Assembly (NCBI RefSeq): GCF_035917575.1
Contig: NZ_CP109090.1
Location: 6,572,001-6,636,000 of the forward strand
Length of the DNA: 64,000 bases
Direction: 5' to 3'
Source of the DNA: Streptomyces sp. NBC_01788
GTDB lineage: Bacteria; Actinomycetota; Actinomycetes; Streptomycetales; Streptomycetaceae
Part shown: piece after piece, positions 1 to 64,000 of the stretch
Position numbering within the stretch: position 1 is the stretch's first letter
Layout: the number at the start of each line of letters is the position of its first letter
Position numbers and translations under genes: made by a program
Notes under the pieces: model-generated
The model's database searches: none
The model's input: the letters and a program-made list of their open reading frames with translations, nothing else
Told to the model about the DNA's origin: nothing

Positions 1-1057
1 GGCGTTCGCGCTCACGCACCAGCTCCGGGTACACGCCGAGGCTGAAGGTGTTGAGGAAGACGCCCCGCTTGCTCCCGGAGCGGAAGCGGCCCACGTCGAC
101 GCGGACTCCGTGACCGTGCTCCACGGCCCGGGCCAGGGCCCGCGCGTCCTCCACGCCCAGATCGAGGGCGAAGTGGTTCAGGGTGCCGCCGGGCAGCACC
201 GCGAGCGGCAGGCCGCGGCACAGGGCGACCTCCGCGGCCGTGTTCACGGTGCCGTCGCCGCCGCACACCCCGAGCACCCGGGCGCGGTCCGCCGCCTTCT
301 CCAGCTCGGCCCGGACCTCCTCAGGCCCGCACTCGACGACCTCCGCCTCCGGCAGCAGGTCCACCAGCGCACCGGCGCGGTCCGCGGTGCCCGAGGCCCG
401 GTTGGCCACGAGTACCAGGCCCTTGCCGCCGGGCAGCGCCGGCAGGTCGGCGTGGGAGCGGGCCGGCGGGTCGGTCCGGGCACGGGTGGGCACCAGGGCC
501 CGGGCCGCGAACGCGACGCCCGCCCCCAGCGCGGCACCCGCCAGCACATCGCTAGGGAAGTGGACCCCGGTGTAGACGCGCGAGAGCGCGACCGACGCGG
601 CGACCGGGGCCACCGCCGCCCCCCAGGCCGGGGACTCCAGGGCGACGCCCGTCGCGAAGGCGGCCGCGGACGCCGCGTGCCCGGACGGGAAGGACGTGGT
701 GAACGGCTGCCGCTTGAGCCGGCGCATGAGCGGGACGGGGTCCAGGGCCGGCCGGTCGCGGCGCACCGAGCGCTTGCCGATCGTGTTGACGGTCAGGGAC
801 GCCAGGCTCAGCGAGGCCAGGCCGCGGGCCGCGGCCCTGCGGGCCCTCGGGCTGCGGCTCGCGGTGATGGCGGCGGCCACCGCGCACCACAGCACGCCGT
901 GGTTCGCGGCCCGGCTCAGTCTCGGCAGCACCGGGCCCGCGCCGGGCCAGCGGCGCTCGGCCGCGAACTCGAACAGCCGGCCGTCCAGGGCCGACAGGCG
1001 GTGCAGGAGGGCGTGGGCGCCGGATTTCGGGGCGGTGAGGTCGACGTCTGGGCTCAT
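1..1057 (-). CDS. PAP2 phosphatase / diacylglycerol kinase fusion (3' end outside window)
   Basis: Bifunctional membrane-lipid enzyme; 352 codons are visible and the C-terminus runs off the left edge. The N-terminal half is a PAP2 phosphatase: KRSVRRDRP (K-x6-RP signature), PSGHA and SRVYTGVHFPSD supply the three catalytic motifs. The second half is a diacylglycerol/sphingosine-kinase catalytic domain with GGDGTVN and PGGTLNHFA. Such fusions occur in actinomycetes and are thought to interconvert phosphatidic acid and diacylglycerol or act on undecaprenyl phosphates; the substrate here is not determined. Start is the ATG at 1057, divergent from the phosphatase gene at 1166. Hydrophobic alanine-rich stretches in the PAP2 part fit a membrane protein. 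Confidence 0.88.
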   Translation of the reverse strand, partial: MSPDVDLTAPKSGAHALLHRLSALDGRLFEFAAERRWPGAGPVLPRLSRAANHGVLWCAVAAAITASRSPRARRAAARGLASLSLASLTVNTIGKRSVRRDRPALDPVPLMRRLKRQPFTTSFPSGHAASAAAFATGVALESPAWGAAVAPVAASVALSRVYTGVHFPSDVLAGAALGAGVAFAARALVPTRARTDPPARSHADLPALPGGKGLVLVANRASGTADRAGALVDLLPEAEVVECGPEEVRAELEKAADRARVLGVCGGDGTVNTAAEVALCRGLPLAVLPGGTLNHFALDLGVEDARALARAVEHGHGVRVDVGRFRSGSKRGVFLNTFSLGVYPELVRERER

Positions 1058-1165
1058 AGGGGACCGCTACCCTGAAGTGGCCGTTTCTTGTGTGGGCCGT
1101 TTCCGGTGGGCTGTGCGCCGTGTCCGGTGTGCGCGGGGCGGCGCCGGCGATCGTAGGGACCCCGC

Positions 1166-1819
1166 ATGCGTCTGCTCCTCATCCGCCACGCCCAGACCCC
1201 CTCCAACGTGGGCCACCTGCTGGACACGCGGATCCCCGGACCGGGCCTGACGCGGCTCGGCGAACAGCAGGCCGCGGCGCTGCCGCGGGCGCTCGCCGGG
1301 GAGGACATCCAGGCGCTCTACGCCTCCACCCTGGTCCGCACCCAGCTCACCGCCCGGCCGCTGGCCGCCGAGCGCGGACTCGACGTGATCGTCCGCGACG
1401 GCATCCGCGAGGTGTCCGCGGGCGACCTGGAGACGGAGCCGGGCGACTCCGAGCGCGGCCGGATGTACATGCGCACGCTGCTGGGCTGGGCCGCCGGTGA
1501 CACCCGGTCCCGTATCCCCGGGGGCGAGAGCGGCACCGAGGTGCTGGCCCGCTACGACGCCGTCGTCGCCGAGGCCACCGCGGACGGCGCCGGAACCATC
1601 GCCCTGGTCAGTCACGGCGCGGCCATCCGCCTGTGGACCGCGGTCCGCGTCCGCAACCTCGACGCGGAGTTCGCCGCCACCCACCCCCTGGAGAACACCG
1701 GCGTGGTGGTCCTACAGGGCTCGGCCCCGACCGGATGGACGGCCCTGGCGTGGTCGGACGCCCTCGTCACCCCGGCGCGGGAGAGCGGCCCGACGGGACG
1801 GCCCGTGGACTTCGGATAA
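1166..1819 (+). CDS. Histidine phosphatase family protein
   Basis: 217-residue phosphoglycerate-mutase-like phosphatase. The N-terminus MRLLLIRHAQTPSN holds the phospho-accepting histidine in an RHA (instead of the commoner RHG) signature; VSHGAAI near residue 150 supplies the second catalytic histidine. Length is normal for the small branched histidine-phosphatase family. It is divergent from the lipid enzyme and 42 bp upstream of the ABC-F gene, so the latter may be co-transcribed. Substrate unknown; a small phosphomonoester or phosphoprotein is possible. Confidence 0.88.
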   Translation: MRLLLIRHAQTPSNVGHLLDTRIPGPGLTRLGEQQAAALPRALAGEDIQALYASTLVRTQLTARPLAAERGLDVIVRDGIREVSAGDLETEPGDSERGRMYMRTLLGWAAGDTRSRIPGGESGTEVLARYDAVVAEATADGAGTIALVSHGAAIRLWTAVRVRNLDAEFAATHPLENTGVVVLQGSAPTGWTALAWSDALVTPARESGPTGRPVDFG

Positions 1820-1861
1820 GAGTTTGCCGGACCCGTACGGGCACCGTCACAATGCCTGACC

Positions 1862-3481
1862 ATGGGACATCTGGAAGCCGCGCACCTGGAGTACGTCCTC
1901 CCCGACGGGAGGACGCTGCTCGGCGACGTGTCCTTCCGGGTGGGAGAGGGGGCCGCCGTGGCCCTCGTCGGACCCAACGGCGCCGGCAAGACCACCCTGC
2001 TGCGCATGATCTCCGGCGAGCTGAAGCCGCACGGCGGCACCGTGACCGTCAGCGGCGGCCTCGGCGTGATGCGGCAGTTCGTGGGGTCGGTGCGGGACGA
2101 GACGACCGTGCGCGACCTGCTCGTGTCGGTCGCGTCGCCGCGGGTGAGGGAGGCCGCGCGGGCCGTCGACGAAGCCGAGCACGCCCTCATGACTGTCGAC
2201 GACGAGGCCGCCCAGCTCCAGTACGCGCAGGCGCTCGCCGACTGGGCGGAGGCGCGCGGCTACGAGGCCGAGACGCTGTGGGACATGTGCACCACGGCCG
2301 CGCTGGGCGTGCCCTACGACAAGGCGCAGTGGCGGCAGGTGAGCACCCTGTCCGGCGGCGAGCAGAAGCGGCTCGTGCTGGAGGCGCTGCTGCGCGGCAC
2401 CGACGAGGTACTGCTGCTCGACGAGCCGGACAACTACCTCGACGTGCCCGGCAAGCGCTGGCTGGAGGAGCGGCTGAAGGAGACCCGAAAGACGGTCCTG
2501 TTCGTCTCCCACGACCGTGAACTGCTCGCCCGCGCCGCCGACCGGATCGTCTCCCTCGAACCCGGCCCGGCAGGCGCGGACGCCTGGGTGCACGGCGGCG
2601 GCTTCGCCACCTACCACGAGGCCCGCCGCGAGCGCTTCGCCCGTTTCGAGGAGCTGCGCAGGCGCTGGGACGAGAAGCACGCGCAGCTGAAGAAGCTGGT
2701 GCTGAACCTGCGGCAGGCCGCCACCGTCAGCCATGAACTGGCCTCCCGCTACCAGGCCGCCCAGACCCGGCTGCGCAAGTTCGAGGAGGCCGGGCCGCCC
2801 CCCGAGCCGCCGCGCGAGCAGGACATCCGGATGCGCCTGAAGGGCGGCCGCACCGGTGTCCGCGCCGTCACCTGCCAGGGCCTGGAGCTGACCGGCCTGA
2901 TGCACCCCTTCGACCTGGAGGTCTTCTACGGCGAACGCGTCGCGGTGCTCGGCTCCAACGGCTCCGGCAAGTCGCACTTCCTGCGGTTGCTGGCCGGCGA
3001 GGACGTGGCGCACACCGGCGCGTGGAAGCTCGGCGCGCGCGTGGTCCCCGGGCACTTCGCCCAGACCCACGCACACCCCGAGCTGATGGGCCGCACCCTG
3101 CTGGACATCCTGTGGAAGGAGCACTCCCAGGACCGCGGGGCCGCCATGTCCCGGCTGCGCCGCTACGAACTGACCGGCCAGGCCGAGCAGACCTTCGACC
3201 GGCTCTCCGGCGGGCAGCAGGCCCGGTTCCAGATCCTGCTCCTCGAGCTGGCGGGCGCCACCGCCCTGCTCCTGGACGAGCCGACCGACAACCTCGACCT
3301 GGATTCCGCCGAGGCCCTCCAGGAAGGCCTGGAGGCCTTCGAGGGCACGGTCGTCGCGGTCACCCACGACCGCTGGTTCGCCCGCTCCTTCGACCGGTTC
3401 CTGGTCTTCGGCAGCGACGGCCGGGTCCGCGAGACCCCGGAGCCGGTGTGGGACGAACGGCGGGTGCGGCGGGCGCGGTGA
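1862..3481 (+). CDS. ABC-F family ATPase
   Basis: 539-residue soluble twin-ATPase without membrane segments. Walker A motifs GPNGAGKTT (residues 37-45) and GSNGSGKS (about 364), signatures LSGGEQKR and LSGGQQAR, and Walker B LLLDEP in each half identify an ABC-F protein. Between the halves is a charged helical linker (about 250-320, with RRRWDEKHAQLKKL), the part that reaches into the ribosome in characterised members. ABC-F proteins act on stalled ribosomes; some give antibiotic resistance, others are housekeeping factors. Nothing next to it points to a biosynthetic cluster, so a housekeeping or general protective role is the safer inference. Start ATG at 1862. Confidence 0.9.
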   Translation: MGHLEAAHLEYVLPDGRTLLGDVSFRVGEGAAVALVGPNGAGKTTLLRMISGELKPHGGTVTVSGGLGVMRQFVGSVRDETTVRDLLVSVASPRVREAARAVDEAEHALMTVDDEAAQLQYAQALADWAEARGYEAETLWDMCTTAALGVPYDKAQWRQVSTLSGGEQKRLVLEALLRGTDEVLLLDEPDNYLDVPGKRWLEERLKETRKTVLFVSHDRELLARAADRIVSLEPGPAGADAWVHGGGFATYHEARRERFARFEELRRRWDEKHAQLKKLVLNLRQAATVSHELASRYQAAQTRLRKFEEAGPPPEPPREQDIRMRLKGGRTGVRAVTCQGLELTGLMHPFDLEVFYGERVAVLGSNGSGKSHFLRLLAGEDVAHTGAWKLGARVVPGHFAQTHAHPELMGRTLLDILWKEHSQDRGAAMSRLRRYELTGQAEQTFDRLSGGQQARFQILLLELAGATALLLDEPTDNLDLDSAEALQEGLEAFEGTVVAVTHDRWFARSFDRFLVFGSDGRVRETPEPVWDERRVRRAR

Positions 3482-3506
3482 CGCCCCGCCCCAGCCCCCG
3501 GACCGC

Positions 3507-4622
3507 TCACTTCCAGCGCAGGACCGCGCCCAGGCCGCCCGACGGCACGTCCTCGCCGGCGGGGACCGCCGGGTCCAGCGACAGGGCCGTCGCGTCCTGG
3601 CAGACCGCCGAACGCAGCAGGGCGTCGTCGGCCCGGGCCGGCCAGGAGTCCCGCTCGCCGAGCGCCCTCAGCTCCGTACGCCGCACGGCGAGCTGGTCGG
3701 CGTCCTCGCCGATCCACACCTCGCGGTGGGCGTCGGCGCCGTCCGGCCGGATCAGCAGTTCCTCCAGCCGGTGCTCGCGGGCCGCCTCCACCAGCGCGGA
3801 CACCCCCTCGGCGGCCGCCGACCGGCCCTCGTCGTCCGGTGTGCGCGCCGCCCGGAAGCGGTCCAGCTCGGACTCCACACGCCGGTGCACGTGCTCGGCG
3901 CGGATCCGCTCCACGTCCCCGTCCAGCAGCCGCCCGCCGGTGCCGTGGGCGGCCTCGGCCACCCGGTCGTGCAGCCGCTTCGGCAGCCGCTCGCGCACCT
4001 CGCGCCGCTCCCGGTCCTCCCCGACCAGGATCAGCAGGTCCGCGTCCGCCTCCTCCTGGCAGACGCTGAGCGCGTCGGCGATCTCCGCCGCGTTGTGCTC
4101 CCAGGTGTTCTCGACCTTCAGCTGGAAGTGCCGCTCCGACCAGTCGGCGCTCGCCGTCCCATGGATGGGCCACTCCTGCCCCACCACCGCCCCCGCGTCC
4201 TGCCGGCCCAGCGAGCTGCGCAGCTCGAAGTCCGCGCCCCTGCGGTCCACGTAGGCGACGATCGCGACCGGATCCTCGCCCGCCAGGTCAAGGAGCGGCG
4301 CCACGCGCGGCAGCGGCGCCCACTCCGCCCGGCTGCCGCCCTGCGGCGGACGGGCCAGCAGCGGGTCGAGCACCACCCTGCCGGCCCGCGCGAACAGCAC
4401 CCGCCCGTGCGGATCGGGCGCGTGGCGCAGCTCCCGCACGGCCGCCTCCACCGCACGGCAGGTGGCCTCGTCCGCGCCCTGCCGGGCGAGCTCGCGCCCC
4501 ATGGCCCGGGCCGCCAGCTCCAGCCGGTGCGCCGTGTCCTCCGCGTGCCGCGAGGTGTCGACGTACACGGAGGCCCAGGGACCCGGGTGTTCGTACAGTG
4601 GATGCAGAAAGGCGAGATCCAT
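3507..4622 (-). CDS. baeRF2/Vms1-type peptidyl-tRNA hydrolase-like protein
   Basis: 371 residues, starting MDLAFLHPLYEHPGPWASVYVDTS. The order of an N-terminal VYVDTSR segment, a middle ENTWEHNAAEIADAL segment and a C-terminal domain with RRTELRALGERDSW matches the bacterial archaeo-eukaryotic-release-factor families (baeRF, often named Vms1/Ankzf1-like). Related proteins release peptides from tRNA during ribosome rescue; this has not been shown for this subgroup. Longer upstream readings exist, but the ATG at 4622 starts at the family's usual N-terminus. A SigB-like promoter (GTGT-N15-GGGTAC) lies 42 bp upstream, suggesting stress induction. Convergent with the ABC-F gene. Confidence 0.8.
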   Translation of the reverse strand: MDLAFLHPLYEHPGPWASVYVDTSRHAEDTAHRLELAARAMGRELARQGADEATCRAVEAAVRELRHAPDPHGRVLFARAGRVVLDPLLARPPQGGSRAEWAPLPRVAPLLDLAGEDPVAIVAYVDRRGADFELRSSLGRQDAGAVVGQEWPIHGTASADWSERHFQLKVENTWEHNAAEIADALSVCQEEADADLLILVGEDRERREVRERLPKRLHDRVAEAAHGTGGRLLDGDVERIRAEHVHRRVESELDRFRAARTPDDEGRSAAAEGVSALVEAAREHRLEELLIRPDGADAHREVWIGEDADQLAVRRTELRALGERDSWPARADDALLRSAVCQDATALSLDPAVPAGEDVPSGGLGAVLRWK

Positions 4623-4664
4623 GGCTCCCTCCCGGAGACCGTTCGGTGGCCGCACGCCGGGCGG

Positions 4665-4689
4665 GTACCCGGACCGCAGGTACGAACAC
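4665..4689 (-). promoter_or_regulatory. Candidate SigB-type promoter of the baeRF gene
   Basis: On the minus strand the site reads GTGT, 15 bases, GGGTAC. This fits the known Streptomyces SigB-family consensus GNNT-N14-16-GGGTAY. It is 42 bp upstream of the start at 4622. The same arrangement with the same 15-base spacing precedes the DUF2795 gene next to the sigma factor. Confidence 0.45.
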
Positions 4690-4707
4690 GACGAACGGGG
4701 CACCACC

Positions 4708-4956
4708 ATGACCGGAGTCGACCCGGGACGGCTGGACGACCAGCAGCTGATGAAGGAGCTGGAGACGATCCACCGCACGCGCCACGACACGCTTCTGTAC
4801 GGCTCCAACGACGCGCTGCGCGCCCACAACGAGCGCATGGCGCAGCTCGAGGGCGAGTACCTGCGCCGCAATCCGCGCCGCCCGGTCGCCTCCGGCCGCA
4901 CCCGCGAGGGGGCCCGTGAACGCGGGTGCGGGGAGTCGGCGACTCCCCGCACCTGA
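4708..4956 (+). CDS. DUF6158 family small protein
   Basis: 82-residue protein, MTGVDPGRLDDQQLMKELE..., matching the small conserved Streptomyces family DUF6158. It is rich in charged helical residues (QLMKELETIHRTRHDTLL; RAHNERMAQLEGEYLRR), has no signal or membrane segment, and its function is unknown. Start is the ATG at 4708; an upstream in-frame extension is antisense to the baeRF gene and lacks family similarity. It is divergent from the baeRF gene across an 85-bp gap. The last ten codons are inside a perfect inverted repeat (4926-4953), so the terminator stem overlaps the 3' end of the gene. Confidence 0.72.
   Translation: MTGVDPGRLDDQQLMKELETIHRTRHDTLLYGSNDALRAHNERMAQLEGEYLRRNPRRPVASGRTREGARERGCGESATPRT
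4926..4953 (+). terminator. Terminator hairpin overlapping the CDS end
   Basis: Perfect 14-bp inverted repeat, GGTGCGGGGAGTCG followed directly by its complement, ending just before the stop codon at 4954-4956. A second perfect palindrome, CCCGGACGCGTCCGGG, follows at 4965-4980. Confidence 0.6.
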
Positions 4957-4993
4957 AGAAACGTCCCGGACGCGTCCGGGTTCGGCCCGCCTT

Positions 4994-5221
4994 CTAGTGC
5001 TGTGGCCGGGAAGGTTTGCCGGAAGGCTCGCGGCGTCCGGTGCTGGGGGCACCTCCCACGCCCTTCGGGCAGTGGGGGAGCCTCGCAAGGCGGAGCATCG
5101 CCCGTGTACTGGATGTACTCGGGTGATGCGACAACGCGGCTGGGGGTCCCCCTGCTCGAAGAGCTTGGGGGAGCCGTGCCGGGCGTCGCGAGCCGGTGAA
5201 CCTTTCCGGTCGCAGCACTAG
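4994..5221. mobile_element. MITE-like element, 228 bp, CTAG ends
   Basis: Bounded by CTAG at both ends. The terminal 28 bases (4995-5022 and 5193-5220) are inverted repeats with 23 of 28 matching, and the similarity continues inward (GGCTCGCGGCGTCCGGTGC against GGCTCGCGACGCCCGGCAC). It contains no coding region. Two internal palindromic segments (about 5045-5083 and 5141-5174) belong to a repeat type that also occurs inside fdhD. The right CTAG includes the stop codon of the PfpI gene. The structure fits a non-autonomous element moved by an IS that targets CTAG/TA; this is inferred, and no transposase is present in the window. Confidence 0.6.
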
Positions 5222-5748
5222 GCGAGGACGTCGAGGAACGTCTCGCAGAACGCCTTCAGGTCGTCCGGCTTGCGGCTGGTGATCAGCTTGTTCGGTCCGT
5301 GGTCGCAGACCTTCACCTGCTCGTCGACCCAGATGCCGCCCGCGTTGCGGATGTCCGTGCGCAGACTCGGCCACGAGGTCAGCACCCGGCCCCGTACGAC
5401 GTCCGCCTCGACCAGCGTCCACGGCGCGTGGCAGATCGCGGCCACCGGGCGCCCCTGCTCGAAGAACGCGCCCACGAAGGCCACCGCCTTCTCGTCCATC
5501 CGCAGGAAGTCCGGGTTGGCCACGCCGCCCGGCAGGACCAGCGCGTCGAAGGAGTCCGGGGAGGCCTCGTCGACGACCGCGTCCACGGGGAACGTGTCGG
5601 CCTTGTCCAGGTGGTCGAAGGCCTGGATCCGCCCGGACTTCGTCGAGACGAGCACGGGCTCGTGACCGGCGTCCTTCACCGCCTTCCAGGGTTCGGTGAG
5701 CTCGACCTGTTCCACGCCCTCGGGCGCGGTCAGAAATGCGATGCGCAT
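5218..5748 (-). CDS. DJ-1/PfpI family protein (type 1 glutamine amidotransferase-like)
   Basis: 176-residue single-domain protein with the nucleophile elbow AICHAPW (Cys about residue 104), VLPGGVANPD and a C-terminal DLKAFCETFLDVLA. Length and motifs match YhbO/PfpI-type proteins, which act as stress-linked glyoxalase or deglycase enzymes or chaperones; the reaction here is not known. Start is the ATG at 5748. Its stop codon (5218-5220) is in the terminal CTAG of the MITE-like element, so the element abuts the gene exactly at its end. Confidence 0.9.
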   Translation of the reverse strand: MRIAFLTAPEGVEQVELTEPWKAVKDAGHEPVLVSTKSGRIQAFDHLDKADTFPVDAVVDEASPDSFDALVLPGGVANPDFLRMDEKAVAFVGAFFEQGRPVAAICHAPWTLVEADVVRGRVLTSWPSLRTDIRNAGGIWVDEQVKVCDHGPNKLITSRKPDDLKAFCETFLDVLA

Positions 5749-5879
5749 GATGCCTCAACGTCCTTTCGCCGCTCCGGGGACGGGCGTTGCCGTCCCCGGA
5801 GCGCTCTTCTCTCTTCGCCTCGGCCGCCGCACGGAGTCGGCCGCACCGCGTCCGTCCCGTCCCGCACCACGTCCGATCC

Positions 5880-6155
5880 GGCCGTCACGGCGGGCGCCGA
5901 CCCGTCGCGCGGGACGCTGCCCGGTCACGCGGGGCGTCGCCCGGTCGCGCCGGGTACCGCCCGGTCACGTTGGGCGCCGACCCGTCACGCGGGACGCTGC
6001 CCGGTCACGTTGGGCGCCGACCCGTCACGCGGGACGCTGCCCGGTCACGCGAACGCTGCCCGGTCACGCGGGGCGTCGCCCGGTCACGCGGGACGCTGCC
6101 CAGTCACGCGGGGCGTCGCCTCGTCACGCCGGGCGTCGCCCGGTCGCGGCGGGGG
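5880..6155. repeat. 20-bp tandem repeat array (about 13 units)
   Basis: Units of 20 bp on the pattern CCGGTCACGCGGGRCGYYGC repeat in register from about 5880 to 6155, with one 19-bp unit near 6041. Two adjacent 40-bp higher-order units are near-identical at about 5960-6040. This array fills most of the 606-bp gap between the PfpI gene (start 5748) and the DUF2795 gene (end 6355). Reading frames run through it on both strands only because it is GC-rich and stop-poor; no gene is supported. The rest of the gap (5749-5879 and 6156-6354) shows nothing recognisable. Confidence 0.85.
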
Positions 6156-6354
6156 GCGCCGGGGCCGGACGGCCGGTACGGCCGTGACATGCGGGGCCCA
6201 CCGCGGCACGCCCCCGGCTCGGCCCGAGGCGTGTCCGTCGCGGCACCCCTGGTTCAGGCCCGGCGCGCGAGCGGGGCGCCGGGCCTGGCGCGCGAGCCGG
6301 GCCGCCCCGTCCGGGCGCAACAGGCCTGGGCGGGGCGGCCCGAGCCCGGATGGC

Positions 6355-6756
6355 CTAGGCGCGGTCCTCCCGTGCGGGCCGCTCGTTGTGCGTCAGCTCC
6401 CGGGCCAGCTCCTGCACATTGGCGTAGCGCGCCTTGTTCGGCAGCCGCTGGAGCGCCTCGATCAACGCGTCGTGCGCGTTCTTGCGCCGCAGTTCGCGGG
6501 CCAGTTCGCCCGGACCCGCGGGAAAGGCGCTGCGGCCCAGGATCCTGGCCAGCTCCAGGCGCACGCTCTCCAGGGACGCCCGGGAGCCGCCCGGCGCCAC
6601 CGGTCCGCCCCACACCTCCGGGTCGTCCTCGGCGGTCGGCTCCGGGTCGTGCCACTCCTCGCTCCGCGTGGGATGGCCGGACCTGAGCAGCCCCTGCAGC
6701 TCGTGCTTCATCTCGTCGTCACGGTGGACACTCAGCCGGTCACTGCCTCGCTGCAT
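6355..6756 (-). CDS. DUF2795 domain protein
   Basis: 133 residues. The start MQRGSDRLSVHRDDEMKHEL is preceded by a strong ribosome site (GGAGGGAGAT). The C-terminal half (RKNAHDALIEALQRLPNKARYANVQELAREL) is a DUF2795 domain of unknown function, common in actinomycetes. An acidic, tryptophan-containing middle (EEWHDPEPTAEDDPEVW) links it to the N-terminus. The gene is divergent from the sigma-factor gene and has a good SigB-type promoter at 6790-6814, so it is a likely target of that sigma or a paralogue. No signal peptide or membrane segment. Confidence 0.82.
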   Translation of the reverse strand: MQRGSDRLSVHRDDEMKHELQGLLRSGHPTRSEEWHDPEPTAEDDPEVWGGPVAPGGSRASLESVRLELARILGRSAFPAGPGELARELRRKNAHDALIEALQRLPNKARYANVQELARELTHNERPAREDRA

Positions 6757-6789
6757 ATCTCCCTCCAGATCGTCGGGGGTGGCCACCGC

Positions 6790-6814
6790 GTACCCGTGCG
6801 CGGCCGGCCGACAC
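6790..6814 (-). promoter_or_regulatory. Candidate SigB-type promoter of the DUF2795 gene
   Basis: Minus strand: GTGT, 15 bases, GGGTAC, with the -10 box 34 bp upstream of the ATG at 6756. It matches GNNT-N14-16-GGGTAY. It lies in the 312-bp divergent region before the sigma gene (6757-7068), which otherwise shows no clear elements. Confidence 0.5.
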
Positions 6815-7068
6815 CGGTTTTCCGGGACGGGATGACGGCCGGGTCGGCCGGTGCGCCGCTCGCCGCGCAGGGCCGTCCGGGTGCCGTGCACGGGCGCCGT
6901 GTTTGGGCGCCCGGGACTGGGGGCAGGCGCGGACCCAGTGCTTCGGACCGTAGGCACGCCCGTGGGAGCGGCGCAACGCGCCCCCAGGGTGCGGCCGTCC
7001 GGTTCACGTGCCCGCGCTCCCACGGTGACCGCCCACCCGAGAGGACTGCGAGGGAGCTGCGACTCACC

Positions 7069-7863
7069 ATGGCAACGCGAGCGAGCGCCAGGCACCACCC
7101 CCACGACGACGCCCCCGACACCGCGGAAGCCTTCCGCCTGCTCGCCACGCTTCCGCCGGGGCAGCGGCGGAACGAACTGCGCGACGAGACAGTGGAAGCC
7201 TGGCTGCCGATGGCCGAACGGCTGGCCGGCCGGTTCCGCAGCCGCGGCGAGAGCTCCGAGGATCTGCGCCAGGTCGCCGCGCTCGGACTGGTCAAGGCGG
7301 TCGACCGCTACGACCCCGAGCGCGGAAACGCCTTCGAGAGCTACGCCGTGCCCACCATCACCGGTGAGATCAAACGGCACTTCCGCGACCACATGTGGAC
7401 CGTGCACGTCCCGCGCCGGGTGCAGGAACTGCGCAACCGGGTCCGCTTCGCCTCCCAGGACCTGTCCGGGACGATCTCCGGCCGCGGCCCCACCCTCGCC
7501 GAGATCGCCGAGCACGCCCACCTCAGCGAGGAGGAGGTGCGGGACGGCCTCGAGGCGCTGGAGAGCTTCACCGCCCTCTCGCTCGACGCGGAGCTGTCCG
7601 GCAGCGAGGACGGGTACTCCCTGGGCGACTGCCTGGGCTCCTCCGACCCCGCCCTGGACACCGTGGTGGACCGCGAGTCCGTCAAGCATCGGCTGGCGGC
7701 GCTGCCCGAACGGGAGCGGGCCATCCTGTACATGCGGTTCTTCGGCGACATGACGCAGAGCCGGATCGCCGAGCAGCTCGGCATCTCGCAGATGCATGTG
7801 TCCCGCCTGATCAGCCGGTGCTGCGACCGGCTGCGGGAGCAGGTGATGCGGGAGGGCGTGTAG
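7069..7863 (+). CDS. RNA polymerase sigma factor, SigB/SigF/SigG family
   Basis: 264 residues with region 2 (ESSEDLRQVAALGLVKAVDRYD; FESYAVPTITGEIKRHFRD), region 3 (GRGPTLAEIAEHAHLSEEEV) and region 4 (LPERERAILYMRFFGDMTQ, then the helix-turn-helix EQLGISQMHVSRLI). This is the stress/development group (SigB, SigF and relatives of Streptomyces), which recognises GNNT-N14-16-GGGTAY. The ATG at 7069 is chosen because the region-2 lead-in starts there; a far longer upstream reading runs through the tandem repeats and is not real. No anti-sigma (RsbW-like) or anti-anti-sigma gene is adjacent. Confidence 0.92.
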   Translation: MATRASARHHPHDDAPDTAEAFRLLATLPPGQRRNELRDETVEAWLPMAERLAGRFRSRGESSEDLRQVAALGLVKAVDRYDPERGNAFESYAVPTITGEIKRHFRDHMWTVHVPRRVQELRNRVRFASQDLSGTISGRGPTLAEIAEHAHLSEEEVRDGLEALESFTALSLDAELSGSEDGYSLGDCLGSSDPALDTVVDRESVKHRLAALPERERAILYMRFFGDMTQSRIAEQLGISQMHVSRLISRCCDRLREQVMREGV

Positions 7864-7915
7864 ACGCGGGCTGTCGTCCGGGGCGGGGCAGCGGCACCGG
7901 GCGGCCGACGGTCGC

Positions 7916-7936
7916 GCCGTGGCCGGCGGCCACGGC
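7916..7936 (+). terminator. Hairpin downstream of the sigma gene
   Basis: Perfect 9-bp stem GCCGTGGCC / GGCCACGGC with a 3-base loop, 53 bp after the sigma stop codon. Confidence 0.45.
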
Positions 7937-8085
7937 CTCGGCGCCCCTGCCGGCGTCACCCGATAGGCCGTTGGTGTCCCGCTAATGGGGCTCGGCCGCG
8001 CGCGACCCGCGGCCCCAGCGGCTGTGATGGCAGCGAGGGCACGAACCCGTGCCGTCAGCCGCCGCCGGTCCGAGGAGCCCCGCTC

Positions 8086-8889
8086 ATGCGCCGTACCGTC
8101 ACCCGCGCCCTGCCCGTCGCCGTCCTGGCCGGAGTCATCGCGGGCGGCGCCACATCGGCCGCCCTGGCGACCCCGGCGGTACAGCCCCGCCCGCCCGCCG
8201 AGGGCGCCGTCGCCACCGCGGTGTGCGCCCCGGCAGGCGCCGCCACCCCACGCGCCACGGCAGAGGCCTGCGCACCGGCTCCCGCGTCCGGCACACGCGG
8301 ATACGGCGAGATGCCCGTCCCCCCGTCCACGATGGCTCCGCGTGCCCCGGGCGCGGCGGTGCCGATGGACGCGGGAGCGTCCCAGGATCCGGTCCTGCAG
8401 GACGCGTTGGCCAATGACCCTTCCCGTCTCCAGGCCGCGCGGACTCCGCCGCGTGATCCGGGGGAGGTCCAGTCCGCGCGGACTCCGCCCCGTGACCCGG
8501 CCCCCGGGCTGTCCGCGCAGACTCCGCTCCGTGACCCGGCCCCCGGGCTGTCCGCGCCGGGCTCTCCCCGTGAGCCCGGCCCCGGGCCGGCCTCGCGCAA
8601 CACCGCTCGTGACGTCCCGTCCTACGACCCGTCCCGGGCCCAGGCCGCGCCCGATCTCAACGGCGGTGCCTCCCCCGAACCCTCCCGCCCGCAGGAGTCA
8701 CGGGACCCCTCCCGGGGGCCGTCCGCCGCCGACGCGGACCGGGACCCGGCCCAGCACGGGGTGCAGGCCGGTTCGGGTGGGTCGTTCACCGCGTCCCTGC
8801 CCGCGCTGATCGGTGGTGGCGCGCTGATCCTCGCGGCGCTCGGCGGGGCGGTTCACCGGGCGTGGCGCCGCGGGAAGACCGGCGGCTGA
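8086..8889 (+). CDS. Secreted, membrane-anchored Pro-rich repeat protein
   Basis: 267 residues. The N-terminus (MRRTVTRALPVAVLAGVIAGG) is a signal peptide with likely cleavage after ALA. The middle is Pro/Arg/Asp-rich and carries about 3.5 tandem 13-residue repeats (ARTPPRDPAPGLS type, about residues 118-168). The C-terminus (ALIGGGALILAALGGAVHRAWRRGKTGG) is one membrane helix with a basic tail, as in sorted surface proteins, but no LPxTG or LAxTG motif precedes it. Probably a cell-surface protein held by its C-terminal helix; function unknown. Neighbours give no hint. Confidence 0.7.
   Translation: MRRTVTRALPVAVLAGVIAGGATSAALATPAVQPRPPAEGAVATAVCAPAGAATPRATAEACAPAPASGTRGYGEMPVPPSTMAPRAPGAAVPMDAGASQDPVLQDALANDPSRLQAARTPPRDPGEVQSARTPPRDPAPGLSAQTPLRDPAPGLSAPGSPREPGPGPASRNTARDVPSYDPSRAQAAPDLNGGASPEPSRPQESRDPSRGPSAADADRDPAQHGVQAGSGGSFTASLPALIGGGALILAALGGAVHRAWRRGKTGG
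8437..8590 (+). repeat. 39-bp in-frame tandem repeats in the surface protein
   Basis: Three 39-bp units (8437-8475, 8476-8514, 8515-8553) and a decayed fourth encode 13-residue repeats. Units 2 and 3 are almost identical, suggesting recent duplication or slippage. The repeat length keeps the reading frame. Confidence 0.75.
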
Positions 8890-9042
8890 CCGGACGGGCG
8901 GACCGCCGTGCGGGGCCTTCCCGGCCGGGCCGGTGGCCTTGGGACCGCGTCACCCGGGGTACACGGAGGCCCGAAGGCACGGCCCGCGCCGGGCGACGGA
9001 GCGACGGCACCACACGGCATCAGGGACTTCGCGGAGGTACCC

Positions 9043-10293
9043 ATGCGGCGGACGGAACCGGAAGGACACGGCCCCGTCCGCTACGGACCGTCGGCCCTCC
9101 CCGACGACGGACTGCCCGTCCTGCCGGAGGTGTCCGCCGCGCTCGCCGGGGCCGCGCACGAGACCCGGCGCAGACCGATCGGCGGCGGCCCCGAACTGCT
9201 GGACGCCGCCTGCGGCTACTGGCTGCGGCGCGGACTGCCCACCTCGCCCGGCCGGGTCGCGGCCGCGCCCGGCGCCCCCGCACTGCTGCTCGCGCTGACC
9301 GCCGCGCTCGGCGGCGACGTCCTGGTGCCCCGGCCCTGCGCGGCCTGGTGGGCGCCGTACGCACGCCTGCTGGGCAGCCCCGCCTTCCACGTGGCCACCC
9401 CTGCCGAGTGCGGCGGCGTTCCCGACCCGTACGCCCTGCTGGAGACCGTCCGCAGAGTCCGCGCCGAGGGCGGCGACCCCCGGCTGCTCGTCCTGTCCGT
9501 CGCCGACGACCCCACCGCCACCGTGGCACCGCCGGAGGTGCTGCACGAGACCGTCGAGGCCGCCACCGACGAGGGACTGCACCTGGTCAGTGACGAGACC
9601 TGGCGCGACACCGTGCACGCACCGCACGAGACGGTGCTGCTCAGCCCCGCCGAGATGCTGCCCGACCGCGTCACCGTCGTCACCGACCTGGCCGGCGCGT
9701 TCCTGCCCGCCGGCTGGCCCGCCGCGATCGCCCGCTTCCCCGCCGGAGCCACCGGCGAGGCACTGCACGCGCGCGTGCTCGACATCCTCACCGCGCTGGA
9801 CGCCCGTATCGCCGAACCGGTCGCCGCCGCGGCCGCCTACGTCCTCGGCGAACCCGGTCCGGTCACCGCGCGCCGGACGGCCTCGGTGGGCCTGCACGCG
9901 CGCGTGGCACAGGCCGTCCACGCGGCCGTGATCGCCGCCGGCGCACTCGCCCGGCCGCCGCAGTCCGGCCGCCACCTGTACGCCGACCTCGGCCCGCTGC
10001 GCCCCGCGCTCGACGCCCACGCGGTGGGCGACGCACAGGAGTTGGAGGACTTCCTCACCGCCCGCCTGCGACTGCCCGTGCCCGGCGGCCACCGCTTCGG
10101 AGACGACCTCGGCGCGCTGCGCGTACGGCTCTCCACCACGGAACTCCTCGGCCGCACCGACGAGGAACGCGCGGAATGCCTGCTGTCTCCCACGCCGTTG
10201 GAACTGCCACACCCGCAACGCGCGTTGCTCTCCTTGAGTTCGGTACTCGACGATCTCCGTGACGAAGCTCAGCGATGGGAGCCTCCTCGATGA
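9043..10293 (+). CDS. Aminotransferase class I/II-fold protein lacking the PLP lysine
   Basis: 416 residues. The fold resembles class I/II PLP aminotransferases: AAPGAPALLLALTAAL (the PLP-phosphate segment), LVLSVADDPTATV, and LVSDETWRD (the Asp that contacts the pyridine nitrogen). Where the SxSK segment should be, the protein reads VVTDLAGAFLPAGWPAAIA, so the Schiff-base lysine is replaced and the arginine of the usual GWR is proline. No lysine occurs anywhere in the protein. It is therefore probably a non-catalytic or repurposed member. Start ATG 9043 has GGAGG six bases upstream; longer GTG/ATG extensions lack this. The 3' end overlaps the metallo-hydrolase start as ATGA, implying coupled translation. 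Confidence 0.8.
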   Translation: MRRTEPEGHGPVRYGPSALPDDGLPVLPEVSAALAGAAHETRRRPIGGGPELLDAACGYWLRRGLPTSPGRVAAAPGAPALLLALTAALGGDVLVPRPCAAWWAPYARLLGSPAFHVATPAECGGVPDPYALLETVRRVRAEGGDPRLLVLSVADDPTATVAPPEVLHETVEAATDEGLHLVSDETWRDTVHAPHETVLLSPAEMLPDRVTVVTDLAGAFLPAGWPAAIARFPAGATGEALHARVLDILTALDARIAEPVAAAAAYVLGEPGPVTARRTASVGLHARVAQAVHAAVIAAGALARPPQSGRHLYADLGPLRPALDAHAVGDAQELEDFLTARLRLPVPGGHRFGDDLGALRVRLSTTELLGRTDEERAECLLSPTPLELPHPQRALLSLSSVLDDLRDEAQRWEPPR

Positions 10294-11366
10294 CGCAGCA
10301 GTCCGAGTCGACCACGTCCACGAGAACCACCCCTCAGGAGACCGGCGATCCCGCGGTCTCGTCCCTCCTGCCCTCTCCGTCCGCCCCGTTCCCGCCGCTG
10401 GCCGAACCCCGGCCGCTGGGGGAGCGGCGGGTCTGGCCGCGCACCTTCCACGACCGCCTCACCGCCCCGCTGCCCGGGCTGAAGGCCTTCGCCCGGTTCG
10501 CCCGCGAGGGCGCCCTGCGGCCGGACAAGGAGGCCCTGGCCGACATCCCGCTGCTGCCGTACCGGCCCGCCGGACTGCCCCGCGTGAACACCCGTACCGT
10601 CGCCGTCACCTGGGCGGGGCACGCCAGCTGGGTGGTCCGGATCGGCGGGCTGACCGTGCTGACCGACCCGGTGTGGTCCCGCCGCATCATCGGTACCCCG
10701 GCCCGGGTCACGCCCGTCGGTGTCGCCTGGGAGGCGCTGCCGCCCGTCGACGCTGTCGTCGTCAGCCACAACCACTACGACCACCTGGACGCGCCCACCC
10801 TGCGCCGACTCCCGCGCGACACCCCGGTGTTCGTTCCGGCCGGACTCGGCCGCTGGTTCCAGCGGCGCCGGTTCACCCGCGTCACCGAGCTGGACTGGTG
10901 GGAGGCGGCCGAACTGTCCGGTGTCCGCTTCGACTTCGTCCCCGCCCATCACTGGTCCAAGCGCACCCTCACCGACACCTGCCGCAGCCTGTGGGGCGGC
11001 TGGGTGCTCACCGACCCGGACGGGCAGCGCGTGTACTTCGCCGGGGACACGGGCTACGGCCACTGGTTCTCGCGCATCGGCCGCCGCTACCCCGGCATCG
11101 ACCTCGCCCTGCTTCCCATCGGCGCCTACGACCCCCGCTGGTGGCTCAGCGACGTCCACTGCGACCCGGAGGAAGCCGTCCGGGCCGTACAGGACCTCGG
11201 CGCCCGGCACATGGCCCCCATGCACTGGGGCACCTTCGTCCTCTCCGCCGAACCCCTCCTGGAACCCCTGACCCGGGTCCGCAGAGCCTGGCAGGAGGCC
11301 GGCCTCGCCCGAGAACGCCTGTGGGACCTCCCGGTGGGCGCCTCCCGCGTCCTTGAGCAACCCTGA
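10290..11366 (+). CDS. MBL-fold metallo-hydrolase (NAPE-PLD/UlaG-like)
   Basis: 358 residues. The motif VVSHNHYDHLD gives the dinuclear zinc ligands of the metallo-beta-lactamase fold; GDTGYG (Asp/His region) and PMHWGTF near the end complete them. The WAGHASWVV start of the domain and overall length resemble N-acyl-phosphatidylethanolamine phospholipase D-like proteins, suggesting a phosphodiester or lipid substrate (inference). The ATG at 10290 overlaps the previous stop (ATGA); an ATG 15 bases upstream is also possible but less well coupled. A strong terminator follows. Confidence 0.85.
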   Translation: MTQQSESTTSTRTTPQETGDPAVSSLLPSPSAPFPPLAEPRPLGERRVWPRTFHDRLTAPLPGLKAFARFAREGALRPDKEALADIPLLPYRPAGLPRVNTRTVAVTWAGHASWVVRIGGLTVLTDPVWSRRIIGTPARVTPVGVAWEALPPVDAVVVSHNHYDHLDAPTLRRLPRDTPVFVPAGLGRWFQRRRFTRVTELDWWEAAELSGVRFDFVPAHHWSKRTLTDTCRSLWGGWVLTDPDGQRVYFAGDTGYGHWFSRIGRRYPGIDLALLPIGAYDPRWWLSDVHCDPEEAVRAVQDLGARHMAPMHWGTFVLSAEPLLEPLTRVRRAWQEAGLARERLWDLPVGASRVLEQP

Positions 11367-11377
11367 GCCGGCGCCGC

Positions 11378-11402
11378 GCCGGACGGTCGGGGACCGTCCG
11401 GC
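11378..11402. terminator. Convergent terminator
   Basis: Perfect 11-bp stem GCCGGACGGTC / GACCGTCCGGC with loop GGG, between the metallo-hydrolase and the converging DedA gene. Confidence 0.75.
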
Positions 11403-11420
11403 GGCCCGCCCCCGCCCCGG

Positions 11421-12062
11421 TCACTGCGAGCGCTGGGCCGGGATCAGGCGGCGCAGGCGGCGCCAGGCGGAGGGGGCCGTGCCCAGCAGGACGGTCAGTC
11501 CGATCGCGGTGGCCACGCCCTCCCAGGGCTCCTCGAACAGGGAGCCGCCGAGGATGCCGATCAGCTGGTACGTGGCCGCCCAGGCCAGGCACGCGGGAAG
11601 GTTGCCGCGGGAGAAGCGGCGCAGCGGCCACTTCGCCAGCAGACACGCCAGCATCACCGGTATGCGGCCCGCCGGGACCAGGCGGGACAGGACCAGCACC
11701 GCGACGCCGTGCTCGTTCAGCTTCCGCTGCGCCTGCGCGAGCCGGTCCTCCGGGGCGCGCGTACGGATCGCCTCCAGCCATCGCGACCCGTTCCGCGACC
11801 CCAGCCCGCGCCGCCCCAGCCAGTACAGCGCCGCGTCCCCGAGGAACGCGGCCAGCGACGCCGTCATGAACACCAGCGCCAGCGAGAACGGCGCCGTCTG
11901 GTGCAGCGCGACCACCGCCGCCGTACTGACCAGGGCGCCCGTCGGCACCACCGGCACCAGCGCCCCGATCAGCACCAGCAGGAACAGCGAGGGATATCCC
12001 AGTGCCTGCTGGGTGGACTCCGGTGGCACCACCGAGGTCACGGCGGCGGCGATCCGTATCAC
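11421..12062 (-). CDS. DedA/VTT-family membrane protein
   Basis: 213 residues with hydrophobic segments typical of the SNARE-associated/VTT (DedA) family: LFLLVLIGALVPVVPTGAL, LVFMTASLAAFLGDAALYWLGRRG and the conserved VLVLSRLVPAGRIPVML. DedA proteins are membrane proteins linked to undecaprenyl-phosphate or phospholipid flipping. GTG start at 12062 overlaps the stop of the upstream metallo-hydrolase by four bases (GTGA), so the two form an operon. Confidence 0.88.
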   Translation of the reverse strand: MIRIAAAVTSVVPPESTQQALGYPSLFLLVLIGALVPVVPTGALVSTAAVVALHQTAPFSLALVFMTASLAAFLGDAALYWLGRRGLGSRNGSRWLEAIRTRAPEDRLAQAQRKLNEHGVAVLVLSRLVPAGRIPVMLACLLAKWPLRRFSRGNLPACLAWAATYQLIGILGGSLFEEPWEGVATAIGLTVLLGTAPSAWRRLRRLIPAQRSQ

Positions 12063-12832
12063 CGGGCGCCCTCCAGGCGCACACTCTCGCCGTGCCCGAG
12101 CCGGTGCACCGCGACCCCCGGCGCACGCTCGGCGGCCAGGCGCACGAACTCATCACCCGGCGCATGGAACTCATGGGGGCGCACGGCGTCCATCCCGATC
12201 GGCCAGTACGTGCCGTAGTGCACCGGCACCGCGCTCCCCGTTTTCAGCCGGGCCAGCGCCTGCGCCGCCCGCCCGGCGTCCAGATGTCCCGCCCCGAGGT
12301 ACGGCCCCCAGCCGCCCACCGGCAGCAGCGCCGCGTCGACCGGCCCGACCTCCTCGGCCATCGTCTCGAACAGGCCGGTGTCCCCGGCGAAGTACGTCCG
12401 CGCCTCGCCCTCGACGACGTAGCCGAGCGCGGGCGAGCGATGCCGTCCGACCGGTAGCCGCCGCCCGTCGTGCCGGGCCGGCACCACCCGTACGACGAGG
12501 CAGCCGACCTCGATCCGGTCACCCGGCGTGACCTCGGTGATCCGCAGATGGGCGAGCCGCCGCAGTCCCGCGACCGCCCCGAGTGCGCCCCGGGGCACCA
12601 GCAGGCGCGTGCCCGGCTCCAGCCGGGCCAGCGACGGCACGTGCAGATGGTCGGCGTGCAGGTGGGAGACCAGGGCCACGTCCGCGTGCCAGGCGGTGGG
12701 CGGCGGTGGCGCGCCGCGGCGGCGCCGCAGGTGCGCGAGCCGGCGGGCGAACAGAGGATCGGTCAGCACGCGCACGTCCGAGTCCTCGACGGTGCAGGTG
12801 GCATGACCCCACCAGGTGATCTCCACCGGCAC
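12059..12832 (-). CDS. MBL-fold metallo-hydrolase
   Basis: 257 residues, beginning MPVEITWWGHATCTVEDSDVRVLTDP. SHLHADHLH gives the metal-binding HxHxDH motif, YFAGDTGLF the bridging Asp, and VPVHYGTYWPIG the last histidine. It belongs to the UlaG/NAPE-PLD-like branch, as does the protein at 10290-11366. Translationally coupled to the DedA-family gene downstream; a shared role in envelope lipid turnover is a reasonable guess. Start ATG 12832. Confidence 0.87.
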   Translation of the reverse strand: MPVEITWWGHATCTVEDSDVRVLTDPLFARRLAHLRRRRGAPPPPTAWHADVALVSHLHADHLHVPSLARLEPGTRLLVPRGALGAVAGLRRLAHLRITEVTPGDRIEVGCLVVRVVPARHDGRRLPVGRHRSPALGYVVEGEARTYFAGDTGLFETMAEEVGPVDAALLPVGGWGPYLGAGHLDAGRAAQALARLKTGSAVPVHYGTYWPIGMDAVRPHEFHAPGDEFVRLAAERAPGVAVHRLGHGESVRLEGAR

Positions 12833-12918
12833 TCCTTTGCCTCCTTCGTGCGACTCCCCCTGAGCCTACGGGCAGGAGTAGGGTCGGCGGCGGAAACCCG
12901 GAGGTGAGGGGGGACGCC

Positions 12919-13356
12919 ATGGGAGAAGTGCGGGATGCCCCCGGCGGGGGCGCCCCGGCGGTCGTCCGCGTCACGGCGATCGCGAGCCTGACACCCCTGG
13001 AGGAGCTGCACGACGAGCCCTTCCTGGTGGACTCCCGCGGCCAGCACTCGATGTGCGCCCGCTGGGCCGCCGAACACGGCTACGTGATCGCGCGGGAACT
13101 GCTCGTCCGGGGGCTGCGCGCCGACCACAGTGCCCTGTGGGAGGGAGTGCGCCCCGGCATGGACCTGTTCGTCGCGCCCAGCCGGCGGGTGCTGGAACGG
13201 GCGCTGTCCTCCGTCGAGGAGTTCACCGACGAGTGCGCACGGCGCGGGGTCCGGGTGGAGACGGTGGGCCAGGCCGAGCCCTCGTACGACGCCCAGATGA
13301 AGGCCTGCGTGCACCGCCGCCTTTCCATGCCGACCGCCGGCTACGACGGCCGCTGA
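12919..13356 (+). CDS. Orphan protein resembling a serine-recombinase N-terminal domain
   Basis: 145 residues. No named family is certain. The pattern QHSMCARWAAEHGYVIAREL, then GMDLFVAPSRRVLERAL, then DECARRGVRVETV follows the resolvase/invertase N-terminal fold (Q...C..YA...GY, then DVVVV..R..R, then GV). A serine (residue 23) could occupy the catalytic position, but the preceding arginine is missing and there is no C-terminal DNA-binding domain. Catalytic activity is therefore doubtful. Start ATG 12919 with GAGGTGAGG upstream; an earlier GTG at 12904 is possible. Divergent from the metallo-hydrolase at 12832. Confidence 0.55.
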   Translation: MGEVRDAPGGGAPAVVRVTAIASLTPLEELHDEPFLVDSRGQHSMCARWAAEHGYVIARELLVRGLRADHSALWEGVRPGMDLFVAPSRRVLERALSSVEEFTDECARRGVRVETVGQAEPSYDAQMKACVHRRLSMPTAGYDGR

Positions 13357-13435
13357 CCCCCTGACTCGCTGCCCCCCTGACTCACCCCCTCCGCCCCCAC
13401 CGCTTTGTGGGTGTTACCGCAGGTCACGGCGATTT

Positions 13436-15589
13436 GTGCGGGTGTATGACAAGCTGGGACGCGTCCGTGCGGAGGCACCGGGCGGGGCGGAAGCGGAGGA
13501 TGTGCCGGGCATGGGTGGCGGGCGGCGATGGCGGCGGGCCGCCAGTCAGGTCGGGCGCAGCGTCGCGGTGTGGACCGTCTCCACGGTCACCCTGCTGGTG
13601 CTCGCCGGGATCCTGCCGGACTTCCAGCTGCAGTCGCCCGACGGCGACAGCGCCACCACGATCGCCGTGACCGCCGCGCTCGGCGCGGGAGCCTTCGGTG
13701 TGCTGTCGGCCGTGGTGTGGCCGCTGCTCGTCCGGCTGCTGCTGCTCGTGCCCGCCATGGTCCTCGGGCTGCTGGTGTTCTTCCTCAACGGCTCCCTGCT
13801 CCTGCTCGCCCTGCGTATCACCCCCTCCGGCCAGGCGGAGGCCGCCCCCGAGACCGCCGTCATCGTGGCGGCGGTGATGTCCGCGGTCGCCTCGGCCACC
13901 GGCGCCGCCCTCGCCGTGCGCGACGACGACGCCTACCGGCGCCGTCTCCACCGGCTCGCCGACCGCCGCCGCAGACGGCTGCGGCCCTGCTCGCCGACCC
14001 CCGGCACCGTCGTCGTCCAGCTCGACGGCGTCGGCCACGACGTGCTGCGGGACGCGGTCGACGAGGGCCTGATGCCGACCGTGGCCCGCTGGCTCGGCGC
14101 CGGCGAGGGGCAACCAGGGCCCACCCACCGGCTCACCCCCTGGCGCACCGACTGGTCCAGCCAGACCGGCGCCAGCCAGCTCGGCATCCTGCACGGGTCC
14201 AACCACGACGTCCCCGCATTCCGCTGGTACGAGAAGGACACCGGCGAGGTGATGGTCTGCAACCGCCCCAGCAGCGCCGTCGAACTCCAGCGCCGCGCCG
14301 TACGGCGCACCGGCGACGGCGGGCTGCTCACCGCCGACGGGGCCAGCCGCGGCAACCTCTTCGGCGGCGGCGCCGGCGAACTCGCCCTCGTCCTGTCGGT
14401 GGCGGTCCGCCGCGACCGCGGCAGCCGCTCCCGCGCGGGCTACTTCGCCTACTTCTCCGACCCCGCCAACGCCGTGCGCACCTTCCTGTCCTTCGTCGCC
14501 GAGACCGGCCGCGAGATCGGCCAGTCCCTGCGCGCCCGGCTCCGCGAGGAGCGCCCGCGTGTTTCCCGCGGCGGCCTGTACCCGCTGGTCCGCGCCTTCG
14601 CGACGGTCGTCGAACGGGACGTCGTCGTGGCCGCGGTGATGGGCGACCTGCTCGCCGGGCGCACCGCCGTCTACGCCGACCTGGTGGCGTACGACGAGGT
14701 GGCCCACCACTCCGGGCCGCACAGCCGGGACGCGGCGCAGGTGCTGCGGCGCCTGGACCGCTCGCTGGCGCTGATCGAGCAGGTCGCCGAGCACGCCCCG
14801 CGCCCGTACCGGTTCGTCCTCCTGTCCGACCACGGCCAGAGCCCCGGCGAGACCTTCCGCTCCCGCTACGGCCTGACCCTGGGCGACCTGGTCCGGGCTG
14901 GCTGCGGACTGCCCGTGCCGCGCCGGGCGGAGGGGACGCGCAGTGGAGCCGAGGCGCGGGCCGCCGTACGGGCCGCGCTGGGCCGGCCGGTCGAGGAGAG
15001 CGGCGGGGACCGGCGGCCCTCGGGCCGCCGCGAGCCCGTTGTGCTGGCCTCCGGGAACCTGGGCCTGGTCTCCTTCCCGGACGTGCCGCACCGCATGAGC
15101 CAGGAGGAGATCGACGCCCGCCACCCCGCGCTGCTGTCCACGCTCGCCGACCACCCGGGCGTCGGCTTCCTGCTCGTGCGCAGCGAGGAGCACGGCGGTG
15201 TCGTCCTCGGCCCGCGCGGCGTACGGATACCGCTGGCCGAGCTGGACACCGACCCCGGCCCGCTGGCCGCCTTCGGCCCCGGCGCGGCCGACGCGGTACG
15301 CCGCACCCACTCCTTCCCGCACACCGCCGACATCATGGTCAACTCCAGCCACGACCCGGCCGACGGGGAGGTCCTCGCCTTCGAGGAGCAGATCGGCTCC
15401 CACGGCGGCCTCGGCGGCGCGCAGGGCCGCCCGTTCCTGCTGTCGCCGCTCGACTGCTCCCCGCCGGTCGCGGAGGGCGAGGAACTCGTCGGCGCCGAGC
15501 ACGTCCACCGCGTGCTGCGGCGCTGGCTGCGGGAGGCCGCCGGGACCGGGGCACCGCTCGGCGCCGAACCGGAGGAGCGCGCCGCCTGA
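13436..15589 (+). CDS. Holin-4_2-domain / phosphodiesterase fusion membrane protein
   Basis: 717 residues in two parts. The N-terminal 160 residues hold four hydrophobic segments (VWTVSTVTLLVLAGILP; LLVRLLLLVPAMVLGLLVFF and others) of the phage-holin-4_2 type, a domain widespread in actinobacterial chromosomes and not itself evidence of phage. The C-terminal 530 residues have an alkaline-phosphatase/nucleotide-pyrophosphatase fold: VVQLDGVGHD, TDWSSQTGASQLGILHG, YADLVAYDEVAHHSG and LLSDHGQSPG supply metal ligands and nucleophile region. Likely a membrane-bound phosphodiesterase or phosphotransferase. GTG start at 13436 is uncertain; an ATG at 13511 also precedes the first membrane segment. 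Confidence 0.82.
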   Translation: MRVYDKLGRVRAEAPGGAEAEDVPGMGGGRRWRRAASQVGRSVAVWTVSTVTLLVLAGILPDFQLQSPDGDSATTIAVTAALGAGAFGVLSAVVWPLLVRLLLLVPAMVLGLLVFFLNGSLLLLALRITPSGQAEAAPETAVIVAAVMSAVASATGAALAVRDDDAYRRRLHRLADRRRRRLRPCSPTPGTVVVQLDGVGHDVLRDAVDEGLMPTVARWLGAGEGQPGPTHRLTPWRTDWSSQTGASQLGILHGSNHDVPAFRWYEKDTGEVMVCNRPSSAVELQRRAVRRTGDGGLLTADGASRGNLFGGGAGELALVLSVAVRRDRGSRSRAGYFAYFSDPANAVRTFLSFVAETGREIGQSLRARLREERPRVSRGGLYPLVRAFATVVERDVVVAAVMGDLLAGRTAVYADLVAYDEVAHHSGPHSRDAAQVLRRLDRSLALIEQVAEHAPRPYRFVLLSDHGQSPGETFRSRYGLTLGDLVRAGCGLPVPRRAEGTRSGAEARAAVRAALGRPVEESGGDRRPSGRREPVVLASGNLGLVSFPDVPHRMSQEEIDARHPALLSTLADHPGVGFLLVRSEEHGGVVLGPRGVRIPLAELDTDPGPLAAFGPGAADAVRRTHSFPHTADIMVNSSHDPADGEVLAFEEQIGSHGGLGGAQGRPFLLSPLDCSPPVAEGEELVGAEHVHRVLRRWLREAAGTGAPLGAEPEERAA

Positions 15590-15727
15590 CCGCGGGGGCG
15601 GAACACACCGGGAGCGACCCACCACATGTCGCGGCCAGGTCTGGTGGATCCCCGCAACGCGGATGTGATCGGATGGCGCTTACGGAATCCCGGCAGCGGG
15701 AACGTAGGCGAAAGGTATGGAACCACC

Positions 15728-16153
15728 GTGGCAACCACGCGAACCGCTCACACCGTCTGGGAAGGCAACCTGCTCGAGGGCAACGGCGTCGTCTCCTTCG
15801 ACTCCTCCGGCATCGGCGAGCAGCCGGTGTCGTGGCCGTCGCGCGCCGAGCAGGCGAACGGGAAGACCAGCCCCGAGGAGCTGATCGCCGCCGCCCACTC
15901 GAGCTGCTTCTCCATGGCGCTGTCGCACGGCCTGGCCGGCGCCGGCACCCCGCCCACCACCCTGCGCACGAAGGCCGACGTCACCTTCCAGCCGGGCGAG
16001 GGCATCACGGGCATCCACCTCAGCGTCGAGGGCGCGGTCCCCGGCATCGACAACGACGCGTTCGTCGCCGCCGCCGAGGAGGCCAAGAAGAACTGCCCGG
16101 TCAGCCAGGCCCTGACCGGTACGACGATCACCCTGGACGCCAAGCTCGCCTGA
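15728..16153 (+). CDS. OsmC/Ohr family peroxiredoxin
   Basis: 141 residues. The two redox cysteines are in SSCFSMALS and KKNCPVSQAL, and PSRAEQANGKTSPEELIAAAHSSC is the usual OsmC core. OsmC proteins reduce organic hydroperoxides and are often induced by osmotic stress. Start chosen: GTG at 15728, after AAAGG; a 34-residue upstream extension has no family similarity. A strong terminator at 16172-16205 follows. Confidence 0.92.
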   Translation: MATTRTAHTVWEGNLLEGNGVVSFDSSGIGEQPVSWPSRAEQANGKTSPEELIAAAHSSCFSMALSHGLAGAGTPPTTLRTKADVTFQPGEGITGIHLSVEGAVPGIDNDAFVAAAEEAKKNCPVSQALTGTTITLDAKLA

Positions 16154-16171
16154 CGCGAGACGCACGTCCGA

Positions 16172-16205
16172 CGATGCCGCGCCCCTCGTCCGGGGCGCGG
16201 CATCG
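16172..16205 (+). terminator. Strong intrinsic terminator after osmC
   Basis: Perfect 14-bp stem CGATGCCGCGCCCC / GGGGCGCGGCATCG with a six-base loop. Confidence 0.85.
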
Positions 16206-16213
16206 CTGTTCCC

Positions 16214-16238
16214 GGGTAGAGCGGCAGGCGGCGGGTAC
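16214..16238 (+). promoter_or_regulatory. Candidate SigB-type promoter of dnaK
   Basis: GGGT, 15 bases, GGGTAC, fitting GNNT-N14-16-GGGTAY, 67 bp upstream of the dnaK ATG and immediately upstream of a HAIR-like operator. A TTGACA at 16245-16250 could be a competing -35 box. Confidence 0.35.
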
Positions 16239-16243
16239 GCGGC

Positions 16244-16264
16244 ATTGACAACAGCGCACTCAAG
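16244..16264 (+). promoter_or_regulatory. HAIR-like operator (HspR-type) upstream of dnaK
   Basis: ATTGACA, seven bases, ACTCAAG. The right arm is identical to the HspR-associated inverted repeat (CTTGAGT-N7-ACTCAAG) and the left arm matches at four of seven positions. Placed 41 bp before the dnaK start, where HspR binding would repress transcription. The imperfect left arm lowers certainty. Confidence 0.45.
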
Positions 16265-16305
16265 TTCTGAGCTGGAGACCAGGAGGCGCCCGGAAGGGGA
16301 CGAAG

Positions 16306-18168
<1,863 letters not shown>

Positions 18169-18170
18169 AA

Positions 18171-18211
18171 CTGCCCCGGCCGACTGCGTCAGGTCGTCGG
18201 CCGCCGGGCAG
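18171..18211. terminator. Convergent terminator after dnaK
   Basis: Inverted repeat CTGCCCCGGCCGAC (18171-18184) with GTCGGCCGCCGGGCAG (18196-18211), paired except for a two-base bulge. It separates dnaK from the converging regulator gene. Confidence 0.65.
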
Positions 18212-18214
18212 GGC

Positions 18215-19078
18215 TCACAGGTTCTCGCGGTACTTCCGCAGCAGCTCGCGGGTCTGCTCGGCGGTGGCGGCGGCCGCCGTCATACGGTCCAGGACCTCCA
18301 GGTGCACGGAGATCTCCGTGCGCGAGTCCAGGTACAGGGCGCCGGTCAGGTACTCGGTGTAGACCAGGTCGGGCAGCTCCGGTTCGGCGAAGCGGAACAG
18401 CGAGAACGGCGCGTACGTCCCCGCGTGCGGCCCCCGCGTGAACTCGGCGACCTGCACCGTCACCCGGTCCCGCTCGGTGTACCGGAGCAGCTTGTCCAGC
18501 TGGTCGCGCATCACCTCGGGGCGGTCGCTCACCGGTCGCCGCAGCACCGTCTCGTCGACGATCACCCACAGGTGCGGCGGATCGGCCCGCTCCAGCAGCC
18601 GCTGCCGGGCCATCCGCAGCGACACGTGCCGCTCGACCGCGTCCGGCCGGCGCTGACCGACGGTCCCCGCCTCCAGCACCGCACGCGCGTAGCCCTCCGT
18701 CTGGAGCAGCCCCGGCACGAAGTGCGGCTCGTAGGAGCGGATCAGCCGGGCGGCGCCCTCCAGGCTCACATAGAGGCTGAACCACTCCGGCAGCACGTCG
18801 TGGAAGCGCTGCCACCAGCCCGGGGCGTTGGCCTCCTCGGCCAGCGCGACGAACGCGGCCGCCGCCTCGTCGCCCACCCCGTAGGCGGTCAGCAGTATCT
18901 GCACGTACGGGATCTTCAGCGCGACCTCGGCCGTCTCCATCCGCCGTACGGTCGCGGGCGCCACCCGCAGGACGCGCGCGGCCTCCTCGCGTCCCAGCCC
19001 GGCCTTCTCCCGCAGTTCCTGAAGTCTTCTGCCGAGCACCACCTGACCCACGGTGGGCGCGGCCCGCCGCTCACTCAC
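18215..19078 (-). CDS. Scr1-family HTH regulator with DUF5753 domain
   Basis: 287 residues. An Xre-type helix-turn-helix is at the N-terminus (LGRRLQELREKAGLGREEAARVLRVAPATVRRME), followed by the DUF5753 domain (SYEPHFVPGLLQTEGYARAVL; RPEVMRDQLDKLL; LVYTEYLTGALYLD). These Streptomyces regulators usually sit beside a small DUF397 gene, forming developmental regulator pairs; no DUF397 gene is next to this one. Its start overlaps the end of the upstream MmyB-type regulator gene by eight bases, so the two are co-transcribed. Confidence 0.9.
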   Translation of the reverse strand: MSERRAAPTVGQVVLGRRLQELREKAGLGREEAARVLRVAPATVRRMETAEVALKIPYVQILLTAYGVGDEAAAAFVALAEEANAPGWWQRFHDVLPEWFSLYVSLEGAARLIRSYEPHFVPGLLQTEGYARAVLEAGTVGQRRPDAVERHVSLRMARQRLLERADPPHLWVIVDETVLRRPVSDRPEVMRDQLDKLLRYTERDRVTVQVAEFTRGPHAGTYAPFSLFRFAEPELPDLVYTEYLTGALYLDSRTEISVHLEVLDRMTAAAATAEQTRELLRKYRENL

Positions 19079-19931
19079 GCCCTGCCTCCCGGCTCTCTCC
19101 CGCCCACGACGAGTGAAGGTACTCGACGGTGGCCGGATCGGCGGGCACGAACGTCTCGATCGCCAGTTCCGCCACCGTCACGTCCATGGGCGTGTTGAAG
19201 GTGGAGATGGAGGAGACGAACGACAGCACCCGCCCGTCGTGCTCGATCCGCATCGGCAGCGCGAAGTACGGCACCTGCCCGGGCGCCCGGGCCGCCTCCC
19301 GCGCGCCGCGCGGCACCGGGTAGGCCGCCACCTCCTCGTACAGCTCGCGCAGCGCGGCCGAGCGGTGCAGCGCGAGCTGCCGCTCCATCTGGGCCAGCAG
19401 ATGCCCGCGCCACTCGCGCAGATTGCGGATGCGCGGCGCCAGACCCTCCGGGTGCAGGGTCAGCCGCATCGCGTTCAGCGGCGGGGCGAGCAGCCGCTGA
19501 GGGACGCCCTCCAGGAGCATCGTGATGCCCCGGTTCGCGCTCACCACGTCGTACGTCGCGTCGACCACCAGCGCCGGATATGGCTCGTACCCCCGGATCA
19601 GCCGCTCCAGGCCCTCGCGCAGCGGGCCGAGCGCCGGGTCGTCCAGCGGGGTCTGCCGGTACCTGGGCGCGTAACCGGCGGCCACCAGCAGGGCGTTGCG
19701 CTCCCGCACCGGCACCTCCAGGTGCTCAGCGAGGCGCAGCACCATCTCCTCGCTCGGCCGCGACCGCCCGGTCTCGACGAAGCTGATGTGCCGGGCCGAG
19801 GAGTCGGCGCGCAGCGCCAGTTCGAGCTGACTGATCCGCCGCCGCTCGCGCCAGGACCGCAGCAGCGGGCCCACGCCCCGGGCTGCGGAGGCGGCGGGGG
19901 AGGCGGTGGTGCCGGACGCGACAAGGGCCAT
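19071..19931 (-). CDS. HTH regulator with MmyB-like ligand-binding domain
   Basis: 286 residues. The N-terminal helix-turn-helix (LLRSWRERRRISQLELALRADSSARHISFVE) is followed by an MmyB-like PAS-type ligand-binding domain (RGYEPYPALVVDATYDVVSANRGITMLLEG; LVVDATYDVV). Such domains are thought to bind fatty acids or fatty acyl groups. Start ATG 19931; a longer frame to 20144 would run into the divergent pterin-dehydratase region. Regulatory target unknown. Overlaps the downstream Scr1-type gene. Confidence 0.88.
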   Translation of the reverse strand: MALVASGTTASPAASAARGVGPLLRSWRERRRISQLELALRADSSARHISFVETGRSRPSEEMVLRLAEHLEVPVRERNALLVAAGYAPRYRQTPLDDPALGPLREGLERLIRGYEPYPALVVDATYDVVSANRGITMLLEGVPQRLLAPPLNAMRLTLHPEGLAPRIRNLREWRGHLLAQMERQLALHRSAALRELYEEVAAYPVPRGAREAARAPGQVPYFALPMRIEHDGRVLSFVSSISTFNTPMDVTVAELAIETFVPADPATVEYLHSSWAGESREAGRE

Positions 19932-20131
19932 ACGCACGACCGTAGTCGAGGACAGGGCGTACGACCGAGTCGCGGGCCGCCGTCCCAGGCCGCGTGCGGG
20001 GCCGGCAGAGCCGCGGGCCTGCTCGGTCCCGGGGACGCGGCGGCCCTCCTGTGGCAGTCTGAACAGGAGCGCGAGACCCGGCGGAGGTCCCGGCGGAAGT
20101 CCAGGAGAAGCCCAGGAAGGGAGCCGGTCCC

Positions 20132-20437
20132 ATGCCCGTCGCACCGCTGTCGCACAAGGAGGTCGAGGACCGGTTGGCCGAGCTGCCCGGCTGGTCCGTC
20201 GAGGGGGACCGCCTCACCCGTTCCTTCCGGCTCGGCTCGCATTTCGCGGCGGTGGCGATGATCGTGCACATCGCCCAGGTGCAGGAGGAGCTCAACCACC
20301 ACTCCGATCTCACCCTGGGCTACAACACGGTCTCGCTCGCCGTGCACACCCACAGCGCGGGCGGCGCCGTCACCGAGAAGGACTTCGAACTCGCCCGCCG
20401 GGTTCAGGACCTGGCGGCGGGACACGGCGCGAGCTGA
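20132..20437 (+). CDS. 4a-hydroxytetrahydrobiopterin dehydratase (PCD)
   Basis: 101 residues, the size of pterin-4a-carbinolamine dehydratases. EELNHHSDLTLGYNTVSLAV followed by HTHSAGG and TEKD matches the PCD signature, with HH and a downstream H as the catalytic triad. It regenerates pterin cofactor after aromatic amino-acid hydroxylation, or dehydrates related pterins; no hydroxylase gene is nearby. Start ATG 20132, preceded by GGAAGGGAG. Thirty bases separate it from the methyltransferase gene, which is probably co-transcribed. Confidence 0.92.
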   Translation: MPVAPLSHKEVEDRLAELPGWSVEGDRLTRSFRLGSHFAAVAMIVHIAQVQEELNHHSDLTLGYNTVSLAVHTHSAGGAVTEKDFELARRVQDLAAGHGAS

Positions 20438-20467
20438 GCCGCGCCCGGACGGGGAGGGGGGATCCGC

Positions 20468-21211
20468 GTGCTGGACTACGACGAGGAAGCCGAGCGCTAC
20501 GACGCCTCGCGCGGCGGCGAGCCGAGAGCGGAGGCCGCGGCGGAGGCGGTCCTCGGGCTCATACCGGAACGGACGCGCGAACTGCTCGACGTGGGCTGCG
20601 GCACCGGCATCGTGACCTGCCGCCTCGCCGCCGCCCGCCCCGGCCTGCGGGTGACCGGCGTCGACCGGGCGCCCGCGATGGCCCGGCACGCCTGGGCACG
20701 GCTGCCCGGCGCCGTCGTGCTCGCCGACAGCCGCAGCCTGCCCTTCCCGGACGGGCGGTTCGACGCCGTCACGAGTGTGTGGCTGCTGCACCTGGCGCCC
20801 GGCCCCGGGGAGGCGCGGGCGATGGTCGCCGAGTGCGCCCGGGTGCTCCGGCCCGGCGGGGTGTACGTCACCACGGTCGGCAAGGCCGCCGCGCACAACG
20901 TCGGCAGCGACATCGACGCCGTCCTCGCCTCCCGGCCCCGCAGCCCGGCCCGCGACGACGCCGGCCTGGTCACCGAGTACGCCGCCGCGTCCGGTCTTGT
21001 CCCGGCCGGGCAGGCCCTCTTCCCGGGCCGCGACCAGGGCCGCAGCCCCCGCCGCACCATCGCCGACCTGCGCCGCGGCTGGTTCGTCACGCTGCCGCCG
21101 GGCGTACCCCTCGCCGAGGACTTCGCCGAGCGGCTGGCGGCCCTGCCCGACCAGGACCGCCGCCGCCCGGACCCGGTCTTCACCCTGAGGGCGTTCCGCA
21201 AGGCGGAGTGA
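20468..21211 (+). CDS. Class I SAM-dependent methyltransferase
   Basis: 247 residues. LLDVGCGTGIVTCRLA is the SAM-binding motif I, VTGVDRAPAM motif II, and FDAVTSVWLLHLA motif IV; RVLRPGGVYVTTVGK is the usual post-motif strand. Methyltransf_11/25-like; substrate unknown. GTG start at 20468 after GGGGAGGGGGG. Ends at a strong bidirectional terminator facing the cellulase cluster. Confidence 0.88.
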   Translation: MLDYDEEAERYDASRGGEPRAEAAAEAVLGLIPERTRELLDVGCGTGIVTCRLAAARPGLRVTGVDRAPAMARHAWARLPGAVVLADSRSLPFPDGRFDAVTSVWLLHLAPGPGEARAMVAECARVLRPGGVYVTTVGKAAAHNVGSDIDAVLASRPRSPARDDAGLVTEYAAASGLVPAGQALFPGRDQGRSPRRTIADLRRGWFVTLPPGVPLAEDFAERLAALPDQDRRRPDPVFTLRAFRKAE

Positions 21212-21218
21212 GCCAAAA

Positions 21219-21248
21219 GGGGCGCGTGCCGCGTCCGGCACGCGCCCC
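21219..21248. terminator. Bidirectional terminator
   Basis: Perfect 13-bp stem GGGGCGCGTGCCG / CGGCACGCGCCCC with a four-base loop, between the converging methyltransferase and GH74 genes; an A run precedes it on the plus strand. Confidence 0.85.
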
Positions 21249-21256
21249 TCCCCCCG

Positions 21257-23953
21257 TCAGGAGACCTTGCAGCTCTGGCCGCCGACCGTGAAGACGGCCG
21301 GTCTGCCGTTGGTCCCCGTCCAGCTCCCCGTGAAGCCGAAGCCCACCGAGGAACCGGCCGCCACGGTGCCGTTCCAGCTCACGTTCCGCGCGGTCACCGA
21401 GGCGCCCGACTGGGAGTAGTCGGCGTTCCACAGCTGGGTGACCTTCTGCCCGTTCGGGAACGACCAGGTGAGCGACCAGCCGTTCCAGGCCGTGGAGCCG
21501 GTGTTGGTGAGCTGCACGTCGGCCTGGAAGCCGTCGGTCCACTGGTTGGTGACCTGGTACGTCACCGCGCAGGCACCGGCCGGCGGCGGTGTCGTGCCAC
21601 CGCCCGGGTCACCTCCGCCCGGGTCACCTCCGCCCGTGTCCCCGCCGCCGGTGCCGGCGGTGTCGCCGTAGATCACGCCGCGGCCGTTGGTCGAGATGTA
21701 CACACGGCCGTAGACCCGCGGGTCGCCCGTGATCGCCGCGCCGGTCCAGCCCCACTGGTGGGCGTCGTCGTTGATCCGGGTCCAGCTCGCGCCCTTGTCG
21801 GTGGAGCGGAAGATGCCCCGCACCCCGCCGATCTTCGCGCTCGTGTACAGCGTCTGGTACGACGCGCCGCTCGCCGCCTTGCCGAAGCCGATGGTGTCGG
21901 CCTGCTCGACGCCCGCCAGCTTGGTGAAGGACGCGCCCCCGTTGACCGAGTGCCACAGCCCGTACGCGCCGTCGCTCGCACCGCCCGCCAGCCAGACGTC
22001 GCCCTTCGTGCCCGGCAGGGCCTTGAAGCGCACGCTGTCACCGCTGGGCAGACCGGTGGCCGACGAGGCGGTGAAGGTGGCGCCGCCGTCCGAACTCACG
22101 TAGAACTTGCCGGACTTGAATCCGTAGAAGGTCTTCGGGTCGACCCGGTCCGATTCCACGACGGCGCCCGCCGGGATGCCGGCCGACGCCGACCACGAGG
22201 ACCCGAAGCCGGTCGAGTACCGCACGCCCGTCCCCGCCGGACTCCACACGAACCGGCTGCCGTCCGCGGCGGCCGCGACCGTCCCGCCGCCGCTCACGCC
22301 CGACGGGTCCGTGCCGGCGAACCAGTTGGCGCCGTTGTCGGTCGAGAAGGCGATGTGCGCGCCCGAGTCCGTGTCGCCGACCCGCACCACCGTGTTCGGG
22401 TTGGTCTCGGCGAAGTCCAGACTGGTGCTCGTGGTGAAGGCGGGCGAGGTGAAGATCATCGACGGGACCTTCGTCAGATCCGTGTGCCGGAAGCCGCCGA
22501 GGTCGCCCAGCGCGCTGAGCAGCGGTGCTCCGGAGGGCGGGGAGGCCAGGTCGTTCACCGCCGTCTCCTCGAGGCCCTGCACCATCGGGCGCACCGCGAA
22601 CTGGCCGCCGCTGTCCCACTTGGTGAGGTTCTCGGTGCCGTAGATCGTCGCGCCCGTGCCGTACATCATCCGGTTGGAGTCGAACGGGTCGATCTCCAGC
22701 GCCTCCGTCATCCACCCGAGTTTCGGGGCCTGTTCGGGCGGTGAGGGGTTGGTCCCGAAGGTCAGCCAGGGTGTGGACGACACGTCCATCGTGTAGCGGT
22801 TGGAGCGGTTCGGGTACGACGTGTAGTCCCAGGCCTGCGTCCAGGTCGCGCCGCTGTTGGTGGAGCGGAAGATCTGCGTGTCCGGCCACCAGGAGCTGTA
22901 GGCCGTCGCCATCACCGTGCCCGGGTGCTGCCGGTCGAGCGTCAGACCGCTGAAGCCGTAGTAGGTGTCGGCCACGGCGACCGGGCTGATGTTCGTCCAG
23001 GTGCCGGTCGCGGTCGCGTACCGCCACAACTGGCCCTTGCCGCCGTCGTACGGTCCGCCCGTGTCGCTGTAGGCGAGGTACAGGTAGCCGTTCTTCGCGT
23101 CCAGGACGCCCTTGTGGGCCAGGTATCCGGTCGGCTGCCCCGGCAGCCGCTGCCAGGTCGCGCCCGCGTCCGTGGAGCGGTACACCGCGTTGTCCTTGTC
23201 GGCGACCCCGGCGTAGACGGTCTTCGTCGCGTTGCCGGAGGTGCCGGTGGACTCGTCGAAGGTGACCCAGACGACGCCCTGGTTGTCACTGGCGTAGCCG
23301 GACGTGTCACTCGGGTCCTGCGCGTAGTTGCCCGGGTTGGTGAAGCTCGTGACCCGCGACCAGGTCGCCCCCGAGTCCGTCGACCGCCACAGCCCCTTGC
23401 CGCTGGGCGCGCCCAGGTACAGCACGCCGTTCTTGTTCGGGTCGATCGCCAGCCGCTCGCCCATCCCGCGGCCGGGCATGTTGCCGCCGAGCTTGAACGG
23501 CAGGTCGGCCTTCTTCCAGCTCGCGCCCCGGTCGGTGGAGCGCAGCACCGCGCCGTTGCCCGGGTCCCAGCTGTTGGTGTAGGTGCCGACGGCCGCGTAC
23601 ACCCGGTCGGGGGCGGCGGAGTCGGTGGCGAGGGAGACGACGCCGGTGTGCCCCCAGTCGTCCCAGCCGACCGAGTCGAGCAGCGGGGTCCAGGTCTTCG
23701 TCGACTGCTGCCAGCGGTAGGCGCCGCCGATGTCGGTGCGGGCGTAGGCCAGGTTCTTCTCGCTGCGGTTGAAGACGATGCCGGGGACGAAGCCGCCCCC
23801 GTCGATACGGGCGTTCTTCCAGGTGTACGTGTCTGCCGCGAGCGTGGCCGGTGCGGCGGGCCGGGCCACCGCGGACGGGGCACTGGCGAGCAGTCCGGCG
23901 GCGAGGGCGAACACGGCTGTGAGCACACGGCCGGTGCGGGGCGTTCTTCGCAC
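21257..23953 (-). CDS. Secreted GH74 xyloglucanase/endoglucanase with C-terminal CBM2
   Basis: 898 residues. The signal peptide is VRRTPRTGRVLTAVFALAAG, with cleavage near SAVARPAAPATLA. The catalytic part is a double seven-bladed propeller of GH74 type: NARIDGGGFVPGIVFN, ARTDIGGAYRW (catalytic Asp) and many STDxGATW Asp-box blades. A Gly/Asp/Pro linker (GGGDPGGGDPGG) leads to a CBM2 (ACAVTYQVTNQWTDGFQADV ... SCKV). GH74 enzymes cut xyloglucan or soluble beta-glucans. GTG at 23953 with GAGAGGAG upstream is chosen; the longer frame runs through a homopurine tract and gives a low-complexity Pro/Leu N-terminus. Confidence 0.93.
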   Translation of the reverse strand: MRRTPRTGRVLTAVFALAAGLLASAPSAVARPAAPATLAADTYTWKNARIDGGGFVPGIVFNRSEKNLAYARTDIGGAYRWQQSTKTWTPLLDSVGWDDWGHTGVVSLATDSAAPDRVYAAVGTYTNSWDPGNGAVLRSTDRGASWKKADLPFKLGGNMPGRGMGERLAIDPNKNGVLYLGAPSGKGLWRSTDSGATWSRVTSFTNPGNYAQDPSDTSGYASDNQGVVWVTFDESTGTSGNATKTVYAGVADKDNAVYRSTDAGATWQRLPGQPTGYLAHKGVLDAKNGYLYLAYSDTGGPYDGGKGQLWRYATATGTWTNISPVAVADTYYGFSGLTLDRQHPGTVMATAYSSWWPDTQIFRSTNSGATWTQAWDYTSYPNRSNRYTMDVSSTPWLTFGTNPSPPEQAPKLGWMTEALEIDPFDSNRMMYGTGATIYGTENLTKWDSGGQFAVRPMVQGLEETAVNDLASPPSGAPLLSALGDLGGFRHTDLTKVPSMIFTSPAFTTSTSLDFAETNPNTVVRVGDTDSGAHIAFSTDNGANWFAGTDPSGVSGGGTVAAAADGSRFVWSPAGTGVRYSTGFGSSWSASAGIPAGAVVESDRVDPKTFYGFKSGKFYVSSDGGATFTASSATGLPSGDSVRFKALPGTKGDVWLAGGASDGAYGLWHSVNGGASFTKLAGVEQADTIGFGKAASGASYQTLYTSAKIGGVRGIFRSTDKGASWTRINDDAHQWGWTGAAITGDPRVYGRVYISTNGRGVIYGDTAGTGGGDTGGGDPGGGDPGGGTTPPPAGACAVTYQVTNQWTDGFQADVQLTNTGSTAWNGWSLTWSFPNGQKVTQLWNADYSQSGASVTARNVSWNGTVAAGSSVGFGFTGSWTGTNGRPAVFTVGGQSCKVS

Positions 23954-24000
23954 GGTGGGGCTCCTCTCGACGGAGGGCGGAGGGCGGAGGGCGGGAAGCC

Positions 24001-24073
24001 GGAGGGGGAGGGGAAGGGGGAGAAGAAGGGGGAGGGGGAGGGGAAGGGGGGAGAAGAAGGGGGAGGGGGAGGA
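24001..24073. repeat. Homopurine tract with 30-bp tandem repeat
   Basis: Seventy-three consecutive purines on the plus strand. It consists of a 30-bp unit (starting GGAGGGGGAGGGGAAGG) present twice, the second copy with one extra G, plus a partial third. It lies in the 219-bp gap between GH48 and GH74, in the presumed GH74 leader or promoter region, so the RNA there would be pure C/U. No ordinary promoter is visible in the same gap. Confidence 0.8.
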
Positions 24074-24080
24074 TGTGACG

Positions 24081-24118
24081 ACCGGGCGGCTCCCCCCCCC
24101 GTGAGGGAGCCGCCCGGT
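24081..24118 (-). terminator. Terminator of the GH48 gene
   Basis: Perfect 14-bp stem ACCGGGCGGCTCCC / GGGAGCCGCCCGGT with a 10-base loop, 55 bp after the GH48 stop. Confidence 0.75.
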
Positions 24119-24172
24119 CGGGGTCCCGCCGGCGAATGACGGGCCCCGGTACACGGAGCGTTCAGCGGGGAC

Positions 24173-27091
24173 TTATTCGAGGAGCTCCGCGTACGAACCC
24201 ATGGCGAGCGCGATGTCCGCCTGCGCCCAGAACCGGTGGTAGGTGAAGACCGGGGCAGCGCCGCCCTTGAGGTAGGACTCGATCTTCGACCAGGCCGGGT
24301 CGTTCTTGTAGAAGGAACGGAGGGAGCTGAACGTCGACGAGGAGTCGATCTTGTCGCCGTTCGGCATCGTGCCGGTCCAGCCGCTGGGCACGTAGACCTT
24401 GTCGCCGAAGCGGCTGTAGTCGGTGCGGGTCTCCGGGACGGCGATGCCCAGGCTGTCCTGGTTGTTGTTCCACATGCCGTCCAGCAGCGCCTTCGCCGTC
24501 GACTTCGCGTTCGCGTCACCGGACCTGGCGGCGTAGTACGTCAGGGTCTTGGCGTACGAGGCCGCCACACCGACATCGTTGGTGTAGTCGGCGACGGTGA
24601 CGTGCAGCGAGTTGTTCGCGCCGGGCGAGGAGGCGTTCCAGGTGTCCGGCTGCCCCGACCACTTGAGGGTGGAGGGGATCTGGAAGGTGCCGTTCGGGTT
24701 GACCGTGGTCTTGGACAGCGCCCACTTGACCCACTTGTCGAGCACCGTCTTGGCGGCGGCGTCACCCGTCTGCTGGTAGTACTCGGCGACCCGCTCCATC
24801 GACCAGGTCTGGAAGCCGAACCACTGGTTGGACGGCGGGTCGTGGTAGACGGGCTGCCAGTCGTAGTACATGCCGTAGAAGGTCGGCGTGCCGGCCGGCG
24901 GGGTCGCGTAACGGCCCTGCCAGCTGTTGGTCGCGCCGCCCGCGATGGCGCCCTCGGAGGACTGGAGCCACCGGTAGAACTCCAGTTGCCGCGTGAGCGA
25001 CTTGCCCCAGTCGGCCGCGCCCGTCGAGGACTTGGGCTTCAGGTCGGCGTTGCTGCTCAGGGCGTACGCCGCGAGCGGGTTCTGGTAGCCGCCGTGGACG
25101 TGGCTGGAGCCGATGCGCCAGGCCCAGCCCGCCGAGGAGTCGGTGGCGCCGCCCCAGGCGTAGTACCAGGAGAGCAGGTAGTGCGAGGCGTCCTTGCCGG
25201 TGCCGGCCGGGCAGGAGGAGGCCCCGACACAGTTGCCGATCTTCTTGAAGTACTTGTCGTACATCGAGTACCGCAGGTAGTCGCCCATCTTCGCCGCCTT
25301 GGCGACGGTGGCCGACACATCGGCGCTCTTGCCCTGCGCCTTGGCCCACAGGTCCGCCCAGTACGCCGCCTGGACGGCACGCGCGTCGGCGTCGGGGGCG
25401 TCGGTGAACTTCCACTGCTTGGCGTAGGAGGAGTCCCCGGTGAACAGGTCCAGGTAGCCGTTCTTGCCGCCGTACTTGAAGGCGTCACAGGTGGGCTGCG
25501 GCACCGTCTCCCAGACCGACTCCTCGGGGCCGCGCTGGAAGGTGTTGATGTACGACGGTCCCTTGGCCGTGGGACCGGCCTCGCACTGGCCGCCCGGCGT
25601 GTTGCCGTAGCCGTAGACGTTGTCGACGTCCTCGATCCAGTGCATGCCGTAGATGTCGTCCGTGTTGTACGCGGACTTCAGCTCACCCGCGATCGGGTCG
25701 GAGCCCACCGACACACCGGTGTCCAGCTTCGCCGGGTACTCGTTGGGCGTGTCGTACTCGGGCGCGTACGTCGCCGGCTTGGAGGCCGTGTAGAAGGAGT
25801 TGGTCGCCTGGTCGGCGTGGGTGGGGATCATGTACTTCTCCATGATTCCCCAGGCGCCGTTGAACTTCGACCAGTCGCCCGTCACCTTGCCGTACATGGC
25901 CTGCAGCCACAGGAGGTAGCTGTACGCCTCCGACGTGGTCTCGTGACCGTGGTCGGGCGCCTCCACGATCAGCGTCTCCACCGAGTGGTAGGGGATGCCG
26001 TCGGGGGAGAAGTACCCGTTCGCCGGGTTGGTGATCTTCCCGTACAGGTCCAGGAAGCGGGCGTCGTACGCCTTCGAGCCCGCCAGCTCCGTCACGGTGA
26101 CCGTGGCCTTGGTGTAACCGGTCGCCGAGGCGGTGAAGACCGCCGAGCCGGTGCCCGAGGAGTCCGCGGTGATGGTCACCTTCTGCGCGGTGTTCCAGTT
26201 GGACGGCGTGAAGGTGAGGGAGGAGCCGCCGGTCACGGACAGGCCCGTGTTGCCGGACGTGCGGGTGGTGCTCACCGCCACGTTGGCGCTGGGCTGGTTC
26301 GACAACTTGACGTCGAAGGTGCCCGTCCTGCCCTGCTGGACGCCCAGCTGGGTGGGCGAGACGACCACGGCGGGGCCCGAGGCGACCGTGATGCCGACCG
26401 GCGTGGAGGCCGCGGAGGCGCCGAGGCTGTCGTAGGCCTTCGCCACCAGGGAATGACTGCCCGCGGTCAGGTTCGAGACGGAGAGCGTGTACGGCGCGGT
26501 GGTGGCGGTCCCCAGCAGCGTCGTGTCGTCGTAGAACTCGACCTTGGTGATGCTCGCCTTGTCGGCCGCCGCGGCGGTCGCCGCGAGCGGCACCGCGGCG
26601 CCCTGCGTGTAGACCGCGCCCGGGGCCGGGCTGGTCAGCACCGCCACCGGCGGCTGGTGCGCGCCGGCGCAGGTGGTTCCGTTGACCGCGAAGCTCGTCG
26701 GGGCCGCGTTGGTGCCGCTGTAGCTGAACTGGGCACCCGTGTTCACAGCGGCGCCGGCGGCGACCGTCCCGTTGTACGACTCGTTCTTCACGGTGACCGT
26801 CTGGCCGGACTGCGACCAGATGCCGTTCCAGCCGTTGCTGAGCTTCTGGTTGCCCGAGTAGCCGTAGGTGAGGGTCCAGCCGTTGATGGTGTCCGTGCCG
26901 CGGTTGGTGATGGTCAGGTCCGCGGTGAAGCCGGAGCCCCAGTCGTTGGTCTTGTAGTCCACGCTGCACTGCAGGGCCGCCGCGTGCGCGGTGGTCGACC
27001 CCGTAGCCAGCATGGTGAGTGGAAGCGCGAGGGCCGCCACGGTGGCGGTCCACAGCCGCCGCACGCCGCGGCGTCTGCGTCGAGGATGCAT
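24173..27091 (-). CDS. Secreted GH48 cellobiohydrolase with N-terminal CBM2
   Basis: 972 residues. Signal peptide with an Arg-rich start ([20 protein letters not shown]) ending near TAHAAALQ. Modules in order: CBM2 ([20 protein letters not shown]), an Ig-like domain ([19 protein letters not shown]), a second beta-sandwich ([20 protein letters not shown]), and the GH48 catalytic domain ([39 protein letters not shown] with the general acid; [14 protein letters not shown]). GH48 enzymes are processive cellulases acting from reducing ends. Start ATG 27091 has AAGGAGG upstream. A perfect CebR operator at 27152-27165 sits 60 bp upstream. Confidence 0.95.
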
Positions 27092-27151
27092 GTGCTGGTT
27101 CCTCCTTGCGGCTCGGGGGAGGTGGGGGAGGATCGTCAAGCCGTGAACCAG

Positions 27152-27165
27152 TGGGAGCGCTCCCA
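27152..27165. promoter_or_regulatory. CebR operator, perfect
   Basis: TGGGAGCGCTCCCA, a perfect 14-bp palindrome identical to the known Streptomyces CebR box, which is released by cello-oligosaccharides. It is nearest to GH48, in the 296-bp divergent region shared with the GH5 gene. Confidence 0.9.
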
Positions 27166-27325
27166 TAGTGCGGACGGGTGTCCAGGGGGTCAAGGTCCTT
27201 GAAGAGTCGAAAAGATTCGACGCTGTTCAACAGCCTTTAAAAGGCGTTGAGTTGAGGAAGTTCGACAAAAGTTCGCACACCCTCTGTCCTTCGCCGTCAC
27301 TTGCCGCTACCTTCACTCGAACCAG

Positions 27326-27339
27326 TGGGAGCGATTCCA
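27326..27339. promoter_or_regulatory. CebR operator, imperfect
   Basis: TGGGAGCGATTCCA, 12 of 14 matches to the CebR box, 48 bp before the GH5 start. The 160 bp between the two boxes are unusually AT-rich for this DNA and contain the palindromes TCAAGGTCCTTGA (27190-27202) and GCCTTTAAAAGGC (27233-27245). Confidence 0.75.
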
Positions 27340-27387
27340 TCAGTCGACGCGGCCGTCACGGCGCGCCAGAGCTGCAAGGAGTCGCTC

Positions 27388-28863
27388 ATGCGACACCCCC
27401 CGCGTTCAGTCCTTTTAGGCATCGCCGGTGCGGTCGCGCTCGTCGGGAGCGTGGTCGTACCGGCGGTCACGGCGCACGGAGCCGCCCCCGCGTGCACGGT
27501 GGAGTACACCGTCACCAATCAGTGGGACGCCGGCTTCCAGGGCGACGTGAAGATCACCAACAACCAGGCTCCGCTCAGCAGTTGGAGCCTGACCTTCGAC
27601 TTCGCCGGCGGACAGAAGGTCACGCAGGGCTGGAACGCCAAGTGGTCCCAGTCCGGTACGAAGGTGACCGCCGCCAACGAGAGCTACAACGGCTCTCTCG
27701 GCACCGGCGCGAGCGTCAGCGCGGGCTTCCTCGGCTCCAAGTCGGGGAGCAACCCCGTGCCGACGACGTTCAAGCTCAACGGCACCACCTGCAACGTCGA
27801 CCCGGGCCCGTCCACACCGCCGACGGACCCGCCGCCGACCGGTGACGGCAAGGCACCCGCCCTGCACGTCTCCGGCAGCAAGCTGGTCGACGCCGCCGGG
27901 AACAACCGCCGGCTGCTCGGCGTCAACCGCTCCGGCGGCGAGTTCATGTGCGTCCAGGGCTACGGCATCTGGGACGGCCCCGTGGACGACGCCGCGATCA
28001 AGGCGATCGCCGACTGGAAGGCGAACGCCGTCCGTATCCCGCTCAACGAGGAGTGCTGGCTGGGTCTTTCCAACATCAAGCCCGAGTACGCGGGCGCCAA
28101 CTACATCAACGCGGTCAAGGAGCTGGTGGCCCGCGTCGAGGCGCGCGGCATGACCCCGATCGTCGAACTGCACTGGACCTACGGCCAGTACACCGGCAAC
28201 TCGGCGGGCTGCTCCGACGTGCACGCCACCTGCCAGAAGCCGATGCCCGACGCCCAGTACACGCCGTCGTTCTGGTCCTCGGTCGCCAGTACCTTCAAGG
28301 GTGACCAGGCCGTAGTCTTCGACCTGTTCAACGAGCCCTATCCGGACCGGGCGACCTCCAGCCTCACGGACGCCTGGAAGTGCTGGCGCGACGGCGGCAC
28401 CTGCCCCGGCATCGGGTACAAGGTCGCCGGCATGCAGAGCCTGGTCGACGCGATCCGCGGCGCCGGGGCGAAGAACGTCGTCCTCGCCGGCGGTCTCGCG
28501 TACTCCAACGACCTCGGCCAGTGGCTCACCTACCGGCCCAGCGACCCGGCGGGCAATCTGGGCGCCTCCTACCACGTCTACAACTTCAACACCTGTTCCA
28601 GCGCGAGCTGCTGGAACTCCACCCTCGTCCCGGTCGCGGCCCAGGTGCCGCTGGTGGCCGGGGAGATCGGCGAGAACACCTGCTCGCACGGGTTCATCGA
28701 CCAGGTCATGAAGTGGTTCGACGACCGTGGCCTGTCCTATCTGGGCTGGACCTGGAACACCTGGGACTGCTCCTCCGGGCCGTCCCTGATCTCCGCCTTC
28801 GACGGCACGCCCACGGCGTTCGGCGCCGGGCTGCGCGACCATCTGCGCGCCCTGAGTCCCTGA
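27388..28863 (+). CDS. Secreted GH5 endoglucanase with N-terminal CBM2
   Basis: 491 residues. Signal peptide MRHPPRSVLLGIAGAVALVG, cleaved near THGAAPA; CBM2 (CTVEYTVTNQWDAGFQGDVK ... TTCNV); a short Pro/Thr linker (PSTPPTDPPPT); then a GH5 TIM barrel. Acid/base Glu is in FDLFNEPYP, the nucleophile Glu in LVAGEIGEN, and NAVRIPLNEECW is a conserved strand. Acts on internal bonds of cellulose. ATG 27388 with CAAGGAG upstream. Divergent from GH48 and 88 bp upstream of GH6, so GH5-GH6 is probably one transcript under the imperfect CebR box. Confidence 0.94.
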   Translation: MRHPPRSVLLGIAGAVALVGSVVVPAVTAHGAAPACTVEYTVTNQWDAGFQGDVKITNNQAPLSSWSLTFDFAGGQKVTQGWNAKWSQSGTKVTAANESYNGSLGTGASVSAGFLGSKSGSNPVPTTFKLNGTTCNVDPGPSTPPTDPPPTGDGKAPALHVSGSKLVDAAGNNRRLLGVNRSGGEFMCVQGYGIWDGPVDDAAIKAIADWKANAVRIPLNEECWLGLSNIKPEYAGANYINAVKELVARVEARGMTPIVELHWTYGQYTGNSAGCSDVHATCQKPMPDAQYTPSFWSSVASTFKGDQAVVFDLFNEPYPDRATSSLTDAWKCWRDGGTCPGIGYKVAGMQSLVDAIRGAGAKNVVLAGGLAYSNDLGQWLTYRPSDPAGNLGASYHVYNFNTCSSASCWNSTLVPVAAQVPLVAGEIGENTCSHGFIDQVMKWFDDRGLSYLGWTWNTWDCSSGPSLISAFDGTPTAFGAGLRDHLRALSP

Positions 28864-28951
28864 GCCCCTCTCCGCGAGCCCCAGTCCGCACGTCCCTGTC
28901 CGAAATCCCGTAACCGCACATCAGGTTCGACAGAAGGAGCAAGTCGCACTC

Positions 28952-30670
28952 ATGAGCCGCACCAGAACATCGATACTCGCCGCCATGGCACTGGTGGCCG
29001 GGGCGACGGGAACGGCGCTGACCGCCGCACCCGCCAGCGCCGCGGTCCCCTGTACCGTCGACTACAAGGTCAACCAGTGGGACAGCGGCTTCACCGCCGA
29101 TGTCACCGTCAAGAACAACGGCGCCGCCAAGTCGAGTTGGTCCCTGAAGTGGACCTACGCCGGTAACCAGAAGGTCACCAGCGCCTGGAACGCGAAGGTC
29201 AGCCAGAGCGGTGCCAACGTCACCGCGGCCAACGAGACCTACAACGCCAGCCTCCCGACGGGCGGCTCCGTCAACTTCGGCTTCCAGGGCACCTACAGCG
29301 GCACCAACGCGATCCCGGCCTCCTTCAGCCTCGACGGCGTCACCTGCAACGTCGACAACGGCGGCGGCGACCCGGGTGGCGGCGACCCGGGTGGCGGCAA
29401 CCCCGGCGGCGGCAACGGAAGCCGCGTCGACAACCCGTACGCCGGCGCCAAGGTGTACGTGAACCCGGAGTGGTCCAAGAAGGCCGCCGCCGAGCCCGGC
29501 GGCACCAGGGTCTCCAACCAGCCCACCGGCGTCTGGCTCGACCGCATCGCCGCGATCAACGGCGTGAACGGCGGCATGGGCCTGCGCGCCCACCTCGACG
29601 AGGCCCTGAAGCAGAAGGGCACCGGCGAAGAGGTCATCCAGGTCGTCGTGTACGACCTGCCGGGACGCGACTGCGCGGCCCTCGCCTCCAACGGCGAGCT
29701 CGGCCCGACGGAGATCGACAAGTACAAGTCGCAGTTCATCGACCCGATCGCGGCCATCCTCGGTGACTCCAAGTACTCCTCGCTGCGGATCGTCACCACC
29801 ATCGAGATCGACTCGCTGCCGAACCTGGTCACCAACACCAGCGGCCGCGCCACCGCCACACCGCAGTGCGACACCATGAAGGCCAACGGCAACTACGTCA
29901 AGGGCGTCGGCTACGCGCTCGCCAAGCTCGGCAAGATCGCGAACGTCTACAACTACATCGACGCCGGGCACCACGGCTGGATCGGCTGGGACGACAACTT
30001 CGGCCCGTCGGCCGACATCTTCAAGCAGGCGGCCACCAGTGAGGGCGCGTCCGTCAACGACGTGACCGGCTTCATCACCAACACGGCCAACTACAGCGCC
30101 CTGAAGGAGAACAACTTCTCCATCACCGACCAGGTCAACGGCGTCTCGGTACGCCAGTCCAAGTGGGTGGACTGGAACCAGTACGTCGACGAGCTGTCGT
30201 TCGCGCAGGCCTTCCGCAACAAGCTCGTCTCGGTCGGCTTCAACTCCAACATCGGCATGCTGATCGACACCTCCAGGAACGGCTGGGGCGGATCGGCGCG
30301 TCCGGCCGGTCCGGGTGCCAAGACCAGCGTGGACACCTACGTCGACGGCGGGCGCTACGACCGGCGCATCAACACGGGCAACTGGTGCAACCAGGCGGGA
30401 GCCGGTCTCGGCGAGCGTCCGAAGGCCGCGCCGGCCACGGGCATCGACGCCTACGTGTGGATGAAGCCTCCGGGGGAGTCCGACGGTTCCAGCTCGGCCA
30501 TCGCGAACGACGAGGGCAAGGGCTTCGACCGCATGTGCGACCCGACCTACGGGGGCAACCCCCGCAACAACAACAGCATGTCGGGCGCGCTGCCGAACGC
30601 TCCGGTCTCCGGGCACTGGTTCTCCGCCCAGTTCCAGGAGCTGATGAAGAACGCCTACCCGGCGCTGTAG
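28952..30670 (+). CDS. Secreted GH6 cellobiohydrolase with N-terminal CBM2
   Basis: 572 residues. Signal peptide MSRTRTSILAAMALVAGATG, cleaved near ASAAVP; CBM2 (CTVDYKVNQWDSGFTADVTV); Gly/Asp linker (GGGDPGGGDPGGGNPGGG); then GH6 (VVYDLPGRDCAALASNGE with the conserved YDLPxRDC; NYIDAGHHGWIGW; DTSRNGWGG; YVWMKPPGESDG). GH6 exo-cellulases release cellobiose from non-reducing ends and complement the GH48 enzyme. Start ATG with GAAGGAG. No CebR box in the 88-bp gap before it, so it probably relies on the GH5 promoter. A 16-bp-stem terminator follows. Confidence 0.95.
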   Translation: MSRTRTSILAAMALVAGATGTALTAAPASAAVPCTVDYKVNQWDSGFTADVTVKNNGAAKSSWSLKWTYAGNQKVTSAWNAKVSQSGANVTAANETYNASLPTGGSVNFGFQGTYSGTNAIPASFSLDGVTCNVDNGGGDPGGGDPGGGNPGGGNGSRVDNPYAGAKVYVNPEWSKKAAAEPGGTRVSNQPTGVWLDRIAAINGVNGGMGLRAHLDEALKQKGTGEEVIQVVVYDLPGRDCAALASNGELGPTEIDKYKSQFIDPIAAILGDSKYSSLRIVTTIEIDSLPNLVTNTSGRATATPQCDTMKANGNYVKGVGYALAKLGKIANVYNYIDAGHHGWIGWDDNFGPSADIFKQAATSEGASVNDVTGFITNTANYSALKENNFSITDQVNGVSVRQSKWVDWNQYVDELSFAQAFRNKLVSVGFNSNIGMLIDTSRNGWGGSARPAGPGAKTSVDTYVDGGRYDRRINTGNWCNQAGAGLGERPKAAPATGIDAYVWMKPPGESDGSSSAIANDEGKGFDRMCDPTYGGNPRNNNSMSGALPNAPVSGHWFSAQFQELMKNAYPAL

Positions 30671-30692
30671 TGACCCGCTCATGAGCCGGTGA

Positions 30693-30729
30693 TCCGCCGG
30701 GGCCGGCCCTGTCGGCCGGCCCCGGCGGA
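30693..30729 (+). terminator. Terminator of the GH5-GH6 unit
   Basis: Perfect 16-bp stem TCCGCCGGGGCCGGCC with its complement at 30714-30729 and a five-base loop. Confidence 0.85.
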
Positions 30730-30895
30730 CGGCTCCTCCCCGCGGCCGGGGGGCACCTGCCCCCCGGCCGTACCTTCACGTCCGGCTCCTTGCCGTCCTT
30801 CCTCTGCCGTCGCTTTTGCGGCGTCGGCAACAGGAGTGGCCCTCTCCCGGTGCGTCTGCGCAGGCTGACCGCACCCGACGAGAGAGGCTGATCGC

Positions 30896-31816
30896 ATGGC
30901 GCACCTACCCCACGCACACCCCGACCACCAGGAGGCCCACCCCGGCGGACACGGCCATCACGGCCACGGTCCGGGCGACATCGACTGGGCCGTCATGGCT
31001 CCGCTCCTCGAGGCCCAGGCGGAGCTGTTCACGCCCCTGTACGGGACGGTCATGGCGTGGCTGAGGGAGAAGGCGCCCGAGCCCGGCCTGATCGTCGACG
31101 CCGGCAGCGGGCCGGGCGTGGTCTCCTGCCTCTTCGCCGAGGCGTTCCCGGGCGCGCGGGTCGTCGCGGTGGACGGCTCCGATCCGCTCCTCGAGCGGGC
31201 CCGGGCCCGCGCGGCCCGCCTCGGTCTGGCCGACCGGCTCGGCACGCTCACCGGTGAACTGCCCGGTGTGCTGGACGAGTTGGAGTATCCGGCGGATCTG
31301 CTGTGGGCCGGCAACAGCCTCCACCACCTGGGCGACCAGCGGGCCGCCCTCGCCGCGTTCGCCGAGCGGCTGGCGCCCGGCGGCACGCTCGCCCTGCTGG
31401 AGGGCGGCCTGCCCGCCCGGTTCCTGGCCCGTGACATCGGCATCGGCCGGCCGGGCCTGCAGGCCCGGATCGACGTGGTGCAGGAGGACTGGTTCTCGCG
31501 CATGCGGGCCGAACTGCCGGGCTCGGTCGCCGAGACCGAGGACTGGCCGGCGCTGCTGGCGTCCGCGGTCCTCGAGCCGACCGGCACCCGCAGCTTCCTG
31601 CTCGACCTGCCCGCGCCGGTCTCCGACCAGGCCCGCGCCTATGTCGCCGCCGAACTGAACCGGCTCCGCGAGGCCCTGGACGGCGGCATCACCGCCGAGG
31701 ACCGCGCCACCCTCGACCGCCTCCTCGACCCCGACGACGAGGCGAGCGTGCACCGCAGGAGCGACCTCTTCGTGCTCAAGGCGTACACGGTGTACACGGC
31801 GGTACGGGCCGCCTGA
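30896..31816 (+). CDS. SAM-dependent methyltransferase with His-rich N-terminus
   Basis: 306 residues. The first 27 residues hold ten histidines (HLPHAHPDHQEAHPGGHGHH), a likely metal-binding tail. The rest is a class I methyltransferase: LIVDAGSGPGVVSCLFAEAF (motif I), VVAVDGSDPLLERA (motif II), and LLWAGNSLHHLGD followed by LAPGGTLALLEGG. Substrate unknown. ATG 30896 with GAGAGG upstream. Own transcription unit between two strong terminators. The His tail might serve zinc, nickel or copper sensing or storage (inference only). Confidence 0.85.
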   Translation: MAHLPHAHPDHQEAHPGGHGHHGHGPGDIDWAVMAPLLEAQAELFTPLYGTVMAWLREKAPEPGLIVDAGSGPGVVSCLFAEAFPGARVVAVDGSDPLLERARARAARLGLADRLGTLTGELPGVLDELEYPADLLWAGNSLHHLGDQRAALAAFAERLAPGGTLALLEGGLPARFLARDIGIGRPGLQARIDVVQEDWFSRMRAELPGSVAETEDWPALLASAVLEPTGTRSFLLDLPAPVSDQARAYVAAELNRLREALDGGITAEDRATLDRLLDPDDEASVHRRSDLFVLKAYTVYTAVRAA

Positions 31817-31822
31817 GCAACA

Positions 31823-31873
31823 GGGGCCCGGCAACCGCGCGCGACACAGTGTCACCGCGCGCTGCCGGGCCCC
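31823..31873. terminator. Convergent terminator
   Basis: GGGGCCCGGCA (31823-31833) pairs with TGCCGGGCCCC (31863-31873); an inner GCGCGC pair extends the stem. Lies between the methyltransferase and the chitosanase. Confidence 0.75.
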
Positions 31874-31883
31874 GGCCACAGTC

Positions 31884-32579
31884 CTAGTCGGCGGCGACGA
31901 ACTCCTTCGCCAGCCTCTCGCCCAGGGCGACCGCCGCGCTGTGGCTCTCGATCGGCGAGACCCGGGAGTTCTTGAACAGGATGTAGGTCACTCCGGAGTT
32001 CACGCCTCCGGTGGCCGGGTCCGGGTTGATGCCGAGGGCCTTGGCGGTGGCGTACGAGGCCTCGCCGATGATCTCCGAGGGGCCGGTGTCGCCGACCACC
32101 GCGTACTCGACCCGGTCGCCGTGGATCACGGCCACCACGCCGCCGCCCCTGATGCCGGCCGCGGCGTAGTCCCAGATGGCGCTCGCGCTCGGCACCACCA
32201 CGTACGGCAGCGACTCCGCCTCCAGCGGCCGGCCGTCGGACCGGTGGAAGGCCGTGTCGTCGTGGAACCAGGGATCGGCGGTCTCGTTGCAGTGGGTGGT
32301 GCGCACGCCGTCGCAGTCGATGTCCATGTCGGCCTTCCAGAACACCACGCCGTTCCCGCCGCACACCGGGACCGTGGCCGGAGCCCCCTCGTCCGTGCGG
32401 TACTTGCCGTGGGAGATCTGCCGGCAGGTCGTCACCTTGGCGAGCAGCTCGGCGGCGCCGACCGAGCCTTCCCTGGTGGGCCGCGGTTCCCCGCCGCCGG
32501 AGGCGTGTGCGGGGGCCGTTCCGGTGGCGAGCAGGGCGGCACTCAGAGCCGCGGCGAGGGGAGGTCTTCGTATGTGCAC
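31884..32579 (-). CDS. Secreted GH75 chitosanase
   Basis: 231 residues. Signal peptide MHIRRPPLAAALSAALLATG, cleaved near AHASGGG. The mature part matches GH75: VFWKADMDIDCDGV, LPYVVVPSASAIWDYAAAGI, EYAVVGDTGPSEIIGEASYA and SGVTYILF; Asp and Glu residues in the WKADMDIDCDG and IIGEASYA segments are the expected catalytic acids. Hydrolyses chitosan. A perfect palindromic operator (AGGAAAGTTTCCT) is 18 bp upstream of the ATG at 32579, so the gene is probably repressed until chitosan is present. Confidence 0.88.
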   Translation of the reverse strand: MHIRRPPLAAALSAALLATGTAPAHASGGGEPRPTREGSVGAAELLAKVTTCRQISHGKYRTDEGAPATVPVCGGNGVVFWKADMDIDCDGVRTTHCNETADPWFHDDTAFHRSDGRPLEAESLPYVVVPSASAIWDYAAAGIRGGGVVAVIHGDRVEYAVVGDTGPSEIIGEASYATAKALGINPDPATGGVNSGVTYILFKNSRVSPIESHSAAVALGERLAKEFVAAD

Positions 32580-32597
32580 GGGGGAGACCCTTCTGTC

Positions 32598-32610
32598 AGG
32601 AAAGTTTCCT
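32598..32610. promoter_or_regulatory. CsnR-box-like operator before the chitosanase
   Basis: AGGAAAGTTTCCT, a perfect 13-bp palindrome. As I recall it, this matches the operator of chitosanase genes bound by the ROK repressor CsnR in Streptomyces. Position just upstream of the ribosome-binding region would block transcription. Confidence 0.6.
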
Positions 32611-32698
32611 TACATGTGGCGCGTCCCGATGGCGACGACGCGCGGCGCGTCCCGGAACCGCCGGGCGGCGGACCGGGACGCACCGCGCCCGGTGAGGA

Positions 32699-33535
32699 TC
32701 AGACCACGTCGAACTTCGCCGGGTCCGGGCCCAGGCGCCGGTCCTCGTTCAGGGCGCTGATCGCCCCGAGGTCCTCGTCGTCCAGGCTGAAGCCGAAGAC
32801 GTCGATGTTCTCCCGGATCCGGGAGGGGGTCACCGACTTCGGGATCACGATGTTGCCGAGCTGGAGGTGCCAGCGCAGCACGATCTGGGCGGGCGTGCGG
32901 TTGTGCTTCTGCGCGATCGCCACGATCGCCGGAACCTCCAGCAGGCCCTTGCCCTGGCCGAGCGGGGACCAGGCCTCGGTGGCGATGCCCTGCTCCGCGT
33001 GGTATTCGCGGGCGGCGTGCTGCTGGAGGTGCGGGTGCAGTTCGATCTGGTTGACCGCCGGGATCACCGAGGTCTCGGCGATCAGGCGCTCCAGGTGCTC
33101 GGGAAGGAAGTTGGAGGTGCCGATCGCCCGGACGCGCCCGTCGGCGAGCAGCTCCTCGAACGCCTTGTAGGAGTCGACGAACTTCCCCCGGGCCGGCGTC
33201 GGCCAGTGGATCAGGTACAGGTCCACGTACTCCAGGCCGAGCTTGGCGAGCGATGCGTCGAAGGCGCGCAGCGTGGAGTCGTACCCGTGCTCGCTGTTCC
33301 AGAGCTTGGTGGTGACGAAGACCTCCTCGCGGGGGACCCCGGAGGCGGCGATGGCCTTGCCGGTGCCCTCCTCGTTGCCGTAGATCGCCGCAGTGTCGAT
33401 GCTTCGGTACCCGGCCTCCAATGCCGTGGCGACGGCCCGCTCCGCCTCGTCGTCCGGCACCTGCCAGACTCCGAAGCCCAGCTGGGGCATCTCGACGCCG
33501 TTGTTGAGGATGATCGGGGGGACCTTGCTGCTCAC
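32699..33535 (-). CDS. Aldo/keto reductase
   Basis: 278 residues, a 2,5-diketogluconate-reductase-like AKR. The catalytic tetrad is visible: Asp and Tyr in SIDTAAIYGNE, Lys in VTTKLWNSE, His in DLYLIHWP. NADPH contacts are in VIPKSVTPSRIREN. Reduces aldehydes or ketones, substrate unknown. ATG 33535. Same direction as the acyl-CoA ligase upstream, with a 119-bp gap and no clear terminator. Confidence 0.93.
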   Translation of the reverse strand: MSSKVPPIILNNGVEMPQLGFGVWQVPDDEAERAVATALEAGYRSIDTAAIYGNEEGTGKAIAASGVPREEVFVTTKLWNSEHGYDSTLRAFDASLAKLGLEYVDLYLIHWPTPARGKFVDSYKAFEELLADGRVRAIGTSNFLPEHLERLIAETSVIPAVNQIELHPHLQQHAAREYHAEQGIATEAWSPLGQGKGLLEVPAIVAIAQKHNRTPAQIVLRWHLQLGNIVIPKSVTPSRIRENIDVFGFSLDDEDLGAISALNEDRRLGPDPAKFDVV

Positions 33536-33654
33536 TGGCTTCTCGATCCTTCACTTGTCGTCCGGTGTTGCTCCCATCGTCAACGATCACGGGCCGTACC
33601 GCATTCCTGGTCGGCCGTTCCGGCCGGAACCGGCCCAGGCGGTGCGGGCCCCGC

Positions 33655-35481
33655 TCAGACCTGGTACAACGCCTCCACCTCGGCCGCGTACGCGTTCTCG
33701 ATGGCCTTGCGCTTGAGCTTCAGGGACGGGGTCAGCAGACCGTGCTCCTCGGTGAACGGCTGGGCGAGGACACGGAAGGTGCGGATCGACTCCGCCTGTG
33801 AGACCAGTGTGTTGGCGGCGACCACCGCACGGCGGACCTCGGTCTCCAGATCGGGGTCGTGCACCAGCCGGGCCGCAGGCATCCGCGGTTTTCCGCGCAT
33901 CCGGAGCCAGTGCTCGACGGCCTCCTGGTCGAGGGTGACCAGCGCGGCGACGTAGGGGCGGTCGTTGCCGACGACGATGCACTGGGAGATCAGCGGATGG
34001 TCGCGCACCCGCTCCTCCAGCAGCCCCGGCGCCACGCTCTTGCCGCCGGAGGTCACCAGGATCTCCTTCTTGCGGCCGGTGATCGTCAGATAGCCGTCCT
34101 CGTCGAGGGAACCGAGGTCGCCGGTGGCCAGCCAGCCGTCGTGCAGAGCCACGTCGGTGGCCTTCTCGTTGTTGAGGTAGCCCTGGAAGACGTTGCTGCC
34201 GCGCAGCCAGATCTCGCCGTCGTCGGCGATGTGCACGGTGGTGCCGGGGACGGGCTGCCCGACCGTGCCGTAACGGGTGAGTCCGGGCGGGTTGGCGGTG
34301 GCCGCCGCGGTGGTCTCGGTCAGCCCGTAGCCCTCGTAGATCTGCACGCCGGCGCCCGCGAAGAACAGGCCGAGCCGGCGGTCCATCGCCGAGCCGCCGG
34401 ACATCGCGTTGCGGATCCTGCCGCCCATCGCGGCGCGGACCTTGGAGTACACGAACGTGTCGAAGAACTGGTGCTGCATCCGCAGGCCGGCCGAGGGGCC
34501 CGGGCCGATGCCCCACGCCTTGGCCTCGACGGCGTCCGCGTACTTCACGGCGACCTCGACGGCCTTCTCGAACGGCCCGTCCCTGCCCTCCTTCTCCGCC
34601 TTGCGGCGGGCCGCGCCGAACACCTTCTCGAAGATGTACGGCACCGCCAGGATGAACGTCGGCCGGAACGCCTGCAGGTCGGGCAGCAGCGCGGAGGCGT
34701 TGAGCTGCGGCTGATGGCCGAAACGGACCTTGCCGCGGATCGCGGCGACCTCCACCATCCGGCCGAAGACATGGGCGAGCGGCAGGAACAGCAGCGTCGC
34801 CGCCTCGTCGCCCTTCCTGCTGTGGAACACCGGTTCCCAGCGTTCGATCACCGTGTCCGACTCGTACATGAAGTTGCCGTGCGACAGGACGCAGCCCTTG
34901 GGCCGGCCGGTGGTGCCGGAGGTGTAGATGACGGTCGCGACCGAGTCCGGGGTGACCGCTTCCCGGTGCCGGTGCACGACGGCGTCGTCGATGTGCGCGC
35001 CCGCGTCGTAGAGCCGCGGCACGATGCCGGTGTCGAGCTGCCACAGCTGGCGCAGTCGCGGCAGCCGGTCGATGACGGTGGCGATCGTCATCGCGTGCTC
35101 CTCGTGCTCCACGACCGCCGCCGTGACCTCGGCGTCGTACAGCGCCCAGAAGCACTGCTCCGCCGAGGAGGTGGGGTAGAGCGGCACCACCTGGGCGCCG
35201 ATCGTCCACAGCGCGAAGTCGAACAGCGTCCACTCGTAACGGGTACGGGACATGATCGCGACGCGGTCGCCGAAGCGGATGCCCTGGGCGAGCAGGCCCT
35301 TGGCGAGGGCCAGCACCTCGTCGCGGAACTCCGCGCAGGTCACGTCCCGCCATCTGCCGAACTCGTCCTTGCGGCCGAGCGCGATGTGGAGCGGGTCGTC
35401 CTGGGCATGCTGGAAGACGACGTCGGCCAGTCCGCCCACCGGCGGTGGCAACGTCGACGGAGGGCTGGTGAACTCGCGCAA
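33655..35481 (-). CDS. Long-chain fatty acid--CoA ligase (AMP-forming)
   Basis: 608 residues. The adenylation signature VIYTSGTTGRPKGCVLSHGN, GYGLTETTAAATANPP and the hinge region ITGRKKEILVTSGGKSVAP place it with long-chain acyl-CoA synthetases of the 600-residue bacterial type. Activates fatty acids with ATP and CoA. The family N-terminus (MREFTSPP) begins at a TTG codon (35481) with GGGAG upstream; TTG starts are uncommon but the similarity supports it. The 241-bp gap upstream, to the LysR gene, shows no clear element. Confidence 0.9.
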   Translation of the reverse strand: MREFTSPPSTLPPPVGGLADVVFQHAQDDPLHIALGRKDEFGRWRDVTCAEFRDEVLALAKGLLAQGIRFGDRVAIMSRTRYEWTLFDFALWTIGAQVVPLYPTSSAEQCFWALYDAEVTAAVVEHEEHAMTIATVIDRLPRLRQLWQLDTGIVPRLYDAGAHIDDAVVHRHREAVTPDSVATVIYTSGTTGRPKGCVLSHGNFMYESDTVIERWEPVFHSRKGDEAATLLFLPLAHVFGRMVEVAAIRGKVRFGHQPQLNASALLPDLQAFRPTFILAVPYIFEKVFGAARRKAEKEGRDGPFEKAVEVAVKYADAVEAKAWGIGPGPSAGLRMQHQFFDTFVYSKVRAAMGGRIRNAMSGGSAMDRRLGLFFAGAGVQIYEGYGLTETTAAATANPPGLTRYGTVGQPVPGTTVHIADDGEIWLRGSNVFQGYLNNEKATDVALHDGWLATGDLGSLDEDGYLTITGRKKEILVTSGGKSVAPGLLEERVRDHPLISQCIVVGNDRPYVAALVTLDQEAVEHWLRMRGKPRMPAARLVHDPDLETEVRRAVVAANTLVSQAESIRTFRVLAQPFTEEHGLLTPSLKLKRKAIENAYAAEVEALYQV

Positions 35482-35722
35482 ACCCCGCTCCCGTTCCTTG
35501 TGACGCTCCGCACAGCGCCGTGAAAGCTACCCCAGCGCGACGGGGGCGGCAGGGCCCGCGAAGGCCTCCGGCGCCCCCGCGGACGCCGGAAAATGCGCTC
35601 ACAAGGGGAAGGGTCGGACAGGTTTCCCTACGGATGAGTAAGGTTCGGTGCCGCTTTCTCCACCGAATCTGTACTGCCCGCTTACGGCCCTCGGGGCGGG
35701 CAGGCCCGGGGAGGGGCGCGTT

Positions 35723-36604
35723 TCAGCCGACGCCGTGCCGGTGGAGGCGGTCGCCGCTGGAGAGGATGGCCGTGGCCAGGGCGTCGGCCGCGTGGTGGGG
35801 GGTGTCGTGGCGGCGGCCGTGGACGAGGACGAAGTCGACGCCGCCCAGTTCCGGCAGGCCCGCGCGGTCCGGGACGCGCACCAGACCCGGCGGGATCAGG
35901 CCGCGGGAGTGGGCCATCACGCCCAGGCCCGCGCGGGCGGCGGCGATCAGGCCGTTGAGGCTGCCGCTGGTGCAGGCGACGCGCCACGGCCGGCCCTGGC
36001 GCTCCAGGGCCTCCAGGGCGAGGGCGCGGGAGATGCCGGGCGGCGGGTAGACGATGAGCGGCACCGGCCGGTCGGGGTCCAGGCGCAGCCGTTCGGCGCC
36101 GATCCAGACCATGCGGTCGTGCCAGACCGGTTCGCCGGCCGGATCCTCGGGGCGCCGCTTGGCCAGCACCAGGTCCAGCTTCCCGGCGGCGAGCTGCTCG
36201 TGCAGGATGCCCGACAGCTCCACCGTCAGCTCCAAGTCGACCTCGGGATGCTCAGAGCGGAAGCCCGCCAGGACCTCCGGCAGCCGGGTCAGCACGAAGT
36301 CCTCCGACGCGCCGAACCGCAGCCGGCCGCGTACCCGGGCGCCGGTGAAGAACGCCGTCGCCTGCTCGTGCACCTGGAGGATCCGGCGCGCGAAGCCCAG
36401 CATGGCCTCGCCGTCCTCGGTCAGCTCCACCGAGTGGGTGTCGCGGGCGAAGAGCAGTCTGCCGGTCGCGTCCTCAAGACGGCGCACGTGCTGGCTGACG
36501 GTCGACTGACGCAGCCCGAGCCGCCGGGCCGCTCCCGTGAAGCTGAGGGTCTGGGCCACGGTGAGGAAGGTGCGCAGCTGGGCGGGGTCGTACACGAGGG
36601 CCAC
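35723..36604 (-). CDS. LysR-family transcriptional regulator
   Basis: 293 residues. The N-terminal winged helix (LRTFLTVAQTLSFTGAARRLGLRQSTVSQHVRRLE) is followed by a LysR substrate-binding domain (GRLRFGASEDFVLTRLPEVL; GLGVMAHSRGLIPPGLV). GTG start at 36604; a few codons later VYDPAQL is the usual family start region. Divergent from the bile-acid:sodium-symporter-type gene. An ATC-N9-GAT motif just upstream of its start fits a LysR box, implying autoregulation and control of the transporter. Confidence 0.92.
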   Translation of the reverse strand: MALVYDPAQLRTFLTVAQTLSFTGAARRLGLRQSTVSQHVRRLEDATGRLLFARDTHSVELTEDGEAMLGFARRILQVHEQATAFFTGARVRGRLRFGASEDFVLTRLPEVLAGFRSEHPEVDLELTVELSGILHEQLAAGKLDLVLAKRRPEDPAGEPVWHDRMVWIGAERLRLDPDRPVPLIVYPPPGISRALALEALERQGRPWRVACTSGSLNGLIAAARAGLGVMAHSRGLIPPGLVRVPDRAGLPELGGVDFVLVHGRRHDTPHHAADALATAILSSGDRLHRHGVG

Positions 36605-36613
36605 CGTACACCG

Positions 36614-36634
36614 GTCATCACGAGATGCGATGAC
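36614..36634. promoter_or_regulatory. Candidate LysR box (GTCATC-N9-GATGAC)
   Basis: Perfect six-base arms nine bases apart contain the classical ATC-N9-GAT core of LysR-type operators. It lies 10 bp upstream of the lysR start in the 154-bp divergent region with the transporter gene. Confidence 0.6.
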
Positions 36635-36758
36635 AGTCAGAGTCGTATGACGGATTCCCGATCAGCGCCGTGAGGGGCACGATGAAGAGAGGATCCGGGG
36701 TCCCGACGGGCTCGTCGCTGCCCGTACCGACCCGAAGAGCACGAGCAAGTGGAGCACC

Positions 36759-37796
36759 GTGAAACGCCTGCGCCGGACGAACCTGCCGATCGACCCGTAC
36801 ATCGTCCTGCTGCTGGCGACGGTGGGCATCGCGGCACTCCTCCCCGCCCGCGGCGCGGCCGCCCATGTGGCCTCGGGCGCCTCGACCGGCGCGATCGCCC
36901 TGCTGTTCTTCCTCTACGGGGTCCGTCTCTCCACCCGCGAGGCATGGGACGGCCTGAAGCACTGGCGGCTGCATGTCACGGTCCTGGCCTGCACCTTCGT
37001 GGTCTTCCCGCTGCTCGGGCTGGCCGCCCGCGGACTCGTCCCTGTGCTGCTGAACCAGCCGCTCTACCAGGGCCTGCTCTTCCTCACCCTGGTCCCCTCG
37101 ACCATCCAGTCGTCGATCGCGTTCACCTCCATCGCCCGCGGCAACGTGCCCGCCGCGATCTGCGCGGGCTCCTTCTCCTCGCTGGTCGGCATCATCCTCA
37201 CCCCGCTGCTCGTGGCCGTGCTGCTCGGCAGCGGCGGCGGTGGCTTCTCCGGGCACTCGCTGGTCACGATCGTGCTGCAACTGCTCGTGCCGTTCGTCGC
37301 CGGGCAGCTTCTCCGGCCATGGATCGGCGGTTTCGTCGGCCGGCACAAGAAGATCCTCGGGCTGGTCGACCGCGGCTCGATCCTGCTCGTCGTCTACACC
37401 GCGTTCAGCGAGGGCATGGTGCGCGGCATCTGGCACCAGGTCAGTCCCGCACGGCTCGGCGGCCTGCTGGTCGTCGAGGCCCTGCTGCTCGCCGTGATGC
37501 TCGCCCTGACCTGGTACGGCACCCGGGCCCTCGGCTTCTCCCGCGATGACCGCATCGCCGTGCAGTTCGCTGGCTCGAAGAAGTCGCTGGCCTCCGGGCT
37601 GCCCATGGCGAGCGTCCTGTTCGGCGCCCATGCCTCGCTCGCCGTGCTGCCGCTGATGGTCTTCCACCAGATGCAGCTCATGGTGTGCGCGGTGATCGCC
37701 AAGCGTCGGGCGCGCGACCCCGAGGCGCGGGAGGGGACCGCCGGGCAGGCACCGGCGTCGCGGACCGAGGCCGCCACGGCGAACCGGACCCGTTGA
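36759..37796 (+). CDS. Bile acid:sodium symporter (BASS) family transporter
   Basis: 345 residues with about ten hydrophobic segments (YIVLLLATVGIAALLPARG; GAIALLFFLYGVRLS; LHVTVLACTFVVFPLLGLA and others). The conserved LTLVPSTIQSSIAFTSIARGN and KKSLASGLPMASVLF segments are typical of the BASS family (YfeH/SBF-like). Imports an organic anion with sodium; substrate unknown, possibly the ligand of the divergent LysR regulator. GTG start at 36759. Ends 44 bp from the converging fdhD. Confidence 0.9.
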   Translation: MKRLRRTNLPIDPYIVLLLATVGIAALLPARGAAAHVASGASTGAIALLFFLYGVRLSTREAWDGLKHWRLHVTVLACTFVVFPLLGLAARGLVPVLLNQPLYQGLLFLTLVPSTIQSSIAFTSIARGNVPAAICAGSFSSLVGIILTPLLVAVLLGSGGGGFSGHSLVTIVLQLLVPFVAGQLLRPWIGGFVGRHKKILGLVDRGSILLVVYTAFSEGMVRGIWHQVSPARLGGLLVVEALLLAVMLALTWYGTRALGFSRDDRIAVQFAGSKKSLASGLPMASVLFGAHASLAVLPLMVFHQMQLMVCAVIAKRRARDPEAREGTAGQAPASRTEAATANRTR

Positions 37797-37840
37797 TACC
37801 TGCGTAGCTTGTGCTTACGGATGCGACGGCCCCGCGCGGG

Positions 37841-38728
37841 TCAGCCGTGGGTGGCCGCCTCCCGCAGGGTGATCCGCTTCTCGCCCGTGTACACGTTCAT
37901 GGAGCTGCCCCGCAGGAAGCCGACCAGCGTCAGTCCCGTCTCCGCGGCCAGGTCCACCGCGAGGGACGACGGCGCGGAGACGGCCGCCAGGACGGGGATG
38001 CCCGCCATGACGGCCTTCTGCGCCAGTTCGAAGGACGCGCGGCCGGAGACCAGCAGGATGCTGCGGGACAGCGGCAGGCCGCCCTGTTGCAGGGCGCGGC
38101 CGACCAGCTTGTCGACCGCGTTGTGCCGGCCCACGTCCTCCCTTATGTCCAGCAGTTCGCCGTCCTCGTCGAACAGGGCCGCCGCGTGCAGCCCCCCGGT
38201 GCGGTCGAAGACGCGCTGGGCGGCCCGCAGCCGGTCGGGCAGGGTCGCCAGCAGTTCGGGCCCGACCCGCAGCGGGGGCGCGTCGGAGATCGGCCAGCGG
38301 GCCGTCGTACGGACCGCGTCCAGGCTCGCCTTGCCGCACAGGCCGCACGACGAGGTCGTGTACACATTGCGTTCGAGGGTGATGTCGGGCAGGACGACGT
38401 CCGGCGCGGTCCGCACATCCACCACGTTGTAGGTGTTCGAGCCTCCCCCAAGCTCTCGGCTTCGCTCGAGCAGGGAGGGACCCCCACCCGTCGCGCCCGC
38501 GCAGTACACGATGTTCAGCAGGTCGGACGCGTCGCCCAGCACGCCCTCGCTCACCAGGAAACCGGCCGCCAGCGCGAAGTCGTCACCCGGTGTGCGCATG
38601 GTGATCGCGAGCGGCTTGCCGTTCAGCCGGATCTCCAGCGGCTCCTCGGCGACCAGTGTGTCGGGGCGGGACGAGACGGCTCCGTCCCGAATGCGGATCA
38701 CCTTGCGTCGTTCCGTGACTCGTCCCAT
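37841..38728 (-). CDS. fdhD: Sulfurtransferase FdhD, with a repeat-derived insertion
   Basis: 295 residues. FdhD carries sulfur to the molybdenum cofactor of formate dehydrogenases. Conserved parts: TPGDDFALAAGFLVSEGVL, the TSSCGLCGKASLD motif with the active cysteines, REDVGRHNAVDKLVG, and VSGRASFELAQKAVMAGIP. Between YCAGAT and NTYNVVDV, where as recalled other Streptomyces proteins have only a few residues, this one has GGGPSLLERSRELGGGS, encoded by a palindromic intergenic-type repeat (38442-38486). The frame is kept and both flanks are intact, so the protein may still work. No formate dehydrogenase gene in the window. Confidence 0.93.
   Translation of the reverse strand: MGRVTERRKVIRIRDGAVSSRPDTLVAEEPLEIRLNGKPLAITMRTPGDDFALAAGFLVSEGVLGDASDLLNIVYCAGATGGGPSLLERSRELGGGSNTYNVVDVRTAPDVVLPDITLERNVYTTSSCGLCGKASLDAVRTTARWPISDAPPLRVGPELLATLPDRLRAAQRVFDRTGGLHAAALFDEDGELLDIREDVGRHNAVDKLVGRALQQGGLPLSRSILLVSGRASFELAQKAVMAGIPVLAAVSAPSSLAVDLAAETGLTLVGFLRGSSMNVYTGEKRITLREAATHG
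38442..38486. repeat. Palindromic repeat inserted in frame in fdhD
   Basis: A 45-bp inverted repeat (CCTCCCCCAAGCTCTCGGC, then TTCGCTCGAG, then CAGGGAGGGACCCCCA). Its complement matches the 5141-5174 part of the MITE-like element except for a short internal extension, so both belong to one repeat family. It encodes about 15 residues of FdhD. Confidence 0.75.
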
Positions 38729-38949
38729 GTCCTGATCAGCCTCGGTTCTCTGCGTTCTGCGGCCGAAGCGGCCCCGATGACGTCAATTGTCCTGCACGTG
38801 CGGCGGCCCCGGTGGTGAGGGCAGCCCCCGTCTGACGGAAGCCGACAAGCGGGGCCCGTCAATCCTGTGGCTTCACCTGCCGCCTTACCCGTGAGTCACT
38901 GATCAGACTGGGGAGTTCCCGCTGTCCACGGTCACGAGGGGGATCACCC

Positions 38950-39897
38950 ATGAACGGCTCACGCATCACCGCCGTCGGTCACTACCAGCCCGCCAAGGTG
39001 CTCACCAACGAGGACCTTGAGGGCATCGTGGCGACCAGCGACGAGTGGATCAGGAGCCGGGTGGGCATCAGGACCCGGCACATCGCCGGGCCCGACGAGC
39101 CGGTCGACGAGCTCGCCGCGCACGCCGCCGCCAAGGCGCTCGCGGCGGCCGGGCTCACGCCCGGCGACATCGACCTCGTGCTGGTCGCCACCTCCACGGC
39201 CACGGACCGCTCCCCGAACACCGCCGCCCGTGTCGCCGCCCGGCTCGGTGTGCCGCGGCCGGCCGCGATGGACCTCAACGTCGTGTGCGCGGGCTTCACC
39301 CACGCCCTGGCCACCGCCGACCACACCGTGCGTGCGGGCGCCGCGACCCGCGCCCTGGTGATCGGCGCCGACAAGATGTCCGACGTGACCGACTGGACCG
39401 ACCGCACGACCTGTGTGCTCGTCGGTGACGGCGCCGGGGCCGCCGTGGTCGAGGCCTGCCGGCCGGGCGAGGAGCCCGGGATCGGGCCGGTGCTGTGGGG
39501 CTCGGTGCCCGAGATGGGGCACGCGGTGCGGATCGAGGGCACGCCCCCGCGGTTCGCGCAGGAGGGGCAGAGCGTCTACCGGTGGGCCACCACGCAGTTG
39601 CCGCCGCTGGCCCGGCAGGCCTGCGAGCGGGCCGGACTCACGCCCGAGCAGCTCGCCGGGGTCGTCCTGCACCAGGCCAACCTGCGCATCATCGAGCCGC
39701 TCGCCGCGAAGCTGGGAGCCGTCAACGCCGTGGTCGCCCGTGACGTCAGCGTGTCCGGCAACACCTCGGCCGCGAGCATCCCGCTGGCGCTGTCCAAGCT
39801 CATCGAGCGGGGCGAGGTGACCACCGGCGACCCGGTGCTGCTGTTCGGCTTCGGCGGCAATCTCTCCTACGCCGGGCAGGTCGTGCGCTGCCCCTGA
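38950..39897 (+). CDS. Beta-ketoacyl-ACP synthase III family protein (FabH-like)
   Basis: 315 residues. The condensing-enzyme triad is present: Cys in LNVVCAGFTHAL, His in VVLHQANLRI, Asn in VSGNTSAASIPLAL; TSDEWIRSRVGIRTRHIA is the usual FabH N-terminal segment. It may start fatty acid chains or act in secondary metabolism; it stands alone here, without fabD/acpP/fabF, so it is a paralogue and not the housekeeping fabH locus. ATG 38950 with GAGGGGGAT upstream. The 221-bp gap before it carries a TGACGTCA palindrome (38778-38785) near the fdhD start. Confidence 0.9.
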   Translation: MNGSRITAVGHYQPAKVLTNEDLEGIVATSDEWIRSRVGIRTRHIAGPDEPVDELAAHAAAKALAAAGLTPGDIDLVLVATSTATDRSPNTAARVAARLGVPRPAAMDLNVVCAGFTHALATADHTVRAGAATRALVIGADKMSDVTDWTDRTTCVLVGDGAGAAVVEACRPGEEPGIGPVLWGSVPEMGHAVRIEGTPPRFAQEGQSVYRWATTQLPPLARQACERAGLTPEQLAGVVLHQANLRIIEPLAAKLGAVNAVVARDVSVSGNTSAASIPLALSKLIERGEVTTGDPVLLFGFGGNLSYAGQVVRCP

Positions 39898-39910
39898 GCG
39901 GCGGCCGTCG

Positions 39911-39939
39911 GGGCCGGGCGGGCTCGAACGCCCCGGCCC
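39911..39939 (+). terminator. Hairpin after the FabH-like gene
   Basis: GGGCCGGGCG (39911-39920) pairs with CGCCCCGGCCC (39929-39939) with one bulged base. Confidence 0.45.
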
Positions 39940-39946
39940 TCTGCGC

Positions 39947-40490
39947 ATGCGCGTCCACGAGGCCCTGCTGGAGCTCATCACCATCCGCGCCCTCCAGCCG
40001 GTCCGGCACCCCGTCGAGAACGCACTCGCCGGACCCCTCGGCGTCTCCCGGCAGCCGGTGCGCGAGGCGCTCCCGCGACTGAACGCCGAGGGGCGGGGCG
40101 ATCCGCGGCCCGCCCCGAGCGCCTTCGTGCACGAGCCGGCGGAGCAGGAGGCCGACCGGCTCCTCAGCGTGTGCGTGCTCCTGAAGGCCGAGGCGGCCCG
40201 CCTTGCCGCCGATGATGTGGACCGGGACGCGTCGCCCGCTTCCACGCCAAGGTCGTCGGGCCGGCCGGCAACGCGGTGCTGGCCGAGCCGGCGGCCCGGG
40301 TCGACCGGCGGGTGCGCTGGTACCGCACTCCCGCACCCCCGGTGGCCCGGCAGCGCGGCCGCCGGCCCTGGATCGAGCACCGTCGCGCTCGTCGAGGCGA
40401 TGGCCGACCGGGACGAGTGGCGCGCCACCCGCCGGATGCGCGAGCACACGGAGCCTGATTCCCACGAGGACCCGGCTCGGGGCCCTCGCT
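39947..40490 (+). pseudogene. GntR/FCD-type regulator remnant
   Basis: The first 90 codons read MRVHEALLELITIRALQPV ... LGVSRQPVREALPRLNAEG ... ADRLLSVCVLLKAEAARLA, the winged helix and start of an FCD domain. Similarity then shifts frame: FHAKVVGPAGNAVLAEPAA, RVDRRVRWY and VARQRGRRPWIEHR are in the frame containing 40276, and it returns to the first frame for ALVEAMADRDEWRATRRMREH. Part of the FCD domain (about 40 residues between RLAADDVD and RFHAK) is missing. At least two frameshifts and one deletion mean it is not functional. It sits just upstream of the ROK gene and its 3' end adjoins the ROK promoter. Confidence 0.75.
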
Positions 40491-40502
40491 CGGCGTTCCC
40501 GA

Positions 40503-40581
40503 CTTTGTCCTGTCGGTGGGAAAAGTTGGTGGCAATCCATGCGCAACTTCTTCCCAGTTCCGGCAGTCGCTGCTACGTTCC
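40503..40581 (+). promoter_or_regulatory. Promoter/operator of the ROK operon (shared with ThuA gene)
   Basis: CTTTGTCCT-N5-TGGGAAAAG-N14-TGCGCAA, then TCCC, CCG, CA and GCTACGTTCC (40572-40581), the last giving a -10-like TACGTT. All blocks recur in the same order and with the same spacing at 48222-48300. GGGAAAAGTT (40518-40527) and AACTTCTTCCC (40545-40555) also form a near-palindrome suited to a dimeric regulator. Start codon is 70 bp downstream. Confidence 0.6.
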
Positions 40582-40651
40582 TCTCTCAAGCAGGCGGCCA
40601 GGTGGCCGAAATTACCCTGTGCGCAGGCCGAATTGAGGCGGGGAGGGGCAC

Positions 40652-41842
40652 GTGAGACGTATGACGGCACGACCCGCCAACACCCATCAGGCCCGGCTGC
40701 TCAAGCTGTTGCGCGACGGGGGACCCAGCTCCCGGGCCCAACTCGGCGACAGCGTCGAGCTGTCCCGGTCGAAGCTGGCCGTGGAGGTGGACCGGCTCCT
40801 GGAGACGGGACTGGTCGTCGCCGACGGACTCGCCGCCTCGCGCGGCGGCCGCCGCTCCCACAACGTCCGCCTCGCCCCCGAACTGCGCTTCCTGGGCGTC
40901 GACATCGGCGCGACCTCGGTCGACGTCGCGGTCACCAACGCGGAACTGGAAGTGCTCGGACACCTCAACCAGCCGCTGGACGTGCGCGAGGGACCCGTCG
41001 CGGTCTTCGAGCAGGTCCTCGCCATGGCCGCGAAGTTGCGGGCCTCGGGGCTCGCGGAGGGCTACGACGGCGCCGGCATCGGTGTCCCCGGTCCCGTCCG
41101 CTTCCCCCAGGGCGTCCCCGTGGCACCCCCGATCATGCCGGGCTGGGACGGCTTCCCCGTACGGGAGGCGCTCAGCCAGGAACTCGGCTGCCCGGTCATG
41201 GTCGACAACGACGTGAACCTCATGGCGATGGGGGAGCAGCACGCGGGCGTCGCCCGCTCCGTGGGCGACTTCCTCTGCGTCAAGATCGGCACCGGCATCG
41301 GCTGCGGCATCGTCGTCGGCGGCGAGGTCCACCGCGGTACGACCGGCAGCGCGGGCGACATCGGGCACATCCAGGCCGTGCCCGGCGGACGCCCGTGCGT
41401 CTGCGGCAACCAGGGCTGCCTGGAGGCCCACTTCAGCGGCGCCGCCCTGGCCCGGGACGCGCTGGAGGCGGCCCAGCAGGGCCTGTCGGCCGAACTCGCG
41501 ACCCGGCTGGAGGCGAACGGCGCCCTCACCGGCGTCGACGTGGCCGCCGCGGCCGCCGCGGGCGACGCCACCTCCCTCGGCCTGATCCGGGAGGGCGGCA
41601 CCCGCACCGGCCAGGTCATCGCCGGACTCGTCTCCTTCTTCAACCCCGGTCTCGTGGTGATCGGCGGCGGGGTCACCGGCCTCGGCCACACCCTGCTCGC
41701 CGCGATCCGCACCCAGGTCTACCGCCAGTCGCTGCCCCTGGCGACCGGCAACCTGCCCATCGTCCTGGGCGAGTTGGGGGCCGCCGCCGGAGTCATCGGC
41801 GCGGCCCGGCTCATCAGCGACCACCTGTTCTCGCCGGCCTGA
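40652..41842 (+). CDS. ROK-family transcriptional regulator
   Basis: 396 residues. The N-terminal winged helix (NTHQARLLKLLRDGGPSSRAQLGDSVELSRSKL) precedes a ROK sugar-kinase-like domain: FLGVDIGATSVDVAV, VPGPVRFPQGV, VDNDVNLMA, and the zinc motif GHIQAVPGG-RPCVCGNQGCLE. Likely the sugar-responsive repressor of the downstream transporter genes. GTG start at 40652 after GGGGAGGGG. Probably autoregulated through the conserved promoter block, which it shares with the ThuA gene. Confidence 0.93.
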   Translation: MRRMTARPANTHQARLLKLLRDGGPSSRAQLGDSVELSRSKLAVEVDRLLETGLVVADGLAASRGGRRSHNVRLAPELRFLGVDIGATSVDVAVTNAELEVLGHLNQPLDVREGPVAVFEQVLAMAAKLRASGLAEGYDGAGIGVPGPVRFPQGVPVAPPIMPGWDGFPVREALSQELGCPVMVDNDVNLMAMGEQHAGVARSVGDFLCVKIGTGIGCGIVVGGEVHRGTTGSAGDIGHIQAVPGGRPCVCGNQGCLEAHFSGAALARDALEAAQQGLSAELATRLEANGALTGVDVAAAAAAGDATSLGLIREGGTRTGQVIAGLVSFFNPGLVVIGGGVTGLGHTLLAAIRTQVYRQSLPLATGNLPIVLGELGAAAGVIGAARLISDHLFSPA

Positions 41843-42015
41843 CCGGCGCGCACCACCTGGCACCACCTCGCACCACCGGTACGCCCCGCACCACCCGCAC
41901 ACAGCACGGCACCACCACCGGTACGTCCCGAGTACACCAGCCCGCCCCGCGTACACCAGCCACGCGTACGTCAGCCCTGCCCTGAGACCGGCCGTATCCG
42001 CCGAGGGGAACCACC

Positions 42016-43572
42016 ATGGCTCCAGAACCACCCCTGCTCAGCATGTCCGGCATCACCAAGTCGTTCCCCGGAGTCCGCGCCCTGGACGGAGTCGACCTGG
42101 AGGTACAGGCCGGAGAAGTACACTGCCTGCTCGGCCAGAACGGCGCCGGGAAGTCCACCCTCATCAAGGTCCTCGCCGGGGCCCACCAGCCCGACGACGG
42201 GACGATCGTCTGGCGGGGCGAGCCCACCACCCTGAAGTCCCCGATCGCCGCCATGCGCCTGGGCATCGCCACCATCTACCAGGAACTCGACCTGGTGGGA
42301 CACCTGTCCGTCGCCGAGAACGTCTTCCTCGGCCACGAACCCACCACCGCCGGATTCGTCGTTCGCGGCCGCGAGGCCCGCTCCGCCACCGCCGTCCTCC
42401 TCAAGCGGCTCGGCCACCCCGAGATCGACCCGGGCCGGCTCGTCGGCGACCTCTCCGCCGCCCAGCAGCAGGTCGTCTCCATGGCCCGGGCCCTCTCCCA
42501 CGACGTCCGGCTCATCGTCATGGACGAACCGTCGGCCGCCCTCGACCCGGACGAGGTCGACAACCTCTTCCGCATCGTCGGCGACCTCACCGCGGCCGGC
42601 GTCGCCGTCGTCTACATCTCCCACCGCCTGGAGGAGATCCGCCGCATCGGCGACCGGGTCACCGTCCTCAAGGACGGCCGCGCCGTCGCCGGCGGACTGC
42701 CCGCCGAGTCCACCCCGACTAGCGAGATCGTCTCCCTGATGACGGGCCGCAACGTCGAGTACGTCTTCCCGCCGCGTCCGACGGCCGACACCGCGCACCT
42801 CGCGCCCGTCCTCACCGTCGAAGGACTCGCCCGCGACGGCGAGTTCGCCCCCCTCGACCTCGAAGTGCGGCCCGGCGAGATCGTCGGCCTCGCCGGACTC
42901 GTCGGCTCCGGCCGCTCCGAGATCCTGGAGACCGTCTACGGCGCCCGCAAGCCCAGCGCGGGCCGCGTCCTCGTCGACGGCACACCGTTGCGCCCCGGCA
43001 GCGTGCGCTCCGCGGTTCGTGCCGGACTCGGGCTCGCCCCCGAGGAACGCAAGGCCCAGGGCCTGCTGATGCTGGAGTCCGTCACCCGCAACGTCAGCGT
43101 CTCCACACTGTCCCGCTTCGCCCGCGGCGGCTGGCTCGACCGGCGCGCGGAACGCAACGCCGCCCGGCAGGCCACCCGCGAACTCTCCCTGCGCCCCGAC
43201 AACCCCGACACCCCGGTGCGCACCCTCTCCGGCGGCAACCAGCAGAAGGCGGTCCTCGCCCGCTGGCTGCTGCGCGGCTGCCGCGTCCTGCTCCTGGACG
43301 AACCCACCCGCGGTGTCGACGTCGGCGCCCGCGCCGAGCTGTACGCGGTGGTGCGCCGACTCGCCGACGAGGGCCTGGCGGTGCTGCTGGTCTCCAGCGA
43401 GATACCCGAGGTCCTCGGCCTCGCCGACCGCGTCCTTGTGCTCCGCGAGGGGCTCGTCGTCCACACGGCACCCGCCCGGGAGCTGGACGAACACCGCGTA
43501 CTCGACCTGGCCATGGAAGGAACCCCCGTGTCCACGCAGTCCGTAACCGAGGAAGGGAGCGCGACGTCATGA
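42016..43572 (+). CDS. Sugar ABC transporter ATPase (RbsA/XylG-like)
   Basis: 518 residues with two ATPase domains, as in CUT2 importers. The first has Walker A GQNGAGKSTL and Walker B LIVMDEPSAALD, but its signature is LSAAQQQ; the second has GLVGSGRSE in place of a canonical Walker A, LSGGNQQK and LLLDEPTRGVDVG. This asymmetry is normal for RbsA-type proteins. ATG 42016 after GAGGGGAA. The 173-bp gap before it is a low-complexity stretch rich in CACCAC and GTACACCAG. Overlaps the permease gene by four bases. Confidence 0.94.
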   Translation: MAPEPPLLSMSGITKSFPGVRALDGVDLEVQAGEVHCLLGQNGAGKSTLIKVLAGAHQPDDGTIVWRGEPTTLKSPIAAMRLGIATIYQELDLVGHLSVAENVFLGHEPTTAGFVVRGREARSATAVLLKRLGHPEIDPGRLVGDLSAAQQQVVSMARALSHDVRLIVMDEPSAALDPDEVDNLFRIVGDLTAAGVAVVYISHRLEEIRRIGDRVTVLKDGRAVAGGLPAESTPTSEIVSLMTGRNVEYVFPPRPTADTAHLAPVLTVEGLARDGEFAPLDLEVRPGEIVGLAGLVGSGRSEILETVYGARKPSAGRVLVDGTPLRPGSVRSAVRAGLGLAPEERKAQGLLMLESVTRNVSVSTLSRFARGGWLDRRAERNAARQATRELSLRPDNPDTPVRTLSGGNQQKAVLARWLLRGCRVLLLDEPTRGVDVGARAELYAVVRRLADEGLAVLLVSSEIPEVLGLADRVLVLREGLVVHTAPARELDEHRVLDLAMEGTPVSTQSVTEEGSATS

Positions 43573-44615
43573 CGCAGCCCGCCACCCCGGCCCAGCACGG
43601 CGGACCCGACGCCGGGCCGCCGCCCGCCGCCCGCGCGGACACCCCGAAGGGCGACGCCGGTCCGCTGCGCGTCCTGTGGGCCCGCGCCGACGTGCGCACC
43701 CTGTCGCTGCTCGGCGTGCTCGCCGTCCTCGTCCTCATCGGCGGCATCACCAAACCCGACGCGTTCCTGGACACCCGCAACCTGCAACTGGTGCTCACCC
43801 AGGCGTCCATCATCGGTGTCGTCACCGTCGGGATGACCTTCGTCATCATGAGCGGCGGCATCGACCTGTCCGTCGGCGCGATCGTCGGCCTCGCCTCCGT
43901 CTGGGCCACCACCGTGGCCACCCAGGAGTACGGCTTCGTGGGCGTGCTGTTCACCGCGGTGCTCGTCGGCGTCGGGTGCGGACTCGTCAACGGCGTCCTC
44001 ATCGCGTACGGCGGCATGGTCCCGTTCATCGCCACCCTCGCCATGCTCGCCTCCGCACGCGGTCTCGCCCTGCAGATCACCGGCGGCAAGACCCAGATCG
44101 TCACCATCGACGGGATCCTGAGCCTCGGCAACCGCGACTCCTACGTCCTCGGCGTGCCGCCGCTGGTCCTGGTCTTCGCCGCCGTCACCGTCATCGGCTG
44201 GCTCGTGCTGAACCGCACCACGTTCGGGCGGCGCACCGTCGCCGTCGGCGGCAACCCGGAGGCGGCCCGGCTGGCGGGCATCGACGTACGCCGCCAGCGC
44301 CTCTACCTCTACCTGCTGTCCGGGCTGTGCTGCGGCATCGCTGCCTTCCTGCTGATCGTCCTGGCCGGTTCCGGCCAGAACACCAACGGCAACCTGTACG
44401 AACTCGACGCCATCGCCGCCGCGATCATCGGCGGGACCCTGCTGAGCGGCGGCCGGGGCACCATCGTCGGCTCCGTCCTCGGCGTCCTGATCTTCATCAC
44501 GATCAGCAACATCTTCGCCCTGAACAACCTCGAGACCGCTGTCCAGCAGATCGCCAAGGGCGCCATCATCGTCGCCGCCGTCCTCGTCCAGCGGCGCACC
44601 GCCTCCACCACCTAG
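43569..44615 (+). CDS. Sugar ABC transporter permease (RbsC-like)
   Basis: 348 residues with eight to ten hydrophobic segments (TLSLLGVLAVLVLIGGITK; IIGVVTVGMTFVIMSGGIDLSVG). GGIDLSVGAIVGLASV and GRRTVAVGGNPEAARLAGI are signature segments of BPD_transp_2 (CUT2) permeases. Start ATG overlaps the ATPase stop (ATGA). The last seven codons including the stop lie in a 29-bp tandem duplication, the second copy falling after the gene. Confidence 0.94.
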   Translation: MTQPATPAQHGGPDAGPPPAARADTPKGDAGPLRVLWARADVRTLSLLGVLAVLVLIGGITKPDAFLDTRNLQLVLTQASIIGVVTVGMTFVIMSGGIDLSVGAIVGLASVWATTVATQEYGFVGVLFTAVLVGVGCGLVNGVLIAYGGMVPFIATLAMLASARGLALQITGGKTQIVTIDGILSLGNRDSYVLGVPPLVLVFAAVTVIGWLVLNRTTFGRRTVAVGGNPEAARLAGIDVRRQRLYLYLLSGLCCGIAAFLLIVLAGSGQNTNGNLYELDAIAAAIIGGTLLSGGRGTIVGSVLGVLIFITISNIFALNNLETAVQQIAKGAIIVAAVLVQRRTASTT

Positions 44616-44647
44616 CCCCGCGGCGTACCGCCTCCACCACCTAGCCC
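44595..44647. repeat. 29-bp tandem duplication at the permease 3' end
   Basis: ACCGCCTCCACCACCTAGCCC occurs at 44598-44618 and again at 44627-44647, offset 29 bp, with flanking GCG also repeated. The first copy includes the permease stop codon. Confidence 0.8.
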
Positions 44648-44694
44648 AGCCGAGCCGCCCGCTCCGTACGGCCCTCACCGGAAAGGCCATCGCC

Positions 44695-45735
44695 ATGCCC
44701 CAGACACCGAGCCGCAGAGGCCTGCTCTTCGGCGGCGCCGCCGTCGGCGCCACCGCCTTCCTCGCCGCCTGCACCAGCAACGAGCCCAAGAACGACAAGC
44801 CCGCGGCGAACGACCAGCCCGCCGCCGACGACCAGCCCGGCAAGGCGGTCACCATCGGCTTCGCCGGCCCGCAGGCCGACCACGGCTGGCTCAACGCGAT
44901 CAACGAGAACGCCAAGAGCCGCGCCAAGAAGTACTCCGACGTCACCCTGGAGATCACCGAGGGCTCCAACGACACCGCCGCGCAGATCGGCCAGATCGAG
45001 ACCCTCATCAACAAGAAGGTCGACGTGCTGGTGATCCTGCCCGCCGACGGCAAGGCACTCACCCAGGTCGGACTGAAGGCGATGCGTGCGGGCATCCCCG
45101 TCGTCAACCTCGACCGGGTCTTCAACTCCCCGCAGGCGTACCGCTGCTGGATCGGTGGCGACAACTACGGGATGGGCTTCAACGCCGGGCAGTACATCGG
45201 CGAGCAGCTCAAGGGCAAGGCGAACGCGAAGGTCGTCGAACTCGCCGGCCTGGACAACCTGGAGCTGACCAAGCAGCGCACCCAGGGCTTCGACGACGCG
45301 CTGAAGAACTACCCCAACATCACCAAAGTGGCGCGTCAGGCGGCCGAGTTCACCGTCGAGTCCGGCCAGGCGAAGATGTCCCAGCTCCTCCAGGCGCAGA
45401 AGCACATCGACGCGCTGTGGAACCACGACGACGACCAGGGCGTCGGCGCGCTGCGCGCCATCGAGCAGGCCGGCCGCGACGAGTTCTTCATGGTCGGCGG
45501 CGCCGGCGCGCTCTCCGCGTTCGAACAGATCAAGCAGGACAAGGGCGTCCTGAAGGCCACCGTGCTGTATCCGCCCACGATGGCCGCGTCCGCGATCGAC
45601 CTGGCCCGCGCGCTGGGCCAGGGCAAGGGCGTGTCCGGCATGGCGGAGTTCGAGATCCCGGCGTCCATCACCCTGTACTCCGCCGTGGTCGACAAGACCA
45701 ACGTGGACCAGTACATGCCCACCGGCTTCAAGTGA
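44695..45735 (+). CDS. Sugar-binding lipoprotein (RbsB-like)
   Basis: 346 residues. The N-terminus SRRGLLFGGAAVGATAFLAAC has a twin arginine and a lipobox (LAAC), so it is probably a Tat-exported lipoprotein anchored outside the membrane. The rest is a type-I periplasmic binding protein: VTIGFAGPQADHGWLNAIN, VLVILPADGKALTQVGLKAM, GIPVVNLDRVF, and ALWNHDDDQGVGALRAIEQ. It delivers a sugar to the upstream ATPase/permease. GGAAAGG precedes the ATG. Confidence 0.93.
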   Translation: MPQTPSRRGLLFGGAAVGATAFLAACTSNEPKNDKPAANDQPAADDQPGKAVTIGFAGPQADHGWLNAINENAKSRAKKYSDVTLEITEGSNDTAAQIGQIETLINKKVDVLVILPADGKALTQVGLKAMRAGIPVVNLDRVFNSPQAYRCWIGGDNYGMGFNAGQYIGEQLKGKANAKVVELAGLDNLELTKQRTQGFDDALKNYPNITKVARQAAEFTVESGQAKMSQLLQAQKHIDALWNHDDDQGVGALRAIEQAGRDEFFMVGGAGALSAFEQIKQDKGVLKATVLYPPTMAASAIDLARALGQGKGVSGMAEFEIPASITLYSAVVDKTNVDQYMPTGFK

Positions 45736-45814
45736 TGGACGCGGCCAACCCCCCACCTCGCAATCACGGCGTCGGGAACGCCGCTGCGAACGTTGACGAG
45801 AAGGAGTTATCGGT

Positions 45815-47035
45815 ATGGGCCTGAAGGGACAGTCGGAGCAGGCCGAGAGCGAGCCCGCGGCCGGGAAGCCTCCGCTGCGTGTCGGCATGGTCGGCTACGC
45901 CTTCATGGGCGCCGCCCACTCCCAGGGCTGGCGCACCGTGGGCCGCGTCTTCGACCTGCCGCACCGGCCCGTACTGGCCGTCGTCGCCGGGCGTGACGGG
46001 GCGGCCGTGCGGGGCGCGGCCGCCCGGCTCGGCTGGGCCGACACCGAGACCGACTGGCGCGCTCTGATCGCCCGCGACGACGTCGACCTCATCGACATCT
46101 GCACGCCGGGCGACAGCCATGCGGAGATCGCCGTGGCCGCCCTGGAGGCGGGCAAGCACGTGCTGTGCGAGAAACCCCTCGCCAACTCGGTCGAGGAGGC
46201 GCGGGCGATGACCGAGGCGGCCGAGCGGGCGCGGGCCCGCGGCCAGGTCGCCATGGTCGGCTTCAACTACCGGCGGCTGCCCGCGACCGCCCTGGCCCGC
46301 CGCATGGTCGCCGAGGGCCGCCTCGGCACCCTGCGGCACGTACGCGTCAGTTACCTCCAGGACTGGCTCGTCGACCCCGAGTTCCCGCTGACCTGGCGGC
46401 TGCGCAAGGACGCGGCGGGCTCCGGCGCCCTCGGCGACCTGGGCGCCCACATCGTCGACCTCGCCCAGTACCTCGTGGGCGAGGCGATCACCGGGGTGTC
46501 CGCGGTCACCGAGACGTTCGTCCGGCAGCGCCCGCTGCCGGCCGGGGCGGCGGCCGGGCTCAGCGGCGTCGGCGGCCGCGGCCTGGGGGAGGTCACCGTC
46601 GACGACGCGGCCCTGTTCACCGCCCGGTTCGGCTCGGGCGCGCTCGCCTCCTTCGAGGCGACCCGGTTCGCCTCCGGCCGCAAGAACGCGCTGCGCATCG
46701 AGCTCAACGGGTCCCACGGCTCGCTAGCGTTCGACCTGGAACGGCTCAACGAGCTCTCGTACCACGACCACACCGAACCCGGGGTGAGCGCCGGCTTCCG
46801 GCGGATCCTCGTCACCGAACCCGACCACCCCTATCTCGCGGCCTGGTGGCCGCCGGGCCACGGCCTCGGCTACGAGCACAGCTTCGTCCACCAGGCCCGC
46901 GACCTGGTGCTCGCGATCGCCGCGGGCACCGCGCCCGAACCGTCCTTCGCCGACGGGCTCCAGGTCCAGCGCGTCCTGGCCGCCGTCGAGGAGAGCGCGG
47001 CGAAGAATTCCCTCTACACGCCCGTCCCGGTCTAG
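45815..47035 (+). CDS. Gfo/Idh/MocA family oxidoreductase
   Basis: 406 residues. N-terminal Rossmann fold (RVGMVGYAFMGAAHSQGW), DVDLIDICTPGDSHAEIA and the EKPLANSVEEA motif carrying the catalytic lysine; C-terminal domain with GALGDLGAHIVDLAQYLVG, including the active-site histidine. Oxidises or epimerises a sugar or cyclitol with NAD(P). Likely the first step in metabolism of the imported compound. ATG 45815, twelve bases before the isomerase gene at its other end, so co-transcribed. Confidence 0.94.
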   Translation: MGLKGQSEQAESEPAAGKPPLRVGMVGYAFMGAAHSQGWRTVGRVFDLPHRPVLAVVAGRDGAAVRGAAARLGWADTETDWRALIARDDVDLIDICTPGDSHAEIAVAALEAGKHVLCEKPLANSVEEARAMTEAAERARARGQVAMVGFNYRRLPATALARRMVAEGRLGTLRHVRVSYLQDWLVDPEFPLTWRLRKDAAGSGALGDLGAHIVDLAQYLVGEAITGVSAVTETFVRQRPLPAGAAAGLSGVGGRGLGEVTVDDAALFTARFGSGALASFEATRFASGRKNALRIELNGSHGSLAFDLERLNELSYHDHTEPGVSAGFRRILVTEPDHPYLAAWWPPGHGLGYEHSFVHQARDLVLAIAAGTAPEPSFADGLQVQRVLAAVEESAAKNSLYTPVPV

Positions 47036-47047
47036 GGAGGCCCGGTC

Positions 47048-48049
47048 ATGCCACGTTCGTTCACCCTGTTCACCGGCCAGTGGGCCGACCTCCCGCTGGA
47101 GGAGGTCTGCCGGCTGGCCCGTGACTTCGGCTACGACGGACTCGAACTCGCCTGCTGGGGAGACCACTTCGAGGTCGACAAGGCGCTGGCCGACCCCGCC
47201 TATCTCGACGGGCGGCGCGCGCTGCTCGACAAGTACGGCCTCAAGTGCTGGGCGATCTCCAACCACCTGGTCGGCCAGGGGGTCTGCGACCACCCGATCG
47301 ACGAGCGCCACCGCGGCATCCTGCCGGCCCGCATCTGGGGCGACGGGGAGCCCGAAGGCGTACGGCAGCGGGCCGCCGCGGAGTTGAAGGACACGGCGCG
47401 GGCGGCGGCCGCGTTCGGCGTCGACACCGTCATCGGCTTCACCGGCTCCTCGATCTGGCACCTGGTCGCCATGTTCCCGCCCGTGCCGCCGGGCATGATC
47501 GAACGCGGCTACCAGGACTTCGCCGAGCGCTGGAACCCGATCCTCGACGTGTTCGACGCCGAGGGCGTCCGCTTCGCGCACGAGGTGCACCCCGGCGAGA
47601 TCGCGTACGACTACTGGACCACCCGGCAGGCCCTGGACGCGGTGGACAACCGACCCGCGTTCGGGCTGAACTTCGACCCGAGCCACTTCGTCTGGCAGGA
47701 CCTCGACCCCGTCGGCTTCCTGTGGGACTTCCGGGACCGGATCTACCACGTGGACTGCAAGGAGGCCCGCAAGCGCCTCGACGGGCGCAACGGCCGCCTC
47801 GGCTCCCACCTGCCGTGGGGCGATCCCCGGCGCGGCTGGGACTTCGTCTCCGCCGGGCACGGTGACGTGCCGTGGGAGGACGTCTTCCGGATGCTGCGGT
47901 CCATCGACTACACCGGCCCCGTGTCGGTGGAGTGGGAGGACGCCGGCATGGACCGGCTCCAGGGCGCCCCCGAGGCGCTGCGGCGCCTCAAGGCGTTCGA
48001 CTTCGACCCGCCGAGCGCGTCGTTCGACGCGGCCTTCGGCAGGGAGTAG
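47048..48049 (+). CDS. Sugar phosphate isomerase/epimerase (TIM barrel)
   Basis: 333 residues of the AP-endonuclease-2 (xylose-isomerase-like) TIM-barrel family. Metal ligands are expected in [13 protein letters not shown] (Glu), [12 protein letters not shown] (Asp, His), YHVDCKEAR and [11 protein letters not shown] (Glu). Acts with the oxidoreductase on a keto- or inositol-type sugar (inference). Ends directly before a hairpin at 48050-48089. Confidence 0.93.
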
Positions 48050-48089
48050 CTCCGCGGGTTGGCTCCGCCGGTTCGGCGGGGGCGCGGAG
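48050..48089 (+). terminator. Hairpin after the isomerase gene
   Basis: Outer arms CTCCGCG / CGCGGAG enclose CCGCCG-GTT-CGGCGG. It follows the stop directly and would end the ROK-operon transcript. The rest of the 347-bp gap holds a second hairpin (GCGCCCCTTTGGGGCGC, 48178-48194) and the ThuA promoter block. Confidence 0.6.
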
Positions 48090-48221
48090 AGCCGTTCCGG
48101 GCGTTGTCCGCCGGCGGCTGCGGGTCTGTTGTGGCTGGTCGCGCCCACGCGGCGGAGCCGCATGTCGACACAGCCTCGCGCCCCTTTGGGGCGCGGGGTG
48201 CGCCCCGCTGCCCCGCGCCTG

Positions 48222-48300
48222 CTTTGTCCTCACACTGGAAAAAGAACAACTTCTCTTCTGCGCAAGGACTACCCGACTCCGACAAAGCCAGCTACGGTCC
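48222..48300 (+). promoter_or_regulatory. Promoter/operator of the ThuA gene (copy of ROK promoter)
   Basis: CTTTGTCCT-N5-TGGAAAAAG-N14-TGCGCAA, followed by CCC, TCCG, CA and GCTACGGTCC at the same distances as at 40503-40581. -10-like TACGGT at 48293-48298; the GTG start is 96 bp downstream. Confidence 0.6.
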
Positions 48301-48396
48301 CGGAGTTGTACAGGTCCCGCACATCTCCGGGGTGACGGCGCACCCCGGCGCATCGCAACCGCCCCGTACGACCCCCACCCTCCCGGAGGGATCTTC

Positions 48397-51300
48397 GTGC
48401 ACAGGAAACGTCCCAGATTCCGCAAGGCACTCGCTCTTCTCACCGGCTCACTCCTCGCGGGCAGCTCGCTCGCGCTCGCCGCGCCGCCGGCGAGCGCCCA
48501 CGGCCCCGGTGCCGACAGACCGGCCGCGGCGGCCGCCGAGGACTTCCAGCAGGTCACCCTCGCCAAGGGCGCCCCCGAGGTCGGCGAGCCGATGTCGCTG
48601 GCCGTGCTCCCGGACCGCAGCGTCCTGCACACCTCCCGCGACGGCACGCTGCGGCTGACCGACGCTCAGGGCAACACGTCCGTGGCCGGCAAGCTGGCCG
48701 TCTACGACCACGACGAGGAGGGGCTCCAGGGCATCGGGATCGACCCCGACTTCGCCGAGAACCGCTTCGTCTACCTCTACTACGCGCCGCCGCTGAACAC
48801 CCCGCCCGGCGACGCTCCCGAGAACGGCACCGCCGCCGACTTCGCCCCCTTCGACGGCGTCAACCGGCTCTCCCGCTTCGTGCTGAAGCAGGACGGCACG
48901 CTGGACGTGTCCAGCGAGAAGAACGTCCTCGAGGTCAAGACGTCCCGCGGCATGTGCTGCCACGTCGGCGGCGACATCGACTTCGACAAGGACGGCAACC
49001 TCTACCTGTCGACCGGCGACGACTCCAACCCCTTCTCGTCCGACGGCTACACGCCCATCGACGAGCGGTCGACCCGGAACCCGGCGTTCGACGCCCAGCG
49101 CACCTCGGGCAACACCAACGACCTGCGGGGCAAGATCCTGCGGATCAAGGTCAAGCCGGACGGCTCCTACGACATCCCCGAGGGCAACCTCTTCGCCCCG
49201 GGCACCGCGAAGACCCGTCCCGAGATCTACGCGATGGGCTTCCGCAACCCGTTCCGGTTCAGCATCGACAAGCCCACCGGCACCATCTACATCGGCGAGT
49301 ACGGGCCGGACGCCGGCGCCGCGAACCCCAACCGCGGTCCCTCCGGGATGGTCGAGTTCAACCGCGTGACCAAGCCCGGCAACTACGGCTGGCCCTACTG
49401 CGTCGGCAAGAACGAGGCGTACATCAAGTACGACTTCGCCACCAAGCAGTCCGGTGCGGCCTTCGACTGCTCGGCGCCGAAGAACACCTCCCCGAACAAC
49501 ACCGGCCTGGTCGACCTCCCGCCGGCCCAGCCGGCCTGGATCGACTACGACGGCGGCTCCATCCCCGAGTTCGGCAACGGCTCCGAGTCCCCGATGGGCG
49601 GCCCGGTCTACCGCTACGACCCCGACCTGAACTCGCCCGCCAAGTTCCCCGAGGCCTACGACGGGGACTTCTTCGCCGGTGAGTTCGGCCGCCGGTGGAT
49701 CAAGCGGATCGAGCAGGACGACGACGGCACCGTCAAGTCCATCAACCCCTTCCCCTGGTCCGGCACCCAGGTGATGGACATGGCCTTCGGCCCGGACGGC
49801 GCCCTCTACGTCCTGGACTACGGCCTGTCCTGGTTCGGCGGCGACGAGAACTCCGCGCTGTACCGCATCGAGAACGTCACCAACGGCCATGCGCCGACCG
49901 TGACCGCCACGTCGGACAGGACGTCGGGCAAGGCGCCCCTGAAGGTGTCCTTCTCCGCGACCGGCAAGGACGCCGACGGCGACGCGCTCACCTACGGCTG
50001 GGACTTCGGTGACGGGACCACCGGCACCGGTCAGTCGCCCCAGCACACGTACCGCACCAACGGCACGTACACCGCCACCGTCACCGTGACGGACCCGACC
50101 GGCTACACCGCGACCGCCAACGTCCACGTGGTCGTCGGCAACACCGCGCCCACGGTGACCTTCCAGACGCCGGCCGACGGCACGCTGTTCCAGTTCGGTG
50201 ACACCATCCCGTTCAAGGTGAAGGTCACCGACCCCGAGGACAAGAAGATCGACTGCTCCAAGGTCACCGTCCGCTACATCCTCGGCCACGACAGCCACGG
50301 CCACCCGATCACCTCGGCCACCGGCTGCGAGGGCACCATCTCCGTGCCTGCCGACGGCGAGCACGACCCCAACGCCAACATATTCGGCGTCCTGGACGCC
50401 GAGTACACCGACAACGGCGGCGGCGGTCAGGAGGCGCTGACCACCCACGCCCAGGTCGTGCTCCAGCCCCGCCACCGGCAGGCCGAGCACTTCAGCAGCC
50501 AGAGCGGCATCCGCACCTACGACAAGACCGAGGCGCACGGCGGCAGGACCGTCGGCGACATCGACAACGGTGACTGGATCTCGTTCAAGCCGTACAACCT
50601 GAGCGGCGCCCAGACGCTCACCGCGCGGGTGTCCTCCGGCGGCGCCGGCGGGTACCTGGAGGTCCGCACCGGAGGTCCCAACGGCACTCTGCACGGCTCC
50701 GGGGTCGTCCCGGTGACCGGCGGCTGGGAGACCTTCCAGGACATCGACATCCCGCTCAGCAAGCTGCCGAAGAAGACCACCGAGCTGTACCTGGTCTTCA
50801 AGGGCGGTGACGGAGCGCTCTTCGACGTCGACGACTTCATGATCTCCGACAAGAAGCCCGCGAAGAACGACAAGCGCGTCCTGGTCTTCTCCAAGACGGC
50901 CGGCTTCCGGCACGACTCCATCGAGACCGGCGTGCGGGCCCTGAAGGACCTCGGCGGGCAGAGCGGCATCACCGTCGACTCCACGGAGGAGGCGCAGCAG
51001 TTCACCACCGCCAACCTCGCCCGCTACGACGCCGTCGTCTTCCTGTCCACCACCGGCACCGTGCTGAACGCCGACCAGAAGAAGGCGTTCGAGAAGTACA
51101 TCGCCGGCGGCGGCGGTTACATGGGCATCCACGCCGCGGCCGACACCGAGTACGAGTGGCCGTTCTACGGCGGCCTGGTCGGCGCGTACTTCGACTCGCA
51201 TCCGCAGATCCAGAAGGCCACCGTCCTGGTGCCCCAGCACGACCACCCGGCCACCAAGGGTCTCGACGACGCGTGGGACCGCACGGACGAGTGGTACAAC

Positions 51301-51552
51301 TACCGATCCAACCCGCGTGACCACGCCCGGGTGCTGGCCACCCTGGACGAGAGCACGTACCAGGGCGGCAAGATGAACGGCGACCACCCGATCGCCTGGT
51401 GCCAGGCCTACCAGGGCGGGCGCTCCTTCTACACCGGCCTCGGCCACACCAAGGAGTCCTACGCCGAGGACGGCTTCCGCAGTCATCTGCTCGGTGGCCT
51501 GAAGTACGTCACCGGCCAGGAGAAGGCGGACTGCAAGCCGCGCAAGGCCTGA
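48397..51552 (+). CDS. Secreted GSDH / PKD / CBM6 / ThuA multidomain protein
   Basis: 1051 residues. Signal peptide HRKRPRFRKALALLTGSLL, cleaved near ASAHGPG. Modules: a glucose/sorbosone-dehydrogenase-like propeller (GIGIDPDFAENRFVYLYY; SRGMCCHVGGDIDFD; YAMGFRNPFRFSIDKPTG), a PKD domain (LTYGWDFGDGTTGTGQSPQH), a CBM6-like beta-sandwich (QAEHFSSQSGIRTYD; NGDWISFKPYNLSG), and a C-terminal ThuA domain (VLVFSKTAGFRHDSIETG; GGGGYMGIHAAADTEYEW). ThuA proteins are linked to trehalose/maltose and other sugar metabolism; the whole suggests extracellular sugar oxidation. GTG 48397 with GGAGGG; longer frames run back into the isomerase gene. Confidence 0.92.
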   Translation: MHRKRPRFRKALALLTGSLLAGSSLALAAPPASAHGPGADRPAAAAAEDFQQVTLAKGAPEVGEPMSLAVLPDRSVLHTSRDGTLRLTDAQGNTSVAGKLAVYDHDEEGLQGIGIDPDFAENRFVYLYYAPPLNTPPGDAPENGTAADFAPFDGVNRLSRFVLKQDGTLDVSSEKNVLEVKTSRGMCCHVGGDIDFDKDGNLYLSTGDDSNPFSSDGYTPIDERSTRNPAFDAQRTSGNTNDLRGKILRIKVKPDGSYDIPEGNLFAPGTAKTRPEIYAMGFRNPFRFSIDKPTGTIYIGEYGPDAGAANPNRGPSGMVEFNRVTKPGNYGWPYCVGKNEAYIKYDFATKQSGAAFDCSAPKNTSPNNTGLVDLPPAQPAWIDYDGGSIPEFGNGSESPMGGPVYRYDPDLNSPAKFPEAYDGDFFAGEFGRRWIKRIEQDDDGTVKSINPFPWSGTQVMDMAFGPDGALYVLDYGLSWFGGDENSALYRIENVTNGHAPTVTATSDRTSGKAPLKVSFSATGKDADGDALTYGWDFGDGTTGTGQSPQHTYRTNGTYTATVTVTDPTGYTATANVHVVVGNTAPTVTFQTPADGTLFQFGDTIPFKVKVTDPEDKKIDCSKVTVRYILGHDSHGHPITSATGCEGTISVPADGEHDPNANIFGVLDAEYTDNGGGGQEALTTHAQVVLQPRHRQAEHFSSQSGIRTYDKTEAHGGRTVGDIDNGDWISFKPYNLSGAQTLTARVSSGGAGGYLEVRTGGPNGTLHGSGVVPVTGGWETFQDIDIPLSKLPKKTTELYLVFKGGDGALFDVDDFMISDKKPAKNDKRVLVFSKTAGFRHDSIETGVRALKDLGGQSGITVDSTEEAQQFTTANLARYDAVVFLSTTGTVLNADQKKAFEKYIAGGGGYMGIHAAADTEYEWPFYGGLVGAYFDSHPQIQKATVLVPQHDHPATKGLDDAWDRTDEWYNYRSNPRDHARVLATLDESTYQGGKMNGDHPIAWCQAYQGGRSFYTGLGHTKESYAEDGFRSHLLGGLKYVTGQEKADCKPRKA

Positions 51553-51659
51553 CCGCCGCCGCCCGCCGAGGGCGCCCGAATCGGCGGCGGGCGAGAGACG
51601 CCGGACTCCCGCCCGCCGCCCCACTCACCGGCCGGGGCCGCAGGCCCCTCGACGGGGGC

Positions 51660-52640
51660 CTACGGCCCCGCCCCCCGGCACCTGGCTCGACCCGGGGCCT
51701 GGCTCGGCCCGGTGACCCGGTCCAGGCCGAGTCCCGGCCCAGGTCCAGGTCCGGTCCGGGCCCGGCCCAGGTCCAGGTCCGGTCCGGGCCCAGGTCCAGG
51801 TCCGGGCCTGGCCCAGGTCCAGGTCCAGGTCCGGTCCGGGCCCGGCCCAGGAACAGGTCTGATCCGGTCCAGGCCCGGCCAAGGCCCTACCCGGCCAACG
51901 CCCGGTGACCCGGCCCAGGCTGAGTCCCGGACCAGGCCAAGGGCCGACGATCCGGACCAGGCCAAGGGCCGGCGACCCGGACCAGGCCAAGGGCCGGCGA
52001 CCCGGACCAGGCCAAGGGCCGGCGATCCGGACCAGGCCAAGGGCCGGCGACCCGGGCCGGACCGAGTCCCGGACCGGACCGAGTCCCGGACCGGACCGAA
52101 TCCCGGACCGGACCGAGTCCCGGACCAGGCCGGGTCCTGGCTCCGGCCAAGGCCCCGGTCCCGGCCAAGGCCCCGGTCCCGGCCAAGGCCCGGTCCAGGC
52201 CGAGTCCCGGTCCAGGCCGAGTCCCGGCTCCGGCCGTGGCCGGACTGGACGGGGACGTGGTGCCGGTGCCGGTGCCGGATCCCGATTCCGGTCTCGGTTC
52301 CGGCCCGGGCTTGGTTTCGGCTCAGGCCGGGGCCTTGCCCGGCCGGGGGCCGGCTCTGGTCCGGGCCTCGGTCCGGTCCGGATCCGGGTTCTGGTGCCGG
52401 CCTGGGGCCCGGGTTCCGGATCCGGGCTCGGTTTGACCCCGGCTGGGGATCTGGCGCCGGCCCTGGGCTCCGGTTCCCGGTCCGGCCTCGGGTCCGGTCC
52501 GGCCTCGGGTCCGGTCCGGCCTCGGGCTCGGCCCGTGGGGCCTTGCTCGGCCGGAAATCCCGGTCCGGTCCGGCCTCGGTTCCGGATCTGGGACCGGTTC
52601 CGGTTCCGGTTCTGGCTCCGGTTCCGGTCCGGTGCCTGCG
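51660..52640. repeat. Complex minisatellite, about 1 kb
   Basis: Successive GC-rich tandem families: CCAGGT/CCGGTC hexamer-like arrays (about 51720-51870), five 25-bp units GGACCAGGCCAAGGGCCGGC+GACCC (51929-52053), five 17-bp units GGACCGGACCGAGTCCC (52054-52138), GGCCAAGGCCCCGGTCCC units (to about 52190), and CCGGTTCCGG-type arrays (about 52560-52640). Every frame stays open and gives Pro/Gly/Arg/Ser low-complexity peptide, so no gene is called in the 1163-bp gap 51553-52715. It separates the ThuA gene from the ebo-type operon. Confidence 0.9.
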
Positions 52641-52715
52641 TCGGTGGCTTTCGGAGGCCGCCTGCGCTCGATCACTCGTCCGGCATCCGGTTCGCGTACG
52701 ACAAGGAGGCTGCCC

Positions 52716-53840
52716 ATGTCCGCCGAACCTTCCGTTTCCCCCTCCCGCACCGGCGTCTGGCTGATCGGTGCGCGGGGCTCCGTCGCCACCACCGCTGTCA
52801 CCGGATGCGCCGCCGTCTCCGCCGGGCTGCATCCCACCGCCGGCCTCGTCACCGAGACGGAGCCCTTCGCCGCGAGCGGCCTGCCCGCCCTGTCCTCCCT
52901 CGTCTTCGGCGGGCACGACACCATGGACTGCCCGCTGCCCAAACGCGCCGAGACCCTCGCCGACGGCGGCGTCCTGCCGCACGGCCTGCCCTCCGCCGTC
53001 CACAGTGAACTGGCCGCCGCGGACGGCGAGATCAGACCCGGCGGCCCGCTCCCCGGAGACACCCGGAGCGATGAAGCCCTCATCGACGCCCTCGCCGCCG
53101 ACATCCGCGACTTCACCCGCCGAGGCGCCCTCGCCCGCACCGTCGTCGTCAACGTCGCCTCCACCGAACCCGCCCCGGACGGCACCGCCCTGCCCGCCAG
53201 CTCGCTGTACGCGGCGGCCGCCCTGCGCGCGGGCTGCCCGTACGTCAACTTCACGCCGTCGACCGGGCTGCACCACCCCGCGCTCGCCGCCGAGGCCCGT
53301 GCCTCCGCCCTGCCCTACGCGGGCCGCGACGGCAAGACCGGGCAGACCCTGCTGCGATCCGTGCTCGGCCCGATGTTCGCGCAGCGCGCGCTGCGCGTGC
53401 TGGCCTGGTCCGGAACGAACCTCCTCGGCGGCGGCGACGGCGCCGCCCTCGCCGACCCCGCCGCCGCCGCGGCCAAGAACTCCGGCAAGGAACGGGTCCT
53501 CGCGGACACCCTGGGCACGGTCCCCGAGGGAGAGGTGCACATCGACGACGTGCCCGCCCTCGGCGACTGGAAGACCGCCTGGGACCACATCGCCTTCGAG
53601 GGCTTCCTCGGCTCCCGGATGACCCTCCAGACCACCTGGCAGGGATGCGACTCGGCGCTCGCCGCGCCCCTGGTCCTCGACCTGGCCCGGCTGCTGGCCC
53701 GCGCCCACGAACGCGGACTGACCGGTCCGCGCCCCGAACTCGGCTTCTACTTCAAGGATCCCGACCCGGGCGCCCCCGCCGCGCTGGGGGAGCAGTACGC
53801 CGCGCTCCTGGACTTCGGCCGACGGCTGGGGGACCAGTGA
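52716..53840 (+). CDS. Inositol-3-phosphate synthase family protein
   Basis: 374 residues. The N-terminal Rossmann motif GVWLIGARGSVATTAVTG, AGRDGKTGQTLLRSVL and NLLGGGDGAALADP, followed by KNSGKERVL, match the myo-inositol-1-phosphate-synthase family, which cyclises glucose-6-phosphate with catalytic NAD. Primary Ino1 of actinomycetes is a different, well-conserved subgroup; this one resembles copies found next to a UbiA-family gene in secondary-metabolite loci. It may form another cyclitol phosphate. ATG 52716 with AAGGAGG. First gene of an eight-gene operon; its stop overlaps the next start (TGATG). Confidence 0.88.
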   Translation: MSAEPSVSPSRTGVWLIGARGSVATTAVTGCAAVSAGLHPTAGLVTETEPFAASGLPALSSLVFGGHDTMDCPLPKRAETLADGGVLPHGLPSAVHSELAAADGEIRPGGPLPGDTRSDEALIDALAADIRDFTRRGALARTVVVNVASTEPAPDGTALPASSLYAAAALRAGCPYVNFTPSTGLHHPALAAEARASALPYAGRDGKTGQTLLRSVLGPMFAQRALRVLAWSGTNLLGGGDGAALADPAAAAAKNSGKERVLADTLGTVPEGEVHIDDVPALGDWKTAWDHIAFEGFLGSRMTLQTTWQGCDSALAAPLVLDLARLLARAHERGLTGPRPELGFYFKDPDPGAPAALGEQYAALLDFGRRLGDQ

Positions 53841-55021
53841 TGACCCGCCACGGTCTGGTGGCCATCGCCCTGGCGGTGACCGTCGCCGCCGTCGTCGGAG
53901 CGCGCGGGTCCTCGGCCCGTGGCCGCCCGCGCCCCCGGCAGGCGGCCGACCCGTCGGAGGGACCATCGCGGCCCGGGCGGGCGGACGACGATCCCGTCGT
54001 GTCCGACGACCCGGCAGCCACCCCCACAGCCCCCCGTCCCGCCGCGGACTCCGTCCCCGCACCCACCCGCCCCCCGCACCCATCCCAGCGCCCCGCCCTC
54101 GGCACCCCCGCCGACTGGGTCGAACTGCTGCGGCTGCCCGCCCTGTTCACCGTCCCCGGTGACGCCCTCGCCGGGGCCGCGGCGGCGGGCCGCGCCCCCG
54201 GGGCCCGTACGCTCCTCGCCATCGGTTCGTCCCTGTGCCTCTACCAGGCGGGCATGGCGCTCAACGACTGGGCGGACCGCGCCGAGGACGCCGCCGAGCG
54301 CCCGCACCGGCCGCTCCCGTCCGGGCGGATCGCCCCCGGAGCCGCGCTCGCCGCGGCCGGCGCGCTCACCGCCCTGGGCCTCGCGCTCGCCGCCCGCGCA
54401 GGCCGGCCCGCGCTCACCGTCGCCGTACCGCTCGCCGTCACGGTCTGGGCGTACGACCTCGGACTGAAGCGGAACTGGGCGGGGCCGCCGGCGATGGCGG
54501 CGGCCCGGAGCCTCGACCTCGTACTCGGTGCCGCAGCGAGCGGCGGCCGGGTCCGCGACGCCGTACCGTCCGCCGCCGCCCTCGGTGTCCACACCCTGGC
54601 CGTCACGGCCGTCTCCCGCCGCGAGACCCAGGGCGGTTCCGCCGCCGTACCGCTCGCGGCCCTCGCGGTCACCTCCGGCGTCGCGTACGCACTGGCCCCG
54701 CCCGCCGTGGCCCTCCGGCTCCCGGTGGACCGAGGTGGAGCAGCCCCCCTCGGTCCGCCGGGCCTCACCCCCGCACCGGGCGGTGCGCTCCGTGCGGCCC
54801 TCGCGCTCGGCTACGCCGCCACCGTCGCCCGCCCCCTCGCCCACGCCGTCCTCAACCCCTCCCCGCCGCTCACCCAGCGGGCCGTCGGCGGCGGCATCCG
54901 CGCCATGATCCCGCTCCAGGCCGCGCTGTCCGCCCGCGCGGGCGCACCGGTCACCGCCCTGTGCACGGCCGCCCTGGCGCCTCTGGCCCGAAGGTTCGCG
55001 AGGAAGGTGAGCGTCACGTGA
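53840..55021 (+). CDS. UbiA-family prenyltransferase (EboC / SCO3242 type)
   Basis: 393 residues. After a Pro/Ala-rich N-terminal region with one hydrophobic segment, about eight membrane helices follow. GMALNDWADRAEDAAERPHR holds the NDxxDxxxD prenyl-diphosphate site, and RPLPSGRI is the usual continuation. UbiA enzymes move prenyl groups onto aromatic or other acceptors in the membrane. Adjacent to an inositol-phosphate-synthase-like gene, as in the pair I recall from a lipopeptide cluster of S. coelicolor. ATG 53840 overlaps the previous stop; its own stop overlaps the next start (GTGA). Confidence 0.85.
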   Translation: MTRHGLVAIALAVTVAAVVGARGSSARGRPRPRQAADPSEGPSRPGRADDDPVVSDDPAATPTAPRPAADSVPAPTRPPHPSQRPALGTPADWVELLRLPALFTVPGDALAGAAAAGRAPGARTLLAIGSSLCLYQAGMALNDWADRAEDAAERPHRPLPSGRIAPGAALAAAGALTALGLALAARAGRPALTVAVPLAVTVWAYDLGLKRNWAGPPAMAAARSLDLVLGAAASGGRVRDAVPSAAALGVHTLAVTAVSRRETQGGSAAVPLAALAVTSGVAYALAPPAVALRLPVDRGGAAPLGPPGLTPAPGGALRAALALGYAATVARPLAHAVLNPSPPLTQRAVGGGIRAMIPLQAALSARAGAPVTALCTAALAPLARRFARKVSVT

Positions 55022-55941
55022 GCCCCGGCCCCGCCACGGACCTCCGCTTCGGTTACGGCACCAACGGCCTCGCGGACCTGCGCCTCGACGACGCCCTCGG
55101 CCTGCTCGCCGACCTCGGCTACGACGGCGTCGGACTGACCCTCGACCACATGCACCTCGACCCGCTCGCCCCCGACCTGGCCGCCCGCACCCGCCGGGTC
55201 GCGCACCGGCTGGACGCGCTCGGCCTGGGCGTGACGGTGGAGACGGGCGCCCGCTATGTGCTCGACCCCCGCCGCAAGCACGGCCCCTCCCTCCTGGACG
55301 AGGACCCGGAGGACCGCGCCCGGCGCGCCGACCTGCTGCTGCGGGCCGTACGGGTGGCCGCCGGCCTCGGCGCGCACGCCGTGCACTGCTTCAGCGGCAT
55401 CACCCCGCCCGGCACCGACCGGGACACGGCGTGGAAACGTTTCGCCGAGTCCCTGGTTCCCGTCCTGGAGGCCGCCGGCGCCTCCGGTGTCCACCTCGCC
55501 GTGGAGCCCGAGCCCGGTCATCTCCTCGCCACCCTCGCCGACTTCCACCAGCTGCGCCGCACCCTCGGCGACCCCGACAACCTGGGCCTCACCCTCGACA
55601 TCGGCCACTGCCAGTGCCTCGAACCCCTCCCTCCGGCCGAGTGCGTCCGTGCCGCAGCGCCGTGGCTGCGGCACGTCCAGATCGAGGACATGCGCCGCGG
55701 CGTGCACGAACACCTCCCCTTCGGGGACGGCGACATCGACTTCCCGCCCGTGCTCGCCGCGCTGGCCGCCACCGGCTACCAGGGCCTGACCGTCGTGGAA
55801 CTGCCCCGGCACTCCCACGCCGGGCCGCACTACGCCGAGCTGTCCCTGCCGTACCTCCGCCGCGCGGCCACCGCCGCCACACGTAGGGGCGAGTGTCCGG
55901 CCCCCGAGCATCAGGTCACCCCAGAAGGGAGCACCCGATGA
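55018..55941 (+). CDS. Sugar phosphate isomerase/epimerase (TIM barrel)
   Basis: 307 residues of the AP-endonuclease-2 type. FGYGTNGLADLRLDDALGLL begins the barrel; Glu in VHLAVEPEPGHLLA, Asp/His in LGLTLDIGHCQC, His in WLRHVQIEDMRRGVHEH and Glu in LTVVELPRHSHAG are likely metal ligands. GTG start at 55018 overlaps the UbiA stop. One of two TIM barrels of this type in the operon, this one cytoplasmic (no signal peptide). Confidence 0.9.
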   Translation: MSPGPATDLRFGYGTNGLADLRLDDALGLLADLGYDGVGLTLDHMHLDPLAPDLAARTRRVAHRLDALGLGVTVETGARYVLDPRRKHGPSLLDEDPEDRARRADLLLRAVRVAAGLGAHAVHCFSGITPPGTDRDTAWKRFAESLVPVLEAAGASGVHLAVEPEPGHLLATLADFHQLRRTLGDPDNLGLTLDIGHCQCLEPLPPAECVRAAAPWLRHVQIEDMRRGVHEHLPFGDGDIDFPPVLAALAATGYQGLTVVELPRHSHAGPHYAELSLPYLRRAATAATRRGECPAPEHQVTPEGSTR

Positions 55942-56648
55942 CCCACCCGCACGACATCGGCTCCGGCACCGCGGGCACCCCCACGGCCGGTACCGCCCCC
56001 GGCCCGGCCCCGGCGGACGAGTTGCGTGCCCGTACGGACGCCGGGCTCGCCCCGGCCGCACGGGCCTGGCTCGGCCAGGCGCTCGACGAGGCCGCCACCC
56101 ACCGCGGCACCCACGGGCCGATCTCCGTGTGGGAGCTGCGCCTGGCCGAGGCCGGCCGCCGCTGCGGCCCCGCCCACGCCGACGCCGCCCGCGTCCTCAT
56201 CCTGCACGCGGCCCGCGCCGACCTGGACGCCCTCACCCGGGTCTACCGCCAGGGCACCGCCGACGAACGCCGCGCCGTCCTTCGCGCCCTGCCCCGCCTC
56301 GTGCCCGGCCCCGACGCCCTCCCGCTCGTCGAGGACGCGCTGCGCACCAACGACACCCGGCTGCTCGCCGCCGCCGTCGGCCCGTACGCCGCCCGGCACC
56401 TGGCGCCGCACGCATGGCGGCACGCCGTGCTGAAGTGCCTGTTCACCGGCGTGTCCGTGGACAGCGTCGCCGACCTGGGCCGCCGCGCCCGCGGCGACGC
56501 CGAACTCGCCCGCATGCTCGGCGACTACGCCGCCGAACGCACCGCGGCGGGCCGCCAGGTCCCCGAGGACCTGCACCGCGTCCTGACCCTGACCGAGCCC
56601 GACACCGCGCCGCACGGCCAGGTCGACCCCCACGGCAAGGAGTCCTGA
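55938..56648 (+). CDS. eboA: EboA family protein
   Basis: 236 residues, mostly helical: VLILHAARADLDALTRVYRQG, RAVLRALPRLVPGPDALPL and HAWRHAVLKCLFTGVSVDSV are typical of EboA, a HEAT-like protein found only in ebo clusters. Ebo proteins support transport of a secondary-metabolite precursor to the periplasm in cyanobacteria (scytonemin); the role of EboA is not known. ATG 55938 with AGAAGGGAG and an ATGA overlap with the TIM-barrel gene; its own stop overlaps the TatD gene start. Confidence 0.88.
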   Translation: MTHPHDIGSGTAGTPTAGTAPGPAPADELRARTDAGLAPAARAWLGQALDEAATHRGTHGPISVWELRLAEAGRRCGPAHADAARVLILHAARADLDALTRVYRQGTADERRAVLRALPRLVPGPDALPLVEDALRTNDTRLLAAAVGPYAARHLAPHAWRHAVLKCLFTGVSVDSVADLGRRARGDAELARMLGDYAAERTAAGRQVPEDLHRVLTLTEPDTAPHGQVDPHGKES

Positions 56649-57496
56649 TGCGCATCTTCGATCCCCACATCCACATGACGTCCAGGACCACCGACGACTA
56701 CGAGGCCATGCACGCCGCCGGCGTCCGCGCCCTCGTGGAACCGGCCTTCTGGCTCGGCCAGCCCCGCACCTCGGCTGCCTCCTTCCTCGACTACTTCGAC
56801 TCCCTGATCGGCTGGGAACCCTTCCGCGCCGCCCAGTACGGCATCGCCCACCACTGCACCATCGCCCTGAACCCCAAGGAGGCCAACGACCCGCGCTGCC
56901 TGCCCGTCCTAGACGAACTGCCCCGCTACCTCGTCAAGGACCAGGTCGTCGCCGTGGGCGAGATCGGCTACGACTCGATGACGCCCGAGGAGGACACCGC
57001 CCTCACCACGCAGTTGCAGCTCGCCGCCGACCACGGGCTGCCCGCCCTCGTCCACACCCCGCACCGCGACAAGCTCGCCGGGCTGCGCCGCACCCTGGAC
57101 GTCGTGCGGGAGTCGGCGCTGCCCATGGACCGCGTCCTGGTCGACCACCTCAACGAGACCACCGTCAAGGAGGCCAAGGACAGCGGCTGCTGGCTCGGCT
57201 TCTCCGTCTACCCCGACACCAAGATGGACGAGGAGCGGATGGTCGCGATCCTGCGCGCCCACGGCCCCGAACGGGTTCTCGTCAACTCCGCCGCAGACTG
57301 GGGCAGAAGCGACCCCCTCAAGACCCGCAAGGTGGGCGACCTGATGCTCACCGAGGGCTTCACCGAGGACGAGGTGGACCGCGTACTGTGGCGCAACCCC
57401 GTCGAGTTCTACGGCCTCAGCGGCCGGCTGAGCCTCGACGTCGCCGCGCCCGGCGCCACCCACGAGGGCAACAGCATCCTGCGCGGCGGGGAGTGA
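56648..57496 (+). CDS. TatD-family metal-dependent hydrolase (EboB-like)
   Basis: 282 residues. Metal ligands: FDPHIHMTSR (HxH), VAVGEIGYDSM (Glu), ALVHTPHRDK (His), VLVDHLNETT (His) and LVNSAADWGRSD (Asp). An amidohydrolase-type TIM barrel of the TatD group. In ebo clusters the gene next to eboA encodes such a hydrolase, so EboB is the likely equivalent. ATG 56648 overlaps the eboA stop (TGATG); three bases separate it from eboE. Confidence 0.88.
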   Translation: MRIFDPHIHMTSRTTDDYEAMHAAGVRALVEPAFWLGQPRTSAASFLDYFDSLIGWEPFRAAQYGIAHHCTIALNPKEANDPRCLPVLDELPRYLVKDQVVAVGEIGYDSMTPEEDTALTTQLQLAADHGLPALVHTPHRDKLAGLRRTLDVVRESALPMDRVLVDHLNETTVKEAKDSGCWLGFSVYPDTKMDEERMVAILRAHGPERVLVNSAADWGRSDPLKTRKVGDLMLTEGFTEDEVDRVLWRNPVEFYGLSGRLSLDVAAPGATHEGNSILRGGE

Positions 57497-57499
57497 GCG

Positions 57500-58669
57500 A
57501 TGCGCTTCCGGCACCCCGACGGCTCCACCGTCCACCTCGCCTACTGCACCAACGTCCACCCCGCCGAGACCCTCGACGGCGTCGTGGCCCAACTGCGCGA
57601 CCACTGCGAGCCCGTACGCCGCCGCCTGGGCCGCGACCGCCTCGGCATCGGCCTGTGGCTCGCCCGGGACGCCGCCCGCACCCTCGACACCGACCCGTCC
57701 GCGCTGCGCGCCCTGCGCGCCGAACTCGACGGGCACGGCCTCGAGGTGGTCACCCTCAACGGCTTCCCCTACCAGGGCTTCGGCGCCGAAGAGGTCAAGT
57801 ACCGTGTCTACAAGCCGGACTGGGCCGACGCCGCACGCCTCGACCACACCACCGCGCTCGCCCGCATCCTCGCCGGCCTCCTCCCGGACGACGTCAAAGA
57901 GGGCAGCATCTCCACCCTGCCGCTGGCCTGGCGCACCGCGTACGACGACACCCGCGCCGAGCAGGCCCGCACCGCACTGCGCACTCTCGCCCAACGCCTC
58001 GACGCCCTTGAGGAGTTGACGGGACGCTCCATCCGGGTGGGCCTGGAACCCGAACCGGGCTGCGTCGTCGAGACCACCCACGACGCCATCGCCCCGCTCA
58101 CCGCGATCGGCCACGAGCGCATCGGGATCTGCGTCGACACCTGCCACCTCGCCACCTCCTTCGAGGACCCGCACACCGCCCTGGACGCCCTCACCGCGGC
58201 CGGCGTCCCCGTCGTCAAGTCCCAGCTGTCCGCCGCCCTGCACGCCGAGCAGCCCCATCTGCCCGAGGTCCGCGAGGCCCTCGCCGCCTTCGACGAGCCC
58301 CGCTTCCTCCACCAGACCCGTACGGTCACCGCCGCAGGCCTGCACGGCACCGACGACCTCGGCACCGCCCTCGGCGGCGACGTCCTGCCGGACTCCGCCC
58401 CCTGGCGCGCCCACTTCCACGTCCCCCTGCACGCGGCGCCCGCCGAACCCCTCACCTCCACCCTCCCGGTCCTCAAGGCCGCCCTCACACGGCTCGTCGG
58501 CGGCCCGCGGCCGCTCACCCGCCACCTGGAGGTCGAGACCTACACCTGGCAGGCGCTCCCGCCCGAACTGCGCCCCCGCGACCGCGGCCGCCTCGCCGAC
58601 GGCATCGCCGCCGAACTCGCCCTCGCCCGCGACCTGCTGACCGACCTCGGCCTGAAGGAACTGCCATGA
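57500..58669 (+). CDS. eboE: Metabolite traffic protein EboE
   Basis: 389 residues. HLAYCTNVHPAETLDGVV, LEVVTLNGFPYQGF, VKYRVYKPDWADAARLDHT and SISTLPLAWRT are highly characteristic of EboE, a TIM-barrel protein of the xylose-isomerase-like type. VGLEPEPGCVVETTHDA and ICVDTCHLATSFEDP carry likely metal ligands. EboE is one of the core ebo proteins; its reaction is not known. Overlaps the next gene by four bases (ATGA). Confidence 0.92.
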   Translation: MRFRHPDGSTVHLAYCTNVHPAETLDGVVAQLRDHCEPVRRRLGRDRLGIGLWLARDAARTLDTDPSALRALRAELDGHGLEVVTLNGFPYQGFGAEEVKYRVYKPDWADAARLDHTTALARILAGLLPDDVKEGSISTLPLAWRTAYDDTRAEQARTALRTLAQRLDALEELTGRSIRVGLEPEPGCVVETTHDAIAPLTAIGHERIGICVDTCHLATSFEDPHTALDALTAAGVPVVKSQLSAALHAEQPHLPEVREALAAFDEPRFLHQTRTVTAAGLHGTDDLGTALGGDVLPDSAPWRAHFHVPLHAAPAEPLTSTLPVLKAALTRLVGGPRPLTRHLEVETYTWQALPPELRPRDRGRLADGIAAELALARDLLTDLGLKELP

Positions 58670-60087
58670 CCCGGCCCCAGGGACCGACACCCCTGCTCGT
58701 CCTGGACGTCGTCGGTCTCACCCCGCGCATCCTCGACCACATGCCCCACCTCAGGACGCTCGGCCAGTCGGGCTCGCGCGCCGCGCTCGGCACCGTCCTG
58801 CCCGCCGTCACCTGCGCCGCGCAATCCACCTTCCTCACCGGCACCATGCCCGCCGAGCACGGAATCGTCGGCAACGGCTGGTACTTCCGCGAACTCGGCG
58901 ACGTCCTGCTGTGGCGGCAGCACAACGGCCTCGTCGCCGGCGACAAGCTGTGGGACGCGGCCCGCCGTGCCCACCCCGGCTACACGGTCGCCAACATCTG
59001 CTGGTGGTACGCCATGGGCGCCGACACCGACATCACCGTCACCCCGCGACCCGTCTACTACGCCGACGGCCGCAAGGAGCCCGACTGCTACACCCGGCCC
59101 CCGGCCCTGCACGACGAACTCACCGAGAAACTCGGCACGTTCCCCCTGTTCCACTTCTGGGGCCCCGGCGCCGACCTCGTCTCCAGCCAGTGGATCATCG
59201 ACGCCACCCGCCACATCCTGCGCACCCGCCGACCCGACCTGGCGCTCTGCTACCTGCCCCACCTCGACTACGACCTGCAGCGCTACGGCCCCGACGACCC
59301 GCGCTCCCTGCAAGCGGCGGCCGACCTCGACGCGGCCATGGCCCCGCTCCTGGACGACGCCCGCGCCGAGGGCCGTACCGTCGTCGTGCTGTCCGAGTAC
59401 GGCATCACCCGCGCCGACCGGCCCGTCGACATCAACCGCGCCCTGCGCCGGGCCGGCCTGCTCGAAGTGCACACCCAGGACGGCATGGAGTACCTCGACC
59501 CGATGGCCTCCCGCGCCTTCGCCGTCGCCGACCACCAGATCGCCCACGTATACGTGCGCCGCCCCGAGGACCTGGACGCCACCCGGGCCGCCCTCGACGG
59601 ACTGCCCGGCATCGAGAAACTCCTCGACGACGAGGGCAAGAAGGCCCACCACCTCGACCACCCGCGCTCCGGCGAACTCGTCGCCGTCGCCGAGCCGGAC
59701 GCCTGGTTCACGTACTACTACTGGCTCGACGACGAGCGCGCGCCCGACTTCGCGCAGCTCGTCGAGATCCACCGCAAACCCGGTTACGACCCGGTCGAGC
59801 TCTTCATGGATCCGCACGACCCCTATGTGAAGGTCAAGGCCGCGACCGCCGTGGCCCGCAAGAAGCTCGGCCTGCGCTACCGCATGGCGGTCGTGCCACT
59901 CGACGCCTCACCCATCCGCGGCAGCCACGGCCGCCTGCCCGCGAGCGACGACGACGGTCCGCTCCTCCTGTGCTCCACCCCCCGCGCCGTCGGCGACCGC
60001 ATCGCGGCCACCGACGTGAAGTCCCTCCTGCTCCACCTCGCCGGTCTCGGCCACGCAGACCCCAAGCCCGAAGAGAGGCACCCGTGA
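58666..60087 (+). CDS. Alkaline-phosphatase-fold / nucleotide pyrophosphatase family protein (EboF-like)
   Basis: 473 residues. LLVLDVVGLTPRIL (metal-binding Asp), LPAVTCAAQSTFLTGTMPAEHG (nucleophile Thr/Ser and the typical PxxHG), CYLPHLDYDLQRYGPD (Asp, His) and VVVLSEYGIT (the usual SDHG Asp-His pair here Glu-Tyr) identify a type I phosphodiesterase/nucleotide pyrophosphatase fold. The SEYG change affects one metal site, so activity could be altered. In other ebo clusters such a gene is present as the last core member. No signal peptide, so it is probably cytoplasmic. Confidence 0.85.
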   Translation: MTRPQGPTPLLVLDVVGLTPRILDHMPHLRTLGQSGSRAALGTVLPAVTCAAQSTFLTGTMPAEHGIVGNGWYFRELGDVLLWRQHNGLVAGDKLWDAARRAHPGYTVANICWWYAMGADTDITVTPRPVYYADGRKEPDCYTRPPALHDELTEKLGTFPLFHFWGPGADLVSSQWIIDATRHILRTRRPDLALCYLPHLDYDLQRYGPDDPRSLQAAADLDAAMAPLLDDARAEGRTVVVLSEYGITRADRPVDINRALRRAGLLEVHTQDGMEYLDPMASRAFAVADHQIAHVYVRRPEDLDATRAALDGLPGIEKLLDDEGKKAHHLDHPRSGELVAVAEPDAWFTYYYWLDDERAPDFAQLVEIHRKPGYDPVELFMDPHDPYVKVKAATAVARKKLGLRYRMAVVPLDASPIRGSHGRLPASDDDGPLLLCSTPRAVGDRIAATDVKSLLLHLAGLGHADPKPEERHP

Positions 60088-61241
60088 ACGACATCCAAGC
60101 CACCGACCACGGCACCGACGAACAGCTGCGCCGCAGCCTGGGCATCGGCCGCCGCAGCTTCCTCAGCACCTGCACCGCCGTCGCGGCCGGGGCACTCGCC
60201 GCACCCGTCCTCGGCGCGGCCCCCGTGCTGGCGGCCCCCGCCGAGTCGAACGGCAAGGCCAAGGGCCACCTGCTCGTCCCCGAGGACAAGCGCGGCATCA
60301 TCCTCTACACCGTGCGCGACGCCACCGGCCGCGACCCGTACTCCACCAGCCTGCCCTCAGGCTTCCGCGCCGTGTTCGAGCAACTGGCCCGGTTCGGCTA
60401 CCGGCAGGTGGAGTTCGCGGGCTACGGCCAGCACGCCAACGCCCCCGGCGGCGCCAACCTGGAGAACGTCGAGGGCGCCCGGCTGCTGCGCCGCTGGCTG
60501 GACGAGTACGGGCTGCGGGCGCAGGGCAACCACGGCTTCATCCCGGGCTCCTGGCCGCTGACCACCGGTGACCTGGACACCTTCAAGAAGCACCTGGAGA
60601 TCGCCAACATCCTCGGCATGCAGCACGTGGGCACCGGCAACGACCCCACCGGCAGCAACTACAAGGCCGACTGGGACGCCGCGGCGGAGAAGTGGCACGC
60701 CCTCGGCGAGATCGCCCGCCGCGCCGGGCTCAAGCTCTACACCCACAACCACGACGCCGCCTACGGCTTCCTGCTCGACGGCGGCCCGCTCGACGCGCAG
60801 GGCCGCCCGACCCGCAGCTCCGGCATCCGCAAGCTGGAGTACTTCCTGTCCATCACCGACCCGAAGCTGATCTGGCTGGAGATGGACATCTTCTGGGCGC
60901 ACGTGGCCCAGTACAAGTTCCGCACCTACACCGACCACGACGGGGCCACCCGGCAGAACATCTTCGACCCGGCCGGGCTGGTCACCCGCCACAACAAGCG
61001 CTACCCGCTGTTCCACGCCAAGGACGGCGTCATCAACAACACCAGCGGACAGGGCTACGACATGGTCCCGTTCGGCACCGGCGTCATCGACTACACCACC
61101 TTCTTCACCCGGGTCGGCGACCCGAACTACCACCACCCGATGGTCGAGCAGGACAACGCCCCGAGCTCCACCGACCCGGCTCAGTCGCTGGAACACGCAC
61201 GGATCGGCTACCGGAACATGGCCGCGCTGCGCCGCAAGTAA
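60084..61241 (+). CDS. Tat-exported sugar phosphate isomerase/epimerase-like TIM barrel
   Basis: 385 residues. The N-terminus (GIGRRSFLSTCTAVAAGALA) has a twin-arginine signal, cleaved near LAAPAES. The mature part is an AP-endonuclease-2-like barrel: ARFGYRQVEFAGYG, AQGNHGFIPGSWP, LYTHNHDAAYGFL, WLEMDIFWAH and PLFHAKDGVIN hold the likely metal ligands. It is therefore a periplasmic or secreted isomerase, unlike the other barrels in the operon. GTG 60084 overlaps the previous stop (GTGA). Last gene; a strong terminator follows. Confidence 0.9.
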   Translation: MNDIQATDHGTDEQLRRSLGIGRRSFLSTCTAVAAGALAAPVLGAAPVLAAPAESNGKAKGHLLVPEDKRGIILYTVRDATGRDPYSTSLPSGFRAVFEQLARFGYRQVEFAGYGQHANAPGGANLENVEGARLLRRWLDEYGLRAQGNHGFIPGSWPLTTGDLDTFKKHLEIANILGMQHVGTGNDPTGSNYKADWDAAAEKWHALGEIARRAGLKLYTHNHDAAYGFLLDGGPLDAQGRPTRSSGIRKLEYFLSITDPKLIWLEMDIFWAHVAQYKFRTYTDHDGATRQNIFDPAGLVTRHNKRYPLFHAKDGVINNTSGQGYDMVPFGTGVIDYTTFFTRVGDPNYHHPMVEQDNAPSSTDPAQSLEHARIGYRNMAALRRK

Positions 61242-61250
61242 CGAACGGAA

Positions 61251-61284
61251 AGGGGCCCTCCCCGCGACCGCGGGGAGGGCCCCT
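61251..61284 (+). terminator. Terminator of the ebo-type operon
   Basis: Perfect 16-bp inverted repeat AGGGGCCCTCCCCGCG / CGCGGGGAGGGCCCCT two bases apart. Confidence 0.85.
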
Positions 61285-61381
61285 CCCGAGGGTGGATACG
61301 CAGGTGAAACGCACTCCGAAAGCTTGGTATTGTTATCCATGTCGCCGCGGGGAACACCCCCGGTCAGGCGGCAGACACCCG

Positions 61382-61466
61382 GTCCGGGTGGCGGAATGGC
61401 AGACGCGCTAGCTTGAGGTGCTAGTGCCCTTTATCGGGCGTGGGGGTTCAAGTCCCCCCTCGGACA
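61382..61466 (+). tRNA. tRNA-Leu (anticodon GAG)
   Basis: 85 nt with the long variable arm of a leucine tRNA. Acceptor GTCCGGG pairs with CTCGGAC (one G-U); the anticodon stem CTAGC/GCTAG encloses TTGAGGT, giving anticodon GAG (61415-61417); the T arm has GGTTCAAGTCC. Discriminator A at 61466; CCA is not encoded. A hairpin terminator follows at 61483. Confidence 0.95.
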
Positions 61467-61482
61467 CTCTCTGTAACGATGA

Positions 61483-61516
61483 ACGAGGACCACGACCTTA
61501 CGGTCGCGGTCCTCGT
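61483..61516. terminator. Terminator after tRNA-Leu, shared with the converging pucR-type gene
   Basis: ACGAGGACCACGACC pairs with GGTCGCGGTCCTCGT, 14 of 15 matching, four-base loop. Confidence 0.7.
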
Positions 61517-61554
61517 CGCGTTGTCGGTGCCGGCGCGGTGCGTCCGGCGCGGGT

Positions 61555-63249
61555 TCAGTCGCGGATGGCGTCCAGGGCCATCAGTGCCACCTCCAGCGAG
61601 ACACAGACGTCCTCGGAGTCCAGGTCGACGTCGAGGATGCGGCCGATGCGGGTGAGGCTCTCGTACATCCAGGCGCGTGAGACATGGGCCGCCTCGGCCG
61701 CGGCGGTCTTGTTCCGGCCGGATTCCAGGTAGGCATGCAGCAGCGGCACCAGCGACGTGCCGTTCTTCTCGTCGTACACCAGCAGTGGCCGCAGTTCGCG
61801 TTCCGCGAAGGTCTGCAGTCGCGCGTCGTCGCGCAGGAGCTGGAGGAGGCCGCGCAGTCGCAGATCCGGGAGGCGGTAGTACAGCCGCCGGTCCGGCAGC
61901 CGGGTTGCGGCGTCGGCGACCTGGAGCGTGCTCAGGAGGGCGCGCCGTACCTCGGAGACGGAGGAGACGTAGTCGCCCACGGCCATGATGTAACGATTCT
62001 GCGGGATGCCTTGGTGGACCCTGGCCGCGAGCCGTTCGATCGTCGTCGTGGGGTCCTCGCGGGGCCCGAGCGAGACCAGTACGCCGATCACGGTCTCCTC
62101 GACCGGGCCGACCAGCGCCAGCAGACCGAGCTCGCGGACCGCGTCGGTGGCCACCTGGGCGGTGGTGCGCAGGACGGACTGCCGGTCGAACGCGTTGTCG
62201 GGCAGGGTCTCGCGGGTACGCAGGACCATCGGAAGGAGACGGCGGCCGTCGAGCGGCACACCGATGGCCCGCGCCTCCAGGGCGATCTCCGCGCTCGTCC
62301 GCTGGGGCGACAGCAGGCCGGACAGCAGGGTGCGGTGAGTGTGCAGGGCCAGGGTCTCCTGGTCGCGGGCGACCAGCCGGCCCAGGGCGAGCGTGGAGGC
62401 AGCCCGCTCGATGAGCATCGTCAGGCGGGGCGAGACGCCCGGCACCGACATCAGGACGAGCCGGCCCCAGTCCTCGCCGCGTGCGCCCACGGTGCTCACC
62501 AGCCAGCCGCTGTGCTGGTCGTAGGCGGTGCGGGTGGTGGCCTGGACGCTACGGGACCGGGCTTCCCACTGGCTGAGCACCTCCTGTGCGGGAAGTCCGG
62601 CGGTGTTGAAGGCGAGCACCTGGTGGGAGAGGTTCTCCAGGACGGCCGGACGGCCGGACATCCGGGCCGCCTGCCGCAGCACGTCCCCCGGTCCGGCCCC
62701 CTCGACGGCGAGTTCGTTGAAGGTCTGGTGGATGCGTTCGGACGCCTGCAACTCCTCGATCCGGTTCTCGAGGATCCTGCGGTGCACATCCTCGGTGATC
62801 TCGACGAACCGGGTGGTACGCAGCAGGACGACCAGTGGCAGGCCGCGCCGCTCGGCGGCGGCCCGCATCTCCTCGGGCAGCGCGTCGTGGAACCGCGGCC
62901 CGAGGCCCACCACCACCCCGGCGGCCCCGACATCGGCGAGGTCGTCGATGAAGCGGGCCAGGGACGCGTGGCCGGAAGGCAGCGCGATGCCGGTCGTGAG
63001 GATCAGTTCGCCGCCGCGCAGCATCGGCGCGATCGTCGGCAACTCGCTGACATGCACCCAGCGCACGGGTGCGGTCAGTCCGTCCGCACCCGCCACGACC
63101 TCGGGCCGTCCCTCCCGCAGCGAGGGGAACTCCAGCACCTGGGCCAGGGTGGGCAGCCCCCCGGCGGCGGGGAGGCCGCCGCCCGGACCGCCGTCGGGGC
63201 TTTCCCGGGGCTCGGCTCGGTGGTGTGCTTCCTCTCCTGTGTCGGCCAT
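61555..63249 (-). CDS. PucR/CdaR-family transcriptional regulator
   Basis: 564 residues. N-terminal PucR domain (LAQVLEFPSLREGRPEVVAG; GGELILTTGIALP; GLPLVVLLRTTRFVEITEDV), a GGDEF-related middle region (RRLLPMVLRTRETL ... RYIMAVGDYVSSVSEVRRAL), and the C-terminal HTH_30 (LLHAYLESGRNKTAAAEAAHVSRAWMYESLTRIGRI). PucR-type activators often control purine or amide-compound breakdown. ATG 63249 is chosen over a TTG at 63297. It starts 26 bp after the M20 peptidase stop, so both are probably one transcript and the regulator may control that enzyme. Confidence 0.9.
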   Translation of the reverse strand: MADTGEEAHHRAEPRESPDGGPGGGLPAAGGLPTLAQVLEFPSLREGRPEVVAGADGLTAPVRWVHVSELPTIAPMLRGGELILTTGIALPSGHASLARFIDDLADVGAAGVVVGLGPRFHDALPEEMRAAAERRGLPLVVLLRTTRFVEITEDVHRRILENRIEELQASERIHQTFNELAVEGAGPGDVLRQAARMSGRPAVLENLSHQVLAFNTAGLPAQEVLSQWEARSRSVQATTRTAYDQHSGWLVSTVGARGEDWGRLVLMSVPGVSPRLTMLIERAASTLALGRLVARDQETLALHTHRTLLSGLLSPQRTSAEIALEARAIGVPLDGRRLLPMVLRTRETLPDNAFDRQSVLRTTAQVATDAVRELGLLALVGPVEETVIGVLVSLGPREDPTTTIERLAARVHQGIPQNRYIMAVGDYVSSVSEVRRALLSTLQVADAATRLPDRRLYYRLPDLRLRGLLQLLRDDARLQTFAERELRPLLVYDEKNGTSLVPLLHAYLESGRNKTAAAEAAHVSRAWMYESLTRIGRILDVDLDSEDVCVSLEVALMALDAIRD

Positions 63250-63275
63250 GCCCCTGGCACCCCTTCTCGGTGTTC

Positions 63276-64000
63276 TTATCCCGGGTTGTTCCGCCAATTG
63301 TCCACGAGGGTCCAGAGCACCCGGGCGCCGAGGTCCAGGTCAGCGAGCGGGACGTACTCGTCGGCGGTGTGGGCCTGGTCGGTCGCGCCCGGTCCGAAGA
63401 CGGTGCACGAGGTGCTGCCGGTGAGCGCCGCCACCATGGAGGCGTCGGTGTACGCCTCGTGTCCGTCGGCCCCTCCGACCGGCACCGGGTGGCCGGTGTG
63501 CTCCCGGTAGGCGGCTCTTATGCCCCGCACGATCCGTGAGTCGTCGGCAGCGCGGACCGGTGGGCGCTCGGCGCCGAGCGGATCGATCTCGTACCGTGCT
63601 CCCGGGTGCTCCTCGATCACGGCCGCGGCGACCCGCTCGACCAGCTCCACGGCGTGCGCGGGGGTCATCGGGGGGACGATCCGGATGTCCAGGCCGGCCT
63701 CGCACACCGGGGGGACGACGTTCGTCGCCACCCCTCCACGCACGGTGCCGCAGGTGAAGCGCGGCCGGCCGAGCAGGGGATCCTCGTAGGGCAGTGCGGC
63801 GAAGACCGTCTTCAGCCGGTCCACGATCTTGGCCATCAGGTGGTTGGCGTCGATGCCGAGGTTCGCCCGGCCCGCGTGCGCCATCCGGCCGTGCACGCGC
63901 AGGGTCAGCCAGCGCAGACCCATCTGGGCGATCCGCAGGCGCATCCCGGTCGGCTCCAGGGCGAGCACCTGGTCGTCGGGGCGCAGCAGACCGCTCTCGA
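63276..64000 (-). CDS. M20-family metallopeptidase/amidohydrolase (5' end outside window)
   Basis: At least 241 residues; the N-terminus is beyond the right edge. The dimerisation and second metal parts are visible: LRVHGRMAHAGRANLGIDAN, GTVRGGVATNVVPPVCEAGL followed by LDIRIVPPM, and GADGHEAYTDASMV ... QAHTADEYVPL with the C-terminal metal histidine. Such enzymes cut peptides or N-acyl/carbamoyl groups (ArgE/DapE/CPG2 or allantoate-amidohydrolase type). Upstream of the PucR-type gene, which suggests an N-acyl or carbamoyl substrate controlled by that regulator. Confidence 0.88.
   Translation of the reverse strand, partial: ESGLLRPDDQVLALEPTGMRLRIAQMGLRWLTLRVHGRMAHAGRANLGIDANHLMAKIVDRLKTVFAALPYEDPLLGRPRFTCGTVRGGVATNVVPPVCEAGLDIRIVPPMTPAHAVELVERVAAAVIEEHPGARYEIDPLGAERPPVRAADDSRIVRGIRAAYREHTGHPVPVGGADGHEAYTDASMVAALTGSTSCTVFGPGATDQAHTADEYVPLADLDLGARVLWTLVDNWRNNPG

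What the first reader, a model, noticed from the sequence alone, without database searches (positions are those of the whole stretch)
52716..61241. Eight-gene ebo-type operon in a Streptomyces-like genome
Seen: eight genes in a row, six of the seven junctions overlapping by one or four bases and the seventh three bases apart, ending in a strong terminator. EboA and EboE are recognisable core ebo proteins, and UbiA, TatD and alkaline-phosphatase-fold genes fit EboC, EboB and EboF. Known: the ebo cluster supports transport of a scytonemin precursor in cyanobacteria and is found, unexplained, elsewhere. Inference: this operon makes, prenylates and exports an unknown cyclitol or sugar-derived metabolite. 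No other biosynthetic genes adjoin it.
Basis: partly seen in the sequence, partly recalled or inferred. Interest (0 to 1): 0.85.

Follow-up and report, generated by a model that had tools for sequence, protein, structure and literature searches.

The report
Ebo operon with swapped ring-former
A bacterial gene set called ebo, thought to help move small molecules across the cell membrane, is present here in a form whose ring-making enzyme has been replaced by an unrelated inositol-making enzyme, which is a concrete clue to what the ebo genes build.

Summary
It is an ebo operon: EboA, EboB, EboE and EboF are clear, and UbiA is the SCO3242 branch of the EboC group. But the cyclase EboD is missing. 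In its place stand an archaeal-type myo-inositol-1-phosphate synthase (MIPS) with all four active-site lysines and a sugar isomerase (ISO). Of 140 ebo loci examined, 99 carry MIPS, 9 EboD, none both. A Gemmatimonadota locus whose EboE and EboF group with EboD-type operons carries MIPS and ISO, so the ring-formers look interchangeable. A related set (EboB, UbiA, MIPS, ISO, EboF) occurs in two haloarchaea. Four ebo papers checked never mention inositol. The cassette also sits in a CDA-like lipopeptide cluster, a type II polyketide cluster, beside ScyD/ScyE genes and beside P450 genes, often with secreted enzymes. This favours a service role (a prenylated cyclitol lipid helping cargo reach extracytoplasmic enzymes) over one dedicated product. 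EboF has lost part of the usual metal site. Gene 8 is a loosely attached secreted neighbour. Function is inferred, not shown.

The parts
52716..53840 (+). MIPS-like cyclase (myo-inositol-1-phosphate synthase family), stands in for EboD
   Evidence: PF07994 110.4 and PF01658 104.7 bits; nearest solved relative A. fulgidus Ino1 198.5 bits; lysines 254, 258, 286, 347 match its K274, K278, K306, K367
53840..55021 (+). UbiA prenyltransferase, SCO3242 family (EboC counterpart)
   Evidence: NF045897 384.2/260 bits; EboC model 125.9/250; NDxxDxxxD and YD motifs shared with EboC
55018..55941 (+). ISO, xylose-isomerase-like TIM barrel that goes with MIPS
   Evidence: PF01261 154.3 bits; no hit in 9 of 9 EboD loci; fused to EboA in 4 loci
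55938..56648 (+). EboA, helical solenoid
   Evidence: NF035938 161.5/50 bits; model pLDDT 90.7, all helical
56648..57496 (+). EboB, TatD-like hydrolase
   Evidence: 38-57% identical to EboB of six ebo operons; solved relative 3guw 109 bits
57500..58669 (+). EboE, TIM barrel
   Evidence: NF035939 431.4/250 bits
58666..60087 (+). EboF, NPP/alkaline-phosphatase fold with altered metal site
   Evidence: PF01663 235 bits; fold; E244-Y245 in place of the D-H pair
60084..61241 (+). Tat-signal xylose-isomerase-like protein; conserved neighbour, loosely attached in relatives
   Evidence: PF01261 70.6 bits; RR in first 45 residues in 91 of 95 relatives; spacing
61251..61284 (+). terminator-like hairpin
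48397..51552 (+). secreted-type GSDH-PKD-CBM6-ThuA protein upstream; proposed outside partner
   Evidence: domains; one of 3 GSDH proteins in the genome; GSDH proteins also near L119, L133, L139 and in Natronococcus
47048..48049 (+). second xylose-isomerase-like protein upstream
   Evidence: PF01261 152.1 bits
45815..47035 (+). Gfo/Idh oxidoreductase upstream
   Evidence: levoglucosan-dehydrogenase model 363.7/650 bits

Best explanation
This is a 'MIPS-type' ebo operon. MIPS cyclises glucose 6-phosphate to an inositol phosphate (predicted from family and active-site residues, not shown). The TIM-barrel and hydrolase proteins (ISO, EboE, EboB) turn it into the cyclitol head group (inferred). 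The membrane UbiA enzyme joins it to a prenyl chain (inferred; one relative encodes a polyprenyl synthase overlapping the end of the operon). EboA, a helical solenoid, holds the enzymes together (inferred). The resulting prenyl-cyclitol lipid is a carrier or adaptor that lets small molecules made in the cytoplasm reach enzymes outside the membrane, as the ebo genes do for the scytonemin monomer in Nostoc. EboD (thought to use sedoheptulose 7-phosphate) and MIPS plus ISO are alternative ways to make the ring. In this strain the likely outside partners are the secreted GSDH-ThuA protein and the Tat-exported isomerase; the cargo is unknown.
For: Family matches. MIPS and EboD exclude each other: 99 against 9 of 140 loci, 0 with both; plasmid records: 48 with EboE, 29 of them with MIPS, 15 with EboD, 0 with both. 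Streptomyces genomes: 133 of 199 with EboE and MIPS, 5 EboE only, 2 MIPS only, 59 neither. EboD at E 1e-80 or better in 1 of 396 actinobacterial genomes, in a locus without MIPS and ISO. Gemmatirosa: EboE and EboF of the EboD group but MIPS and ISO in the locus. Four lysines in 87 of 87 near-full-length relatives, window included. Polyprenyl synthetase overlapping eboF in L119. Seven operons of the window's type lack UbiA, and all seven genomes keep another full SCO3242-type UbiA. Unrelated host clusters. Klicki 2018 (passages and two sections read): five single ebo deletions and the full deletion accumulate the scytonemin monomer, which in the ebo deletion strain is held in the cytoplasm.
Against: No enzyme of a MIPS-type operon was assayed here or in the papers seen. 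Two streptomycetes (G014, G068) have an ebo operon but no strong MIPS relative in the genome. G180 has a decayed operon and no full UbiA. EboF lacks part of the phosphatase metal site, so who removes the phosphate is unclear. The exclusion reflects few evolutionary events (two label changes on 27-row trees; branches with high support force only one), and six of the nine EboD loci supplied the EboD queries. The one tested EboC enzyme farnesylated quinolines in vitro (PMC9235831, parts 1 and 2 of 4 read). The two haloarchaeal loci show no EboA and only weak EboE likeness. No lipid-linked monomer was found in Nostoc.
Confidence: 0.5

Rival explanations
1. The operon makes a dedicated isoprenoid-cyclitol metabolite of its own, secreted and finished outside by the Tat-exported isomerase (Yurchenko 2016 and the first reader).
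For: Self-contained set of cyclase, isomerases and prenyltransferase; the window operon stands outside any NRPS or PKS cluster in the part I annotated; isoprenoid-cyclitol proposal in PMC5133447 section 3.7 (read).
Against: The same cassette lies inside chemically unrelated clusters, and ebo deletions in Nostoc act on a molecule made by other genes.
Confidence: 0.22
2. The product is a membrane-held redox cofactor or electron carrier for enzymes outside the membrane (GSDH-type sugar dehydrogenases, ScyE-type and multicopper oxidases), not a cargo carrier.
For: Recurrent extracytoplasmic redox neighbours: GSDH proteins (one with a cupredoxin domain), multicopper oxidase, PQQ-dependent dehydrogenase in Salipiger.
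Against: Nostoc ebo mutants hold the monomer in the cytoplasm, a placement rather than an oxidation defect; no ring-oxidising enzyme in the core.
Confidence: 0.15
3. In this lineage the operon serves inositol or glycoside catabolism or makes an inositol lipid for the envelope, and likeness to ebo is historical.
For: Upstream Gfo/Idh, isomerase, ThuA and ABC-type genes look catabolic; gene 8 resembles sugar phosphate isomerases 3obe and 8tcd.
Against: EboA, EboE and EboF stay conserved; operons of this kind also sit in antibiotic-type clusters without those catabolic genes.
Confidence: 0.1

Closest known systems
ebo operon of eustigmatophyte plastids, Bacteroidetes and cyanobacteria (Yurchenko 2016 PMC5133447, named sections read; Klicki 2018 PMC6282210, passages and two sections read)
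   Same: EboA, EboB, EboE, EboF and a UbiA enzyme together; EboF with the same altered motif; EboB and EboF well conserved.
   Different: No EboD; MIPS plus ISO instead; UbiA of the SCO3242 branch; Tat-signal gene 8 and a secreted GSDH-type protein beside it.
SCO3242 and SCO3243 of the S. coelicolor CDA cluster (listed as CDA genes in PMC3610822, passages read)
   Same: NCBIfam names the UbiA family after SCO3242; in genome G118 a seven-gene MIPS-to-EboF operon lies between acyl-CoA oxidase, KAS III and monooxygenase genes and TauD, ABC, APH, hydrolase and NRPS genes.
   Different: The window operon belongs to another clade of the EboE tree and has no NRPS genes next to it. The S. coelicolor operon itself was not read.
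Archaeal MIPS (A. fulgidus Ino1, 1u1i)
   Same: Family and the four catalytic lysines.
   Different: Embedded in an ebo operon; substrate untested.
Haloarchaeal EboB-ISO-UbiA-ISO-MIPS-EboF sets (L190 Natronococcus, L191 Halobaculum)
   Same: Same enzyme families, EboF E-Y motif, GSDH protein close by in L190.
   Different: No EboA or EboD found; EboE model only 20-28 bits.
ScyE plus ebo in scytonemin producers
   Same: A ScyD/ScyE-family gene directly upstream of a MIPS-type ebo operon in three Streptomyces plasmids.
   Different: Multicopper oxidase downstream and, in two of the three stretches, an aromatic prenyltransferase; scytonemin genes other than ScyD/ScyE-family were not among the annotations.

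Membership tests
ebo operon (six genes A-F) | EboA present | tested here: met
   161.5/50 bits, NF035938; the stricter EboA_family subfamily model is not reached, 59.6/320
ebo operon (six genes A-F) | EboB (TatD-like) present | tested here: met
   38-57% identity, 182-337 bits, to EboB of six ebo operons
ebo operon (six genes A-F) | EboC by its own model NF035940 | tested here: not met
   125.9 of 250 bits; passes the sister model SCO3242, 384.2/260
ebo operon (six genes A-F) | EboD cyclase in operon or genome | tested here: not met
   none in the operon; best own-genome hit 148.5 bits, partial, against 480-568 bits for EboD proteins left out of the model in turn. Yurchenko reports some ebo operons without EboD, so its lack does not by itself exclude membership
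ebo operon (six genes A-F) | EboE present | tested here: met
   431.4/250 bits
ebo operon (six genes A-F) | EboF present | tested here: met
   57% and 44% identity to Azospirillum and Aureibacter EboF; shared E-Y-G motif
ebo operon (six genes A-F) | Loss of the genes traps a cargo molecule in the cytoplasm | not testable with these tools
   needs deletion strains
myo-inositol-1-phosphate synthase | Both MIPS domains and the catalytic lysines | tested here: met
myo-inositol-1-phosphate synthase | Mycothiol Ino1 equivalog TIGR03450 | tested here: not met
   31.1 of 638 bits; the genome's other PF01658 gene is at 4.01 Mb
binuclear-metal NPP/alkaline phosphatase enzymes (EboF) | Nucleophile Thr together with the paired metal ligands | tested here: not met
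   Thr kept, but the D-H pair is E-Y in 19 of 19 and the first Asp varies; by alignment only, no metal analysis
HEAT/ARM-type solenoid (EboA) | Structural match to a solved solenoid | tested here: inconclusive

The most novel reading that the evidence does not exclude
Ebo is an ancient pathway, present in bacteria, plastids and haloarchaea, for a new class of membrane helper lipid: a prenylated cyclitol made from either of two unrelated ring-formers, and recruited as a plug-in by chemically unrelated antibiotic, pigment and sugar-oxidation systems that must work outside the membrane, the CDA antibiotic cluster among them.
Probability: 0.3. Interest if true: 0.93.

Novelty: new variant of a known kind. 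Interest (0 to 1): 0.74.

Why it matters
What ebo makes is an open question; the paper by Klicki calls its Nostoc work the first description of ebo function. The stand-in of MIPS plus ISO for EboD points to a cyclitol that both routes can reach, and allows feeding tests with inositol and inososes. A cassette of this type in a CDA-like cluster means that the question can be put in model streptomycetes with an antibiotic as export readout. The EboF result warns against calling it a phosphatase.

Tried and rejected
Rejected: that the first gene is the cell's ordinary Ino1 (the genome has another PF01658 gene at 4.01 Mb; 31 of 638 bits to the mycothiol Ino1 model). Rejected: that EboD sits elsewhere in the genome. 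Rejected as a rule: 'actinobacteria have no EboD' (G578 has one). Rejected as a rule: that a second operon always supplies MIPS to P450-type operons (8 of 10 genomes; not G014 and G068). Considered: gene 8 as a core member; its spacing varies and it has two subfamilies, 72-89% and 25-38% identical to the window's.

Little came of: EboA structure comparison; solved relatives of UbiA by sequence (none at E 0.001) and of EboE (four matched sequences at E up to 1, which look spurious); genome of S. violaceoruber NRRL S-981 (one EboE, the type-I one), so the S. coelicolor operon itself was not read; papers on SCO3236-SCO3244, which gave no function. That MIPS in ebo operons is not in print rests on searches in the held open library and on no 'inositol' in the main text of four ebo papers; subscription papers and supplements were not searched.

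Recalled, from no call: that the genes around L162 resemble a kinamycin-type cluster; that PF12902 is the domain of VioB; that 3qvw and 3qvx are the K278A and K367A mutants (their changed letters are visible); CDA gene names such as asnO; and the ABC and ROK nature of 40661-45735, read by eye from protein starts.
Full report
What is there. NCBIfam and Pfam place them as MIPS, UbiA (SCO3242 family), a xylose-isomerase-like protein (ISO), EboA, a TatD-like protein (EboB), EboE, a phosphodiesterase-fold protein (EboF) and another xylose-isomerase-like protein, the last with a Tat-type RR start (91 of 95 relatives have RR in the first 45 residues). EboB is 38-57% identical to EboB of six ebo operons, EboF 57% and 44% to that of Azospirillum and Aureibacter, so the core is truly ebo.

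How common. The EboE model hits 138 of 199 Streptomyces genomes (135 over cut-off) and 14 of 296 genomes of a sample of the phylum (13 over cut-off; six of the 14 are Streptomyces). Among 14 control genomes only Haloferax volcanii rang, below cut-off. Tblastn found the full eight-gene order in 67 of 128 loci, many others being cut by contig ends.

The missing cyclase. A model of six EboD proteins scores its members, each left out in turn, at 480-568 bits. In the 29 actinobacterial genomes (all with EboE; G049 and G490 look like one genome) the best hit is 196 bits, none at all in G050, and 148.5 bits, partial, in the own genome; the 30th record, a positive control that supplied a query, gives 667.7. 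In one search, of 140 loci with EboE, 99 carry MIPS without EboD, 9 carry EboD without MIPS, 32 carry neither: 17 of these stop at a contig edge 4.1 kb or less before EboE, 10 are of the P450 type described below, 5 are others (L057, L102, L109, L125, L183). Some loci come from the same genome, and six of the nine EboD loci supplied the EboD queries. In the plasmid collection 48 records hold EboE, 16 EboD and 34 a MIPS relative; 15 hold EboE with EboD, 29 EboE with MIPS, none both cyclases; 4 EboE records hold neither. In 199 Streptomyces genomes EboE and a strong MIPS relative (E 5.7e-36 or better) occur together in 133, EboE alone in 5 (G050 and G198 about 80% complete, G150 with the operon at a contig end, G014 and G068 real exceptions), MIPS alone in 2, neither in 59; the species are related, so the Fisher value printed there is no fair probability.

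Exchange, or two lineages? On trees of EboE and of EboF (27 rows each) the actinobacterial rows and the EboD-type rows separate with 100/100 support, but Gemmatirosa (Gemmatimonadota) falls among the EboD-type rows while its locus carries MIPS (46%) and ISO (46%) and its plasmid record shows no EboD (the rest of its genome was not searched). The trees need two changes of cyclase; well-supported branches alone force one. The reverse case, an actinobacterium (G578, the 1 of 396 genomes with EboD at E 1e-80 or better), has a Deinococcus-like EboD locus without MIPS or ISO. The ISO query found nothing in 9 of 9 EboD loci, so ISO goes with MIPS, not with EboD.

Is MIPS alive? Its nearest solved relative is A. 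fulgidus Ino1 (198.5 bits; M. tuberculosis Ino1 35.4). The four catalytic lysines and the equivalents of N255, D261, D225 and D332 are conserved in 87 of 87 near-full-length relatives, window included; the lysines also in Gemmatirosa and three haloarchaea.

Beyond bacteria. Natronococcus and Halobaculum plasmids carry EboB (41-42%), two ISO-like proteins (30-35%), UbiA, MIPS (44-46%) and EboF (36-38%) together. The haloarchaeal UbiA lies between the two bacterial branches (EboC model 197/250, SCO3242 model 161/260). In Natronococcus the set is followed by a TIM-barrel protein and a GSDH protein with a cupredoxin domain that is 35% identical to the window's 48397-51552 protein over 367 residues. 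A third haloarchaeon, Halomarina, has MIPS among glycosyltransferase genes and no ebo genes near. Five haloarchaeal records were hit; I read three.

Complementary losses. Seven operons of the window's type lack UbiA (L052, L064, L072, L086, L141, L151; L099); in L072, L099 and L141 the MIPS gene overlaps the next gene directly. All seven genomes keep at least one full SCO3242-type UbiA elsewhere; in G049/G490, G091 and G108 it lies in the genome's P450-type operon, in G486 it stands alone, the others I did not type. P450-type operons (UbiA-ISO-A-B-E-F; one clade of the EboE tree, 100/99) have no MIPS next to them; 8 of 10 such genomes have a strong MIPS relative elsewhere, G014 and G068 do not. 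A P450 follows in the three tested (L126, L132, L140); an inositol-monophosphatase-family gene, an FAD oxidoreductase and a gamma-glutamyltransferase lie upstream in 6 of 9 loci. Against the pattern, G180 has a decayed operon and no full UbiA, and L109 has lost MIPS and L102 has lost MIPS, UbiA and ISO from the locus. I read the losses as two operons sharing one pathway.

Company it keeps. Around the window's type, a family of large upstream proteins is found in 62 of 81 loci and the gene-8 family in 80 of 81; only the window's upstream protein was domain-typed (GSDH-PKD-CBM6-ThuA). GSDH proteins also lie near the more distant L119, L133 and L139. The own genome holds 3 GSDH proteins in all and no ScyE-family protein over cut-off. 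G118: the operon is inside a CDA-like cluster; that it is CDA rests on gene content and on SCO3242 and SCO3243 being listed as CDA genes. L162: the operon lies between type II PKS genes and an amidase, glutamine synthetase and PurB group. L182 and L185: NRPS genes, and a Tat-signal protein directly upstream of MIPS; RR-bearing proteins stand in the same place in L146 and L135. L161, L184 and L186: a ScyD/ScyE-family gene directly upstream, a multicopper oxidase downstream; the three are related clusters and count as one event. L119: a polyprenyl synthetase overlapping EboF. Outside actinobacteria: a PQQ-dependent dehydrogenase near Salipiger ebo; PF12902 proteins before Aureibacter and Mycetohabitans ebo.

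EboF. The NPP fold is clear (model pLDDT 80.9, weak at 359-412) and the nucleophile Thr is invariant in 25 actinobacterial sequences. But the D-H ligand pair is E-Y in 19 of 19 sequences, EboD-type included, one ligand His is Gln in all of these (Leu in Halobaculum), and the first Asp varies. This rests on alignment alone.

EboA. The model is confident (pLDDT 90.7) and all helical, which suits a scaffold; ISO and EboA are fused in 4 loci by my gene caller, as Yurchenko reports for actinobacteria (section read).

Reading. Klicki 2018 already proposed a cyclitol-headed lipid carrier. The stand-in of MIPS supports the cyclitol, the polyprenyl synthetase supports the lipid, and the range of host clusters supports a service role. 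The chemistry between MIPS and UbiA, the final lipid and the cargo in this strain are unknown.

Noticed in passing
51553-52715: 1163-base gap before the operon filled with degenerate GC-rich tandem repeats; the largest of 87 such gaps measured (median 142).
   Followed up: partly
53840-54112: The UbiA protein has a 91-residue Ala/Pro-rich N-terminal extension before the family match, with a hydrophobic stretch; most aligned relatives lack it, so the start may lie further in.
   Followed up: no
61382-61467: tRNA-Leu (GAG) directly downstream of the operon, then a PucR-type regulator on the other strand; relative L041 instead has MFS, CoA-ligase and formyl-CoA transferase genes there.
   Followed up: partly
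L183: Streptomyces sp. NBC_01244 plasmid: a type II PKS cluster with a lone eboE where relative L162 has the whole operon.
   Followed up: no
L057:11513-15372: A second EboA-B-E-F set of the P450 type lies between EboE and EboF of a window-type operon.
   Followed up: no
L158:1097-4157 and L164:4069-7087: A PF12902 ferritin-like gene and an unmatched gene of 587 or 633 residues stand before ebo in Aureibacter and Mycetohabitans.
   Followed up: partly
L163: Ketogulonicigenium ebo has two Gfo/Idh oxidoreductase genes and a sugar isomerase gene beside it, a parallel to the window's upstream genes.
   Followed up: no
genomes G068 and G014: Streptomycetes with a P450-type ebo operon but no strong MIPS relative anywhere; the ring source is unexplained.
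   Followed up: partly
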